A stretch of DNA of 64,000 bases from Amphiura filiformis (lineage: Eukaryota; Echinodermata; Ophiuroidea; Amphilepidida; Amphiuridae), in contig NC_092641.1 in assembly GCF_039555335.1 (NCBI RefSeq), positions 30,006,848-30,070,847 on the forward strand, given 5' to 3'. The notes beneath the pieces are model-generated. The model saw only the letters and a list, made by a program, of their open reading frames with translations, searched no databases and was not told the DNA's origin. Both the position numbers and the translations under genes were made by a program. Position 1 is the stretch's first letter. Every line of letters begins with the position of its first letter. Of this stretch, positions 1-64,000 are shown in pieces.

Positions 1-840
1 CATGATGATAGTTTTCTTCATTGAGGTACCGCCTTTTTTTTATACGAGAAATATTTCGGAGTTGATAATTAAGAGTACGGCATAACCCATTTACATGATC
101 TGACATAGACATAGTACTGTCAAAAATGATACCAAGATTACGGACCTTATTAATAGATTTAACGGTAGTTGTACTTACTTTAAGAGTAAGAGCATTAATA
201 GATTTAAGGTTATGAGGTGAGCCTACAACAAAGAACTCTGTTTTCTCCATGTTCAACTTCAACTTAGCATGAGTCATCCAGCACTGAATATCAAGGATGC
301 AGTTCTGAAGCCGATTTATAGCACATATTTGATCCATGGGTTGTTTAGGGTTAAAAGCAGTGTATATGGTAAGAAAGATTGTGCTTACGAATGATCATGC
401 CAAGAGGAAAACTATAAATTGTAAAAGACAATGGTCCCATGACAGATCCTTGAGCCAGCCCACAGTCAAGGGAGACAGCAGCAGAAAAAGTGTCATCGAT
501 GTTGACACGACTGTGTCTGTTAGACATGTATGATTGAAACCACTCTAGGGGTGGTCCAGAAACACCCATAGTGCGAAGTCTGTGAATGAGGGTGGCATGA
601 TCGATGGTGTCAAAAGCTGCGGTGAGGTCTAACATGACCAGCAGCACAACGTTACCCTCATCCAGCTCATGCATAAAATCATTTTTAACTTTAAGCAAAG
701 CCGTTTCTGTGCTGTGCCCTTGCCTGTAGGCCGACTGAAGGGGCTCACTGAGTTTGTTTGATGACAAATAATCTTTATATCTAGCTGCAACAATGTTCTC
801 ATTTGTTGTGCTGTAGCTTTTTGTATCACCGTGATCACCC
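1..840 (-). pseudogene. CR1/Jockey-like LINE reverse transcriptase fragment, YADD lost
   Basis: Non-LTR retrotransposon reverse transcriptase read on the minus strand. Positions 767-351 give RT motifs in order: a palm entry with AYRQGHSTETALLK, the first catalytic-aspartate block LDLTAAFDTIDH, and the LAQGSVMGPL block. The frame then breaks near 360 and resumes in another frame down to position 1 with the thumb-type block INRLQNCILDIQCWM and KTEFFVVGS. The break falls exactly where the YADD box should be: the text runs SYHIH and then out of frame, so roughly 20 bases carrying both catalytic aspartates are missing. It is 5'-truncated near 840 and runs off the left window edge, so its 3' end is unseen. 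Non-functional relic. Confidence 0.85.
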
Positions 841-1270
841 AGGGTGGTCAGGGTTAATAAACATACTTAATTCTTACAATATTTACGTGAAAATAGTTTT
901 TAATTAGTATCCTTGAAAATAAAATCACATTTTGAAAAACCATAAAAACAAAAGGAAAACATTGTATGTATTTGATCGTTAATTGTTTTTGTCGTTTTTT
1001 CTTCGTTGAATATCAGTGCAAGTGTCAAGAGAGGGCTCCAACCATTGCGTTTTGCAATGCTCAAAGAACTAGCTATAGATGGCACTCTATACATACACCT
1101 TTTCAGTTAGGACGCGGGACTACCGATTGTTATTGTTCTGCAAGGCTCACTCAGTCATTTAATAAGGCAATACAAACGATCGAATTTGGTATTCAAATGA
1201 ACAAAATTTTGAGTTACACCTTTTCAGTGTAAACATTTTTTCTCGGCCAAATGAAAAGCAATAATTTTCA
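841..1270. other. no recognised feature
   Basis: AT-rich sequence between the LINE fragment and the inverted-repeat element. Short open frames on both strands have no recognisable domain or coding look. Confidence 0.5.
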
Positions 1271-1274
1271 TTTT

Positions 1275-2700
1275 TTTCAGTAAATGTCAGGAAAAACTGT
1301 AATGCTTGATACTGTATTTTTTTTTTCAAATCTTAGTGTTAAACTTAGTCGTGAAATTCAGTCATTTAGTGTAAGATTTTCGATTTTGATAGGCTTCAAC
1401 TCTGCCCGCGAGCCTTTTTGGATCAATCTTTTAGCTTTTCAAAGTAATATAGTTCGCTAAAGAAGGATTTTTCCCAACTTTCTAACGCACATCACCGTGA
1501 GCGATATATCATAGTTTTGTCAGAATTTCCGTTTTGATTCCATAATTTTTAACTACCAGCTGAAAAATTTTCAAATCCACGCGTGAAATCTTAGGCTAAT
1601 ACTAGCATTGTGGATCTATATCTCTGGGTGCCCGGCCTGGATACAGTGTTGCCAGAACTTCAATATAGCAAAGAAATTACCTAGTGTTTCAATAATGAAG
1701 GTGACTGGGTATAGTGCCTTTTGTTTGTGTTTGTTTGAAATTGCTTAAACCCACCGAAAGTCATAATGAAGCAGCCAAAACAATACAAGGTTAAACATGG
1801 AAGTTTATAACAACCTATTATAATGACCTAAAGGAAAAATCATTTATGGCAACAATGAGCCTTGCATTGTAAGTCATGGTTAAAATGTGTTGAGTACCCA
1901 CCCAACCCCATAGGCCTACATAATATTACATACCGGTACCTTATAATATTTATATAGCACGGCTATAGCTATAGCCTACATTTAGAAAGTAGGTCCTATA
2001 GCGCTAAATTATGACAAATAGGCCTACACAAACCCGAACGCAAGTCTGAAGGGTGTAATGAAAATGCCAACCCGCGATGGGGGGGGTCATTCAAAATTCA
2101 CCTGGAGATAGGAGGGACAGAAAATTAAAATCCCCTCTAATAACACGCGAATTTTTTCTAGGTTTGGACAGTGGATTTTCCCAAGGACCTCATCCTAGGT
2201 AAATAAACAAACAAACAAACAGACAAAATGGTTTTCATAATCATGGAATCCATAGCCCCTATAAATTGAAATTGCAGGCTATCACGGGAGCAAATTTCCA
2301 AAATTCACCTCATTTACCAGAATTGGGGATTTGGGCTACCAAATCGCTGGTCAGGCAATCCTGGTTTTCAATGGAAAAGGGACCTGGTTGACAACAATTG
2401 AATATCGATTATTTCTGCTGGTTGTTCTCGAGATAAAGTACTGAGTTTGACATTTTCGGAGCATGAAGGGAAAAAGGGTAAAATAAAACGGAAATTCTGA
2501 CAAAACTATAATATATAGACCCACACGATGTGCTTTACAGAGGTGGGAAATATCTTTCTTTAGCAAACTATATTAGTTTGAGACGCTAAAAATGAATTCC
2601 GTAAAAAGCTCGCGGGCGAACTAAAGGCCTATAAAAATCAAAAATATCACACTAAAAGACAAAATATGATGCTTGAATTTTAACACCAGGATTTTACATT
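1275..2700. mobile_element. element with ~300 bp imperfect inverted repeats
   Basis: The stretch around 1340-1550 reappears inverted at about 2470-2680. Shared blocks include TAATATAGTTCGCTAAAGAA (left) against the reverse complement of the right arm, GTTTTGTCAGAATTTCCGTT, and a CCCGCGAGC core. Arms are diverged, with small gaps, and enclose about 0.9 kb lacking coding sequence. This layout suggests an old non-autonomous DNA transposon or foldback element; exact ends and target duplication are not clear. Confidence 0.6.
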
Positions 2701-3000
2701 TTTGGCGAGCCTAAAGGGGGGGGCAAGCAATTTTTGGCAAGCCGAGAGGGGAGCAAGCGATTTTTGGCACACATTCATTCAGCGCCTTTTTAATAAAACG
2801 CTCTAAAAAGGCTTAGGAAAACAGTACGGAAACGCTTAAATATGCACATTTTCCTGCTCGCTACGCTCACAACATACATCTAGACCATTTAAGGTTTGCA
2901 AATTGAGATCCCAAAAATTTGGCATGTTCAAAGGGGGGGGGGGGCCAAGCGATTTTTGGCGAGCCATTTGGAAATTTTACCCCCGGGGCTGATAATTATT
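2700..3000. repeat. G-rich dispersed repeat (GGGGGGCAAGCGATTTTTGG family)
   Basis: Repeated phrases of the type GGGCAAGCGATTTTTGGC occur three times here and recur, mostly inverted, at 27.95-28.70 kb. The 2775-2885 part also matches 28200-28330 and 28505-28575, including a GCTCGCTACGCTC-like block. It ends at CCCCGGGGCTGATAATTATTGCACAG, written here only as a description of the end that the 28 kb element shares. Confidence 0.6.
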
Positions 3001-3019
3001 GCACAGCACCTAACTGGAC

Positions 3020-3590
3020 TGAACTGGAATGTTGACACCAGTGATATGGACAGACTGAAGGCCAAATTAAGCCAGTTGGGCTCTGAAACCAAAAACTAAT
3101 AACTCAGTTATCTCAGGGGTCTGTGCACGGACCTATGTGGTTCCTGATATACACGCGGCCCATTGACTCCATAATCCACAAGTATGAGATGGAACTGCAT
3201 ACTTATGCCGAATATACACAAATTTATATATGTGTGTGCCCAACATCTGCTCATGTCGTTGAATGTGCTGTCTTCAAACTTGAACAGTATGTCAAAGTTC
3301 AGGAATGGATGTCAATACATTTCCTGAAGCTTAACGCTGAGAAAACTGAGGTTTTAGTTTTTGGTTTCTTAGCCGAACTGGCTAAATTTGACTTTCCTTC
3401 TGTGCAAATCACTGGCGTCAACATTCCTGTTCAGTCCAACCATGCCATGTTTGATCGCGGTATGATCATGAGTGCTCAAGTCGCTAACATTTCCAAAGCT
3501 GCCAATTACCAACTTAATTTCAGGGAAACTAAAATCTGCTAAAGCTGCCAATTACCAACTTAATTTCAGGGAAAATAAAATCTGAGAAAG
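3020..3590 (+). pseudogene. LINE RT fragment with mutated YADD, inverted and tandem duplications
   Basis: Positions 3123-3542 read as a LINE reverse transcriptase: GPMWFLIYTRPIDSII, then HTYAEYTQIY where the catalytic box YADD has become YAEY, then WMSIHFLKLNAEKTEVLVFG. Both catalytic aspartates are replaced or shifted, so it is dead. About 75 bp (3020-3095) is an inverted copy of 3355-3440 from the same ORF. A unit of about 42 bp is tandemly duplicated at 3497-3582 (AAAGCTGCCAATTACCAACT twice). Flanks give no target-site duplication I can define. Confidence 0.8.
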
Positions 3591-3599
3591 TGTAAGAAT

Positions 3600-4570
3600 C
3601 TTGCGCCCATCAAATGTCTGAAGAATACAACATGGCCGCCGTTACCATTGCAACCGGTGACAAATTTCTTTTGTACTTATGTATACGTTGACCAAAGATG
3701 TGTTTCCTAGTAGGTATACTTAAGAATATCAATTTTGAGTGTTACCCTTCCACTTACCCTATGCATTTTCATGCAAAGACATGTGTAGTAGGGTGAAGTG
3801 AAAAAACAAAACAAAAAATATTCATGTCCCGACAGTCCCAGGAGCCAACATCCCATGGTAAATACGAGCAACTAGTCGACTCCCAGATCCACATGCCACT
3901 ACTACCAACACCCAGGCAGCCGGATAATTATAGGCCCACAGGGCAGAGCTTTAGTGGGCAGAGCTAGTAGTGCAAAAGTCAGGGGTTCGCCCATTCAGAA
4001 TAAAATGCACAAAAACATTTCAAATGTTCAAAAATAAATGAGAAATTAAAGAAAAGAAAATGCACCAATTGGGATAAACCAGATAAAATGAGAAATATGC
4101 TTTTCATAACCTGCTTGAAGTTTTTTGTACTAAGTGGAGGGGACTTTTACAAACAACTGGGAAACAGATCCTCTGTATTCAAAAGTTATTTTACCAGTGG
4201 ATATCCTTATTTTAGGTGGAACAACGTTACCATATTCACTACCTCTTGTTAGGTAGGGGGAATTATCACTGACTTTATGAAAAATATTGCAAAAATACCT
4301 CAGTGATATATTTAGATAAAGCTTGGTTTCTTCTTTTAAAGTCCGTTCCCTTTTTGCGCTCTATTATCTGCAAGGCTGCCTTCGTAATTGCGTGTAAACG
4401 TGCGTCAAAGGCCTTTATCGTGAGAAATCCACAAATGTTTTATTATCTGGCGCCTATTCCAAACTAAACAATACGATCATATTTTGAGCAACAGATCGAT
4501 GGTCGTGATAAAGTTACTCGTGTAAATATTCTTTATCTTCAGTTCATAAATAGGACATCAACCGTGGGTA
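3600..4570. other. no recognised feature
   Basis: AT-rich intergenic sequence without a coding-like frame, tRNA signature or clear repeat relation to the rest of the window. Confidence 0.4.
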
Positions 4571-4803
4571 TACACAGCAAACACAAAAACGTTTTAAATA
4601 AGTTATATTTTGGGTTTTGGTTTAGGTAAAAACGTTTTAATAACATTAAAATGTCGGGTTATATAAAGGTCATGAAAACGTTTTAAAACATTTTGTTTGA
4701 AAACACACTACAACAATATTTTTTTAAATGTGTTCAAAATTGTATTGTAAACTATTTTTGGAAACATTTTTTGCCAAATATTCTGTCAACACTTAAATAA
4801 CAT

Positions 4804-5969
4804 TGTTACGAGTCGTACTTGACTCAAGGCCAAAATCACCTTTTACCCGAACTCACACGAATGCACAACACAAATACACTGTTCGTTTAAGCTAACAAAA
4901 TCTAAGTCTTTAATTGAAAGCAAGTTTCGTTTGGTACAATATAATGACTACAAATGCACATATACATTAATCAAATATAATCACTCTTTATCTATTTTGT
5001 ACTTAGCCAGCATTCTTCTTCTTGGTGATCATAAAGTTCTTGTAATGTTCTGGACGACTGATGTAATATATCCCTATTCACTTGTCCTGCGACAATCAGC
5101 GAAGTCCTTTGTACACTTGCATTGATAACTCCTTGCGTATAAAATCCTTACACGAAAATGGTGTTCTCCAAACACGTTTACAACTCCTTGCACAATTCTC
5201 CTATACTAAACTCCTTGTGCCGTCCTCCTATGCTAAACTCCTTGCGCCGTTCTCCTATGCTAAACTCCTTGCGCCGTTCTCCTATTTTTAACTCCTTGCG
5301 CTGCTTTCTCCAAACTCCTGGGTGGTATTTCCACCTTTCACACAATATCTTCAGGAAGCAGGACTGCGATGCAGTTGTCCCCACTTATTTTGACAGTTGC
5401 GTTGAATCAAAATACCAGACTTCAGCAAGTCGACAGAAGAATATATTTCCTTTCTTGGAAGAATAACGTTCTTTGACGTATTCTAGATCTTCTCCGACAA
5501 CACTGGTAAATAGTAGTACTTTGACTACATAAAATATTTCTGGTTTGTAATTTCCTTTCTTTCAAGGAATTGGACTGTAAGCATAGCCCAGATCAACACT
5601 ATCAACTGTGACAATAATTGTGTTTACATTTCTTATATATCAAGCATGGGAAAAACCCCATTCTATTATGGGCCATTTACTACCTTCACATTATGCTCAA
5701 TCTGGGAAATTCCAAAGTCTTAATTATAACATTAACCTTTCACATGACATCACTTCCTGAGGGGAAATCCCATTACATCACTTCCTGAGGGAATCCCATA
5801 TATGATGTCATCTCTTTACAATCTGAAGGGGTTTCCAAATATTCCAAATTAGATATGATTCAACTTGTTTTGCTCAATTTGAGAGGGGAATTCCCCTAAA
5901 ATGTCATCACTCATGTAACTTTGTAAACAAAGATAAATCATCAAATTAAATTACTCAGGGCACATCACA
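4804..5969. mobile_element. solo-LTR-like insertion
   Basis: The inserted segment starts TGTTACGAGTC and ends CATCACA, giving the TG...CA termini typical of long terminal repeats. It is flanked by ACAT on both sides (4-6 bp depending on how the ends are read). The related uninterrupted repeat at 38240-38280 (inverted) supplies the empty site, confirming an insertion of about 1.17 kb. No gag or pol sequence is present. It contains the 27 bp minisatellite at 5180-5300 and a short duplicated block at 5745-5800. Orientation is not determined. Confidence 0.55.
5180..5300. repeat. 27 bp minisatellite, 4-5 copies
   Basis: Tandem unit CTCCTTGCGCCGTTCTCCTA plus TGCTAAA (27 bp, a multiple of three, so all frames stay open and mimic a repeated peptide). 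Copies become diverged at both ends. It is not a real coding repeat. Confidence 0.8.
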
Positions 5970-6429
5970 ACATTATGTTAAAATATTCGCACCCAGCAAA
6001 CACAGAAATATTCTTAAAATGTTTTTTCAAAAACGTTTTAATAACATTAAACTTTTGGGTCATATAAAGGTCATGAAAACGTTTTTAAAACGTTATTGCA
6101 AATATTTTGGGCAAACATGTTTCGCAAAATATTTTTGTTCTGTTTAGAATCATGTTTTGTATCAAGTTTTCAAAAATGTTTTTGGAATGTTATTAAAACG
6201 TTAGTATTCCCTTTATATAACCCGACATTTAAACATTTTATGTAAAACATTTTTTGTTTGCTGAGCAGTAGATTGTCAAAAAATGTTTTTTAATGTTATT
6301 GAAATTTTTTTATCCTTAATATACCCTTTATATAACCCGACATTTAAACGTTTTCTGACAACCTTTTATAACCGTTTGCGAATGATGTCGAAAACGTTTT
6401 GTGTTTGCTGGGTAGTTTACGAATATGAT

Positions 6430-6720
6430 TATTTACTTCTCACTTAAATGAGTATTTCGTGATCCTAACATCCTCTTTTTATGTCAATTTTCAGTAGATA
6501 GCCTGTCCACGAAAAAATCCTATTCCTAAAAATTCAGTTGATTCCGATTTTGCGTTTGTAGATATGCATGATTATGTGTATTACACTGTACTGCTCCATC
6601 TATAGGCCACTGTTGTAATTTCGTTCTGGTATACCAGAACGTAATTTAAATTTGACGGTTTCCAATGGTATCAAAATCTCAACTTTTATTGAGAAAAGTG
6701 GGGGATGAGGCTGTGGATCA
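6430..6720. repeat. dispersed repeat, copy 1 (pair with 23590-23790)
   Basis: Shares GAGTATTTCGTGATCCTAAC, CCACGAAAAAA, TTCAGTTGATTC and a TACCAGAACGTAATT block, in the same order and orientation, with 23590-23790. Unclassified dispersed family. Confidence 0.75.
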
Positions 6721-6724
6721 CGAA

Positions 6725-7325
6725 ATACCCTTTTAAGAAAAATAAAGATAATAAAAATAATTAATAATAGTAATAAAAGTACTCATAAAACCTGGGTCAA
6801 TATTCAAATTTGGCATATCTCGAAGAGGGTATGACCCACTGAGTGGTGTCAAATGAAAGAGAAAAAGGTAAAGAATATAATATTACAAATAATTTCCATC
6901 CGTGATTGGTTTTTGTCAAAACCTCAAGCAATTAGTGTTCCCTTCATCCAATCAGAATTTTTTTTATATATCGAACGAAAGCTAACACTTCCCCCTTGAA
7001 ACACTTTTTTTCACTAAGGTCAACAGATAACGCAATTCAATGTTTATAGCAAGGCGAATATGGTGAATCTGTTGAAAACGACCTTTCCAAGCACGATTTT
7101 TGGCCAAAATGTAGATTTGAAAAGTCAAAACCGCAAGTATTCCTTACAATATTTTTCACATTTTATGTCATTAAATGAAAGAGCACACTTATAAAATTAT
7201 TGTCCATATATATACTAGCGTCATTAGAATGAGCAATGGCCAATTCTCTTTAAATTGTAAAACCTGTGTACAAATTTTGTATTCAATGAACTATGACTTT
7301 GCCAAAGAGCGCTTACAATCTGGCC
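6725..7325. other. no recognised feature
   Basis: AT-rich sequence without domain-like frames; only simple A-rich microsatellite-like text near 6740-6780. Confidence 0.4.
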
Positions 7326-7329
7326 GGGA

Positions 7330-8290
7330 ATATATGTTAGTTTGTCCATAGTACCTTTCCAAGTAAACAATGTTAGTTTGTCAATACTACCTCTCCACGA
7401 CGTAGCCAAGACAATAATTTTTGTTTGTCCACACTACCTCTGACGCAGAAAATATGTTAGTTTGTCCATAGTACCTTTCCAAGGAAACAAATGTTAGTTT
7501 GTCTATTATTACTGTATACCTCTCCACGACGTTGCCAAGAAAATAATGTATGTTTGCCAACACCTCTCGAAGACGTAGTAGCCATGGAACAAATGTTTGT
7601 TTGTCAACACTACCTCCCCTAGATGTAACCAAGAACAATGTTACCGTAGTTTATAGCCATACACATTTTTTGTCCACACTACCTCTCCAGGATGCGGCCA
7701 AGGAAACAATGTTTGCACACAACCGCTCTACGACGCATTGTTTGTCCAAGACATAGCTAAGACAAAATATAATATTTGTCCTCACTATTTCTCCAAGACA
7801 TAGCCAAGGAAGCAGGTGTTTGTAGCAAAGAAAGTGTCAGTTTGTCCACACTATCTCTCCAAAACGTAGCCGAGGTAATTTTTAGTTTGTCCACACTACC
7901 TGTCAAAAACGTATCCAAGGCAACAGTGATTTTTGTCTACAGTACCTCTGCAAGAAATAGCCATGGACACAATGTCTATTTTTCCACACTACTTCTCCTA
8001 GATGTAGGCGATGATAAATGTTAGTTAGTCCACACTGCCTCTCTACGAATGTAGGAAACAATATTAGTATGTCCACTCCACACTTTCTGAGACATAGCCA
8101 TGGAAACAATGTTTGTTTGTCAACATTGCCTCTTTCAAACATAGCTAAGAAAGGATTGTTTTTGTAAACACTATACCGCTCTAAGACGTAGCCAAAATGT
8201 TTGTTTGTCCTCACTACCTTTCCAAGACGTAGCTAATACCGACATTTTTGTTTGCCCACACTACTTCTGCAAGCAAAATATGTTAGGTGA
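7330..8290. repeat. ~47 bp minisatellite array, about 20 diverged units
   Basis: Units resemble GTTTGTCCACACTACCTCTC followed by CAAGACGTAGCCAAGGAAACAATGTTA. Spacing is about 45-50 bp, with many substitutions and small indels. The array resumes at 9880-10060 on the far side of a nested insertion, so it was one array before that insertion. Open frames across it are repeat artefacts. Confidence 0.85.
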
Positions 8291-8307
8291 TGGCACACTA
8301 CCTTGAC

Positions 8308-8310
<3 letters not shown>

Positions 8311-8401
<91 letters not shown>
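8311..8401. repeat. (ATA)n microsatellite
   Basis: About 30 uninterrupted ATA/AAT triplets; forms the tail of the retroposed element. Confidence 0.95.
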
Positions 8402-8403
<2 letters not shown>

Positions 8404-8481
8404 GGCTGTTATATAGCGCCCTTAATACAGAGGCTCTCAAGGCGCTTAAGGGTAGACGAGGTATTAATGGTCGACAGTCAA

Positions 8482-8946
8482 GATTAATAGGACAATTTTC
8501 ACAGGAAAATTTTCTGGACACGTGACACCCATGGGCGCAGACATATTAGCATTTTGGAATGTGACCCCGAGCACAGCGGGTGGTCTTCCAAAGTATTTGA
8601 ATAGGCAGAATTTCTTCTTGGATGCAAAATAAGTTACTTGTCGGAAGTTAATAATGTTATAACAAGAGTTTCCGTAGATAAATATTTTTTCCGTAGGTAA
8701 ATATTTTTGAAATTACGTTTTGATGATATTGTGAAGAAATTAAGATCACATAATATTCAATAATTTTGCAATGCATGAATTTCTATCGAAACTGCGGCCA
8801 AAAATACTATTCCAATTAAAAATAACTAAGACTTGAATAGCGAGGTCACCGCCTGGGGTCAGGGATCAGGCTCGAGGTTACACTCACATTGATACGCATT
8901 GGTCACGTGTCCAGAAAATTTTCCCGTGAAAATTTACCTATTAATC
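8482..8946. mobile_element. nested element with ~45 bp terminal inverted repeats
   Basis: Ends GATTAATAGGACAATTTTCA... and the inverted ...AATTTACCTATTAATC share a core GAAAATTTTCTGGACACGTG. It interrupts the host repeat between blocks that are adjacent in the copy at 39600-39640. About 465 bp, non-coding. Confidence 0.7.
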
Positions 8947-9047
8947 GAAGCAACCTAAAAATCAATTTTCATTATCTAGATCAATATATTATTGAAAATT
9001 AACACCTTCATTCTACAAATCGTATACTTTGCAAACTTGCTTAATTT

Positions 9048-9521
9048 CACGGTTGTTTGATGCATATAGAATTGGCTTCATTATTAACTAAATGCAAACT
9101 ATAGAAGGCGCTATTTATCCTAAGTCATGTTTCTTTATTTGCAAGGGGTATGTGATTAATACTGCCATTAAAACAGCTGGAATAGGTGAAACAAGCAACA
9201 AGGAAATTTTATAAACATATTTCATCAAAAAAAAACCAAAAAAAAAGAATTATCTGTATTAAAAGCTTGAAAGAGTAATTTCCAGTAACTAAATAACGCC
9301 ACGAATTTTGTCATTAATACATACATTTTATATCCGAAAAAGCTATAAAAATGCTATAAAAGTGAATAATTTTATAAAAGAGGGGAAATCAAAGTTGAGA
9401 ATGACTCAAAAGCATCTGCATACATTAGCATGATATCACATTTAGCTGTTTAAGCCTACACTTGGGTTGCACATGATGTTTTGTTTGAAAAATTAATAAA
9501 TGATTCCGTCAAACAACCGTG
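9048..9521. mobile_element. 474 bp MITE with CACGGTTGTTTGA inverted repeats
   Basis: Starts CACGGTTGTTTGA, ends TCAAACAACCGTG (13 bp perfect inverted repeat) and is flanked by ATTT on both sides (9044-9047 and 9522-9525). The copy at 39480-39510 shows the empty site in which these flanks are contiguous with one ATTT. Non-coding. Confidence 0.85.
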
Positions 9522-9879
9522 ATTTATTGTTGTTAATGAGTTATGTACGTTTTACAAAAGTGTTGTTGAATCAGCCCTCTTTACAACGTAACTCAAGAAC
9601 CGCAGCACCTATAAAATTATATCTGTGATATTTTAATTCTTCTACACGCTCGCTATGAATTGAGCAATGCAGTTTTTGACAAAGCTCATTACCATTCGTA
9701 AGATGCTGTGAACTACCAAATCACAACAGTTTAAAATAATTAATAACCTAACAAACTAAAAACCAAAGTACAGCATAAAAATACCAGAATACTTAAACCT
9801 ACAATTTACAGTCAAATCTTAGATTAAAACTACAGTTTGATTTAAAAACTAATATTATACACGTAGTCAGGAATCGAGG

Positions 9880-10060
9880 AAACAATGTTAGTTTGCCAAA
9901 CACTACCTCTTCATGATGTAGCCCAAGAAAAAATATTATTTTGTTAGTCCACACTACTAGGCAAGAAAATCTGTTTGTTTGCCCCCCGGATTGTCCGCAC
10001 TAGTTCTTCAAATCGTATAGCCAATCGAAAAAGTCCACACCTCTCCAAGACTGTAGGGTG
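9880..10060. repeat. right remnant of the 47 bp minisatellite
   Basis: Three to four diverged units of the array at 7330-8290, with the same GTTAGTTTGCC...CACTACCTCTTC phrases. Confidence 0.8.
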
Positions 10061-10606
10061 GGATTTACAAAACAATTACCAAAAACAATGCCAAATGTTG
10101 GTGCGAATTGGGATGTTTTACTTCTGTAGAAGTCAAAGGCCTATTCAGTGATTTTGCTCATCCCAGGATCGAAAAATCATCAAAATCATTAGAATCACTT
10201 TTGCTGGGCTCACTGAATAAGCCTTTAAGTGTGAACATTTGTTATAAACCTTTACGATAAGTAAACACTTTTTTCTGATGCGGGTGTTAACGTGCAAACA
10301 ACTTTTTAAAACTTTTAGATACAAAAAACATAAATCAGTAATTATTGAACATTCCAACCCGAAAGATTCACTTTGACTGATATTTATACTAGGTTTTTTA
10401 CCAACGTAAGCGGACTTTCTTACCCAACCCCCACAAAAGGACTAAATAGGGCGTCGCACCTTTAGGGTGTTCCCTTAATATTAGCTATGTAATGCCCAAA
10501 TGTTACACGTAATGAAAGTTTAACTAACCATTTTATTCAAGGAGTTAAAGATAAATACGACTCGGGTGTTATAAAAGGTGGTCAAAGTGCAAAATCTGGT
10601 TTTATA

Positions 10607-11605
10607 CACGGTGTCCCAAAAAAGAGGCCCCTCATTGCGCCCTCTTTTTCGCCTATTTCTGAAAAGTTGATCAAATATATTTTTGTATGTAAAGAAACCT
10701 TCAATTGTTAGCTTTAATTAACCAAAACAATTATTTCAATCGGCTCACAACCTTTGAAGACATGCCCTTTTAAATACAAGTGCCCATTTTTCACTCTGTC
10801 CACGGATAGCAAACAGAGTGGTTGGGATGGGTCATGCTGTGGAGTGGCCTGCAAGATCACCAGACCTGACACCACTTGATTTCTTCATTTGTGGCAAAAT
10901 CCAAGATCATTGCAAACGTATTACTGCTATATTCGCAAGTATCCGGCGCACAAGGTTGGTACTCAATGCAATTGATGCAATGAGGAAGCTTGAGGACTAG
11001 GGCTGGAACCTGTATTCGTCAAGGAAGCAACAAGGTAGGGGCAGAGCAGCACAGTAAACTTACTTCAAAAGAACCAAAGACAAACTAAACAGCCCTTTTC
11101 AGGGCTAACTTTTATTCGAAAAAGAGAAATGACTTATGTTGTCAATAAAAAGAAAGTAGGAAACAATAAAGTAAGAAAGTAAGAAACATAATAAAACAAA
11201 AATGCATAAAATAACCGAGAAAAACATTAGTAATTGCAAGTATAGCAAAAGAAGTCAATTTCGCCCAAATTAATGACACTTGACAAAATCCATAACCCAT
11301 AAGCCCACCGGTAAAGCCCATTCCCTAAGATAAAGTAATTGTTATTTTATAAAGTTATCATCGAGGAATGTTTTATATTCATGCATGGTATATGCCAAAC
11401 CTCCTCCGTGGACAGAGTGAAAAACGGATACATTTCTTTAAAAGGGCATATCTTCAAAAGTTACGAGCCGATTGAAATAATTGTTTCGGTTTATTAAAGG
11501 TAACGGGTAAAGGCTTCTTTACATTCCAACATAAACTTGATCACCTTTTCTAAAATAGGAGAAAAAGAGAGCACAACGAGGGGCCTCTTTTTTTGGGACA
11601 CCCTG
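10607..11605 (+). mobile_element. mariner/Tc1-like transposon relic with ~200 bp TIRs
   Basis: Left end CACGGTGTCCCAAAAAAGAG and right end (inverted) CAGGGTGTCCCAAAAAAAGA form inverted repeats that can be followed for about 200 bp (10607-10807 and 11408-11605). TA dinucleotides flank both ends (10605-10606 and 11606-11607), the target duplication of IS630-Tc1-mariner elements. The interior keeps a piece of transposase at 10818-11000. The right flank continues as a LINE RT relic, so insertion next to or into that LINE is possible. Confidence 0.85.
10818..11000 (+). pseudogene. mariner-like transposase C-terminal remnant
   Basis: Reads EWPARSPDLTPLDFFICGK, matching the region around the last catalytic aspartate of mariner-family DDE transposases (consensus-type WPxRSPDLxPLDFFLWG). 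Only about 40 of the roughly 350 residues remain; the first two catalytic aspartates are absent. Cannot be functional. Confidence 0.8.
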
Positions 11606-11639
11606 TATGGAAAAAAGATAATAAATGACACGATTTTTA

Positions 11640-11960
11640 CTTTATCTTGCTTGTTGAGGATAGAGCAAATGCAGTGTACAGAGTAGTGAGACAGGTCTGA
11701 AGTTACTGGCTTGCTGTTTGTCAGATTTTTAAAAAACAGGGACAACGTTAGCATCAAGTCACTGGCTGGGGAGTTTGCCCTCAGCTAGAGATACTTAAAC
11801 GATATAACATAAAGGAGATGCGATTTGATGGCAACATTCTTTAAGCACTCTAGGTGACAATCCATCCGGACCTATTGCCTTTGATACATCAAGCTTTTTA
11901 AGGATTTGAAGCAGCTCATCTACCTGAATTACTGTAGTACCCAAACGATCATGATGATGG
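11640..11960 (-). pseudogene. LINE RT N-terminal fragment
   Basis: The minus strand reads LLQILKKLDVSKAIGPDGLS, a classic CR1/Jockey-type fingers motif, then SLAEGKLPSQ, a stop, and LDANVVPVF, a stop, KSDKQQASNFRPVSLL. At least two stops or frame changes interrupt it. Truncated on the 3' side where the mariner element ends at 11607. Confidence 0.75.
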
Positions 11961-11969
11961 ATAGAAACT

Positions 11970-13790
11970 ATACAGTCAGTCTACTCTGAAGTACAAAGTA
12001 CCGACGCGGACGCACACATTGTGCCGACTTTGAAGACACGCATTCCTGCAGCAGAGACGCAGCACTGCGAACTGTTTACGCGCTGTATACGCGCGCGTTG
12101 TCACTTTCAGAGTGGACAAACTGTAGGAAGATTAGCACGAACTAAAACAGAAAACAGAAAAGAAGTACTTATTGAAAACTGTGGCTTTCTCACTGGAAGG
12201 TAACGAGACAAGGATTTAGTTCTCGTTTTGGATCGATAAAAAGACCAAAAGCGCTTTGGGTAGTCAGAGAGCGTGTGAGTTAACAGTGGACTTCGGGTAT
12301 ATATATATAAATGCGCTTTTATAAATGCGCACGTGACACCTACAAGTCGCCATACCGTGTTCAACGATGTAGGGTACCCGGATGTACACAAATTCCACAC
12401 GCAAAAGTATAGGCGAAAAAGACAGGTTACAAGAAAAATTGTTTTTGCAAAATAGTGGCATTGATTGCAAAGGGCAAAATAATTTGAGCGAAACATTCAC
12501 TCTTTATTTAGATTTTCCATTACGGACAAAAACATTAATGACGGAAAATCTAGATATAGCTGATTTAAAAACTTGTATTTCAGTATTTCCGTGCTAAATG
12601 GGCGTGGCAATTGGCCATATTGATGACGATATGTGATTCTTACTGGCATTAAGGTCAGAACTGAGTAGCTGCCGATGATGTTATTTGATAATTTTTGCAC
12701 GTGATGATAGGGAACTTATGGGCTGTCATTTTCTTCGGGAGGAATGGGTCATGAATTTATTTATTTGGGAGTCAAGATCAGTATTTCCACTAACACCACC
12801 ACCCTACCCCCTAGTGGCGCCACTGAACATAACCTAGACTTGCTCAAGTCCTTTCGGACCTGAGGTCTGTGATATGATATCTTGTTCTTTTTTTTCGTTT
12901 ATATGGCCCTGGTCACTCCATCACCAAGCCACAGTTCTTAAACATGTTTAAAATAGGCCTATAGAATAGCCTTTTTACATACCAAATTACTTCTATCCAT
13001 TGGTGCATGTAGGCCTATACCCAGCCAGGTGCCTCAGTCCCTGATCATGCTGGTTATACTATAATACTTGTCGTGTGCCAATAATCTTTAGTTATCTTTG
13101 CTAATTGCCCTAATCTCTTTTTAAGTGCTGAAGATTAATAGGTGTGATATGTTCTCCCTCCCCTCTAGCTGTTTAATATAGTGACAGGCCTTCAGGGTGT
13201 TCTTGCTGTTGTCCGAAGGAAAGAGTGACAGTTGACATATCTGGACATATGGTCATAGTGGTTGACCATAGATGACTTGTGGCTATATTATTTTTAATAT
13301 TATAAAAACCATGAAAACACTGGTAGTCCATGGATTAACTGTGGCATAATGACAAAAGATCTCAGAGTAGTATCTGTGTAAAAAGCACTATCTTAGAAGC
13401 ACTTACGCCTTGAAATCAACTTTAATTTTAACGTAAATTGACGAAACTATAGCTTTAGCCCTTTTCGGAATAATGACCCTCTCGAACTTAATAGGCTAGA
13501 TGCCCCCGCCCGACCTCCTCAACCCCAACTTACTCATTCGCTCGCTCACTTCAATTAAGTATCAAAATGGACACAAAAAAAACTAATTCAAAATGTGTTT
13601 TAATACATAGATGACTGTACATGATCTATTTATCCCGGCTGGAAGATGTTGAGGAAGACTCGTATACTATACATCACGCTCATACGTTATATGACAATTT
13701 GACGTACAATCACGTATGTTATGCATGGTATGACAAAAGTGACAAACTGTCCTATACAAGGTGCAAAAAGATTCCAACAGGCGCAACAAA
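11970..13790. other. no recognised gene
   Basis: AT-rich intergenic DNA. Short frames at 12107-12700 overlap on both strands without domain similarity. TAGGCCTA-rich phrases and a TA dinucleotide run near 12300 are the only visible structure. Confidence 0.4.
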
Positions 13791-14399
13791 GAGATAACAC
13801 AGTTTCAGTGTTCTCAATTTTTAATTCCTAATTTTTGACAGTGATTGTATTGTCAGAATTCTGGAATGTTTTTAAAGGAAATCTGTACCATAAACTAATC
13901 AATTGCTAATATAGTTATATACCTCTAAATTAAACATACCAGACGGTCTATATGAATTTCGGAATATTCCTTACAAAGAAAAAGCACTTTTAATCCTTCG
14001 TTTCTGCGATTCATGGAAGCCGCCATGATAGCTGCTTGCGAATCCTTTCTGCCACAAGCGGTAGTGTAACCTTTCACACAGACCCTCGGCTACCTTCGGC
14101 GAGCGTGTGTTGCTTTATGGCATTCGCGACCCCCACAGCGAATTTTGTTTTTAGTGCTGTTTTTACACTTTTCGTTCTCAAAAGACATTGTTGATCATAA
14201 ATATTACTTAAAATACATTTTTTTTTGTTCTTCTGTAAGTTTTATGGGTAAAAATTGTCGCGTTTTCTTTTGAACGAATGTTGAATCTGAACTTTGGCAG
14301 TATTCGCTTCGTGTCACCAAAGTTCACGAGGTACGAGGCTTGTGGCACGGATTTCGCTGGTTTCAAAATCGGGGTACCGTTCGTCGTCGTCGATCTACT

Positions 14400-14615
14400 C
14401 ATATCTGAGTATTCGTGACCTTTCTGATGAAGTTTCTCCACTCATGTCGATCTTGTGCTTTGGTGTAACAGCTGTAAATTGACATTTTGGTTAACGAAAC
14501 AATTCCATCTGTCCACCTGAGTCTCTGTCTTCCTCTGCTTCTCTTCCCCTCAACTTTTCCGAACATTATCACTTTCTCTAGATTGACTCCTTCTCGCCTG
14601 GCAACATCGTCGTCC
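14400..14615 (-). pseudogene. LINE RT C-terminus, separated by insertion
   Basis: Reads ARREGVNLEKVIMFGKVEGK, RSRGRQRLRWTDGIVSLTKM and AQDRHEWRNFIRKVTN, then a stop, the typical C-terminal tail of RTE-like LINE proteins. Collinear with the RT core across the 628 bp insertion. Confidence 0.8.
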
Positions 14616-15243
14616 GTATTCCATAGTGGCGTATAGTGGGGCGCCGCGAATAAACAACTTTTCGAGAAAATCGGGTTTGAAGAAATGCCAATTTAAAATC
14701 GAGTTGTGTAAATCAGACATTCATTATATTTTGTAAATGATGTGAAATTTCTGTAGTAAACTAAATAGATTTTATTGTAATATATTTTTCAAAAGAAATA
14801 AATACATACTATTGCTGGCAAACTGACAATAAAACTATACGTCACTATGGAAAACGAACAAAACGCAATACCCTAACCTTACGTTAACCGTACGCCACCT
14901 CGCTCGCCGTGTAATCCCTATGGCGTTACTTTTCGTCGTTCGTATTCCATAGTGGCGTATAGGTCCGATACGCGTACGCCACTATGACATACGATGTTTT
15001 TCATTTTTGCCGATATTTCATAATTATAAAATGCGTATAAAAAGTGGCGTATGGTCGATACGCCACTATGGAATACAAAAATGTCACTTTGTAACTATAC
15101 GCCACATTTAATTAATTAATTACTAATTAATTAGCTAATTATGACTGATGAGACTTAGAAAAAATGAAAGAGAACATCATTAAAAACATATGTGCCAATT
15201 TTCAAAAAATAACCAAAGGTCACTATACGCCACTATGGAATAC
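14616..15243. mobile_element. 628 bp element built from GTATTCCATAGTGGCGTATA motifs
   Basis: Starts GTATTCCATAGTGGCGTATA and ends with the inverse, TATACGCCACTATGGAATAC, exactly splitting the LINE RT coding sequence between HVVG and the ARREGVNLEKV block. The same 15-20 bp motif recurs internally in both orientations (about 14829, 14938, 14975, 15045, 15057, 15095). No coding capacity. Superfamily unknown; no clear target duplication. Confidence 0.8.
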
Positions 15244-16174
15244 AGCCGACGACATGTCCAAAATACTGTAACTTCTGTTTCCTCACTGAGTTGATGAGTG
15301 AGACTTTCTCTCCTATTTCATGCCGAACACTCTCATTTGTCCTTTTGGCGGTCCATGGGATGCATAGAAGTTTTCTCCAGCACCACATCTCAAACGCTTC
15401 AATCCTTCTTTGATCTGCCGCATTGATCACCCACGTTTCACACGCATATGTTGCGATCGGGAAAATCAAAGAGGAGACAAGTCTAATCTTTGTTGACTTG
15501 CTGATGCTTCTGTCCTTCCATAACTTGTGCATGGTGCACATTGATGTTTTTGCCATTGCTATGCGACGTCTGATCTCAGTAGAGCATCCGCCTTGGTTTG
15601 AAATCATGGATCCAAGGAAGTTGAACTGTTTGATAACCTCAATTGCTTGGTTTCCTGCATGAATAGTGGTGTTCTCTTCTTGTTGGTTGATGACCATCAC
15701 CTTGGTTTTGCTTACATTTAGAAAAAGCCCAAAGTTTTCACTCTCCATTCTCACTCTTTCAATCAGGTCCTCAAGTTCACAAGCACTGTCTGCTAGTAGG
15801 GTAGTGTCGTCTGCATACCGTAAGTTGTTGATGGTTCTGCCTCCGACAGATATTCCAATGCTGCAACTCTCAAGGGCCATTCGCATAATATACTCTGCAT
15901 ATGCATTAAACAGATGAGGAGACAAAATGCATCCTTGTCTCACCCCTTGCTCGATTTTGAACCAGGTACTGTCACCACATGTTGTTCTAACAATTGATTC
16001 CTGATCGTCATAGAGTGTCCTAAGCAGTTCTACCACATGTTTTGGGAAGCCCATTGATACTAAGGTGTCCCACAGTTTTTGATGTTGAACAGTATCAAAT
16101 GCTTTTGAATAGTCGATGAAGCACATGTAGATTGGACGGTTGAATTCTCCTGGGTATGTTTTTGCTACATTCAC
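15233..16174 (-). pseudogene. LINE reverse transcriptase core with intact YADD
   Basis: The RT palm begins FNRPIYMCFIDYSKAFDTVQ (first catalytic Asp), passes GVRQGCILSPHLFNAYAEYI and reaches LRYADDTTLLADSACELEDL, so all catalytic aspartates are present. The thumb and connection continue to KLQYFGHVVG, after which the 628 bp insertion supplies the last residues and stop. The start is artificial: NVAKTYPGE belongs to the end of the endonuclease and is joined in frame to the palm, showing loss of the linker and RT fingers (about 200 residues or more in related elements). Inactive despite good motif preservation. Confidence 0.88.
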
Positions 16175-16320
16175 ACTCGACCTCCATCTTCGTTTGATTA
16201 AGATGTAATCTATCTGATTTCTGGTCCTCCCATCTGGAGATATCCAGGTGTAAAGCCGTCTAGGATGCTGTTGGAATAGCGTGTTTGTTACGATCAGCTC
16301 ATTTTCGTTGCAGAAATCAG

Positions 16321-17016
16321 CTAGTCTTTCCCCTCTCTCATTAGCTTTGCCCAGTCCAAACTTTCCAACGGCATCATTGTTAACCAGGTCATTTCCAACT
16401 TTGGCATTGAAATCCCCATGATGATGGTAATATCTCTATTAGGAATTTTGTTGATGGTTTCTTGGAGTTCATGGAAGAAGGAATCAATTGTCTCATCATC
16501 TGCTGTCGATGTTGGAGCATATGCCTGAACTACTGAGATGTTGACAGGTCTTGCTTGGAGACGGATGGTTATCAGTCTGTCACTGATTGGATTGTAGCCG
16601 AGGACACATTTTGCTGTTTCTCTTGATAGAATGAAACCTACTCCATTCCTCTTTAGTCTATCAGTGCCAGAATAATATACAGTATGTCCATCATCAAGAG
16701 AGAAATGACCTTTGCCAGTCCACCTGACTTCTGCTAATCCACAGATCGGAATATTACATCTCCCCATTTCTCTTTCTATAATGTGCAGTTTGCTATCATC
16801 TGTCATACTTCTCACATTCCATGTGCCAAAACGATTATTATGCCTTAAGTTTAAGATTTTGTCCTTTGTTCCAGCCCTTTCATCAGCCTGTGAAGCGTCA
16901 TTACAGGACCTTCCAAAGGTACACGTTTGTTGCCCGTTCCTTTCCCCTCCGGAGCCAGAGGTATCACCTTGGTTTGCCGGGCTGGTGACTGCCCCACTCT
17001 TAGAAGACTTCATCAT
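16321..17016 (-). pseudogene. LINE apurinic/apyrimidinic-like endonuclease domain, frameshifted
   Basis: Reads FGTWNVRSMTDDSKLHIIER, then LAEVRWTGKGHFSLDDGHTV, GVGFILSRE, and VVQAYAPTSTADDETIDSFF, the order of an APE-type endonuclease of RTE-like LINEs. After NRDITIIMG the frame shifts by one base near 16420; the other frame continues DFNAKVGNDLVNNDAVGKFG and LADFCNENELIVTN down to about 16180, ending RTRNQIDYILIKRRWRSSV. The metal-binding DxN motif therefore survives but sits across the frameshift. The open frame shown stops at 16321 only because of the shift. N-terminal 60 residues are low-similarity leader. Confidence 0.85.
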
Positions 17017-18179
17017 TTAGGTTGTCTTGGGAAAAATAGTGAAGTGGGTTCCCGTTTCCTTCTTCACCAACAGTAGTCCTCTAACTCGACCATTGCTGCC
17101 AGTCATAAGAAAGATCAAATCATCCGACTGCCAGCTTCCATCATTCTGCTGTTGGCTGATAGCTCTTCCACCAAGAATGAGTACATCAATGCTGCTGCCC
17201 ATTGATGGTCGCCCTGCGACATGTGTCTACCTTTAGATAGCATTTCTTCTATCAGGGTGTTGACGAAAAACCCACTCAGAAAAATCTGAGTCGGTCGGGT
17301 TATTTTATTTACCGCCGCCCGGTGGTCGGCGGTGGTGCTAACTGGCAATACTGACTCACCATTATGGCAATTAGGCCTGGTGTCGCCCCACAGTAGCAGC
17401 AAGAACCTTGATCTCCATGACCAAAGAACTCCCTGGCCAGACATTCACATCCCAAGATGTTAAAAACAACCTACTTTTACTCTATGATTGGGGAGAAAGA
17501 GAGAAAGAAAGAAAAGATGAAAGAGATAGACACAATACCAGTTAGCGTCCACACTGCCTGCTCCTGTAAACAGTATAACTGAACACGGTGTACAGGGGAT
17601 GGCACACAAGAAGGTGCTCATGTGGCGCTCGCCTTCACCATCAAACTGGGGATCTGTATCCTGTACCCCAGAATGATATTACAGTCGGTAATCGCCCCTG
17701 GGATCAGGCGCTAAACCCTATACTAAGGACAAAACCCATTGTCCTAGCCAAAACCTGATGTTAACCATCCTACCAAGCCAACTAGTTTGACTCACCTATC
17801 CTTGCTAACTGGATTGCGAAATGAAAAATTATAGCAAGAAAAGATTATAGAAAGAGTGAAAGGTGAAACATAGAGATGAGTAGGTTGGGAGCACCCCCCA
17901 TAGATAAATCCATGAGGGCAAAATCCAGCTTCTGCACCTACTGGTGCAGGTGCTGGCAAAGGGTTATTTTCAGCTCCTCGACACTGGGACAGTGCCTCCC
18001 CTTACCGTTACAGCGTGATAAAAATACATCGGGTAGCAATATGGCAGCCACCATGGATTTCAAACTGACGGCTGATCGTCGTAAGGAATTAAGAATTTCT
18101 CTTTTATTTGGACGTATATAAGCGTAGGACTTTTACTGTTTGTCGTTTTTATTATTACTGCAACTATATAGCCATTGAT

Positions 18180-18970
18180 TAGTTTATGGTACAGATTTCC
18201 TTTAAATTCCTAATATTTGACAGTGAGAATATCGTCTCAATTAAAAAAAAAATGTTGAATTCCAAATACTTGACAGTGAGATCATTGTCACAATTCCTGA
18301 ATTTTTAAAATTCCTTATATTTGACATATCACAGAGAATATTGTCAGAATTTTGAAATTTTCAAAATTCCTAATATTTGACAGTGAGAATATTGTAAGTA
18401 TTAGTAGGATCCATTGTTATGTCAATTATTTTAATAGTAGGCCTAGTTCCTATATAGGAATTGTTTCCAATGTTTGACCAATTTTCAAAATTTCAGAACA
18501 TCTGTCAAATTTTAGGAATCGGTAGGAAGAAATAGCAGGAATGAGGTTTTATTTGCGTACTTTTTATAATTAGAAGAACTTATTCTACATCATTTTTATA
18601 TATTGACAAGCACGGTCTGACAACATGGGCCAATCAGCGTCCTTCTACACAAACAGCACGGAGGTCATTGCGTTCCTGTTTCGTGTCAAATTCCAAGATT
18701 TTGACAGCGCCCTCTGTCGAAATTCCAGAATTCCAACAGGTCCAGGTTTCTGACGCAGCCTGTCAAAAACTTGGCATTGTCTTAATTCCAGAATTACGAC
18801 AGTGGGCGCTGTCGCAATTCTAGAATTCTGACAATTCCAAATTTTTGACAGGCTGCGTCAGAAAACTGAACTGTTGAAATTCTGGAATTCCAAGGATCTT
18901 GGAATTGTCAAAATTCCAGAATTTCGACAATTCCAAGAATCTGATGCAGCACTGGTCTAAAATGGCCCTA
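18180..18970. repeat. AATTCCAGAATT / TTGACAG palindromic motif array
   Basis: Degenerate repeats of AATTCCTAATATTTGACAGTG (18200-18400), then dense AATTCCAGAATT-type palindromes (18690-18950). Within this, 18749-18866 forms an inverted repeat: CTGACGCAGCCTGTCAAAAA pairs with TTTTTGACAGGCTGCGTCAG about 120 bp later. It lies just upstream of the presumed apextrin promoter. Confidence 0.7.
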
Positions 18971-19090
18971 TAGCTAGGCGAGCTTGACCATGCCAGACGG
19001 CACGTACACTTATCAGCTAAAGCACTTACTTATTTATTTACATGCGTCATTTTGTGAAACAAGTGGTAGTTTCTCACCGAACGTGCCAAA

Positions 19091-19105
19091 TATATGAATA
19101 AAAGG
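19091..19105 (+). promoter_or_regulatory. candidate TATA box of the apextrin-like gene
   Basis: TATATGAATAAAAGG lies about 30 bp upstream of where exon 1 would need to start, and about 80 bp upstream of a strong splice donor (CCCAG|GTAAGT at 19170/19171). Inference from position only. Confidence 0.4.
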
Positions 19106-19121
19106 GGCAGACGATGAAACA

Positions 19122-19170
19122 GACAGCATCATTCGACTAGTACCGACAGAGGAGTGGCATTCAATCCCAG
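19122..19170 (+). other. probable non-coding exon 1 (5' UTR) of the apextrin-like gene
   Basis: Downstream of a TATA-like box, ending in a consensus donor (CAATCCCAG|GTAAGTG). It would be spliced to the acceptor at 21823-21824 (TTCTTTAG|AACACC), 14 bp before the start codon. The 5' limit is a guess. Confidence 0.4.
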
Positions 19171-19689
19171 GTAAGTGATGCTTCTGTGTTGATGATACTT
19201 CTTTTTACCTATTTGATATTATAAATTTTAGAATGTCAATGTCAATGATATTAAAGGTGCTAATTCGGATTAACTGCTCCATTGACGAAAATACCAAAGT
19301 AGTAGTTATCAGCCAGTAACACTTCAGAGCAAGTCCCAAAAATACTAGTGTAAGATACTCGGTAGCTGTGGATTAACTACTAACAAAAAGAAGTAACGTA
19401 CTAAACTAGTAAGTTACGCGGATTTGGTGCACTCATTGGACAGAGTTGAATTTATTACTCCATTGCTGAGCGAAAAGTGTTTGGTATTTGACCACTAAGG
19501 TGTGAGAGCGCAACAAAAAGCGCTCTACCTCATTGGGTAAAAAGCAATCGTTATCGCTCAGCGATGAAGTATAAATTCAGATTTAGGTGTTTTGATTGCA
19601 GACAAGCTTTTAATCCCTTGATTGTTGGTTTCTGAACAAAAGAGAAACTAAAACGCAGAACTTGAAATGAAGCATAATACAGTGATACG

Positions 19690-20104
19690 CAGTGGCGTAG
19701 CCAGGATTTTGGAACCGAGGGGGCACAACTTGTAAATGTACCGACGGAAATATTTTTTACCGACGGAAGTTGTGATTTGTTGACCCAAAAATTTTTTGCA
19801 TGGTTTGAAAAAGTGAAGAGCAAAAAAAAAAAAAAAAAGAAAAAAAAAAAAAAAAGAAGTATAATAGGCGGTACTAACATAAAAACACATCATTTTTATG
19901 TGTAATTCATCATCATATTTTATCATTTTCTTTACAATTCTCGACTTTTTCCCGTCACCCTGCGTGAAAAATAGTCTACAATAGTCTATTTTTAACCCAA
20001 TTCTTTTTCACCCACCCCTTCCGTCTACCAACGGCCTTACATGAACCGACGGCCATGACGAGCGGGGGCACCGGGCCCCTGCCTCCCCCCTGGCTACGCC
20101 ACTG
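19690..20104. mobile_element. 415 bp hAT-like MITE, 8 bp target duplication
   Basis: CAGTGGCGTAGCCAGG at the left end and CCTGGCTACGCCACTG at the right are perfect inverted repeats. GTGATACG flanks both ends (19682-19689 and 20105-20112), an 8 bp duplication as made by hAT transposases. Contains an A-rich run. A related diverged copy lies at 47876-48200. In intron 1 of the apextrin-like gene. Confidence 0.88.
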
Positions 20105-20317
20105 GTGATACGCCACTATGCACTATAATTTGCTGTGGCAACGCATCGTAATTGATTACACCTCATAAATATACATGAGCAAATCATTCCACTTTATTGG
20201 TTAAGCACAAACGACAATGCCTCTTTTCTCGTGCTATGGTTTTCCCTATCTACATGGTATCCTCATCCCCATAGTCAAAGTTCGATGTAATAGACCAAAT
20301 ACTACATGGCTTATCAC

Positions 20318-20998
20318 AGGCGGGTCTAAGGAAAAGGGCCCTGTCAGCAAAATATCTTGAGCTATCTTGGGGGCCCAATAGTAAAGAGTTGAAATCAGGG
20401 CTCATAATTATTGCACAGCCCCTAAATGGTGCAAACTATTTTTTATTTGAATTGTTATCAAATACCATACAATTAGCGACCATTTTTTTAAATGAAAATC
20501 GGAGAGTTTTTAAGGTTTTTACCCCTGTGGTGCCCTAAATGCGACCTTTAACCCTTTTGCTTATAACTGGAGAACCGTGCACTCCAGATAAGTCAAACCA
20601 TACTTTGTCTGAATCGTTATGATCAGAGCAATACTTTTTTTCTGAGCAAGGTGCATTTATGCCACCAAAATTTTTCATATTCCTTGAGGTCAGATTATGA
20701 TATTGAAACTGATTCTGGACCTTAATCACAAACAATGCAAGGTATTTGTTTCTTGATATCAAGCAAAAACAGAAAAGGAAATATTCCGAAATTAACCCAA
20801 TGTACATCATTTTTTACTTCAAATAGTATGAAATGGAATGAATATTCGCACACTGCGCGCAGATATATCCTAATATTGGGCTGAACTAATGCTCACTGGT
20901 CAATTTTGTTCTTGCCCTCCTCCAGACAAAAAGTTCAGGAACCCTTCTGATTTCAACTCTTTCCTGATTTCACCCCTTTCCTTAGATCCGCCTCTGGC
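20318..20998. mobile_element. element with GGCGGATCTAAGGAAA-type inverted repeats
   Basis: Left CAGGCGGGTCTAAGGAAAAG and right (inverted) CAGAGGCGGATCTAAGGAAA match with a few differences, and GAGTTGAAATCAG is shared inside. The left part also holds the CATAATTATTGCACAGCCCC phrase of the 28 kb family. Non-coding; target duplication unclear. Confidence 0.65.
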
Positions 20999-21031
20999 CA
21001 TTGCATAATGATGATGAGATGATTGCTGCAC

Positions 21032-21670
21032 TCATAGAAATTGTTCGTGTAAGTCGTTGCGTCAACTTTCCGAGTAATGCCAACGCGTACAATTTTGAGT
21101 AACGCTGACTCGATATCATTATGTTGGTCGCACTCATTTGCACTTACTTTATTGAGTTGTTACCCCTCAGAAAATGAAACTAGCCTAGGTTAGCATAATT
21201 TTCTAGAGGTGTGCTATAGTATACAAAATTTTGCATTGATTACAAAAATAAATATTTGAATACTGCTAATTGTGCAGAAAATGATCCAATTACGTGAATT
21301 AAGTAACAAAGTACCAAATTGGAATAACTCAAAACAATAAGTACCAGTAACTTAATATGAACGAGTATATCAACTTACATGTTGAGTTACAATAACTCAA
21401 CTAATTGGTTCTTTGAACCTTGTTTATTTGTCTAAGTTCCCTGAACTTGAATTCAGAAGTTGGCATTACTTAAAAAGTTGACGCAACGACTTACATCAAC
21501 TTTTTAAGTAATGCCAACAAAGGTGATTTAGTTGACGGAACTTTTTGAGCTTTTTCAGCATTTTATAAGTTCGGATAACTAAAATGAATTTTGTTTTGGC
21601 AACTTTTACACTATTTTTGAGTTACTCCTTTTGAATTGCGCCAACAAGGCGAACAAGTCTAAGAGTGTGG
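21032..21670. mobile_element. element with layered inverted repeats in intron 1
   Basis: Outer ends CACTCATAGAAATTGTTCG and (inverted) CACTCTTAGACTTGTTCG. An inner pair TAAGTCGTTGCGTCAACTTT occurs at 21051-21086 and, inverted, at 21460-21494. CAACTTTTTAAGTAATGCCAAC-like text recurs several times. Non-coding. Confidence 0.65.
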
Positions 21671-21838
21671 GAATCAACAACCCCAACCCTTTACATGAAC
21701 ATGCTGACTCTGTAAAGTGTGCTAACTAGTCTCGATGGTTTATACTGTATATAGCGCACTATAGATAACTGAGTTGGATTTTGTTCTAAGTAACTAAATC
21801 CGGTTTTCTTTTCTTATTCTTTAGAACACCAGGATAAA

Positions 21839-21929
21839 ATGGCTTCAATTCGAATTCTAACCATCCTTGTATACGTCATTGCCGTTCCACACGGCATAGA
21901 CAGTAGAGAGAATGATTATATCGACTCAG
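21839..21929 (+). CDS. apextrin-like gene, coding exon 1 (signal peptide)
   Basis: The acceptor TTCTTTAG ends at 21824; the ATG at 21839 is the first in the exon. Encodes residues 1-30, mostly signal peptide. Donor CTCAG|GTGAGA; phase 1. Confidence 0.88.
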
Positions 21930-24900
21930 GTGAGAATAATATTTTCGTACGTTTTGTGATAGATTTATTCATTAATCATGTTAATTATGTAACTGTATTA
22001 ATTTCAATTCCCCGGGGCCACTCAGCTACATTCGACGAACGCGTAACGCGCGTTCCGTGTTTAGGGGTCTAAAAACGCCGTTTTTCAACAAAAAGGGGTG
22101 TTTTTTTGGTAACAAGCAAAACGCGTTAAGGGGGTAAATTTGAACACTTGTCGATCCCCTCGCAAATTTTCCCAATTAAGAATTAGCATCGTACCAATCG
22201 TTATGATAATACAGCACCCCATCCCGGCCGCGTAATTTCTTTCTGCAACCATAATGGGCCGCAATGCGATAACACATAGTACATACATGAAATTATAGGC
22301 CTATGAGGCTAGATAGAACACGAGTTTATTACCATTATTATTTCCTCTTACTTAATAAAATAAAAGAAATCGATAGAATTAAAATTCTACAAGGGTTTAC
22401 CTGGGGTTCGAACCCACAATCTATGTATCCATAGTCTAATGCCTACACGACTGTGCTATGATTCGTTGTGCCAGAAAGGTGTTTGTTTATGATACTTATT
22501 GATTACGGAATAAAGTGCATACACACAATATACTATTACTAGTATATTAGTACTAATAAATACGAATATAATCCTAACCCTAACCCTAACCCTAACCCTA
22601 ATCCCTAATCCCTAACCCTTACCCTAACCCTAACCCTAACCCTAACCCCTAAACCCTAACCATAACCATAACCATAACCCTAACCCTAACCCTAACCCTA
22701 ACCCTAACCCTAACCCTAACCCTAACCCTAACGCTAACCCCTAACCCCTAACCCTAACCCTAACCCTAACCCTAACCATAAGACCCTAACCCTAAGACCC
22801 TAACCCCGACAATAATGAACCTTGCCTCGGACTATGCGGTTAGTGATATATTGCGGCCCATTATGGTTGCAGAAAGAAATTAAGCATCCCGGCCCTCCAT
22901 GTATGCTATACCCAATACAGTGTATTGATAACGTCTCCCATACTAGCTATAGCGTTCATTTCTGCATGAAATTTGAAATAAATTCTTACCTGGTGAATTT
23001 TAAAAGAATGTGTACATTGTAATTCCTTTTTTAGCCATTGTCACCCTCTCCATTAAAGTGTATTGTTGATATTAATAAAAAAAAACCTGCTAAGGGGTCC
23101 AATTTTGACCAGAACCTGTTTAGGGGCTAAGCCTACTTTTTGGGGGGAAAGCGCGCTAAAAATCTGTTAAGGGGGTGATTTTGAAAAACAGGGTAGAACC
23201 TGCTTAGGGGGTGTCTTTAAAACCGTTGTTCACGCATGTGTACACCAATATAGCTGAGTGCCCCCCCGGGTTTCAATTGAAAGACTAAACAAGGCAAGAG
23301 AAAGCTTCTTAATAAATCAGATCAACACTAATTTTCTCATTTGCTTAACGAAAATGTGTGTCGCGTTGGTCAAGCGGTCAATCTCGCCAATGTGTGCAGG
23401 TTAGAAAAGTAACGTCATTGCATGATACGATTATTGCCCTTATAAGCGTTTGTGGATATACTCTTTTTGAATCTGAAACATCCACAGTGCAAATCGAACC
23501 CCTTACCGTTTGTACTAAGTTTGAAGTTTATAAAAAATATTTAAAATATAAATTAAACACTTAGCCACTTAGCCTATAGCTATCCGATACCTTAAAGGAG
23601 TATTTCGTGATCCTAACATCCTCTTTTTATGACATTTGTCAGTAGATATCCACGAAAAAAATTTCAGTTGATTCTGAGGTTTTACATGTACATTCATGCA
23701 TGATTAGGTGTATTACACTGCTCTATAGACTTTCGTTCTAGTGTACCAGAACGTAATTCAAATTTCACGATATTTTTGCAAAACGAATTAATCTGCAAGA
23801 ACGTTTGTGTACATAAACATTATGTAGCTAGAGGTTTTAGTGGTATAAAAATCTCATTTATTTATTTATTTATTTATTTATTTGTTTATTTAAGTTTTAA
23901 GAAAAGTGTGGGAGCGGGAAACAACGAATAACAACCTGAACAACAACAATATTAAAACTTTTATACACAATAACACACATTTGTGGTTTGAGAACTGGGA
24001 GAAAAAAATGAAGGTATTGTGATTTACATGAGTTCATTATTATTGTTAATATGTTTTGACTGTTTGAATAATTATCACATGATCTACAGATCCAATCGTG
24101 GCGGCTCCAAGTCCGTGGCCAGTGGGAACATATGGTCTACTCATGCCAACTGATGGATGCCCGAGCACTTCTATATATTTTTACACAGGACAACGGAAAT
24201 TTGACACCGAAGACAGTGACCCAAACAATAACTGGTCTTCTCCGTGCCATCTGGGTGGCTGGTACGGAAAGAATAACATGGAATTGCAGTTCTGTATAAA
24301 AACAGTATTGGATGTAAATGAGAATGCCTGGCCTGCTGGAGAGTATTGTATCTTTCGATTTGGAGGCAGTTGTCCTTACGGTAAGCGGCCCACAGTGTCA
24401 ACACTCTGCAGAACTGACACCTTCTAGTACAGGTTTGACGATCACGTGACAAATCGAATCTGTGACGTCAATATTAATATCGATATCAATTTAAGGCTGT
24501 TCTAGTTAAATTACATACACATTGGCATTTTGGCTGTTCCATTTAATTTACATACTCAACATTTCCCTGTGCACTTAGTCCATGAATTGATCCTGATTTG
24601 CATTGTCGTATAGAGTTATATTTTTGTACACAACAGGGATGTTACTATTGTTTTAACTAAATGAAGCATACTTTTGCTTTTATCTTTCTTTGTCCTTTAT
24701 TAATTATAAATTAGGTGATTTAATTAATATAATTCTTTGTTTCAGCGATCCAGGGGTAAACAGACAAACAAAAACATAGGTCAAAATCCTTCAATTTCTG
24801 TGAAAATTGAACAAAAAGTACCCAAATCCCTACATTTTATATCTCCCTGTGTTATAGACAAATTTTATACGTCACATTTAAAATCATTTAAAATGACTTA

Positions 24901-27900
24901 TAAATTGCCTTATGCTATAATGGGGTCTTATACATTTGTATAAATGCCTTTGGCTTCCAGGTTAGTTTCTCGGAGCTGGTGAGGTGTATCTGGGTTTAAC
25001 TTGGTAGGGTGGTGGTAAGTGGCTGCCCTAAGACTTGATGCATTTTTGGCGCAAAATATGCAAATTAAGTAGCTAATTTGCATATTTAACTTAAAAATTG
25101 GTTTGTTTTTTTTGTGGTTTTTTTGCCATTTCGAAGAACTGGTGAGGCGTATAGGGATATAACTTGATGAGGTTGTGGTAAGCGGCAGTTTCTCGGAGCT
25201 GGTGAGGTGTATTGGGGTATAACTTGGTAGGGTGGTGGTAAGTGGCTGCCCTAAGACTTGATGCAATGTTTGGCGCAAATTAGGTAGCTAATTTGCATAT
25301 TTAACTTTAAAATTGTTTTTGGGTGGTTTTTTGCCATTTCGAAGAACTGGTGAGGCGTATAGGGATGTAACTTGATGAGGTTGTGGTAAGCGGCAGTCGT
25401 AAGATCCGAAGCAATTTTTGTCGCAAGATATGCAAAGTTGTCACCACATTTGCCTATTTTTTTATTTGTCGAATTGCTTTTGGCCATTTTTCGGAACCAT
25501 CTTTAACATTACATTCAAATAATAATTACATTGTAAATTGGAACTGACACCAATTTTTTTCAGGAATATCTTGTTTCCATACAGCTCAATACTCAGTTGA
25601 AATCAATATTCTATTATTGACACAGATAAAGAAAGTTTACATATGCATTGTGTTATAGGACGTGCACCTGGAATTAACTGAATGGCCTAAACGCGTTCCT
25701 TTATACCTATAGAGTATAATTGTCATTCTCAAAATTAAATATATCTCAATTTTTACTTTGGATTTCAAATTTTTTACTTTAAAAATGCAGTAAAAGATAT
25801 TCACAGCAAGCTGCAAGGCCCCGCTAATTAGTGTACTGCTTTTCGAGTGAGTGTACTGGAAACAAAACCATGGTTTTACCTGAAAACAAACTTTTTTCTT
25901 GTAATAGAAACATCATATGGGGTACTAGAGCATGCACAAATCGTAATAATGTGTAGAATATAGAAACACTGTGGTATCTCATATGATAGTCATGGTATGC
26001 TTAGCCTGAGTCGCTCGGCCTATCTCGAACAAAATCGCGATGCGTAGCTGTTAAAAAACGAGAGGATTCGCTGTACTATCACGGCAATTTTTAACACGAA
26101 GATATAGGGATGATGACGATGTGCGGCCGTTCAATATTTACATCGATTTTTTGTCAAACGGCTCTGGTCAAAACTCACACTCCTCCTGGGGTAAGGGCAG
26201 TGGCGGCGCTACGGGCCAGTTGGAGGGCCATTCAACTTTGACGCGCTATTATTAAACTGTACGCTATGAATACGCACACAACGAAATTTCAAATTTGCTT
26301 GGTTTGGGTTGTAGTTTTAAAAGCTTCCAAATTTCTCTCTACAACTCCTAATAGCTATATATTTTTTATAAATAACTACAAGAAAGGCTTTCGACATTCC
26401 ATATATGTTCACGAAAAAATACCGTAGCTTTGCAAGGAAAATGATATGGGCACATAAACACAAATTGTTGTCATGAATTGAGATAAAAGAGTAACAAAAA
26501 CTACTATATTTTAAAACTAAATAATGAAGAAGGAGGCGGCCTATATGCTTCACCCTGGCAGGGCGTAAGACAATGCGAAACACAAATTAATATATGCGAG
26601 GCAAGCTCGAGAAATTATAATTTAAATGACGTGATTGGGGCTCGAGCAAACTGGCATATGAAAATATTGAGAGAGAAAAAATCAGGACTCAGCGGGGATT
26701 GAACCCCGGTCGCTGGATTACCGGTCCAGAGCTTTACCACTGTACAACCTGAGTTCACAGTAGGTACTCGGGCAATCTCAACTTAAGTCCCCATGATAAC
26801 TCTCTCATTGTGTCTCAGCGGCCAATTATATATTAAATAATGAAGAAGGAGGCGGCCTATATGCTTCACCCTGGCAGGGCGTAAGACAATGCGAAACACA
26901 AATTAATATATGCGAGGATCGGAAATTTCCGATCCTCGCATATATTAATTTGTGTTTTGCATTTTAAACTGGTGAGAGTTCATAAATCAGGAATTTGCAT
27001 ATGATTAGAAACATGACTATTATCCTCATATTAAAAATTCAAGATTTTTGGTTGGTTAAGACAAAAACCTGCCGGGATGAAAAGGGTATTTTACACGAAG
27101 GAAAAATACCAGTAAACAGTAGGCCCTGCGACACAACATTGAGAAGATTCATGCGACCCAGTGTTAAACTTCGCGCGCGTATTTCACTGAACGCAGATGA
27201 ATGGCGCGCATTGGCGCAACAAAGTCGCCAGCGTGTACTCGTTCATAGTGTCAAGTCACGCGGTATTGTTATGAAGTTGTTTACTTAATTTTCGTCGATG
27301 GGCCGAATCTGGGTAACCAATTATGAAAGCTTTGAATTTTAAGTTCAATACTTTGGACAAAGACTAATCGATAGATAAAGGTTGAAATTACTTGTCTGGC
27401 TAAAAATTAGAATGATTATTGCTTTAAAAAGCGTTAAGACAGAAAATATCCGGGTTAGAAGTCCTTAGCAACGAAAATAAATTTGAAGGTAAAGCAAACG
27501 CATGAATCATGAATTTTAACGACAAGAGTAGACAAAATGGAAACCAAGTAGAGAATTTTGAAGATATGTTCAGTCCAATTTATTTGTAAGATGATTGGCT
27601 ACACATAATACGATGCATTTCAAATCGAAATTTTCCGCGGGAAAGGTAAAAAAGCATACCCAAGAGTGCGGCAGTCATTTTTGCAAAGGTCGTGTACTTT
27701 AATAATTTGACCTTTAACGGAAAACGCGCATGATGACCCTCCGACTGCGGGTGGGGGCAATGGGGCATTTGCCCCCCCCCCCATATTTTTCTTGCCCCCC
27801 ACTTTTGAGGCAAAAAACCCCAAATCACGTAAATTTCCACTTTTTGCGGCATTTTTTGCAAAATTTGCCAATTTTGCCCCCCTGAAATTCACTTTTCCCC

Positions 27901-30900
27901 AATGTCCCCCAAAAAAAAAAAAAACTTCCTGGCGCCGCCACTGGGTAAGGGGTGGTGCAATAATTATGTGTACCCCGGGGTGATGAATTATAGGGGAGGG
28001 ACAAAGGGGGATAGTATTTTTGGCAGGTCGAAAGGGGGTCAAGCGATATTTCGCACAGATATTTGGGCCCCGTGCGTGGCCCCCGTTTCTATATTAGGGG
28101 CTGTGCAATAATTATGTGTACCCCCGGTTGGTGAACCTTTTTTTTGACGTGCCAAAATTCTTTGCCCCCCCATTACACATGCAAGATTTTGGGGAACCCG
28201 AATTTAAAACCTTATTATTATCTTATCATATAATGCGAGCGCAGCGAGCAGGAAATGTTGCATATTTGAATGTGTTCCTAACGTTTTCCTACACCTTTTT
28301 AGGGCGTAATATAGAAATGGTGCCCAAAATATCTGTGCCAAAAATCACTTGCCCCTCCCCCCTTCGACCTGCCAAAAATCGCTTGACCCCCCTTTCGACA
28401 TGCCAAAACATGCTTGCCCCCCTTTTGGCCTGCCATAAAATCTTTGCCCCACCCCCCTATAATTCACCAGACCGGTGGTACACATAATTATTGCACCACC
28501 CCTAACGCCCTAAAAAGTGTAGAAAAACATTAAAAACAGGTTCAAATATGCAAATTTCCAGCACGCTGCGCTCGCATTATATGATAAGACAGTTTATGGT
28601 TTTAAATTCGGATTCCCAAAAATCTTACTGTGTAAGGGGGGGGGCAAAGGTCTGTTGGCACGTCAACAAAGGGGAGGGCAAACATTTTTTACCTGGCTTT
28701 AATATGTTGACTGACTGTACCCACCAAGTTTCATGCCCATATGACAGATTTGACCTCAGATAACCCCTGGTGACCCGTTACAAAATTTTGGCTATAAATT
28801 CATTCATTCATATTTTATTTTCATCAACCATCAAAATGCATGTGATACATAAAAACGTTGACTGTACCCACCAAGTTTCATGGTCATATGACAGTTTTTA
28901 CTAATTTGACCTCAGATGACCCCTGGATGAACTCTGGTGACCTTGAACCGCTAACCAATACAAACTTGTTATGTCTCGGGTCATCGGTGCACACCGACCA
29001 AGTTTCATGTCCGTATGACAGTTATTACTAATTTGACCTTAGTTGACCCCTGGATGACATCAGGTGACCTTGACCCACTAACCAAGACAAACATTTTCTG
29101 TCTCCGGTCAAGATGCACCCACCCATAAGTTTGAGGACCGTGCTACCCCTAGTCTCTGTAAAAACAGTTTTTGCTAAATTTGACCTCAGATAACCCCTTT
29201 CCTTGCACAAATCGAAAATGATACCAGAGTAGGACTATTGTTGGCACAAAGTGTTTACAAACTAAATTCAGGACTGATGCTGGCTGCCTGGTAAAAACAA
29301 CCAAGTAGACCGCCTTACGTGTCTTACGCTACGAGCTTGAGCGACGCTTGCGCCGTTTGTATTGGAATGAGATGGTGGTCTTGGGTGATGATCTTTTGTA
29401 ATGGAAGTTATCATACATCATGCAGTTATTGTTAACTATGTGTATGCACACAACACAGGGGCACTCACGTAGGTAATTGGCCCGTACTGGTAGCGCTGTG
29501 CTGTGAATATAGGAGATGAACTAGTTAGCGTCAAATATCAAAAAGTATCAAAGCTCTGATTTTAGTACTTGCTCTATGTTTCAATTACTTATTCTTTTTA
29601 AAATATCTGAATTATTAATCCGGTACATGCTTTAATAACGGGGGACCATGCATTTGTATGAGAAAGGAAATCTACCATCTTATCCAAACTCCCGTGTTAA
29701 TCCAATGCACATTTTGCTTCACCGGGCCGCCCTGACTTGGTCGCGTTTGGGAGAGGGGTGCCACCAAACCGTAATAGGTACTTTCTGTCAATCAAGTATG
29801 GTTTATTTTCTACATATATACGGTGGACCGCCTTGATGAGTAAATGATAGCAAACCAGTGAAAAATCCCCAAAACTCAGTCAGTGGAGCTCCGCCCGTAT
29901 ATGTCAATAGCGTCATTATCGATTGGATTAGTCGACCGTAGCGGACAATTCGATTGCTCATTGCATTAATATTATCACGTGGTAAGAAATGTGCATTGGA
30001 CAATCGATTACTATAATGGTTTAGTACTGCATATTTCGGTTTAATCTTCACTAAGCGGGTTTATGGCTGAAAAGGTCACGGTGAATTTGCCGTGGACAAA
30101 ACTGCACTATGATCTATGTATTATTTTGGAAACCTGTATTTTTCCTAAGCCTCCGCTAGCTTGATATGGGCAATTCCAAGCGTTGCGGAATGATGCAAAC
30201 TGCCTTCGTACAAATTTCTTGATGCAGCAGCCAAATATGTATTAACAGCATAAGATGAATAGCATAATGTTAAAGTATTTTTGGTAAGTAAATGATTAAG
30301 GTAGGAGAAACTTTTCCAAACCACCCTAATTTCCTAATTTGCATATGCAAAGTACGCGTTGCGGAATGATGCGCACGGGAGCAGTATTTTTTGCACTAAA
30401 ACATTTTTGACAAACTCTGTGAGTTTAGTAATCTGAGATATTAAATTTGCCATTTAATATAAAGCTTAGGATGTAAACTGACATTATTGTTAGTATCGAT
30501 TTAAAAAAACAACTTGGGCATCGTCTCTTTATGCCAAATTTGCCGACACTAGGTCACGTTGCGGAATGATGCTAGGAGCGTTGCGGAATGATGCTGTGTG
30601 TAAAATCCCATAGAAAATGAAAAGCAGCCCATGTTTGAAAATAAAAATAAATATATCAATAAATTTGAGTAAATTATGTTTTATATACTTAGCTACTTAT
30701 GTTAGCTGACAAATATCAGTATTTATCCAAAAATATTTATCACCGATTTTTTTTAATCCGATAACTTGTGTTGCATGATCACATTTGAAACTAAAATTAT
30801 GTCAACATTCTGCTAGTCTAAAATTCTTGGAAGTGAAATTTAGCCATAGGATGTAACATAACAACTATCACCATCTATCAAGAAATAATCATAACTGTTT

Positions 30901-33900
30901 TTATTTTATCGTAAATTTAAAGAAAAAATCCTTGCAATCCATGGATCCTTATGGCGTTGCGGAATGATGCAGGGGGTTTTGTGGAGAAATGTCACTTGTA
31001 ATGGTTCAGGCAATGCTGAAACATCCATTACTGTAAAGATAGTTCTGTGCAATGCATTTCAGGAAGTTCTAACCCAAAATTGTGAATATTCTTTTCAAAC
31101 GGGTACATATGAAGTATGCATCATTCCGCAACGTTGCGGAATGATGTAACTTTAATTGGTCGTTACCACCGCAAATTAAACTTTTTGAAAATTATTTTTG
31201 TTTCATTGGATAGAGATGAATAAATTTGCTTTGCGTTCTAATTTTAAAGAAAATCAACCTTATTTTACAATTGCAGTGGTAATAAATGATACTTTTGCGT
31301 TGTGGAATGATGCTTTTAATCGTAAAATTGGTACTCAAACAATGCTGACGAAGCTACACGTTATAAAATATGAAAATTTCTGGTGTTTATGTTTTGAGTT
31401 ACTTATAAACTTTATATTCACGTGCATAATTTGTTTCCAAAATTTTACAGCACAGAGCAATTGCTGTGTTTTTAGTTTTGCTGCTTTTACCGGTCAAGAA
31501 TATGCAAATTTATGCAAATTAGGATGTTTTTCTAACAATGAACACCATTTCCTCCTCAAAAAGTACGCTTTCAGAAAATATAGCTTTTTAACTACAATAT
31601 GTGACACGATCTTGTCCATGCGGGCCAAAGGAGGCATTTTTGAAAATTGAGTTACTATAACTATTACCTTATAAACATTAGGCTATCATAATACTGAAAA
31701 CACTGAAGGTCAAGCATACTTAGTTCTAAAGTTATGAAGTTTCATGATGTCTGTTTTCTTATGTATTTTATTGTATTTTTACTCCATATTTTTGCCTTTA
31801 TCTCAATTTCAAATTTGCCGCCTTTGGCCCCCATAGACCAGATCGTGTCACATATGAGATCAAAATCACATACCTGACTTGATTTTTAAATTTTGACAAT
31901 TTGGGCGAGGTTGCTTGGAATTGACCATATGTCTATTTAGGGTCACCCCTACCTCATCGCAATCCTACTGCAATTTGTCCTCAATCAAGTTTGCAAATTG
32001 CAATTGATTGTAACCTTTTCTTATAATACCCGCTGTACTCTTGGCTGTAAAAACATATTAATGAAATCTAGGACTTCTTCCATCTGAAGTGTGACTGTAC
32101 AGTAGAGGCTGCTCAACCAAGTACATTAAGACATGAAACATTCGGCAATAAAGTGTCGAGTTTTATCACCTTTTTCATGAACAATGTTTCAGCTTCACAT
32201 ACATAATCTTAATATTCTCATAAGAAATAATGTGCAAAATTGTTGTTTCTAGAATGATACTTCCTACTGTAGGTTTGATGTTTATCTGACAGTACATGGA
32301 TCTATTAATAACTAGTGCATAGGGCAGCACACTTTACACCTTTTACTCTTACAGTTATATATAAATTTACTAGATCATGATATCTTTTGAATCAGATTGA
32401 TTTCATCAATGAAGTGTTACTAGTTACTATCAATTTTATCAAATAACAAGCTTATAATTATTCCCTGCAATCATTGTTTTGGCAATGAGTGACAATTTCA
32501 AGAATAGCTGCCTCTTGCCAAATTCTTTAAGTTCATATAACATGTGCTTATCTCATGATCCACACTCATAATGGCCATAAACAAGGTATGAATCTTTATT
32601 GGCCACTCAACAATGGGAAGTCCTTTGTTCGTTTTTTAGAAAAGGTCAATAAAAGGACCTGTGACACACTTGATGGTATGACGTCACAGGAGAGTCGCCG
32701 GGGTAGTTTCCGGATTGCTGCGTCGTAGGTCCTTGACAGGTTGTGGCGAAGTCCCCCTCCTCTGTTGAGCGCAGGTTCCTCCCGCTGGACATGTATTGCC
32801 TCCCTGACTCCTCTTTTCAAACCACTTATGTTCTCTGTCGAGCACTAGCACATCCTTATCCTCAAATGAATGATTGGCAAATTTGAGGTGCGTGTAAACT
32901 GCAGAATCGTTCAAACCTGTAGAACTGGGTCTACGGTGCTGATACATACGTTTGTGCAACGGTTGTTTAGTCTCCCCTATATATGAGCCCTCACAGTCAG
33001 AGTCTTTGCACTGGATCTACTATATTACTTTGTTTATTACGGGGGGTTGTCCTTGGGATGCACCAGTTTCTGTCTCAAAGTATTGCCAGGTTTCAAGGAG
33101 ACGGGGATGTTGTGTTTCCCGAATATTCGCTTAAGCTTCTCCGAAACCCAGCAATATATGGGATGGTAATGTTCCTTGGACGAGTGCTCCTTGTGGCAGA
33201 GGAATCAGACGAGATGGATTTTGATTTCTCGCGAGGTTGAGAGCTTTCTCAAATGTCCAGTTCTGGTACCCACAAGTACCTAGCGCAGATTTGAGATGAT
33301 TGCGTTCTTCCAACTTAGCCTCCTTGGTAGATGGGATTATATCCGCACGATGAAATTACCCCGAGTTTGTGAATGAGCGGATGGTGCGAATCGAACAACA
33401 TGTATTGGTCCGTAAGAGTGGATTTCCTGTACACTGTGGTATTTAGCGAGCCATTGTTCTCAATTGTGACCAAACAATCCCGGAATGGGCGTTTGTTGTC
33501 ATATAAACCTTCCTTCCTACTGACTATAGGTCGCAAAGGAATGTCAGGTTTATGAATCTTTGGGAGACCGTAAAAATCCGGTAGCGTTTCACCAGGGTAC
33601 AACTTCGATACGATCTATGGCCTCAGCCTTCTCTCATTGTTAAAGAGACTCGATTACTTTCTTTTTGTAACCAGCCGTGGGATCTCTTTTCAACGGCTCA
33701 TAAACTTTAACATTATTCAACAAAGCATTGGCTTTCTCTTCATAGTCAGATTTGTCTAAAACAACAGTACATCTATCTTTATCTGCTGGTAACACAAGTA
33801 TGTTGTTGTCTTTACCTAGCGTCGAAATGGCAGTGCGTTGTTCCTTGCTGATATTTAATGGTGGTAGTTTAGCATTAACAAGACAAGCGGTCACTTGAGC

Positions 33901-36900
33901 ACGTAATTCGTCCGCCTTCGCGACGTCCAATTGATTATGCTTTATCGCTGTTGCTGTAATTCTGTTGCTGTAATAAGCTCCACATGTGGGATCCTATCCG
34001 GCGTGACAGAGGTTTAATCCTCGCGATAAGACATCCTTTTCCGCGACAGAAAGAGTCCGACTGGAGAGGTTTTTCACCCAGCGTTCCTTAGCTGCTAGCG
34101 AATCCTGGTCTAATTAATCCATCATTATCACGCCTATTTTTATGTCTATCCGCTCGACAGAAAACGTTCGTACTTTTGTTGTTGTCTTGTTTTCGACTTC
34201 CTGATTGGATCAAGTTGACCGCGAGTCGCGAACTCTGACACTTGACCCCATACGTCACTCGGCAACCGCTTGCTTAGCGACTCGGAAATTGCCGAAATGT
34301 CCCTTTTCAGAACATCAATCGTAAAATTTGTCTGTCTTACACGCTCATTTATCAAATCTTTCTTGGCGATGATTTCATCAGCCCTATGTCCTTTTACTCG
34401 TTGCTTAATCCACAAACTTCGCGGTACAGTATCCGAGTGGAGGCATCTCAAATTAAATCGTAGGTGCGTCCCCCCCTGACGGTGCGGTTGAAGTAGTCAG
34501 AGAGTTTCTACTAGCTGATACTTCACTGAGTCAACGCACTAAGCTTACCATTGAGCAAATTTGCTCCCTTTTGGAACTTTGTTTGAACTCCGCCGGTTTC
34601 CCCTAATTTATACATGGAACGTTTTGAGCGGTTAGCCCCCGGCACACCGCCAACGCATTGGTTTCGTTATGTGGACGATACTCTCGTGAAATTGAAGAAA
34701 AGCGAACAAGGCCCCTTCTTTGAACATATCAACGCGTTGACGAGAACATCAGTTTCACGCAGGAAGGTTTATATGACAACAAACTCCCATTCCTGGATTG
34801 TTTGGTCACAATTGAGAAACTCGGGGTAATTAAAACCCTATTTGATCGTGCAGATAAAATCCCATCTACCAAGGAGGCTAAGTTGGAAGAACGCAATCAT
34901 CTCAAATCTGCGCTAGGTACTTGTGGGTACCAGAACTGGACATTTGAGAAAGCTCTCAAACCTCGCGAGAAATCAAAATCCATCTCGTCTGATTCCTCTG
35001 CCACAAGGAGCACTCGTCCAAGGAACATTACCATCACATATATTGCTGGCGTTTCGGAGAAGCTTAAGCGAAAATTCGGGAAACACAACAGCCCCGTCTC
35101 CTTGAAACCTGGCAAAATTTTGAGACAGAAACTGGTGCATCCCAAGGACACCCCCCCGTAATAAACAAAGTAATATAGTTTATGCCATCCAGTGCAAAGA
35201 CTCTGACTGTGAGGACTCATATATAGGGGAGACTAAACAACACTTGCACAAACGTATGTATCAGCCCCGTAGACCCAGTTCTACAGGTTTGAACGATTCT
35301 GCAGTTTTCACGCACCTCAAATGTTCCAATCATTCATTTGAGGATAAGGATGTGCTAGTGCTCGACAGAGAACATAAGTGGTTTGGAAAAAGGAGTCAAG
35401 GAGGCAATACATGCCCGGCGGGAGGAACCTTCGCTCAACAGAGGAGAGGGACTTCGCCACAACCTGTCAAGGACCTACGACGCAGCAATCCGGAAACTAC
35501 CTCGGCGACTCTCCTGTGACGTCATACCATTAAGTGTGTCACTAGTCAACAATCTGATCAGTCAGCCTGATGATGCGTCTTGGATGAGACGCGATACTGT
35601 TGCTATCAAAAATAGTAAGTCCAGATGAACAGATTTAATATTCATTTTATTATGTTTATCTACCTGGATGCCTGAGAATATTCACAAATTTATGCGACAA
35701 TTATAAATACAGTGTTTCTTAACCACGAAAAATCATTAAAATAATTAACAAAAAACAATTATAACATCAAAAATAAAACAATCAATTTAACAACAACGTC
35801 ACACAATGATCAACTTAATAACAAAGAATGAACAGTTTACCAACCCAAAGTGTTACAATTAAACATGACAACAAATAAACACAAATCCCGACCGGCACAC
35901 AACCCATCTTGAAAAAAAAGCAAGGGAATGTGCCGGCATGGAAAGCGAACCCACGACCTTCCGATCTCTAGACGGACGCCTTATCCATATTAGGCTACCA
36001 GCTCCCGCTGATAAACTGTTAATAACATTTATTCTAGTTTCATACACTCGTATATCAAAGCAGCCAATCAGAAAAGCGGTTAGAAAAATACGAAACATGC
36101 ATTGACTGTGTATATTGTGCACTCCGCGTACTACATTGTACGCGCAGTGTTTCGCGCGCGATCGCGTCGCGTTGGATTGATGCATATATATTTGTTACTA
36201 TTTTCCAACATTTTGAGTGATAATACAGGGTGTCCCAGAAAAAATTTCCGAGTGAATAAAATTGAACGTAAGTCAAGAAATAGACATTAGAATCAAACTA
36301 TTTAAAATGTAGCGCATAGCCTATTTTATTGCGCATCACATACGAAAATTTAATTTGATTCGGTTGACTGGTTGCGAAGAAATCAACGATTATATAATGC
36401 GTGCATCAATGCAGTTCATTCCAAGTTTGATCAACAGGCGCATTTTTCATACTCGCTCACCGCTTCCTAAAGTTTGTGCATCTCATTAAATTTAGTCAAC
36501 ATTAATATCTATTTTATAATTCGACGTTGTTATGTTATTTATGCTTTCACTGAAGATGATTTATACAATTGGAAGCTTTCCAACTTCTTTTCTTTTCTCT
36601 TTAGGTTGTGCAAATATGTTATATTTTAACTTTCCAAAGAACATTTGAGCCAAGAATGACAATGTTCAAGCATATGGTTCAAGTGCTTACAGCTTTATGT
36701 TATTTGATACCATGCAAAATTAATGTTGAAGTTTTAAAAGATTTAAACTTTGCATTTAATACAATTTCTTGGAAATAAAAACATTTTTATTTTTATTTTT
36801 TTAAGCCAGCTGGAATTCTTTATGCAATCATTCTTTATGCAACATTCATATCAACATTAACGAAAAAGATATTTACAAGTACCGAACATCATCTTACATA

Positions 36901-39900
36901 CAAGCTTTCATTTTCAATATCGTGCAGGTTTTCAAATTTGAACAAAACCTAATTAAATGTTATGCAAGAAACAGATTGTTTATAAAGAACGAAAAGGATT
37001 TCACCGAACAAAATATGAAGCCCATTGACAGTTATTAACCAATGGTGCGCATTGTGTAGAATGACCTTTCTTTCAAACTTGGAATGAACTGAATTGAAGC
37101 ATGCGTTATGTAATCGCTCATTTCTTCACAATCAGTGAACCGATTCCAGTAAAGTTAGCGTATAAGATGCAGGATAAGACGGGCTACACGCTGATGTTTA
37201 GATTTTTGGATTTTGACGTCTATTTCTCGACTTACGTCCAAATTCATTCTCCCGGTAATTTTTTCTGGGACACCCTGTACGTTATAAAACAGAAAAATAA
37301 TGTGTTTTTTCTGCTTCTCGTGTATGAAATAGGTTAATGAACTTGTATTACTTGTTGCTCGAGAAATTAGACAAAATAATGCACTTGCGCTGATGTTGAT
37401 GCGTCTAATGCACTCCCCCCCTTCGGGGCTCGTGCATTAGACGCATCAACATCAGCGCGCGTGCATTATTTTGTCTAATTTCTCGAGCAACAAGTAATAC
37501 GCGTAACTAACCTATAATTAATAGTGACTGCAAACACAATTTGAGAATGCGATATTTTTTACACTGAAGGAAGGACGGACTGTCGGAACGACAGACGAGG
37601 CTGTTCCTATGATCTTACTTCTTTGACGTAAGATAAAAAGCAGGATTGGGTGTTGGGGTTATTAAAAATACCACCTTTTACCTACCCTGTGGGTGAATAA
37701 ACAACAAAATACGATATGAGATATAATTAAACTACCTGTACTTAAAACGGATAAATTGGAAGATGAAGCCATAGTTTGTTCTTTTTGACCGCACAATGTT
37801 GACCATTCCCAGCAAACACAAAACGTTTTCGACATCATTCGCAAAAGGTTATAATATGTTGTCAGAAAACGTTTAAATGTCGGGTTATATAAAGGGTATA
37901 TTAAGGGTATAAAACATTTTCATAACATTGAAAAACATATTTTGATAATCTACTCCCAGCAAACACAAAATGTTTTACAGAAAACGTTTAAATGTCGGGT
38001 TATATAAAGGGTATAAAAACGTTTTAATAACATTCGAAAAACATTTTTGACAACCTGATACAAAACATTCTAAACAGAATGTTATTTTTGGGTTAAAAAA
38101 ATATTTTGCGAAAAATGTTTGCCCAAAATATTTGCAATAACGTTTTAAATACGTTTTTATGACCTTTATATAACCCGACATTTAAATGTTATTAAAACGT
38201 TTTGAAGAAACATTTTAAGAACATTTCTGTGTTTGCTGGGGCAAATATTTTAACATAATGTTATTTAAGTGTTGACAAAATATTTGGCAAAAATGTTTGC
38301 AAAAATAGTTTACAATAACATTTTTGAAAACATTTTAGAAATATTGTTGTATTGTGTTATCATACAAAACGTTTTAAAACGTTTTTATGACCTTTATATA
38401 ACCCGACATTTTAATGTTATTAAAACGTTTTTACCTAAACCAAAAGCCAAAATAAAACTTATTTAAAACGTTTTAAAAACGTTTTTGTGTTTGCGGGGTT
38501 ATTTATAGGGTAATTACACGTTAATGGGAGAGAAATTAGACAAAATAATGCACGCGCGCTGATGTTGATGCGTCTAATGCACGAGCCCCGAAGGGGGGAG
38601 TGCATTAGACATCAACATCAACATCAGCGCAAGTGCATTATTTCGTCTAATTTCTCGAGCAATAAGTAATACAAGTTCAAGTTTATTAATCTATTTCATA
38701 TACGAGAAGAAAAAAACACGTGCTTTTTGCTTTTTTTAATATAACAAATTATCTCTAAAAATGTTGGAAAACAGAACCAAATATAAATGCATCAACCCGC
38801 CCGAAAAATGAATCAATCCTACGCGACGCGAAACACTGCGCGTAGTACGCGGAGTGCACAATATACACAATCAATGCATGTTTCGTACTTTCTAACAGCT
38901 TTTCTGAATGGCTGCTTTGATATAGGAGTGTATGAAATTGTTTTCACCATGTGCCCCATGCTGTTGTGGTTATGATACATTCCAGCTAAACCTTCTTTAC
39001 CACACTCTAAAACAGCGTTCCATATTTTATTCTTTAGGCATGTCAGAAGGCCGGGTTGGTTGGGATGACGAAGACAGTGATAATGAAAACAGTCACGGTG
39101 GTACACTTCCTGATGGCGTCTACGACAGCAATACTCACATCGACTTTTGCTGTCAAACCAGTGGGTCTGCTTCCGCGAGTATTAACCTACCAACGAATGA
39201 CAACTTCATGCTTTTCCAATACAATCAGTATCAATGTCAAGAGGTATATATTTTCACATGTGTTATCATTAAGGTTATTAATTATTTTAAACTGTTGTGA
39301 TTTGGAAGTGCACAACATCTTATGAATGGTAGTGAACTTTGGCAAAAACTGCATTGCTCAATTCATAGCGAGCGTGTAGAAGAATTAAAATATCACAGAT
39401 ATACTTTAATAGGTACTGCGGTTCTTGAGTTACGTTGTAAAGAGGGCTGAAACAACAACACTTTTGTAAAACGTACATAACTCATTAACAACAATAAATT
39501 AAGCAAGTTTGCAAAGTATACGATTTGTAGAATGAACTTTTGCAAAACATCAAGGTATTAATTTTCAATAATATATTGATCTAGATAATAAAAATCGATG
39601 TTTAGGTTGCTTCGACCAACAATACCTCGTCTACCCTTAAATACATAGCTATGCTGAAGGCACTAGTACTGTGGCTTAGTACTTAAGTTAAGGTACTAGT
39701 ACGGGGTCTGACCCATAATCAAATGGTTGCGGCCCGGGGTGCACTCCCTAAAAATAAGTGAAGGGGATGTGCGGCCACATTTGACCCCCATTTTCAAACC
39801 GCCAGTCACTGAATAACCCCCTTTTATTTTGCTTATTTTGCTCTCACCTAATGACCTGACCCCAATTTTTAGATTACACTGAATGACCCCCATATCTAGA

Positions 39901-40559
39901 AATAAATGCTCTCACTGAACGACAACCAGGTTCTAAAATCAATGCTCGAGCCCTAAATAAACCCCATTTTCAGAAAAAAAATGCTCTCACTTAATGACCC
40001 CATTTTCAGAAATATATGTTTTCACTGAAAGATCCCCATTTTTAAGAATAAACAATCTCACTGAATGCCTAAATGTTCAAAATGAATGCTCTTACTGAAT
40101 GACCTCCTATTCCCGCCCCTATTTTATCATCCTCACCAAATGACACCCCCTATTTTTTGGTTCTCACTGAAAGACCTATTCTTTTCTTACTCTGTCACCG
40201 AAAGACCCCTACTTTTGGGGTCGTGCCCGCACATCCCGTTACTTCCATATTTGAGTGCCCTCTACAAGAATAGTTGACTTTTGATAACATTTTCTTTAGG
40301 TGGACATGTACGTACGCGCAAAAACATTTTGCTTGTGTGTTTGTTTTCTGTTTCTTTTTCAACATTGATCTCAAAACTTTATTTTTGTTTTTCGTTTTCT
40401 CTATAGGTTGATGGCATGAGAGCCACAAGTGAATGGTTCAGATGGGATACAGAGGACCGTAACAACGAAGATTATGACACTGGATCCCACCCTTACAAGG
40501 GCGTGGAGGATGATAATGATGACATAAAACTGCATTTTTGCTACTATGAACGAATCTAG
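21839..40559 (+). CDS. apextrin-like secreted protein with ApeC domain (4 coding exons)
   Basis: Spliced CDS 21839-21929, 24090-24380, 39038-39243 and 40407-40559, total 246 codons. Phases (1, 1, 0) join without a stop and every intron is GT-AG. Residues 1-20 form a signal peptide (MASIRILTILVYVIAV). Residues 40-246 are one ApeC domain: WPVGTYGLLMPTDGCPS, FDTEDSDPNNNWSSPCHLGG, WPAGEYCIFRFGGSCPYG, VGWDDEDSDNENSHGG, LPDGVYDSNTHIDFCCQ, FRWDTEDRNNEDYD and a C-terminal LHFCYYERI. The paired D(T/D)ED blocks and regular cysteines are family hallmarks. Apextrin-like proteins are known from sea urchin and amphioxus, where secreted members bind bacterial peptidoglycan components; that role is inferred here. 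Length fits the signal peptide plus single ApeC subtype. Intron 3 is 14.7 kb, full of mobile DNA. A likely poly(A) signal AATAAA lies at 40812-40817. Confidence 0.93.
22385..22465 (-). pseudogene. tRNA-like sequence (SINE head or tRNA pseudogene)
   Basis: The minus strand has an A-box-like TAGCACAGTCGTGTAGG and a B-box-like GGGTTCGAACCCC at normal spacing, but no 7 bp acceptor stem and a malformed anticodon arm. Likely RNA polymerase III derived, not a working tRNA. Confidence 0.45.
22571..22808. repeat. interstitial telomeric repeat (CCCTAA)n
   Basis: About 38 hexamer units, mostly exact CCCTAA, with variants (ATCCCTAA, CCATAA, AAGACCCTAA). The vertebrate/deuterostome-type telomere unit, here internal to the chromosome. 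Confidence 0.97.
23590..23790. repeat. dispersed repeat, copy 2 (pair with 6430-6720)
   Basis: Same block order as 6430-6660, starting GAGTATTTCGTGATCCTAAC; followed by a (TTTA)n microsatellite at 23856-23892. Confidence 0.75.
24090..24380 (+). CDS. apextrin-like gene, coding exon 2 (ApeC N-terminal part)
   Basis: Acceptor GATCTACAG|AT, donor TTACG|GTAAGC. Encodes residues 31-127, from DPIVAAPSPWPVGTYG to GGSCPYG. Enters and leaves in phase 1. Confidence 0.92.
24440..24950. other. no recognised feature (intron 3 start)
   Basis: AT-rich intronic sequence without repeats matching elsewhere in the window. Confidence 0.4.
24960..25410. repeat. ~225 bp tandem duplication with internal half-repeats
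   Basis: Two head-to-tail units (about 24963-25187 and 25188-25404), each starting TTTCTCGGAGCTGGTGAGGT. Each unit contains two related halves ending GGTAAGTGGC and GGTAAGCGGC, and an AGCTAATTTGCATATTTAAC block. Minus-strand frames (SEKLPLTTT, PYTPHQ) are repeat artefacts. Confidence 0.8.
25600..26150 (+). repeat. dispersed ~540 bp repeat, plus copy
   Basis: Inverted relative to 62650-63145. Shared blocks include GACACAGATAAAGAAAGTT, AAAATGCAGTAAAAG, GCTAATTAGTGTA, AATCGTAATAATGTGTAGAA and GCCTGAGTCGCTCGGCCTAT. Possibly a MITE or SINE family; ends not defined. Confidence 0.75.
26517..26963. repeat. 85 bp direct repeats flanking a tRNA-like segment, plus 76 bp palindrome
   Basis: TAAATAATGAAGAAGGAGGC through TTAATATATGCGAGG occurs at about 26517-26602 and again at about 26834-26919, almost identical. 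The second copy runs into a near-perfect palindrome at 26888-26963, centred at 26925/26926 on GGAAATTTCC with 38 bp arms and one mismatch. Confidence 0.85.
26686..26760 (-). pseudogene. tRNA-like sequence, Thr-like anticodon loop
   Basis: The minus strand has a good anticodon stem (CTGGA CCGGTAA TCCAG, anticodon GGT, Thr), a good T arm (CCGGGGTTCAATCCCCG) and six of seven acceptor pairs (ACTCAG/CTGAGT). The D arm pairs poorly and position 33 is C instead of the invariant U. More likely a tRNA pseudogene or tRNA-headed repeat than a working gene. Confidence 0.5.
26995..27288 (+). other. 97-codon open frame, unrecognised
   Basis: GC-richer than its surroundings and with a plausible amino-acid mix (RPCDTTLRRFMRP, ISLNADEWRALAQQSRQ), but no domain I can name and no matching splice partners. 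It sits in intron 3 of the apextrin-like gene and may be a transposon-derived fragment. Confidence 0.2.
27740..28510. mobile_element. element with GTGCAATAATTATGTGTACC inverted repeats
   Basis: AGGGGTGGTGCAATAATTATGTGTACCCC at about 27948-27977 is described as the left end; its inverse lies at 28478-28503. A further copy of the same phrase occurs at 28093-28125. The interior carries the GGGGTCAAGCGAT / ATCGCTTGACCCCCC family in both orientations. The 27740-27950 stretch is C-rich (CCCCCC runs) and ends CGCCGCCACTGGG. No coding potential. Confidence 0.65.
28705..29205. repeat. ~115 bp tandem repeat, 4 diverged units
   Basis: Each unit contains CACCAAGTTTCATG, CATATGACAG, TAATTTGACCTCAGATGACC and CTGGTGACC in order. 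The last unit is the most diverged. Confidence 0.75.
29210..30165. other. no recognised feature
   Basis: Intronic sequence. Frames at 29648-30051 lack domain similarity. Confidence 0.4.
30175..31310. repeat. cluster of CGTTGCGGAATGATGC motifs
   Basis: The 16 bp motif occurs at about 30180, 30358, 30560, 30580 and 30954, is palindromically paired at 31113-31147 (GCATCATTCCGCAACG then TTGCGGAATGATG), and appears in degenerate form at 31296 (CGTTGTGGAATGATGC). Spacers are AT-rich and unrelated. No coding function visible. Confidence 0.85.
31597..31855. repeat. 55 bp inverted repeat with 150 bp loop
   Basis: ATATGTGACACGATCTTGTC and GGGCCAAAGGAGGCA-type text at 31597-31652 is inverted at 31801-31855. 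A small foldback or MITE. Confidence 0.75.
31860..32590. other. no recognised feature
   Basis: AT-rich intron 3 sequence between the small foldback and the Penelope-like elements. Confidence 0.4.
32596..34475 (-). pseudogene. Penelope-like element, minus copy (RT palm deleted)
   Basis: From right to left: an N-terminal region (34451-34146) with DVWGQVSEFATRGQL; then about 34100-33640 with ERWVKNLSSRTLS, AEKDVLSRGLNL and LVLPADKDRCTVVLDKSDYE; then 33602-33315 with LPDFYGLPKIHKPDIPLRPI. The text jumps from RPIVSRK directly to EGLYDNKRPFRDCLVTIENN, deleting the palm with its catalytic YVDD. The C-terminal GIY-YIG-type endonuclease part (about 33050-32600) has TKQPLHKRMYQHRRPSS and ALNRGGGLRHNLSRTYDAAI, with a frame change near 32820. 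This order (RT then GIY-YIG) defines Penelope-like retroelements. Dead copy. Confidence 0.85.
34476..35640 (+). pseudogene. Penelope-like element, plus copy (YVDD to GIY-YIG)
   Basis: Begins VVREFLLADTSLSQRTKLTI and EQICSLLELCLNSAGF, then lacks the fingers/palm segment that should contain the AMGSP-type motif, and resumes YMERFERLAPGTPPTHWFRY with an intact YVDD. Next come GPFFEHINAL, a frameshift near 34740, KSALGTCGYQNWTFEKAL, and the endonuclease: VYAIQCKDSDCEDSYIGETK (GIY-YIG core with zinc-ligand cysteines), HLHKRMYQPRRPSS and SLNRGEGLRHNLSRTYDAAI. Internal deletions and frameshifts make it non-functional. Roughly 670 bp (34860-35530) is nearly identical but inverted relative to the minus copy. 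Confidence 0.85.
35566..35607 (+). ncRNA. hammerhead-ribozyme-like motif at the Penelope-like element end
   Basis: CTGATGA (35567-35573) is followed by a 6 bp stem II, GCGTCT (35575-35580) pairing with AGACGC (35587-35592) around a TGGATG loop. GATAC then stands where the core GAAAC is expected. Hammerhead motifs are established features of Penelope-like element termini. The A-to-T change in the GAAA core would be expected to abolish cleavage, so this is probably a decayed ribozyme. Confidence 0.5.
35880..36005 (-). mobile_element. tRNA-Arg-like SINE head
   Basis: The minus strand reads GTAGCCTAATATGGATAAGG, CGTCCGTCT, then GTCGTGGGTTCG, resembling a tRNA-Arg (TGGCCTAATGGATAAGGCGTC-type D arm and B box). 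It is followed by a non-tRNA part with ATGCCGGCACATTCCC and a T-run. Too degenerate for a tRNA gene; fits a tRNA-derived SINE. Confidence 0.55.
36226..37277. mobile_element. 1052 bp mariner-like element, long TIRs, no transposase
   Basis: CAGGGTGTCCCAGAAAAAAT at the left is inverted at the right (ATTTTTTCTGGGACACCCTG), with similarity extending about 190 bp inward. TA target dinucleotides lie at 36224-36225 and 37278-37279. The interior lacks any DDE-transposase motif. Its termini resemble those of the 10607-11605 element. Confidence 0.88.
37349..37498. repeat. ~150 bp near-perfect hairpin
   Basis: TTGCTCGAGAAATTAGACAA through GCGTCTAATGCAC folds back on GTGCATTAGACGC through TTGTCTAATTTCTCGAGCAA, with a C/G-rich loop (CCCCCCCTTCGGGG). 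Arms are about 65-70 bp with few mismatches. A second copy lies at 38528-38670. Confidence 0.9.
37530..37800. other. no recognised feature
   Basis: Short spacer in intron 3 between the hairpin and the AACGTTTT array. Confidence 0.4.
37808..38498. repeat. two overlapping AACGTTTT-family copies
   Basis: CCCAGCAAACACAAAACG starts occur at 37808 and 37955, and GTGTTTGCTGGG / GTGTTTGCGGGG ends at 38240 and 38498. The interior contains AATGTCGGGTTATATAAAGG and its inverse several times. Tandem or nested arrangement. Confidence 0.8.
38520..38945 (+). mobile_element. hairpin-ended repeat, plus copy
   Basis: Begins with the hairpin (38528-38670) and continues with the body matching 36013-36225 and 37278-37345 inverted. 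It gives the empty site for the mariner-like insertion (GATAATTTGTTATA context near 38740). It ends 90 bp before apextrin exon 3. Confidence 0.75.
39038..39243 (+). CDS. apextrin-like gene, coding exon 3 (ApeC middle)
   Basis: Acceptor ATTCTTTAG|GC, donor CAAGAG|GTATAT. Encodes residues 128-196, including VGWDDEDSDNENSHGG and FCCQ. Leaves in phase 0. Confidence 0.92.
39270..39640 (+). repeat. uninterrupted copy of the 8.3-9.9 kb repeat
   Basis: Runs GGTTATTAATTATTTTAAAC to ATACCTCGTCTACCCTTAAA and is collinear with the minus-strand element at 8311-9750 minus its two nested insertions, and with 55260-56385 minus its insertion. Lies in intron 4 of the apextrin-like gene. Confidence 0.8.
39715..40255. 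repeat. CTCACTGAATGACCCC tandem-type repeat
   Basis: About a dozen imperfect units of roughly 35 bp (TGCTCTCACTGAATGACCCC, ATTTTCAGAAATAA) bounded by GGATGTGCGGCC and CGTGCCCGCACATCCCGTTAC. The same family occurs inverted at 48318-48765. Confidence 0.8.
40407..40559 (+). CDS. apextrin-like gene, last exon (ApeC C-terminus)
   Basis: Acceptor TTCTCTATAG|GT. Encodes 50 residues from VDGMRATSEWFRWDTED to HFCYYERI and the TAG stop at 40557-40559. Confidence 0.92.
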   Translation, partial: VDGMRATSEWFRWDTEDRNNEDYDTGSHPYKGVEDDNDDIKLHFCYYERI

Positions 40560-40938
40560 TTGAGTATAACAGGAAGATGAACTAGTGTGTCATCATGAAA
40601 TGTTATTAGCATAAATCTTGAAAATAACAACAAAATAATGTATATTATAAAATAATATTATCAATTTCACTTAAGGCTAAAAGGGGTGTAGGCTATAAAT
40701 TCAATCATTTTCAATTTCGCACCTTTATTTCTGTAATTAATAACCCACAAACATGGGTAAATTACAAAAACCTTAATCATTCATAACTGTATAAACAAAG
40801 GGAGATGAGAAAATAAACCTTCCGCGTAAGGAGAGGATGATCGAAAAGCCAATCATTGACAACGTTTTAATTAATTTTTATCAGACAAAGAAACAGGGCA
40901 AACAAAAGTATATTATATTATACTATATACTATACTAT

Positions 40939-41251
40939 CCCAGCAAACACAAAACGTTTTCGACATTATTCGCAAAAGGTTAGAAAATGTTGCCATAAAA
41001 AGTTGTTTTCATAACATTTTTTGGAAAACTCAATGCAAAATATTCTAACATAATGCTATTTAAGTGTTTACAAAATATTTGGCAAAAAAACTTTGCAAAC
41101 ATATTTTACAATAACATGTTGACAACATTTTAACAGATGTTGTTATAGTGTGTTTTCATACAAAATGTTTTTAAATCGTTTTCATGATCTTAACCTGATA
41201 TTAAAACGTTTTGACCAAAATCGAAACCCAAAACGTTTAGTGTTTGCTGGG
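40939..41251. mobile_element. 313 bp AACGTTTT-family element, intact ends
   Basis: Complete copy from CCCAGCAAACACAAAACG to GTTTAGTGTTTGCTGGG, flanked by ATACTAT on both sides (40932-40938 and 41252-41258). The flanks are low-complexity, so the duplication length is uncertain. Confidence 0.75.
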
Positions 41252-41259
41252 ATACTATA

Positions 41260-43130
41260 CTACTAGTAGGTATGTCACAGTGGCTGCACAATAATTCTGC
41301 TACACTGTGCATGCAAGCATAACAGTGAATTGAAAAGGGCGCGCTTCAAATTTGGCCAATTTTAGAAAACATACATGTCATTAAATGAATTTCTCCATAT
41401 GCTTCATTTATCCAAATTGTTTAAAATTTTAATATATGGTGTGTGAAGCCTTTCCGAGGCTAACATCGGGTCCTTAAAATTAAAAATTGTTTTGTTTAAG
41501 AGTTACTGACTGTTTTTATGGATTTTTGAAGATCGCTCATAAATCAGTAAATATAGGCCTATTGAAGTAAAGGAACTACCACCATTTAGCTGAAATACTA
41601 ATCTTTCTTAGCATGTAAATTAATTCCGTCGACAACGAATGAAACACTTCCCTAAAACTAGTTGAAGCAAAACATTAATCAATGATATTTTTAGGGAGTA
41701 ATTTTCCAAACCACAATAGCACTAAGCCATTGTGTGTGTCCAAGGCCATACTATGTTTGTATACGCGGTACAGTAAAATAGCTATTGCTTTTACTGATTG
41801 TCCTCCCTTGTTAATCCAGATGACAAAATGTTAATTTAAAGTCTCATTGCAACTGAATTTTAATTTTTACTTTTCGGACTTGGCTTTGAGTAATGGTAAC
41901 ACATACCATGTTTACAGTAAAAATTAAAATGATATTCTAGACACCGTCAAAATGTCAAACTTTTTATTTTTTTGTATTGTTTTTAAATAATTAACTGCAG
42001 TTCATTTATTCAACCTCATAACAGGATCATACTTAAATTTATGATGAATGAACAGACGTTCATTAAATATTGAAAAAAAAAACCTAAAATTACTCATGCC
42101 TAATTTGCATAATAAAATCATAAATACATAATTAGCTGTAATTACCTAATTTGCATAATTAATTACTTTTTGTGTATTTTTGTTATCAATTGAAAGAACT
42201 TTGCATACATATGTGTGCAAAAAAACCCGCACCTTTATATCATGTACGGTTTTCTATTGGCATCAATTTTGCATATTAATTAGCTGAACTTAGTCATTTT
42301 TTGAGATATAATTTGTCTGCAGATTGGCCGAAATTGCTAAAATAGTATATTTGTTTAATTTATTATGAATATTCAATGATAGATTTTTAATTTTGTTTTC
42401 TGTAACGAAGTCAGGAAAGATAGGCATTTAACATGTGATATTTATATTAACGCTGCTTTTTCAAGCAAGCGTCCAAATATACCTTCAAAATCTCGAAATG
42501 TGCCAATTTTGTCATTACAGCCATTTGTGGCAGGATTTCATTCCATCTACGAGCATCTTTAAATTGACACTACGTCACAATGCATTGACCGATTTCAATT
42601 CTGTTTTTTTTTTTTTGATGCTTTAATAAAGCTCAATAATGTAGGAACATTAAATAACGTGTTTCTGCTGCGATTATTTTTGAGGTGATATGCCTAAATT
42701 ACTACTGTAATTTTATTATATATTATAATTATATTATTATGAGCACAATATGATATTGAAATATAAACAGTAATGTTGATCTGATAAATAGTTTCAGATA
42801 TTTATTACTTTTATTTCAATTATACTTATATTTACACATTCTTTTGATCACTCAATAATAATTATCAAGATCTTAGTTTATATAATTAACATAATTTTGG
42901 TTTTAGTGTTTTCATGCACGATTAATTTCAGAATTTTTATGGTTTAGAAATTCAACTATATGATTATTTCCAACTTCGATGACACCTCTGTCACAAAGAG
43001 GTATTAGAGTGAATTGATGAGACAATTGCCCTGTTCAATTATGATAGCAAATCAGTGCTATTTCGCAAATGCATTTAGACCACAAATTAAACCTCCTCTG
43101 GCAGTGAATGGAATTTGCCCAGCGTAACAT
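41260..43130. other. no recognised gene
   Basis: Very AT-rich intergenic DNA downstream of the apextrin-like gene; TTTGCATAAT-type phrases recur at 42100-42280, otherwise nothing identifiable. Confidence 0.4.
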
Positions 43131-43139
43131 CACGAGGTG

Positions 43140-43392
43140 CATGGCCGTTCCTAGGGATTTTGCCGCCCTAGGCAAAGCCTCTCCCTGCCGCCCCACTAAA
43201 GCATACCAAAAAAGTGGGTTACCCCCTTGAAAACTAATCAGTTTTGACGTATTTATTTTCCTTTTATCCGCCCTCATTTTTTCTTCCCTTTTCTTCCTCC
43301 ATTCCTTTTTTTCTTCCGCCCTTTTTTGCGCCCCTCTGCGTTTGGCGCCCTAGGCGACCGCCTTACCTGGCCTAATGGTCGGAACGGCCCTG
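43140..43392. mobile_element. 253 bp hAT-like MITE
   Basis: Ends CATGGCCGTTCC and (inverted) CAGGGCCGTTCC, flanked by ACGAGGTG at 43132-43139 and 43393-43400, an 8 bp duplication. The interior has CCGCCCTAGGC / GCCCTAGGCGACC and runs of TTTTTCTTCC. Non-coding. Confidence 0.85.
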
Positions 43393-43399
43393 ACGAGGT

Positions 43400-44140
43400 G
43401 TCACCGTAGCGGGAACGAATTATAGAGGTTATTTACTAAATTACTTACTTTTAGGATAATTAATTGATGATCGCTAATAATGATATCCTTTCCAATCTAA
43501 TTTTATTATCATGATTATTTGGAGATTTATTTGGAAACTTTTAATTTATTTTTGATAAATCATAATTTAAAAGGTATTTCAATTTGTTATTATACAAAGT
43601 AAGATGACATCAATAAAATACTACTACTGGTGAGAGCAAACCTAACTCTTTTTGTAGTTGTACTGTCCCTAGCCCTGGTCAACTCCGTCAACTATAACTC
43701 ATTCACCCGTTAACACAACCCAGTCTCAACCCATTTTACAAGCGGTCTTAAAATGATCATATTGAGCATTTTAGTGCACAAATGTAGCGCACTCGTGCGT
43801 GGGTGACGGGCTGAGGGGATTATCTTGTAGGGCTACTTTATTATCATATGAAAGGATGGCATTATAATAACAATAGGCGTTGAGTCAGGTTTGAACGTTT
43901 TGTAAGTAACAGTTTAACGTACTGTATTTCAAATATCATGTGCCTTTCCAAACAACATTCATTCCAAAGTGCAAGATTTGAAACGAAGAAAAAAGTACCT
44001 TTAAAGTACAAATAAAGTACAATGACCAGAAAAGTGCATTTAAATTCCACTAAAGATGTATATTGAATTAATTAATAAACACGTAATAAGTAGACATTAC
44101 AATCACATTATACCGCCCTCTCCCTGAAACAGGATAAATA
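43400..44140. other. no recognised feature
   Basis: AT-rich intergenic sequence. Confidence 0.4.
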
Positions 44141-44145
44141 TTGTA

Positions 44146-44814
44146 GTTAAGGGCTGGGGTATGAACGTTTGGACGGTATTTATTTTGGGACATTAGAGCA
44201 CATCAGACATATCGAATTGCATTCTGAATACGAAGAATGTCATTCTGATATCAAATAATTTTGATTTTTTGAAATTCGCAATTTAATACACATTTTATGG
44301 CAAATCATTAAAATTGATATTTTGATATTTAACAGTACTTGAAGTGAACTTTATAAATCTGATGATTCATACTTAAAGTGTATGTAGGTGGGATGAAATG
44401 CCGACGATCAATTGAAAATTTTGACCTTTCGTATTGAACATATGGATTTTTTTTTCCCAAAACACCAAAAAAAAATTAGGTCTTTTGGGAAAAAATCCAT
44501 ATCTTCAACATGAAAGGTCAAAATTTTCAATTGACCGTCGGCTTTTCCTCCTGCTACATACACTTTAAGAATATATCATTAGATTTATATAATTCACTTC
44601 GAGGACTGTTATATATCAAAAATTTGAAAAATATCAAATTTTTATAATTTGTCATAAAATTTGTATTATATTGTGATTTTCAAAAATGAAAATTATTTGA
44701 TATCAGAAAGACATGCTTCGTATTCAGAATGCAATTCGATAGGTCTGAGGTGCTCTCATGTCGCAAAAAAAATACTGTCGAAACGCAATAAACGCTCATT
44801 TTAGATCCCTTAAC
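44146..44814. mobile_element. ~670 bp foldback element
   Basis: Almost the whole element is one palindrome with arms of about 310-330 bp: GTTAAGGG...GACATTAGAGCAC on the left against GTGCTCTCATGTC...CCCTTAAC on the right, and a centre of TTTTTTTTTCCC / GGGAAAAAATCC. A truncated relative lies at 50370-50500 (GCTGGGATGAAAAGCC, CTTCGAGGACTGTT). Confidence 0.85.
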
Positions 44815-45164
44815 TTGCTCCAAAAATGACTTCTCGGGACAATTGCGGACAAATAAAGCACACAACGAAATTCAATGTTACACACCTAGGCGCATGACCC
44901 ATATAAGTTTAATTTGGTGTAAAACTGGTCGAAGAAGATGCCCACTGCAATTGGTCCAAGTCTAATTTCACATCTAGATCAAAATGTCAATGCCGGGAAG
45001 TATGAATACAAGTACAACCCCGGGAGTACAACATACCCCAGCTGTGCACTTAGCTTGCACCCCTGGCTAGGCCACTACCCATCGACTTTGAAGATGGTGG
45101 GTCTTTGAGAGCTGATGGCGTAATAGTAAAAGGGGGTCTTTTGCAGCGGCGAATGGTAAAAAAA

Positions 45165-45858
45165 TGAATGAAGAAAGAAAGAAAGAAAGAAAGAAAGGAA
45201 GAAACAAAAAGAAAAAAGCAAGAACGCATGAAATAAAAGGATAGAAACAAAACGAAAGCAAAGAAAGAATTAGAAAGAAAGGCAATAAAAAAAGAAACCA
45301 AAGAAAGAATGAAAGAAACGAACGAAAGAAAGGACGACACAAAAAGAAAAAAGAACGAACGAAATAAAAGGAAAGAAACAATTAGAAATAAAAGAAACAA
45401 TTAGAAAGAAAGAAAATAAGAAAAAGAAAGAAAAAAAGAGACAGAAAGAACGAACGAAATGAAAAGAAAAAAAGAAAGAACGAAAGGAAGAAACAAACAG
45501 AAAAAGGAAAGAACGAAAAAAATAAAAGGAAAGAAACAAAACGAAAGAAATGAAAGAATTAGAAAGAAAGGAACTAAGAAAGAAAGAAAGAACGAAAGAA
45601 AGAACGAAGTAAAGAAACAAAACGAACGAAAGAAAGAATTAAAGAAAAAAAGGACGACACAAAAAGAAAAAAAGAACGAACGAAATAAAAGTAAAGAAAC
45701 AATTAGAAAGAAAAGAAACAATTAGAAAGAAAGAAAATAAGAAAAGAAAGAAAGAAAGAAGATTGAAAGAAAGAAAGAAAGAGAAAGGAAAGAAAGAAGA
45801 TTGAAACAAAGAAAGAAAGAAAATCAATAAAAGGAAAAATAAGAAAAAAGAAAGGAAG
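45165..45858. repeat. ~690 bp polypurine (GAAA)n tract
   Basis: On the plus strand almost pure A and G (GAAAGAAAGAAAGAAAG with ACGAACG and ATTAGAAAG interruptions). Long frames on both strands here are low-complexity artefacts. Confidence 0.95.
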
Positions 45859-45869
45859 CAGTCACTAAT

Positions 45870-47005
45870 AACAGCTCTACATAATTATACAACGTTAGAT
45901 TTTCAACAGGGTTTTCATATTGTTATGGTGAAGCATGAATCATGCTTTCATGACTATGATTGAAGCAGTTCAGTTCTGTGCGGAAGTGAATGGTTAATTC
46001 GATCAGAACGGTTCCTTCACTTCACTCATTGCACACTCTCACTCAAAATACAACCTACTGGAAAAATTACCCGACTACTGTATACTCTGTTGGTATAATT
46101 ATGGCAAATTTTCTTTCTTTTCACTTCATATTATATTTGAAGATTGTTTTGCGTTAATAAAAAGCAAAATACATTGTTGGATACGGGTACAAACGTTAAT
46201 TTTAAGCAGTCGCATACATATCGTATTCTAAGGTCAATGGTTCAGGTAAGTTAAAAACTTTTGTCTTCTTATTTTTATATATAGACGAATCCAATTTCAC
46301 GCATTCCTGCTCCTCAATGGCAGCCATTAGCCGCGACGGGTACCCAATTATCCCACCTAAAATGTGGGATGATGCGTCCTTGAAGGGTATTATAAACTGC
46401 ATTCTATCACCCGTGTAACACGTAGACAAAAATGATGACAGTTTACAACACAAAAGAATCTAAACGGCATCGAATTTTAAACGGGTTTAATCCACCCAAT
46501 TGGGTACTCACAACACCTGTTTGGTGCATGCGGGTACCCAAATATGGCCGACCAAATCCTGACCATGACTTGGCTCGTTGGATTCGTCTATTTGTCCGAA
46601 TCTAAAATATTCAATTTTTTTTGGCACACAATTATGGGCTGGGCTTAGGAATACAACTTACATTTGAAAATTGGGTTCCTAAAACATTCCCCTGAAAATT
46701 TCGAAAATGAAGGTCCTTTCTTTCATGGGCACAAATAATGTCAGTTATTTACGTTTTGGACCATTATAATTGCAATACGACATGCATGGCTTATATATAA
46801 AACGGGTCTTCAGTATATAGCCTAATACTTCACGAGCAACGGGGTTGAACCTGATAGGTCTACTGCGCGGGCTCTACTTCGAATGACTGAATGACTTTCC
46901 TGTACTAATTACTATGTAGAATAATTTGATGATCCCACACACCAGAGACCACAGACCCTACTCCTTGTTTCCAAATATTAAAAAAATACAGCGCGCGCTA
47001 TTTTT

Positions 47006-47036
<31 letters not shown>

Positions 47037-47690
47037 CTAAAAACATTTTATCCTCTTTTGCCAAATGAAACATAATAGCTAAATCGTAATCCTTTTATTA
47101 GTTCTAACTGGCAATAAAAATCAAATTTTAATAGTTATTCAATTCGATGGAACGGCCAAAAACAAGCAATTTTGTATGATTTCTTATATACATTATTGTT
47201 GTCACAAATTTAAAGACTTGGCACCAGTCTAATCATTTCAATTTTGGAGTATAGGCTATGAGTTTGCTCATAAATTTTAGTTTTTATGTTAATTTCGATA
47301 ATTGGTTACAAAGGATATTAGAAAATGTGTTTTCCAAAAATTAGACATCATAACCTGATATTAGTCTTATTTGGGCTTGATTATCACAGCATATGAAAAC
47401 ACTATGAAATAGTAAAAACGCATGTTTTTGGCCCTTGTTTACGTTACATGTGTAACAATTTGACAATACTAAAATTGGACTCTTATTGCCATTTAGAACT
47501 AACAAAAGGATTGAGATTTAGCATTGTAATTAGCAAGCCCTTTTTGGGAAGTCATTCAGATTATCGGAAGTAATTAATCAATGACACTAATATCAAATTT
47601 GCATTTGCACCGCATAATATAGATCACTCATTCATTCATGAAAGATTTAAAACATGAGAAAATAATACAGCAGTATTTTGTACTGAATGG
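45870..47690. other. no recognised gene
   Basis: Intergenic. An 83-codon minus frame at 46202-46453 has no recognisable domain. A poly-T plus (ATT)n run lies at 47000-47035. Confidence 0.4.
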
Positions 47691-47694
47691 GCAT

Positions 47695-47860
47695 GGGCCA
47701 GTATTCCAGTTGAAATCCATACACCCCCTGTGGAACACATGATCTGAATCTCCCACACAGGGGACGTAGATTTCAAATGGAGTCACCCATTCTGGTAACA
47801 CCATTTCAAATTCATACTCCTTGTATGCTGTAAAGTCATGTCTTCAGTATAGTATATAGG
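47695..47860. repeat. MITE-like pair with TTGAAATCCATACACCCCCT
   Basis: GTTGAAATCCATACACCCCCTGTGG is here described by its core, which is followed about 40 bp later by the inverse-type CACACAGGGGACGTAGATTT. The flanking TTTCAAATGGAGTCACCCAT recurs at 55240. Confidence 0.5.
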
Positions 47861-47875
47861 AGGTGTCAGTGGCGT

Positions 47876-48205
47876 ACCGTGGCCGCTCCTACCCCGGGGG
47901 CTGAAGAAAATTCAATTTTGCCGCCCCTTCCTCAACAGCCCGAAAAGGTTGACCAATTTTTTCCCGTGGTTTGAAAAAGTAAAGAGCAAAAAAAAAAAGA
48001 AAAGGATTATAGGCTAGCGCAACACATTTTGCTGTATAGTACAATTTTTTCAAAATGTTTTATACTTTTTCGAATTTTCCCCTTTTTTCCTTACTAATTC
48101 TTTTTTGCCGCCCCTTCTTCTTCCGCCGCCCCTTCTTCTTCCGCCGCCCCTTCGTTTTGGCCGCCCCCAAAGGCCCCCCCCCCAAAAAAAAATACGCGCA
48201 TGGGT
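47876..48205. mobile_element. diverged relative of the 19690-20104 element
   Basis: Starts CAGTGGCGTACC and contains TGGTTTGAAAAAGTAAAGAG followed by an A-rich run and GATTATAGG, the same order as in 19790-19870. The right half is CCGCCCCTTCTTCTT repeats. The right end is unclear. Confidence 0.6.
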
Positions 48206-48317
48206 GTATAGATTTCAACTGATGAAATAAAAAATATCAAAAGTCAACAGTGACGGTAAATAATCATCTATTTCTACAATAATTTGTGCTTTGCTTATAC
48301 TTTAGGTATTACTAACC

Positions 48318-48765
48318 CCCGGGGTGGGGCACTCGAATTTGGAAGTAATGTGCGGACAGCAGTTCGAAACTAGGGGTGTTCCGGTGAGAGCCTAAACACG
48401 GTAAAAGGGGGATCTTTTAGTGATAAGCCCCCCAAAAAAAAAAAAAAGGGGGTCTTTCCGTGAGACTGGGGAAAATCTTACCACAACAGGGGGGCATTCA
48501 GTGAGACTGGGAAAACTTTTGGGTCAAGATGTAAAATGTGAAAAAAAAATTGAGGAAAAATAATGAAAAACACGGGGTTATTCAATGAGAGATTATCAGA
48601 AATTTTCCCAAAATTTTTTGGTGACAGAAAAACAAGCATGGGTCATTGGGTGAGAGGGAGTCCAGTGAAATAAAAAAGGAGGTCATTGGGTGAGAGGCAA
48701 AAATAGAGGTCAATGTGGCCGCACATCCCCGTTACCCATTTTTAGTGAGTGCCCCCACGGGCACA
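48318..48765. repeat. inverted copy of the CTCACTGAATGACC family
   Basis: CCCCCGGGGTGGGGCACTC to GTGGCCGCACATCCCCGTTAC, with internal GTCATTGGGTGAGAG units; the reverse of 39715-40255. Confidence 0.75.
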
Positions 48766-48980
48766 CTAATTATACCAACCTGGACAATAAATGACTCTTA
48801 AACCATGTAAAAAGTAAACTTCAAAAATGTACCAATACTTTATGCATATGGTACGAGCACCCATTTTCTACAGGCATGTATATATTATAATTTATATCTC
48901 TCAATATAAAAGCAAATAAAAATTTATTTTTTTTATAAATTGAACAACGCCAAAAGATATCACATTAAAGCAGCTAGTAT

Positions 48981-49266
48981 ACAGACTTTTTATTGTACGT
49001 AAAATATTGTATGTACAATATGTACGTTATTTAATCTATTGCCATTCTATTTCCAGTAATGTTTAAGTTCTAACGAATGTTTGATGACATAAAATCGACG
49101 TATATTTCTACTAGATATTACATGTAACATATTATCGATTTTTCGTCATCAAACATTCGTTAGAACTTAAACATTACTGGAAATGGAATGGCAATAGATT
49201 TAATAACGTACATATTGTAGGCCTACATATACATACAATATTGTACGTACAATACTCGGAGTCTGT
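48981..49266. mobile_element. 286 bp foldback MITE
   Basis: ACAGACTTTTTATTGTACG at the left and (inverted) ACAGACTCCGAGTATTGTACG-type text at the right. The inner 80 bp arms, including AACATTCGTTAGAACTTAAA, are nearly identical and enclose a loop of about 45 bp. Confidence 0.85.
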
Positions 49267-49274
49267 GGAGCGCT

Positions 49275-50045
49275 TAATAATAATAAGTTGCGGTGCTATC
49301 AGAAACGTAATTGAAATTGAACATTGATTTTACTTCCGATTTTTTGCTGTTGTAATTTGTTGTTGTTGTTTTTTGCTTACGCCTAAGTTTACCGCCATGT
49401 TCCGTCCAGGTCTGTGGGAACGGTCAACATATAATTTGGAATTTTAAGGCGACTTGGACGGCAGGAAACATTTTATTTTTCAGTTTTATCCATTTAACTA
49501 AAAAAAACCTCCAGGATACTTCAACATTAATGCATATCATAAGCCGCATTTATATTTCCTACTGATTCATAATATCAAAAGAACCTTTTCCACTCTAAAG
49601 AGACATCATGCATGTGGGGTGGAAATCGGACACCCCTTATATGTGATGCGATCAAGCAAAATCAGTCGTAACTCGCAAATATTGATTATGAGATATAGCC
49701 AAACAAAGGATATATTTCTTTTTGTTTCCTCTTGTTTTGGAAACCCTTTAATTGCTCATATCTTTGGAACTGGTTGTGTTAAATTTCAATGGGGTTTCCT
49801 GAAAAATCTAGCTTTGTAAATGCTTTTTACTATCCTATAAGAAACTGAAAATTTAAAATTTCCGATTTCCGACTGATATTGGGCTCTCCTCCCGGCTCTA
49901 CCTCATAGAACCCATACAATTCTTCAAGTGTGTCGGCGTTATTTGTCTCAATATCTAATTGCAACAACGCTAGTTATCGTAATTATACCCTGCAACTCGC
50001 CTGAAAGTTGTATGGGAAGTGTTATTAGGCTGTTTTCAGTACTCA
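49275..50045. other. no recognised gene; upstream of the NXPE-family gene
   Basis: AT-rich. A 66-codon frame at 49619-49819 is unrecognised. Confidence 0.4.
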
Positions 50046-50048
50046 TTT

Positions 50049-50057
50049 TTATAAAGT
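50049..50057 (+). promoter_or_regulatory. possible TATA box of the NXPE-family gene
   Basis: TTATAAAGT lies about 55 bp upstream of the start codon. Alternatively the AATATCCAG|G at 50079 is a splice acceptor and the true promoter lies further upstream; the sequence does not decide. Confidence 0.3.
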
Positions 50058-50105
50058 TTTACACTCTTTTAATATCCAGGGACAGGTTATCTTCAAGATC
50101 TCATA

Positions 50106-50255
50106 ATGGTGGACACCAACCCACACAAGACGGGACTACGTAGGCACCTGAGTTTACGCCGTGTTGTTAGGGGATTCTACTGTGTATCTATTCTTATGTC
50201 TGCACTTCTACTCATCACAGTTTTTCAACTTTACATTGGAATTTATGAAGTACAG
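50106..50255 (+). CDS. NXPE-family gene, exon 1 (signal anchor)
   Basis: The ATG opens MVDTNPHKTGLRRHLSLRR and the transmembrane segment; donor GTACAG|GTACAA; phase 0. Confidence 0.75.
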
Positions 50256-53200
50256 GTACAAAAAGAAACTTAAATTATTACACAGTCGTGATGTTAGTAC
50301 GCGAAGTCAATTGTATCAATGTAATGATATGTACTTAATGTGTATGTACTAGTACATGAAGCTAGCTGGGATGAAAAGCCATCCATCATATGAAAATTTT
50401 GATCATTCGTATTGAAGATTATACTTCGAGGACTGTTCAGATTTAAATTCGATATGTCTGATGTGGTTTCATGTCCCACAAAAAATACTGTGCAATCTTT
50501 GTTATCTGATTCTTTAATCAGTAATCACGTTATATAAACACAACTCTTATTTCGTGTACTTAGGCCTAATTTAATATTCTTTTCCTCATACAGGGTGTAA
50601 ACCGGCACAAACACAGGAATTGGTTACGCAGCGTATTAGCCGACAACTTTGCCAGTGTCCAACATCACTACACTATCAAGGCGGCTAAAAACAACAAAGA
50701 ACCTAACGCACAACTGCTTCAGGCTACAAGTGCCAACTTCTCCTCTTTTAGAATAATAAATAAAAAACACCGTTACCAACTTTGTGATAATCTAGAAATA
50801 CTAATAGAAGCGCGGGATTCTTTGAACCAAATTAAAACACGTGGTGGCGACTTCATATTCGCTTGGTTAGAAGATGAAGAACGAGCCGCCAGCGTAGCTG
50901 CTGATGTTATTACGGATCATCAAAATGGTAATTACACGGCGAGGTTTACTTTACCCTGGAGTGGTGCATCAAAAGTATCCGTTCTACTGATCCATGCAAG
51001 TGAGACAATTTCCACTTTGAAAAGAGTCCGTGAGCTTTATCCTGCGAGGTTTACTTACAAAGGGGTGTATAGACATGGAACAAAGGAGGTCATAACCCCG
51101 TGTCATTTCTCAACTGATATGTATTTGTTACCAAATGAAACTGGTCATACCAATAATTTTTGCGACTATACCGACAGTAAAACCAAATTTCCATGGTTTT
51201 GTCTGAAACCAAAAGATTTTTCATGTGATGATTTGCATCTTCACGGAGCAGATCTGGAGAGAGCTAATCGCCATTTCAAACTCTTGAAATCAGAAAATGA
51301 AAGGCGAATTTACAAAAGAAAGTAAGTATGGCTGTGTAAACGATCCTTAGCAGAAAAGTCGACTGCAGATCCGTCGGATAACGCTTTTTCAATGGGAAAT
51401 GAACTTTGCTGCTTGGATGATGTCACGATGAGGTTAGCATTTATTCCGTATTGAAAAGCGTGTTCCGGCGGATCTGCACTCGACCGGCCTCTTAGTTTAT
51501 AGAACACTGGATCGGTAGCAACAGTTACACTGACAGCCATGTCGGATCCTTGTTCAGAATAAAAATTGCATCATCATGTCTGATATCATTTTCTCTGCAG
51601 TCTGGAATCCATCTTGGTGGAGAGTACTTTGATAACATAGTATACTAACATACACTGCAAATTAACTCTACAAACGTTAGTTCAAATATCAGCAATTTAT
51701 ATAATTGACGGAAATGTAATGGTTAAAATGTGCCCAACATTAACACTTTTAACAACGTAACATTTTTCCCTAAATACTTTTTTTTTTTAATTTGTTATCT
51801 TTTTAAGCACTTTTAGGATTAACATATCATGTAGTTTGACAGAAAAGATAATTGTTGCATTTTGTAGTCTTATTTCATTCATTTTGTTTACTTTTTTCTG
51901 CTTTCTGTAGACCTGGTTATATCAAAAGTTTTACAAGTGCGCAGATATACGTGGATTCATCAAGTAAGTGAATACATGTAATTATTTTTTTTAATTTACA
52001 CAACCTTGCAAACATTGGGTTATAATTTTAAAAAAACCTGCGTAACCTGGAGTTATTAACAACCTTACTTATCAAATTATGTTTTTACATTCTTCTAGAT
52101 GGTGTTAAATATAGCTGCAAAACATTTTATTTACTGCATATATTTAACAAATGGTGCTATCACTGCACTAAAATGATTGATATGATCATTTTAAAACCAG
52201 TTGTAAAATGATTCATATGATCTACTTTAGTGAGGTGACTAGGTTGCCTTTATCAGGCATGAGAGTGACTTTGCTTGAAAAAAGCTCAAGTAGAACAAAA
52301 TAAACTGAAAAACAGTGTGAAATTGCCAAAAAATACCCAAAATTTGGCTGAAGATAAGTAAAAATGTGTGAATTTGAAAAGTCAAAAAAAGAATTCAGTT
52401 GATCATTTGAAAAATCTCATGCCTGCCTGCTTTATAATATTGAAGTTTTGAAAGTGCATAATTAATTTTAATCATATTGTCATAACGAAATCAAGTCTAT
52501 ATTTTTAGTTGCACGGAATAAAGTTTTAACATTTTAACAATTAAAATTACAGAGATACGGACAGGCCATTCTGGGGCACCGACTATGAACTTGTTAGTAT
52601 CATCAAATTTGTGGTTTCATTCACTTTTGTTTACCCTTTACTCCAAACAGATCCAGAAGATATCTCAAGGTGCACATCTCTTGGCTCTATGTCATGTTCT
52701 GTTACTACACCACCAAAATTACCAAACATGGCTGCCGGTTTCTACTATCGTAACTTATGGTACTCAGCGACTTGTAAAAACCACAATAAACTAAGGAAAC
52801 CAAGAATACGGAGTTGTCTCTCCAACCGTAATATGTATTTTTTAGGAGATTCTACATTACGACAGTGGATGATCTACCTTACTGATAACATTTTAAACAA
52901 CACCATCAAAAAATCTACTGGAAATAAATACATTGGGCCCCATTTTGGTGTTGATAAAAAACACAATATCACCTTATTATACAGATTTCATGGGTTGCCA
53001 GTTCGAGTTCCCATGTTGGTCAATATGACAGACTTACAATACATTCCAAATATTATTGACAATATGCGTGGTGGCCCAAATGTTGTCGTTGTTCTCTCAC
53101 TTTGGGCTCATTTCACTAGCTCAACAATAGACTTTTACAGACACAGATGGCAAGCCATCAAATTATCACTTTTGAAATTTGTGACGAGATATCCAAGAAC

Positions 53201-53429
53201 TAAAATATTTGTCAAGAGTGCTAACACAAGAGAACCAAAGTTTGACCTTAGCAACTGGTATGCTTGGGAATTAGATCAAGTAATGCGACAGGAATTATCA
53301 TCCTTAAATTTTGTCACTATTATAGACACATGGGATATGACCATAGGTCATCACACTGGATATAATGTGCACCCTGCAAATGGGGTTGTCTCACAAGAAA
53401 TTTCTATGTGGCTTTCCTTCCTGTGCTGA
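50106..53429 (+). CDS. NXPE-family protein (neurexophilin and PC-esterase domain), 4 coding exons
   Basis: Spliced CDS 50106-50255, 50594-51321, 51911-51963 and 52651-53429, total 569 codons plus stop, with phases 0, 2, 1 consistent and all introns GT-AG. Residues 1-25 are basic and cytosolic. A hydrophobic signal anchor at about 24-46 (YCVSILMSALLLITVFQLYI) makes a type II membrane protein, as expected for Golgi/secretory NXPE proteins. The NXPE region follows, with YTARFTLPWSGASKVSVLLI. The C-terminal PC-esterase (SGNH-like) domain starts with FYYRNLWYSATC and FLGDSTLRQW: Gly376-Asp377-Ser378 is the nucleophile motif. It ends DTWDMTIGHHTGYNVHPAN, where the catalytic Asp and His would lie. 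Mammalian NXPE1 has been linked to sialic-acid O-acetylation; the substrate here is unknown. Length fits the family (about 550 aa). Confidence 0.9.
50594..51321 (+). CDS. NXPE-family gene, exon 2
   Basis: Acceptor CTCATACAG|GG, donor AGAAA|GTAAGT; 728 bp, leaves in phase 2. Encodes residues 51-292, the luminal stem and NXPE region, with C-terminal FPWFCLKPKDFSCDDLHLHG. Confidence 0.9.
51340..51560. repeat. small inverted repeat in NXPE intron 2
   Basis: GTCGACTGCAGATCCGTCGG at about 51358 is partly inverted at 51448-51490 (CCGGCGGATCTGCACTCGAC). Looks like a decayed MITE. Confidence 0.5.
51911..51963 (+). CDS. NXPE-family gene, exon 3 (53 bp)
   Basis: Acceptor CTTTCTGTAG|AC, donor TCATCAA|GTAAGT. 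Encodes PGYIKSFTSAQIYVDSS; its length repairs the frame between exons 2 and 4. Confidence 0.8.
51970..52645. other. NXPE intron 3, no feature recognised
   Basis: AT-rich intron. A second acceptor-like AATTACAG at 52552 would give the wrong frame for the esterase domain. Confidence 0.5.
52651..53429 (+). CDS. NXPE-family gene, exon 4 (PC-esterase domain)
   Basis: Acceptor CTCCAAACAG|AT. Encodes residues 311-569, including FLGDSTLRQW and the terminal HPANGVVSQEISMWLSFLC, with a TGA stop. Confidence 0.92.
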
Positions 53430-53582
53430 AGATTGCAAAAATGGAAAGTGCACTCTGTGGATGAGATTGACACATGGAATATGTTTAGTGATAACGTGCG
53501 GTAATACAGTACTCTCTCATCAGGAGTTTCTACTATGTAGTTCTGTTACAAAAATACTTCATTCAATTTGTATGACAACCCC

Positions 53583-53760
53583 ACAAACACAAAACGTTTT
53601 TAAAACGTTTTAACGAGGTTAGATTTTGGGTTTTGGTAAAAACGTTTATACATGTATGTCAGGTTGTATAAAGGTCATAAAAACGTTTTTAGAACTTTCT
53701 GTATGAAAACATACTTAAATTTTTTAAATGTCTAAATGTTATTGTAAAATGGTTTTTGCA
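53583..53760. repeat. AACGTTTT-family fragment
   Basis: Starts CACAAACACAAAACGTTTTT and carries a degenerate GTCAGGTTGTATAAAGGTCA; truncated on the right. Confidence 0.7.
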
Positions 53761-53764
53761 AACA

Positions 53765-54100
53765 TGGGTGACCTAATCGACAGCCTCATCCCTCTACTTT
53801 TTCCTAGATATCAAAATGGAGATTTTGGCAACAGAAGAAAGCTCATATTTTTTTCATAATCCTTGTGAAATTTAAGGCCTAAAATATATTCCATTTAGAT
53901 GTTAATGAACGAAAGGGGATAGCCTCATCGTCAATTGTGGTATACCACACATACCAATCTGTGGGCCGTTGTGAAACACATTTTTACTTCCAATATCAAA
54001 ATGGCTAGTGCAATTTACATAGAAACTTGGGGATTGGATTATTTTGGCACAGGCCTCAATGTGAGGTACAAAACACAATACATGTACAAAAAAACCTTTA
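53765..54100. other. no recognised feature
   Basis: Two short related phrases (CATCAAAATGGAGAT / AATATCAAAATGGCTAG; AGCCTCATC twice) suggest a diverged duplication; nothing else. Confidence 0.35.
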
Positions 54101-54295
54101 AATAACATTATTAGAATATTTACAGTACATTTGTAAGTAATATCAAAAAATGTTTTGAATGTTATGAAAATGTGTTATACCCTTTATATAACCAGCCATT
54201 TGAACGTTTTCTGGGAACCAAATTCTAACCTTTTGCAAATAATGTCAAAAACATTTTTTCCTTCCTGTAAAGACTCACATAACATCTATTGATCT

Positions 54296-54523
54296 GCAAA
54301 CATAGTTCGTTTTGAACAATTCCAGTGCAAAATGATGTTGATCTACTCACATTTTTAGTGACGTTTCAACACTACACTAGTGGTTTCTTCAGACTGCAAC
54401 TCATCACATCTTGACTGCTTCCTTTTATAGTCAACAGGAGTGTAGTAGTGAAACGTCACTAAAATGTGAGTAGATCAACATCATTTTGCACTGCAGTTGT
54501 TCAAAACGAACCATGTTTACAGT
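54296..54523. mobile_element. 228 bp foldback element
   Basis: CAAAATGATGTTGATCTACT...GTGACGTTTCAAC on the left is inverted on the right (GTGAAACGTCACTAAAATGT...CATCATTTTGC). Arms of about 83 bp with few mismatches, loop about 60 bp. Confidence 0.85.
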
Positions 54524-55004
54524 TCAATCCAACATTCCAAATGAACTTGTTCAAAGAAAACATCTATTGATAAATAGAATGGCATGCACACAGTTCAAGA
54601 CAATTTATAGACAGATCAAGACACTTTAAGGACAGAATGAGGTACTAAAAGTATTCTATGAACCCCCTGTGGACTTTGCAGATAAAATGTTTTTAAAACA
54701 TTACAAACATGTTATAAATATGTTTTGGTTTAGGTATTTAAACGTTTCAATAACATTTAAATGTTGGGTTATATAGAAATCATGACAACATTTTTAAAAC
54801 GTTTTATATAGAAAACACTACATGTACAGCATTTTAAAAATGTTGTCATAATGTATAAAATAAATGTAATGTTTTGGCAAACATTTTATGCAGAATATTG
54901 TGTCAACAAATACATTACATATGTTAGAATGTTTTGCAGCAAATTTTTCAAAACTGTATTTGAATGCTATTAAACCATTTTATACTCTTTATATCCTTTA
55001 TATA

Positions 55005-55178
55005 CAGTGGCAACTCATTAACACAAACTCCATTAACATGAAATTTTTGATAACATGAAGTGTTTTTCAAGTCCCAAGCTTAAATTCTACGTTATAATGT
55101 AAACTGATATTGCACATGAATTTCTGTTAACACAGACCAAATTGGGAGCCGGGAGTTCGTGTTAGTGAGTTGCCACTG
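55005..55178. mobile_element. 174 bp pogo/Tigger-like MITE
   Basis: CAGTGGCAACTCATTAACAC at the left and (inverted) CAGTGGCAACTCACTAACAC at the right, flanked by TA at both ends (55003-55004 and 55179-55180). The terminal style matches pogo/Tigger elements of the Tc1-mariner superfamily. Confidence 0.8.
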
Positions 55179-55259
55179 TATATCACATTTAAAGGTTTTT
55201 TTGGTCAAACGTTTTGTGTTTGCTGGGAATAACATTGATTTCAAATGGAGTCACCCATT

Positions 55260-56385
55260 TGAAATTCATACTAAATGTAGCAACTATTTTAAACTGTTGC
55301 GATTAGGTAGTTCACAGCATGTTGCCAATGGTAGTGAGGTTTGGCAAAAATTGCATTGATCATTTCATAGCGAGTGTGTAGAAGAATTCTAATCACAGAT
55401 GGGTTGTTTTACAATCAGGGTACATTTGGGCTAAGCACCATATTGTGCCCTCTTTAAAATATTAGATAAAGTTATGATTAAAAGTTGGCATGCCTAATTA
55501 TTGGCCCAATTAGTTCCACCTAGAGCCACAAAGAAACTGTTTGAAATGCTTAGCAAATGATGAAAATATACATTTCTGTATGATTTTGAAACAAAATAGC
55601 TGTCTCATTATACCTTTGTGAACTTTGCAAATGATATACCACTACCACCAGTAACATAAAAACATATTTTGAATTTGACAGTTCAGAAGTAATGTTTGAA
55701 ACATGATTGTTCAAAATTGAGAACCATGTAAGATTGCGACTGTTTCATTAGTTGTACCATTTCTTCAAATTTATGTTGAAAATTCTGTCAAAAAATGTCC
55801 TCTCCGAATTCAGGCTCTTAATCCATAGTTAAAATTGACTCAAGACTAAAATTATATTTTCTTGAATTTAAACGCTAATATATTTTAAATATATCCTACA
55901 AACTCATAAAACACTAAGTCCACTCACACTTATTTTCCATGTATCACATGTTTGAAAGTTGGAAGTCAGGGTTCCGTCAAAATGTGTCCTCTCCAAAAAA
56001 TTGGACATACAGAAACATGTACATCATAGACACATTTCTGGGATAACTTGAAAATCTGAACACTTGACGCCCGAAATTTTACAGATTTCCTATTTGACCA
56101 ATCTACAATACAAAAAAAAAATAAATTGGGGAAAAACTAGATACTTCATTTTTCACCTCCAGTGAGACAATCTGTGTACCCTGATTGTAAAACAAGCCAG
56201 ATATACTTTTGTAGGTCCTGTGGTTCTTGAGTTATGTTGTAACGAGGGCTGATGTACAACAACACTTGTAAAACGTACATAACAAAAATTAATAAAGCAA
56301 GTTTTCAAAGCATATGATTTGTAGAGTGAACTTTTGCAAAATATCATGTGTTATTTTTCAATAATATATTGATTTAGATAAGGCT
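55260..56385 (+). repeat. third copy of the 8.3-9.9 kb repeat, interrupted
   Basis: CTATTTTAAACTGTTGCGAT through TTTCAATAATATATTGAT is collinear with 39270-39600 once the insertion 55401-56198 is removed. The 3' tail is missing. Confidence 0.8.
55401..56198. mobile_element. 798 bp MITE with GGTTGTTTTACAATCAGGGT inverted repeats
   Basis: Left GGGTTGTTTTACAATCAGGG and right (inverted) GGCTTGTTTTACAATCAGGG form a 24 bp inverted repeat with one mismatch. AGAT flanks both ends (55397-55400 and 56199-56202), and 39405-39420 shows the empty site. Non-coding interior. Confidence 0.9.
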
Positions 56386-56389
56386 GTGT

Positions 56390-56990
56390 GTGTCTTAAGT
56401 TGGGAACCTTTTGCGTGACACCGTCAAAATTCAAGAAATTTACGCCTTTTTTGATTCAAACGTTTGCCTTGCACAAACTAAACATCTCACCCTATTAAAA
56501 GTATACATATTTTTGAAGCTGTTACTCCAAGGAATTCAAAAATACCATTATTTTCTTGATAGGGGTAAGTGTGAAGTAGTTACAAGTACAGATATCAGTG
56601 ATTTTTCCATAAAAAAGTGTACCACTGAAAAAATTTGGTCCACTGATGAGATACATCCTAGAGTAAAATCAATGCCAGAATTGAATTATTCAAGGCAAGA
56701 GCTTTCTAAATATGTATAGTTTTAGAGGTATCCCTATAAAGGTAATCGTGATACATGAGGATGAAAATGACCTTCATAAAATTTGCTGTGAAAATTGTCA
56801 CATTGTTCTTTCAGCATAATGTGTAGGAAGATCATGTCCAGAGTGCTTTCTGGTTATACACACATGCTCTTTAAAACATCAAAAATACAAGTTATATAAC
56901 TATGAGCCTGTCTAACACTTTAATCCTCAGTTTTTACCCATCTTGGTTATCCTGGCTGAATCAAAGCGCAGCCACGATAATGAGCACAAA
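56390..56990. other. unassigned; 102-codon open frame at 56411-56719
   Basis: The plus frame contains DRGKCEVVTSTDISDFSIKK and other ordinary-looking text, but I recognise no domain and see no splice context. It may be part of the same decayed sequence as 57000-57615. Confidence 0.25.
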
Positions 56991-56999
56991 ATGTCTTCA

Positions 57000-57615
57000 T
57001 GGTCTGCATTTTGAAGAACACAATAATTTGCTTTTTTCTTGCTCTGTGAAAGGTCAATTGATACCAACATATACAAATGTACAATACAAATGTATTTTGC
57101 TTTGGTATAATGGCTTGTCTCTCATCTACTTTTAAACACCATTCTCTTGTCATCACTTGAGAATTATAATACTTTCCAACAATCACCTCATCTCCAATAG
57201 TCAGAATGAACAGAAGCTAGTACTTCATTTACTGTAATAATGTCTTCTGATTCAACTTTTAAACAAGTGGTAATCATATTGAATCACTTGATGGTTTAAT
57301 GGGAATTACTGAATCCTTGGCAAACAAGGCCATACAAGTTTGCCATTTCTTCAGTTTCAATGACACTTTTTTTGTTGGTGCTTTACTAGATGTAGTTTTG
57401 ATCTTTGCTGGTGGGTTATTCTGCAAACCTTACCAGGCCTTACAAGCTGAAAAGGCTTTACATATTTTTTGTTTTCAAAAGCATCAAAGTCAGTTTGTAA
57501 ACATGCCATACAATAACATGACAGCTCTCTGACATTCAGTTTTCCATCACAGTTAACAGATGCTACAGAGTGGAGCTTCCAGGCCATTACTTCTGTTTTT
57601 TGACACTGTGTCAAC
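57000..57615 (-). pseudogene. decayed coding sequence of unknown family
   Basis: The minus strand reads QKTEVMAWKLHSVASVNCDG, RELSCYCMACLQTDF and NKKYVKPFQLVRPG from 57605. After frame changes it continues VESEDIITVNEVLASVHSDY (about 57260) and VGKYYNSQVMTREWCLKVDE (about 57180). The cysteine-rich ELSCYCMACL piece and the order of fragments look like a real protein with at least two frame disruptions. Family not recognised. Confidence 0.4.
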
Positions 57616-57619
57616 TTTG

Positions 57620-58715
57620 CTCCGTGATAATTAAATTATCAGTTACCGTACATTAGACAATGTTGCATTTTATTTTAATATTAGTAAAATACTTAAAACA
57701 GCAATAATGAGAGGGGGTATAATGTTTTGACCTGTAGGACAATTTAGGTTTTTTTCCTTCCAAATAGTTCACAAAATTTCTGATGATCAGACTCATTAAT
57801 GGCAAAATTATTTTAGCCTTGCTAATTAACAACTCGTTAAATGTCATTTAAATCTAATAATTTAATTATTACAGGCCTACTATTTGTTTAATTCTTTATT
57901 AATTACTTAAAATACAGCATTTATGAGGGGGTGGATATTGGACCTCTATCACAGTGGTTCAAAACTCCCAACACAATTTCTGAATGTCAGAGCTTTTGTC
58001 GCATCATGGTTTTACTCTTACTTAGCAGCTCGTTAAGTGTCATTAATCTGTATAATTAAAGTAAAGTTTATAAAATATTACAGCAGAACTATTAATATGT
58101 CCATTCAAATACATCTATTGACCATACAATATTAAATTACTAAAAATTTCAAGTGAATCATAGTTGGTACCTCTTAAAATTCATTTTCCCCATAGAGATT
58201 ACATTGTACCGTGTCCGAAGATCCGTGTCCGTGATCCTCCCAATTTGCACTTCGTTGACTTATTGGTTCGTAAAATTAATTAGCAATGTCGTATTTCTTA
58301 TCTTTTGGTACCATGTTCAATAGGCCTAATGTTCAAGCAGAATAAATAAGCTTTCAAATGAATGTAAACTTGAAGGATTATGATGCTGTCTTCATAGTTT
58401 AATTAAAGAGAAAAGTTGAAATTTTCAGTCAAAATGTCACACCTCCCACTTTTTCAGTGTCCCAGCTCAAGACATGTGGCCATAAGGAAAATTGAGTTGT
58501 TGTTTTGTTGGGTTTTTTTGCTGCTTCACCAAACAATACTTAGTCAACCCTTAAGATGATGTCTTCAATAGGGGATGTATAAATTTCACCCGTAGAGTAG
58601 CCCCTTAATTAGCTGTCTGGACAGACTCAGTTACAGACCAAAAAGTGATCCTAGTGAGACTTGACATCAAGACATTACACTAGGCAAACTTTCTGCACTC
58701 GGTTCTGTCTGGCTC
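57620..58715. other. no recognised gene; 3' flank of the zinc-finger gene
   Basis: AT-rich. AACTCGTTAAATGTCATT and CAGCTCGTTAAGTGTCATTA (57830 and 58025) mark a weak tandem duplication of about 195 bp. Confidence 0.4.
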
Positions 58716-58722
58716 ACAATTA

Positions 58723-60294
58723 CTAAAGATTATTGGATGATATTGCTGATGTCACTGATCCCGAAACTGGTATTTTCAAAGACACTTTCATCTTTCCTTG
58801 AAGTAACATATCAACCATGTTATTTGGAGTCTCAGTGTTGATTACAAACACACCCTTATCATCTTTTGACAATGACTTGCCATCCTGCTCCTTACATGTA
58901 TGTCCTTCAACAGTTAAACCTTGCACTGACTGATTCCCAAGTGGATTTCTTCCACTCATCAATAGCTCGCCTGTTTTGCCTGCATTCACGCCATCATTTG
59001 AATGGCAAGACATATTGGGGTTAATGTTTAACTGACCACCTTTTTCAGAATTACTATTGTTTTCATAGTTTATCTGCAGTTTGGTGGAATTTGGTGGCCT
59101 TCCCAGTTTTGTTTTTGGTGCAGTTTTGGCCTCGGGTGATTGTCCTTTTTCCTCACATGACTGCCCTAAAAGTGGTATCTGCCGGTGCTGTCGATTTAAA
59201 TGAGCTTCTAATTTCAGATTGCAACTAAATTTCATCGCACACTGATCACATTTGTAGCCAATATCAGTATGATTTTCCTTCATATGCGTCATCAATAGGT
59301 GGCGCTCTATCATCTCTACATCGCACACTAGACATCTGTTGCTCTTCGCACTAAATAAGGCTTTATGAACAAACTTTAGATGATTATTATAACCATTACT
59401 AGTCACAAATGTACATTCACACAAATCACATTTGATTTGTTTGTCTTTTTCATGTTTCCTAAGATGAATGTCCATCCTCCTCTCGAGAGGAAAACCTTTG
59501 TTGCAATATTTGCATTTGAAAGGTTTATCTTCATTGGCAAGATGACAATATTCGTGTTCAACTTTCCCTTTTAAAGTTGAACAACCTTTTCCGCAAGTTC
59601 CGCAGTGATGCGGATACCTCTTGTTATGCGTCGTTTGTGTGTGTTTGTGCCAATCATGTTTTGTTTTGGCACGATAATCACATTTCTCGCATTTGAAAGG
59701 TCTTTCAAGAGAATGAGATGCAAAATGTCGACCCAAATCTTTACGACAAGTAAAGCTTTTATTGCACTTTTCACACCTGTGCACAGCTCCCGAGGTTGTT
59801 TTTTGTTGCTTTAATATTTCATCCGCCATTTGACCCACCTCATTTGGCAATGTTAATGTTAGCCCTGAATCCTTTCCAATATTTGCATTTTGTGTATACT
59901 TTCCTGCTCGCATCTCAGTGGTAACAGTTGCGATTGATTCACCACAGCCTAGTTGGTCTACAATTCCCATCAATTGTTCTACTTTTCCAATACCAGCATG
60001 TTCTGTCAGTTTTCTTCCTCCCATCTCAGTGCTAACAGTTGAGTGACAACCATTCATTTGCTCTACTAACCGAGATGCTTGTTGAACCTCAACATCATAT
60101 GCATTCAAGTCTTGTAGAGTGATCCCCTTTGTCCAATCATGGTGTTGCGATTCATTGGATTCTGTGCATGTTACCCTATGACTGTCAACTATACCATTGA
60201 TGATGTTCTCAAGTTGAAGACCTCTTGTGTGAGGGCAGGCTATCAACGGGAGTCCTTTACTCCTCAGATGCTCTGTTACCATGGTGTTAACTAC
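58723..60294 (-). CDS. C2H2 zinc-finger protein, last exon (7 fingers)
   Basis: The exon begins after an acceptor (TATTTTCCAG|GTAGTT at 60295/60294), is in phase 0 and ends with a stop at 58723-58725. The first ~170 residues are non-finger, with two copies of an EMGGRKLTEHAGIGK / EMRAGKYTQNANIGK phrase. Seven C2H2 fingers follow: CEKCNKSFTCRKDLGRHFAS, FKCEKCDYRAKTKHDWHKH, a CGTCGKGCSTLKG finger, FKCKYCNKGFPLERRMDIH, IKCDLCECTFVTSNGYNNH, a CLVCDVEMIERHL finger and YKCDQCAMKFSCNLKLEAH. A basic KTKLGRPPNS (AT-hook-like core) and a low-complexity tail end the protein. Linkers are mostly non-TGEKP. Likely a DNA-binding nuclear factor; no orthologue can be named. The internal ATG at 60280 could start a shorter form. 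Confidence 0.88.
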   Translation of the reverse strand, partial: VVNTMVTEHLRSKGLPLIACPHTRGLQLENIINGIVDSHRVTCTESNESQHHDWTKGITLQDLNAYDVEVQQASRLVEQMNGCHSTVSTEMGGRKLTEHAGIGKVEQLMGIVDQLGCGESIATVTTEMRAGKYTQNANIGKDSGLTLTLPNEVGQMADEILKQQKTTSGAVHRCEKCNKSFTCRKDLGRHFASHSLERPFKCEKCDYRAKTKHDWHKHTQTTHNKRYPHHCGTCGKGCSTLKGKVEHEYCHLANEDKPFKCKYCNKGFPLERRMDIHLRKHEKDKQIKCDLCECTFVTSNGYNNHLKFVHKALFSAKSNRCLVCDVEMIERHLLMTHMKENHTDIGYKCDQCAMKFSCNLKLEAHLNRQHRQIPLLGQSCEEKGQSPEAKTAPKTKLGRPPNSTKLQINYENNSNSEKGGQLNINPNMSCHSNDGVNAGKTGELLMSGRNPLGNQSVQGLTVEGHTCKEQDGKSLSKDDKGVFVINTETPNNMVDMLLQGKMKVSLKIPVSGSVTSAISSNNL

Positions 60295-60549
60295 CTGGAA
60301 AATATGATTTTTAGAGAAACAGAACAAAATACAACATTATCATATATCAAAGCAGGATTGATATTTTGTAACACTTTTCACTTTGTCAATGTGATCTAGG
60401 TTCTTATAAATATTGCTGTGCTATGATTATGAATCTGAAATAAACTTATTGTACAAAAATGTATATTAGAATTTAAACAAAATATTATTTTATCACTTGA
60501 ATTTGACTGTGTTCAGGGAGGCTTCAGCTTGAGCTTGTCTTTGCATGAT

Positions 60550-60661
60550 ATAAATTTTATCGCATACTTTCAGCTGTTGTTTCTTGTTCTTGCTCACATT
60601 TGGTTGCTTTTGTTGAGTATCCCCATCCACAAACATTCAACCATTCACACAAGTCAGTTAC
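60550..60661 (-). CDS. possible upstream exon of the zinc-finger gene
   Basis: After an acceptor (CATGTTTATTTAG|GTAACT) the minus strand reads VTDLCEWLNVCGWGYSTKAT. Candidate donors at AAAT|GTGAGC or GAAA|GTATGC leave in phase 1, whereas the last exon needs phase 0, so another exon is missing or the assignment is wrong. Confidence 0.3.
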
Positions 60662-60676
60662 CTAAATAAACATGTC

Positions 60677-61136
60677 AAAAAAAGTAACTAACCCCCAATA
60701 AATAATGGCCATTATTCAAAAACGGGCTATTGTATTACAAATCTGTAAAATGTGTTGGAAGCAGAATTTATATCTGCTCATTTTGACACCTCATTTGATA
60801 TGATAGCACAGAAAACAATAAAACACCAGTCAATTTAATGTAGTGAGGTCCAAATTTGAAAGTTGCACTTACAACAATACAAAAACACTCAGATCATTAT
60901 ACAGATTTCCTTTCATTATACTGAAAACAAATCAATAGAGTTTACTGCAACTTTCAAATCTTGGGTTACATTGATTTAAATGTACACTGTGACGTCAATA
61001 TTTAGTCAATTGCTACAAATGAGGGGTCAAAATGTGCAAAAATAAATTCTGCTACCAACACATTTCACAGATGTGTAATACCATCGCCCGTTTTTGAATA
61101 ATGGTCATTATTTAAGGGGGGTTAGTTACTTTTTTT
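60677..61136. mobile_element. 460 bp foldback element
   Basis: AAAAAAAGTAACTAACCCCC and ATTATTCAAAAACGGGC on the left are inverted on the right (GCCCGTTTTTGAATAATGG..., GGGGGGTTAGTTACTTTTTT). Arms run about 200 bp, somewhat diverged. It abuts the candidate exon at 60.66 kb. Confidence 0.85.
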
Positions 61137-61560
61137 GAGATGTTTAGATGGTGTAACAATTTTGTTATTAAAGGAATTAAAGCACTCTGTGCTCGAACTT
61201 TCAAGTCCATTTTTCTTTCCTGAATTATCATTTGCTAACTTGCACCGGTATTTTATTGTAAATTTGGAAATTCAATCAATATCACTATTATTACAGTATT
61301 TAATTGGAGCATATGGCAATACAGTTTCATACATTCAGCATTTGTTTGGCCGGATTTTGGACCTTTTTTATTTGTTCAAAGATGACAACTATTAATTTCC
61401 TCATCAGGCCTCAATGTCACTTCAGTCAAGTCAAAATACGTAGATATCAGCTTGCCCAACCAGATATTTTACTTGCCCTGTTTACCAAATTTATAGAATA
61501 TTCACCTTAGCGTAATTTTACTAAGACACAAGACAAGACGACAAATACTTGGGTCTACCA

Positions 61561-61965
61561 TGGGAGGGCGAGATAGCGCAGCGGTAATTCCCTCGCTTTG
61601 CACCACTGAGGTCCCGGGTTCAAGCCCCGGCGCGGCCCAAGGACTCATGTGCACTTGGTTTATATTCCATGCTCGCTCTCGCAGGTTTTCTCCGGGATCT
61701 CCGGTTTCCTCCTGTATCGCAAAAATCAGTGATTAGTTGTTTGGTTATCAAAAACTTCCTTCACCCAATGGAATTTGGGGAGCTGCACAGATAATTGGTG
61801 GATGTTACAATCCAAATGCGGATAGGTGTGCGCCGTTCGGCAGCAACCTAGTTGATGCGATTTGATTGTGATGATTCACCATTGCAGCGAAATTACAGCG
61901 CTTTGAGTCCTCTAAGATCTGGAGAAAGGCGCTTTATAAATCCAAAATTTATTTATATATTATAT
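61561..61965 (+). mobile_element. tRNA-derived SINE (~400 bp)
   Basis: The head has an A box TAGCGCAGCGG and a B box GGGTTCAAGCCCC. The body contains GGTTTTCTCCGGGATCTCCG followed by GTTTCCTCC, the conserved central domain seen in several animal SINEs. The 3' tail AGCGCTTTGAGTCC...AAGGCGCTTTATAAATCC ends in a short ATTT run. Nearly full length. Confidence 0.88.
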
Positions 61966-62072
61966 ACCAATACAATGAATACATTGAAAGTGAGACAAAA
62001 TCACAGGGTAATAATAATTGTGTCTCAGTATCTCTGCACCATCCTGTACTGCACCCATTATACATACCTCCT

Positions 62073-62225
62073 TGACAAGATCATGAAGTGATGCGGTTTG
62101 TGTTTCTGCATCTCTGACCCATGCTGCAGGTGTCCATCTGACCCCTGGGGTGTATGGTGTAGACACATTCACAGCATGTGACTGCAACTGCCAATTCATG
62201 TTCACAACATCTATCAGAGGAATTC
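62073..62225 (-). CDS. possible upstream coding exon (minus strand)
   Basis: Bounded by ATTTGATGCAG|AATTCC (acceptor) and CAAGGAG|GTATGT (donor). Reads MNWQLQSHAVNVSTPYTPG, RWTPAAWVRDAETQTASL and HDLVKE in one frame with normal-looking composition. Phase 0 at the donor fits the 60.66 kb exon. Could belong to the zinc-finger gene; no domain recognised. Confidence 0.4.
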
Positions 62226-62229
62226 TGCA

Positions 62230-62640
62230 TCAAATTTGAAGGAAAAATTTAAAAAATATGTAATCATATACCAGGAAATTATAATCAGGCCTTTAAATAG
62301 CAAGGATATTGGGGGGTACATGGAATCTCCAAAATGTGGAGCTGTTTTAACCTGCTGTAGTTTTAAAATGAAAAACATTAAAAATCTGTCCCTAATTCTT
62401 CCATTAAATTTGGACCTCTTTGGACATTATTTTTACCCTGAAAAGTGGCCTTTTTGTCTGGGGTGGAGACTTCTACAAATTCATACCAAAGGTAACAAAA
62501 GGGTTGGTTGGGGATCACATTTTTAAGTATCACTAAATAATTTAGAGTTGCGGTTGTCTAAAATGTAGACTATATTTGAGGGCTGTAATCGGTGTACATG
62601 TCACGTTTTGAATAGTGAGTGAGAAGTGACCAAATTTGTG
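62230..62640. other. no recognised feature
   Basis: The 96-codon plus frame at 62236-62526 has no recognisable domain. Confidence 0.35.
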
Positions 62641-62649
62641 CATACCACA

Positions 62650-63145
62650 AACACCGTCATCATCCCTATACCTTTGTGTCAAAAATTGCCATGATAGTAC
62701 GGCGAATCCTCAATAGCTACGCATGGCGATTTTGTTCGAGATAGGCCGAGCGACTCAGGCTAAGCATAGTACGACTATCATATGAGATACCATCAAGTTC
62801 TATTCTACACATTATTACGATTTGCGCATGCTCTAGTATCCCATATGGTGTTGCCATTACAAGGAAATTTGATTGTTTTGAGGTAAAACCAAGGTTTTGT
62901 TTTTAAATACACTAACTTGAAATTAAATACACTAATTAGCGGCCATCACTGTTTGCTCTGGATACATTAATTTTTACTGCATTTTTAAATCGAAAGTTAA
63001 AATTGTGATATATTTAATTTTGATAATTATATAAAGGAACACATTTATGATCCAGGTGCGTGTATAATAGAAAATTCGATCACACATGTATATCACAATG
63101 CATAACTTTCTTTATCTGTGTCAACAATAGAATATTAATCACCAA
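62650..63145 (-). repeat. dispersed ~500 bp repeat, minus copy
   Basis: Inverted counterpart of 25600-26150, with matching blocks in reverse order (ATAGGCCGAGCGACTCAGGC, TTCTACACATTATTACGATT, ACTTTCTTTATCTGTGTCAA). Confidence 0.75.
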
Positions 63146-63149
63146 CGGA

Positions 63150-64000
63150 GTATGAAGCTTTATGAAAAAAATATTTATAATATAGCGTGTTGACACTGTG
63201 CCACGTGTATTGGGCCAAACTACTCTGGCAATGATACATGATGATCTAAGGCTAAAGCTCTCAAATCAATCCAATGCAGAAAACAATCCAAATGTATGTC
63301 TTTTCTTCACTATACTTCATGACTTTGGACCGTGGAAGTAAAAAGGGCTAAATCTAAACCTTCAAATTATCGGTCGATCTGTTAATCTGACATCAGTGTG
63401 CAGCAAAGTTTTTGAAAACCGGGCAAAACAGACACTTTTTATCGCCGTATCGGTATGATATTTTTGTATTGGTGTTGCCCTATTGTGCAGAGCTACTACG
63501 GTATATGGGTTCCCTGTATATGGGTTCCCTGTACTACTCCTTACTCGATCCTGACTGGTATCCCAGGCTAGGTACGTTCATAAAATTTTGAAGTTCAATA
63601 TTTTTAGCTGAAAGTTCTTTCATTTGAAAGAGAATCAAATTACCTAAACAATAAGGGGTCAATCATGTTTCTAGTGCATATACCGTAACCACCCGGGTAT
63701 AAGCCCACCTTCGGCTATAAGCCCACCCCCTATTTTTCAAAATATTCTGGAAACAAGGGTGCACTCAGGTATAAGCCCAGTACTAAATTTTGGCCAAGTT
63801 CTTAAATCAAATCAATGCTTTGCTCTCACATTTAAGAACAAATATAAAAAAAATATCAGTTGATAATTAACATTCCACACTTATAATTTTAAGAAATTGA
63901 CATAGAAGATAGAAATTACTGGTACATTGGGCATACATACAAATGAGGGTGATTGTTCTTATTTTTAAATTCAAGCACTAGCCCCTCCCCGGTTATAAGC
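63150..64000. repeat. TATAAGCCCACC-type repeat at the right window edge
   Basis: From 63690 GGTATAAGCCCACC, CGGCTATAAGCCCACC, GGTATAAGCCCAG and CCGGTTATAAGC recur at irregular spacing and continue past the window. 63150-63680 shows only a tandem pair of GTATATGGGTTCCCT (about 63500-63530). Confidence 0.5.

Follow-up and report, generated by a model that had tools for sequence, protein, structure and literature searches.

An intact-looking four-exon ApeC gene of Amphiura filiformis with a repeat-rich 14.7 kb intron

Four small open segments lie far apart between positions 21839 and 40559 of the window, a 64-kb stretch of Amphiura filiformis DNA, and the locus raises the question whether they form a single gene and, if so, what its product would do. 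The first-pass annotation had read them as a complete apextrin-like gene that is recovered by splicing across mobile DNA. That observation is confirmed here, as the region holds an intact-looking four-exon ApeC gene, and the interpretation attached to it is supported overall.

Exons, splice sites and domain match

All four coding exons lie on the plus strand. Exon 1 (21839-21929, 91 nt) contains the start codon, the signal-peptide-like residues 1-30 and the donor CAG/GTGAGA; exon 2 (24090-24380, 291 nt) covers positions 1-90 of the ApeC model with the first DXED motif; exon 3 (39038-39243, 206 nt) covers positions 93-162 with the second; and exon 4 (40407-40559, 153 nt) covers positions 163-208 with the third and ends in the stop codon TAG. 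The first AATAAA 3' of the stop codon, at 40812-40817, is a candidate polyadenylation signal. Joined, the exons give a coding sequence of 741 nt, an open frame of 246 residues with zero internal stops. The introns are all GT-AG, in phases 1, 1 and 0: 2160 bp for the first (21930-24089), 14,657 bp for the second (24381-39037), which is the longest and rich in repeats, and 1163 bp for the third (39244-40406), with a 36-bp minisatellite at 39877-40104. The annotated exon sizes, the phase-compatible junctions, the 18.7 kb coding span (18,721 bp by arithmetic) and the largest gap of 14.7 kb all hold; the long interval, labelled intron 3, comes second among the three coding introns. A long intron is in itself nothing unusual.

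Splice sites were scored with matrices. Ranked against all GTs in the window, the donors of exons 1, 2 and 3 fall at the 99.9th, 99.5th and 93.1th percentile, and the acceptors of exons 2, 3 and 4, ranked against all AGs, at the 85.0th, 98.6th and 99.9th; the exon-2 acceptor and the exon-3 donor come out weakest, both being mediocre. The GC content is 0.451 for the coding sequence versus 0.382 for the long intron. A second ApeC copy was searched for in the window with tblastn, and none was found at E < 0.1.

The Pfam search of the spliced protein that the annotation had proposed as a check was carried out. ApeC (PF16977) was matched with E 1.4e-64 and 218.2 bits (cut-off 26.5) over positions 1-208 of 208, far exceeding chance, and was the only Pfam family matched at E <= 10. 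Searched singly, exons 2, 3 and 4 scored 76.2, 79.6 and 40.1 bits, all above the cut-off and collinear, with model positions 91-92 uncovered at the exon junctions. From its N-terminus onwards the protein has a signal-peptide-like stretch, a linker of about 17 residues and a single complete ApeC domain, which stops 3 residues short of the C-terminus. Nine cysteines are present, all within residues 54-241; the eight conserved in the family may be among them, C83 presumably being the extra, ninth one. Where paired D(T/D)ED blocks had been described, we find three DXED motifs, at residues 69, 137 and 210, one each in exons 2, 3 and 4. No function of these motifs is known according to the available part of PMC8361754.

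Three repeats within the domain

The ApeC domain of this protein appears to consist of three tandem repeats of about 70 residues, each with one DXED motif. Its self-alignment scored 95, with a maximum of 57 among shuffled sequences (0 of 150 shuffles reached 95); after deletion of the DXED motifs the score was 63, reached by 3 of 400 shuffles. In pairwise comparisons, repeats 1 and 2 and repeats 2 and 3 were each matched by 0 of 2000 shuffles, and repeats 1 and 3 by 10 of 2000; the boundaries for these pair tests were picked by eye, and the self-alignment and DXED-deletion tests are independent of them. An ungapped offset scan peaked at 68, yet all means were negative, so that the repeat is detectable only with gaps. 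Exon 2 holds repeat 1 (residues 40-110) and the beginning of repeat 2, and exon 3 the remainder of repeat 2 and the beginning of repeat 3; the two introns inside the domain lie 7 nt (repeat 2) and 6 nt (repeat 3) past the codon of the corresponding cysteine.

No description of a three-repeat make-up of ApeC was found in the searchable literature. Sequence searches of the PDB returned nothing relevant (best E 0.19 for the spliced protein and 0.77 for a three-repeat profile), and an AlphaFold prediction for exon 2 by itself, for which exons 3 and 4 served as the alignment, was uninformative (mean pLDDT 42.4). Tentatively, and with the odds against it, ApeC might be a lectin domain with threefold pseudo-symmetry, derived by tandem triplication from a unit of about 70 residues with one DXED motif, with an intron kept at equivalent places in repeats 2 and 3 and with three equivalent ligand or metal sites. 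If this triplication reading were true, the three sites would allow a single-domain protein to agglutinate bacteria. Relatives with all three DXED motifs mutated still bind, which counts against a role of the motif in binding. Should the three repeats hold across the family, they would offer a structural idea for a domain for which sequence searches found no solved relative, and they suggest testing the repeats singly.

Proposed role and competing readings

The product is very probably a shortest-form ApeC protein, predicted to be secreted and to act as a soluble, peptidoglycan-binding and microbe-agglutinating pattern-recognition lectin. The three introns, among them the repeat-filled one of 14.7 kb, would be spliced out; by analogy with characterised relatives, the mature protein would be secreted, would bind bacterial peptidoglycan as a soluble pattern-recognition lectin, and would agglutinate bacteria without killing them. 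Judged from its anatomy, the three repeats may form a pseudo-threefold domain that could supply the valency for agglutination. In the available parts of PMC8361754 and PMC9585378, short-form ApeC proteins of amphioxus and molluscs are described as binding and agglutinating microbes without killing, and Lys-type peptidoglycan as being bound by amphioxus ACP3/5 and two mollusc proteins; binding spectra vary among relatives, ACP1/2 differing from ACP3/5 (PMC8361754, in the part available). Of the first-pass term "immune effector", the immune role is retained by analogy with these relatives, and the word effector gives way to pattern-recognition, agglutinating lectin because the short-form relatives agglutinate the microbes that they bind but do not kill them.

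An extracellular-matrix or developmental protein instead of an immune lectin is improbable. Such a role in apical cell adhesion has been proposed for sea urchin apextrin (PMC8361754, in the part available), but that protein is of the MACPF-ApeC type, and the short secreted forms that have been tested, from amphioxus, oyster and snail, bind and agglutinate microbes as far as the available sources describe them.

It is very unlikely that the true start lies elsewhere than in exon 1 and that the ApeC exons form the C-terminus of a longer protein, for instance a multidomain ACP or an apextrin of the MACPF-ApeC type. Multidomain architectures are common among ACPs (PMC9585378, available part), and 14 nt 5' of the ATG, at 21824, lies the end of a strong acceptor-like site, with zero in-frame stops between the two; the closest in-frame stop 5' of the ATG is at 21791. 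Against this, exon 1 looks like a hydrophobic N-terminus that begins at the ATG. Among 145 upstream candidates, defined as phase-1 ATG-to-donor stretches upstream of exon 2, it alone combines hydropathy of at least 2.93, its own best 10-residue mean, with a donor score of at least 7.42; the signal peptide is judged here from hydropathy only, and in our own reading it has no clear cleavage site by the -3,-1 rule. Likewise, the three plus-strand frames of 9100-24089, searched with stops masked as X, gave no other domain above cut-off, MACPF included, and as sole sub-cut-off match an irrelevant Trypan_PARP (E 0.011), a scan that covers about 15 kb, can miss small exons and loses sensitivity in long masked frames. 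The full-length ApeC, the candidate exon 1 and the lack of any other domain above cut-off, in the spliced protein as in these upstream frames, support the signal-peptide-plus-ApeC class named in the first pass. The acceptor-like site may instead serve a non-coding 5' exon that is joined at 21825; alternatively, transcription may start near the TATATA run at 21748-21753.

Mobile DNA occupies two of the introns. In the first, a foldback element (22010-23270, no strand assigned) contains telomere-like (CCCTAA)n repeats at 22569-22806 and is flanked by an 8-bp direct repeat, TTTCAATT, at 22002-22009 and 23271-23278, which is read as its target-site duplication. In the second, two inverted copies of one retroelement (32656-35547, no strand assigned), which may be Penelope-like, have arms that are 95-99% complementary, each with a fragment of a GIY-YIG-like nuclease, and the plus-strand fragment has a YVDD box. 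Ten of the 86 open frames listed at >= 55 aa were scanned; among these, GIY-YIG matches turned up in either orientation (E 0.0012 and 0.0016) and an RVT_1 match on the plus strand only (E 0.014), all of them below the curated cut-offs. The two minus-strand pieces where a reverse transcriptase was expected gave zero Pfam matches, and against the PDB one gave 12 irrelevant matches (best E 0.22, ribosomal protein L19) and the other none; a six-frame scan of 24600-38904, with X at stops, yielded no match at E <= 0.1. A reverse transcriptase in this intron is therefore weakly supported: of the claim of reverse transcriptases in both orientations, the inverted copies and the plus-strand trace stand, and the minus-strand pieces gave no match.

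That the gene is broken or split, with transcripts that stop within the long intron and leave the C-terminal exons unjoined, is most improbable: 14.7 kb of repeat-rich DNA separates exons 2 and 3 and read-through of the exon-2 donor meets a stop after 15 residues, but the four exons are without stops or frameshifts, the ApeC model runs on across the junction with 2 positions missing, the long intron has its donor at the 99.5th and its acceptor at the 98.6th percentile, and the first AATAAA past 24427 (counting AATAAA only, not variants such as ATTAAA) occurs at 27476. Repeats that swell one intron may make gene finders lose such genes.

Relatives and known ApeC proteins

Relatives outside animals were sought in several ways. 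The ApeC part gave no match at E <= 1 against plasmids and phages (tblastn); a pattern search with the spliced protein gave 2 matches in viral contigs and 14 in genome contigs, and an alignment-based scan of viral contigs gave 59 pattern matches, with 0 confirmed in either. In whole bacterial genomes, PF16977 rose above the cut-off in 0 of 1835 genome searches (9 + 345 + 246 + 349 + 292 + 297 + 297, samples of groups only, with six centre genomes counted twice), and no control genome matched either. Five sub-cut-off matches at E <= 0.01, from the batches of 345, 246 and 349, are consistent with chance, and the batches of 292, 297 and 297 had none at E <= 0.001. Two of the three sub-cut-off proteins from the 246-genome batch were inspected; both are long and are, we assume, von Willebrand A proteins. 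Distant bacterial relatives of ApeC are claimed in the available part of PMC8361754, a claim neither supported nor contradicted here, since no control genome matched and absence is not shown.

The gene is an ordinary addition to the known, bacteria-binding ApeC family, and provides one more shortest-form protein for this fast-turning-over family of invertebrate immunity. With apextrin proper (MACPF plus ApeC) it shares the C-terminal position of ApeC, but no MACPF was found in the spliced protein or in the plus frames of 9100-24089. Like amphioxus ACP1/2/3/5, it is probably of the secreted type, and it has a C-terminal ApeC (PMC8361754, available part, as for the amphioxus details that follow). 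The amphioxus ACPs have eight conserved cysteines, and ACP1/2 keep three DXED motifs. ACP3 and ACP5 differ from the present protein in length (561 and 636 aa), and ACP5 additionally has a CUB domain. Whereas ACP3 has a long non-ApeC region that binds TRAF6, only about 17 residues separate the likely signal peptide from ApeC here, and hence no TRAF6 branch is predicted. Between phyla, ACPs have no orthologues, as the available part of PMC9585378 states; in the same source, oyster CgACP1, of the group 1 short form, resembles the Amphiura filiformis protein in its plan of a signal peptide (putative in the latter), one ApeC and little else, in size (mature residues 21-239, compared with 246 aa in all) and, by description and not by alignment, in its three DXED motifs.

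The ApeC gene model

The first-pass annotation had proposed a four-exon apextrin-like (ApeC) gene on the forward strand of this eukaryotic DNA, and its exons (21839-21929, 24090-24380, 39038-39243 and 40407-40559) proved correctly placed: joined, they yield an open frame of 246 amino acids with GT-AG at all three introns, whose phases in the spliced frame are, in order, 1, 1 and 0. The Pfam search proposed there for the spliced protein returned a single family at E <= 10, ApeC, whose model is matched end to end (E 1.4e-64). Joining exons 2-4 is not guesswork, since the ApeC part of each passes the family cut-off singly and the model positions are collinear (1-90, 93-162 and 163-208, respectively); across the three, two model positions are absent and no piece is duplicated. 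In a tblastn search with the spliced protein, no ApeC exons were found elsewhere in the window at E < 0.1 besides these exons themselves. The next three matches (E 0.30, 0.36 and 0.61) begin inside ApeC exons and are mainly ApeC repeats aligning with one another; noise accounts for the last four (E 2.9 to 7.7).

A stop codon immediately 5' of the exon-2 acceptor shuts the frame upstream, and an upstream exon is therefore required. Candidates were forward-strand ATGs 5' of exon 2, followed by a phase-1 GT after 20 to 90 codons (n = 145); the annotated exon 1 is the only one of these to reach both 2.93 in ten-residue hydropathy and 7.42 in donor score. Splice sites were scored with matrices and ranked as percentiles against all GTs or all AGs in the window, which placed the donors of introns 1, 2 and 3 at 99.9, 99.5 and 93.1 percent and the acceptors at 85.0, 98.6 and 99.9 percent. 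A further acceptor-like site, ending before 21825 and ranked at 99.4 percent, makes a non-coding first exon possible, in which case the transcribed gene would exceed 18.7 kb. The nearest AATAAA 3' of the stop codon lies at 40812. As far as sequence can tell, the ApeC gene is real, complete and ordinary.

Introns and surrounding sequence

Long introns full of repeats are usual in animal genes, and here the intronic repeats and insertions leave the ApeC coding exons unbroken. A single foldback insertion (22010-23270) makes up more than half of the first coding intron (2160 bp); its ends are inverted, an 8-bp direct repeat (TTTCAATT) flanks it, and within it lies a telomere-like CCCTAA array of about 240 bp (22569-22806). 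The second (14,657 bp) contains many repeats, including two inverted, near-identical retroelement copies (32656-35547; arms 95-99% complementary), possibly Penelope-like. Reverse transcriptases in both orientations, as claimed for this intron, are plausible but not proved: GIY-YIG-like nuclease fragments occur on both strands of the inverted element and an RT-like fragment on the forward strand alone, all below Pfam cut-offs in the 10 open frames scanned of 86 listed, and no Pfam hit at E <= 0.1 came from scanning the frames of this intron whole, their stops masked as X. The third (1163 bp) holds a minisatellite.

A repeat family beginning TCCCAGCAAACACAAAACGTTTTCGACAT, with internal inverted repeats, was observed in the long intron (37807-38452) and the 3' flank (40938-41233). 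Two reverse-strand tRNA-like stretches, at 26684-26756 (29.9 bits against an Rfam threshold of 29; also detected by ARAGORN) and 35929-36004 (33.8 bits against 29; missed by ARAGORN), are possibly tRNA-derived short repeats.

Outside the ApeC gene, a reverse transcriptase open frame lies at 15233-16435 (reverse strand; PF00078, E 7.1e-26), and purine-rich AAGA-type tandem repeats span about 650 bp (45171-45822). A Neurexophilin-like stretch (50570-51325, forward strand; PF06312, E 4.1e-10) precedes a segment that matches the NXPE C-terminal domain over its full length (52545-53429, forward strand; PF24536, E 2.4e-68), and the two are probably exons of a single NXPE-type gene. An open frame of 537 codons with several C2H2 zinc fingers occupies 58723-60336 (reverse strand).

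Internal repeats of the ApeC domain

A pattern of WP or LP start, cysteine, DXED and F-C is seen three times in the protein. The repeats start at residues 40, 111 and 178, with cysteines 14, 14 and 16 residues further on (54, 125, 194), DXED motifs at 69, 137 and 210, and F-C cysteines 30, 28 and 31 residues past the DXED start (99, 165, 241). Self-alignment with the diagonal excluded gave a single long path, residues 40-165 on 111-241, which is the entire ApeC domain displaced by one repeat. In this test, which covers one protein and not the ApeC family, the score was 95, against a shuffle mean of 32.9 (s.d. 6.7, maximum 57; reached by 0 of 150). With the DXED motifs deleted it fell to 63 (shuffle mean 31.1, maximum 71; reached by 3 of 400), so the motifs carry a good part of the repeat signal. 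Aligning repeat 1 with repeat 3 scored 46 (shuffles 24.9, maximum 44; 0 of 400).

For this protein alone, a three-repeat build is much more likely than the wider reading of ApeC as a threefold pseudo-symmetric domain, triplicated from a one-DXED unit and carrying three equivalent ligand or metal sites. We consider the latter unlikely, its odds being lowered because, in the available text of the ApeC literature, relatives in which every DXED is mutated keep binding, so that intact DXED motifs are not required for binding as such; whether they shape the binding spectrum is a question its authors raise. The three-repeat reading is the part of the result that deserves a further look.

The in-domain introns lie 7 and 6 nt past the codons of cysteines 125 and 194, which stand opposite each other in the long self-alignment. 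This same placement in two repeats suggests an intron-linked duplication. The differing phases (1 and 0) count against simple descent, and the alignment of repeat 1 with repeat 3, a shorter one, does not bring the cysteines opposite each other.

Comparison with known ApeC proteins

In their available text, PMC8361754 and PMC9585378 give eight cysteines and three DXED motifs as ApeC features and leave internal repeats, trefoil or symmetry undescribed; likewise, introns go unmentioned in PMC9585378 and exons in PMC8361754. Lancelet ApeC genes are described as varying in presence and absence, with 5 of 13 annotated genes in both species (PMC12373286, in part), so turnover of ApeC genes is to be expected.

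In amphioxus, oyster and snail, short-form ApeC-containing proteins (ACPs) are reported to bind microbes and to agglutinate them without killing, and Lys-type peptidoglycan is bound by ACP3/5 and the two mollusc proteins (PMC8361754, PMC9585378), the binding spectrum of ACP1/2 being different from that of ACP3/5 (PMC8361754). A conserved non-ApeC region of amphioxus ACP3 binds TRAF6 (PMC8361754). The present protein, with almost nothing beyond ApeC, fits the description of the shortest form, oyster CgACP1 (PMC9585378), and by this analogy would most likely be secreted and act as a lectin that binds peptidoglycan and agglutinates, the TRAF6 branch being absent.
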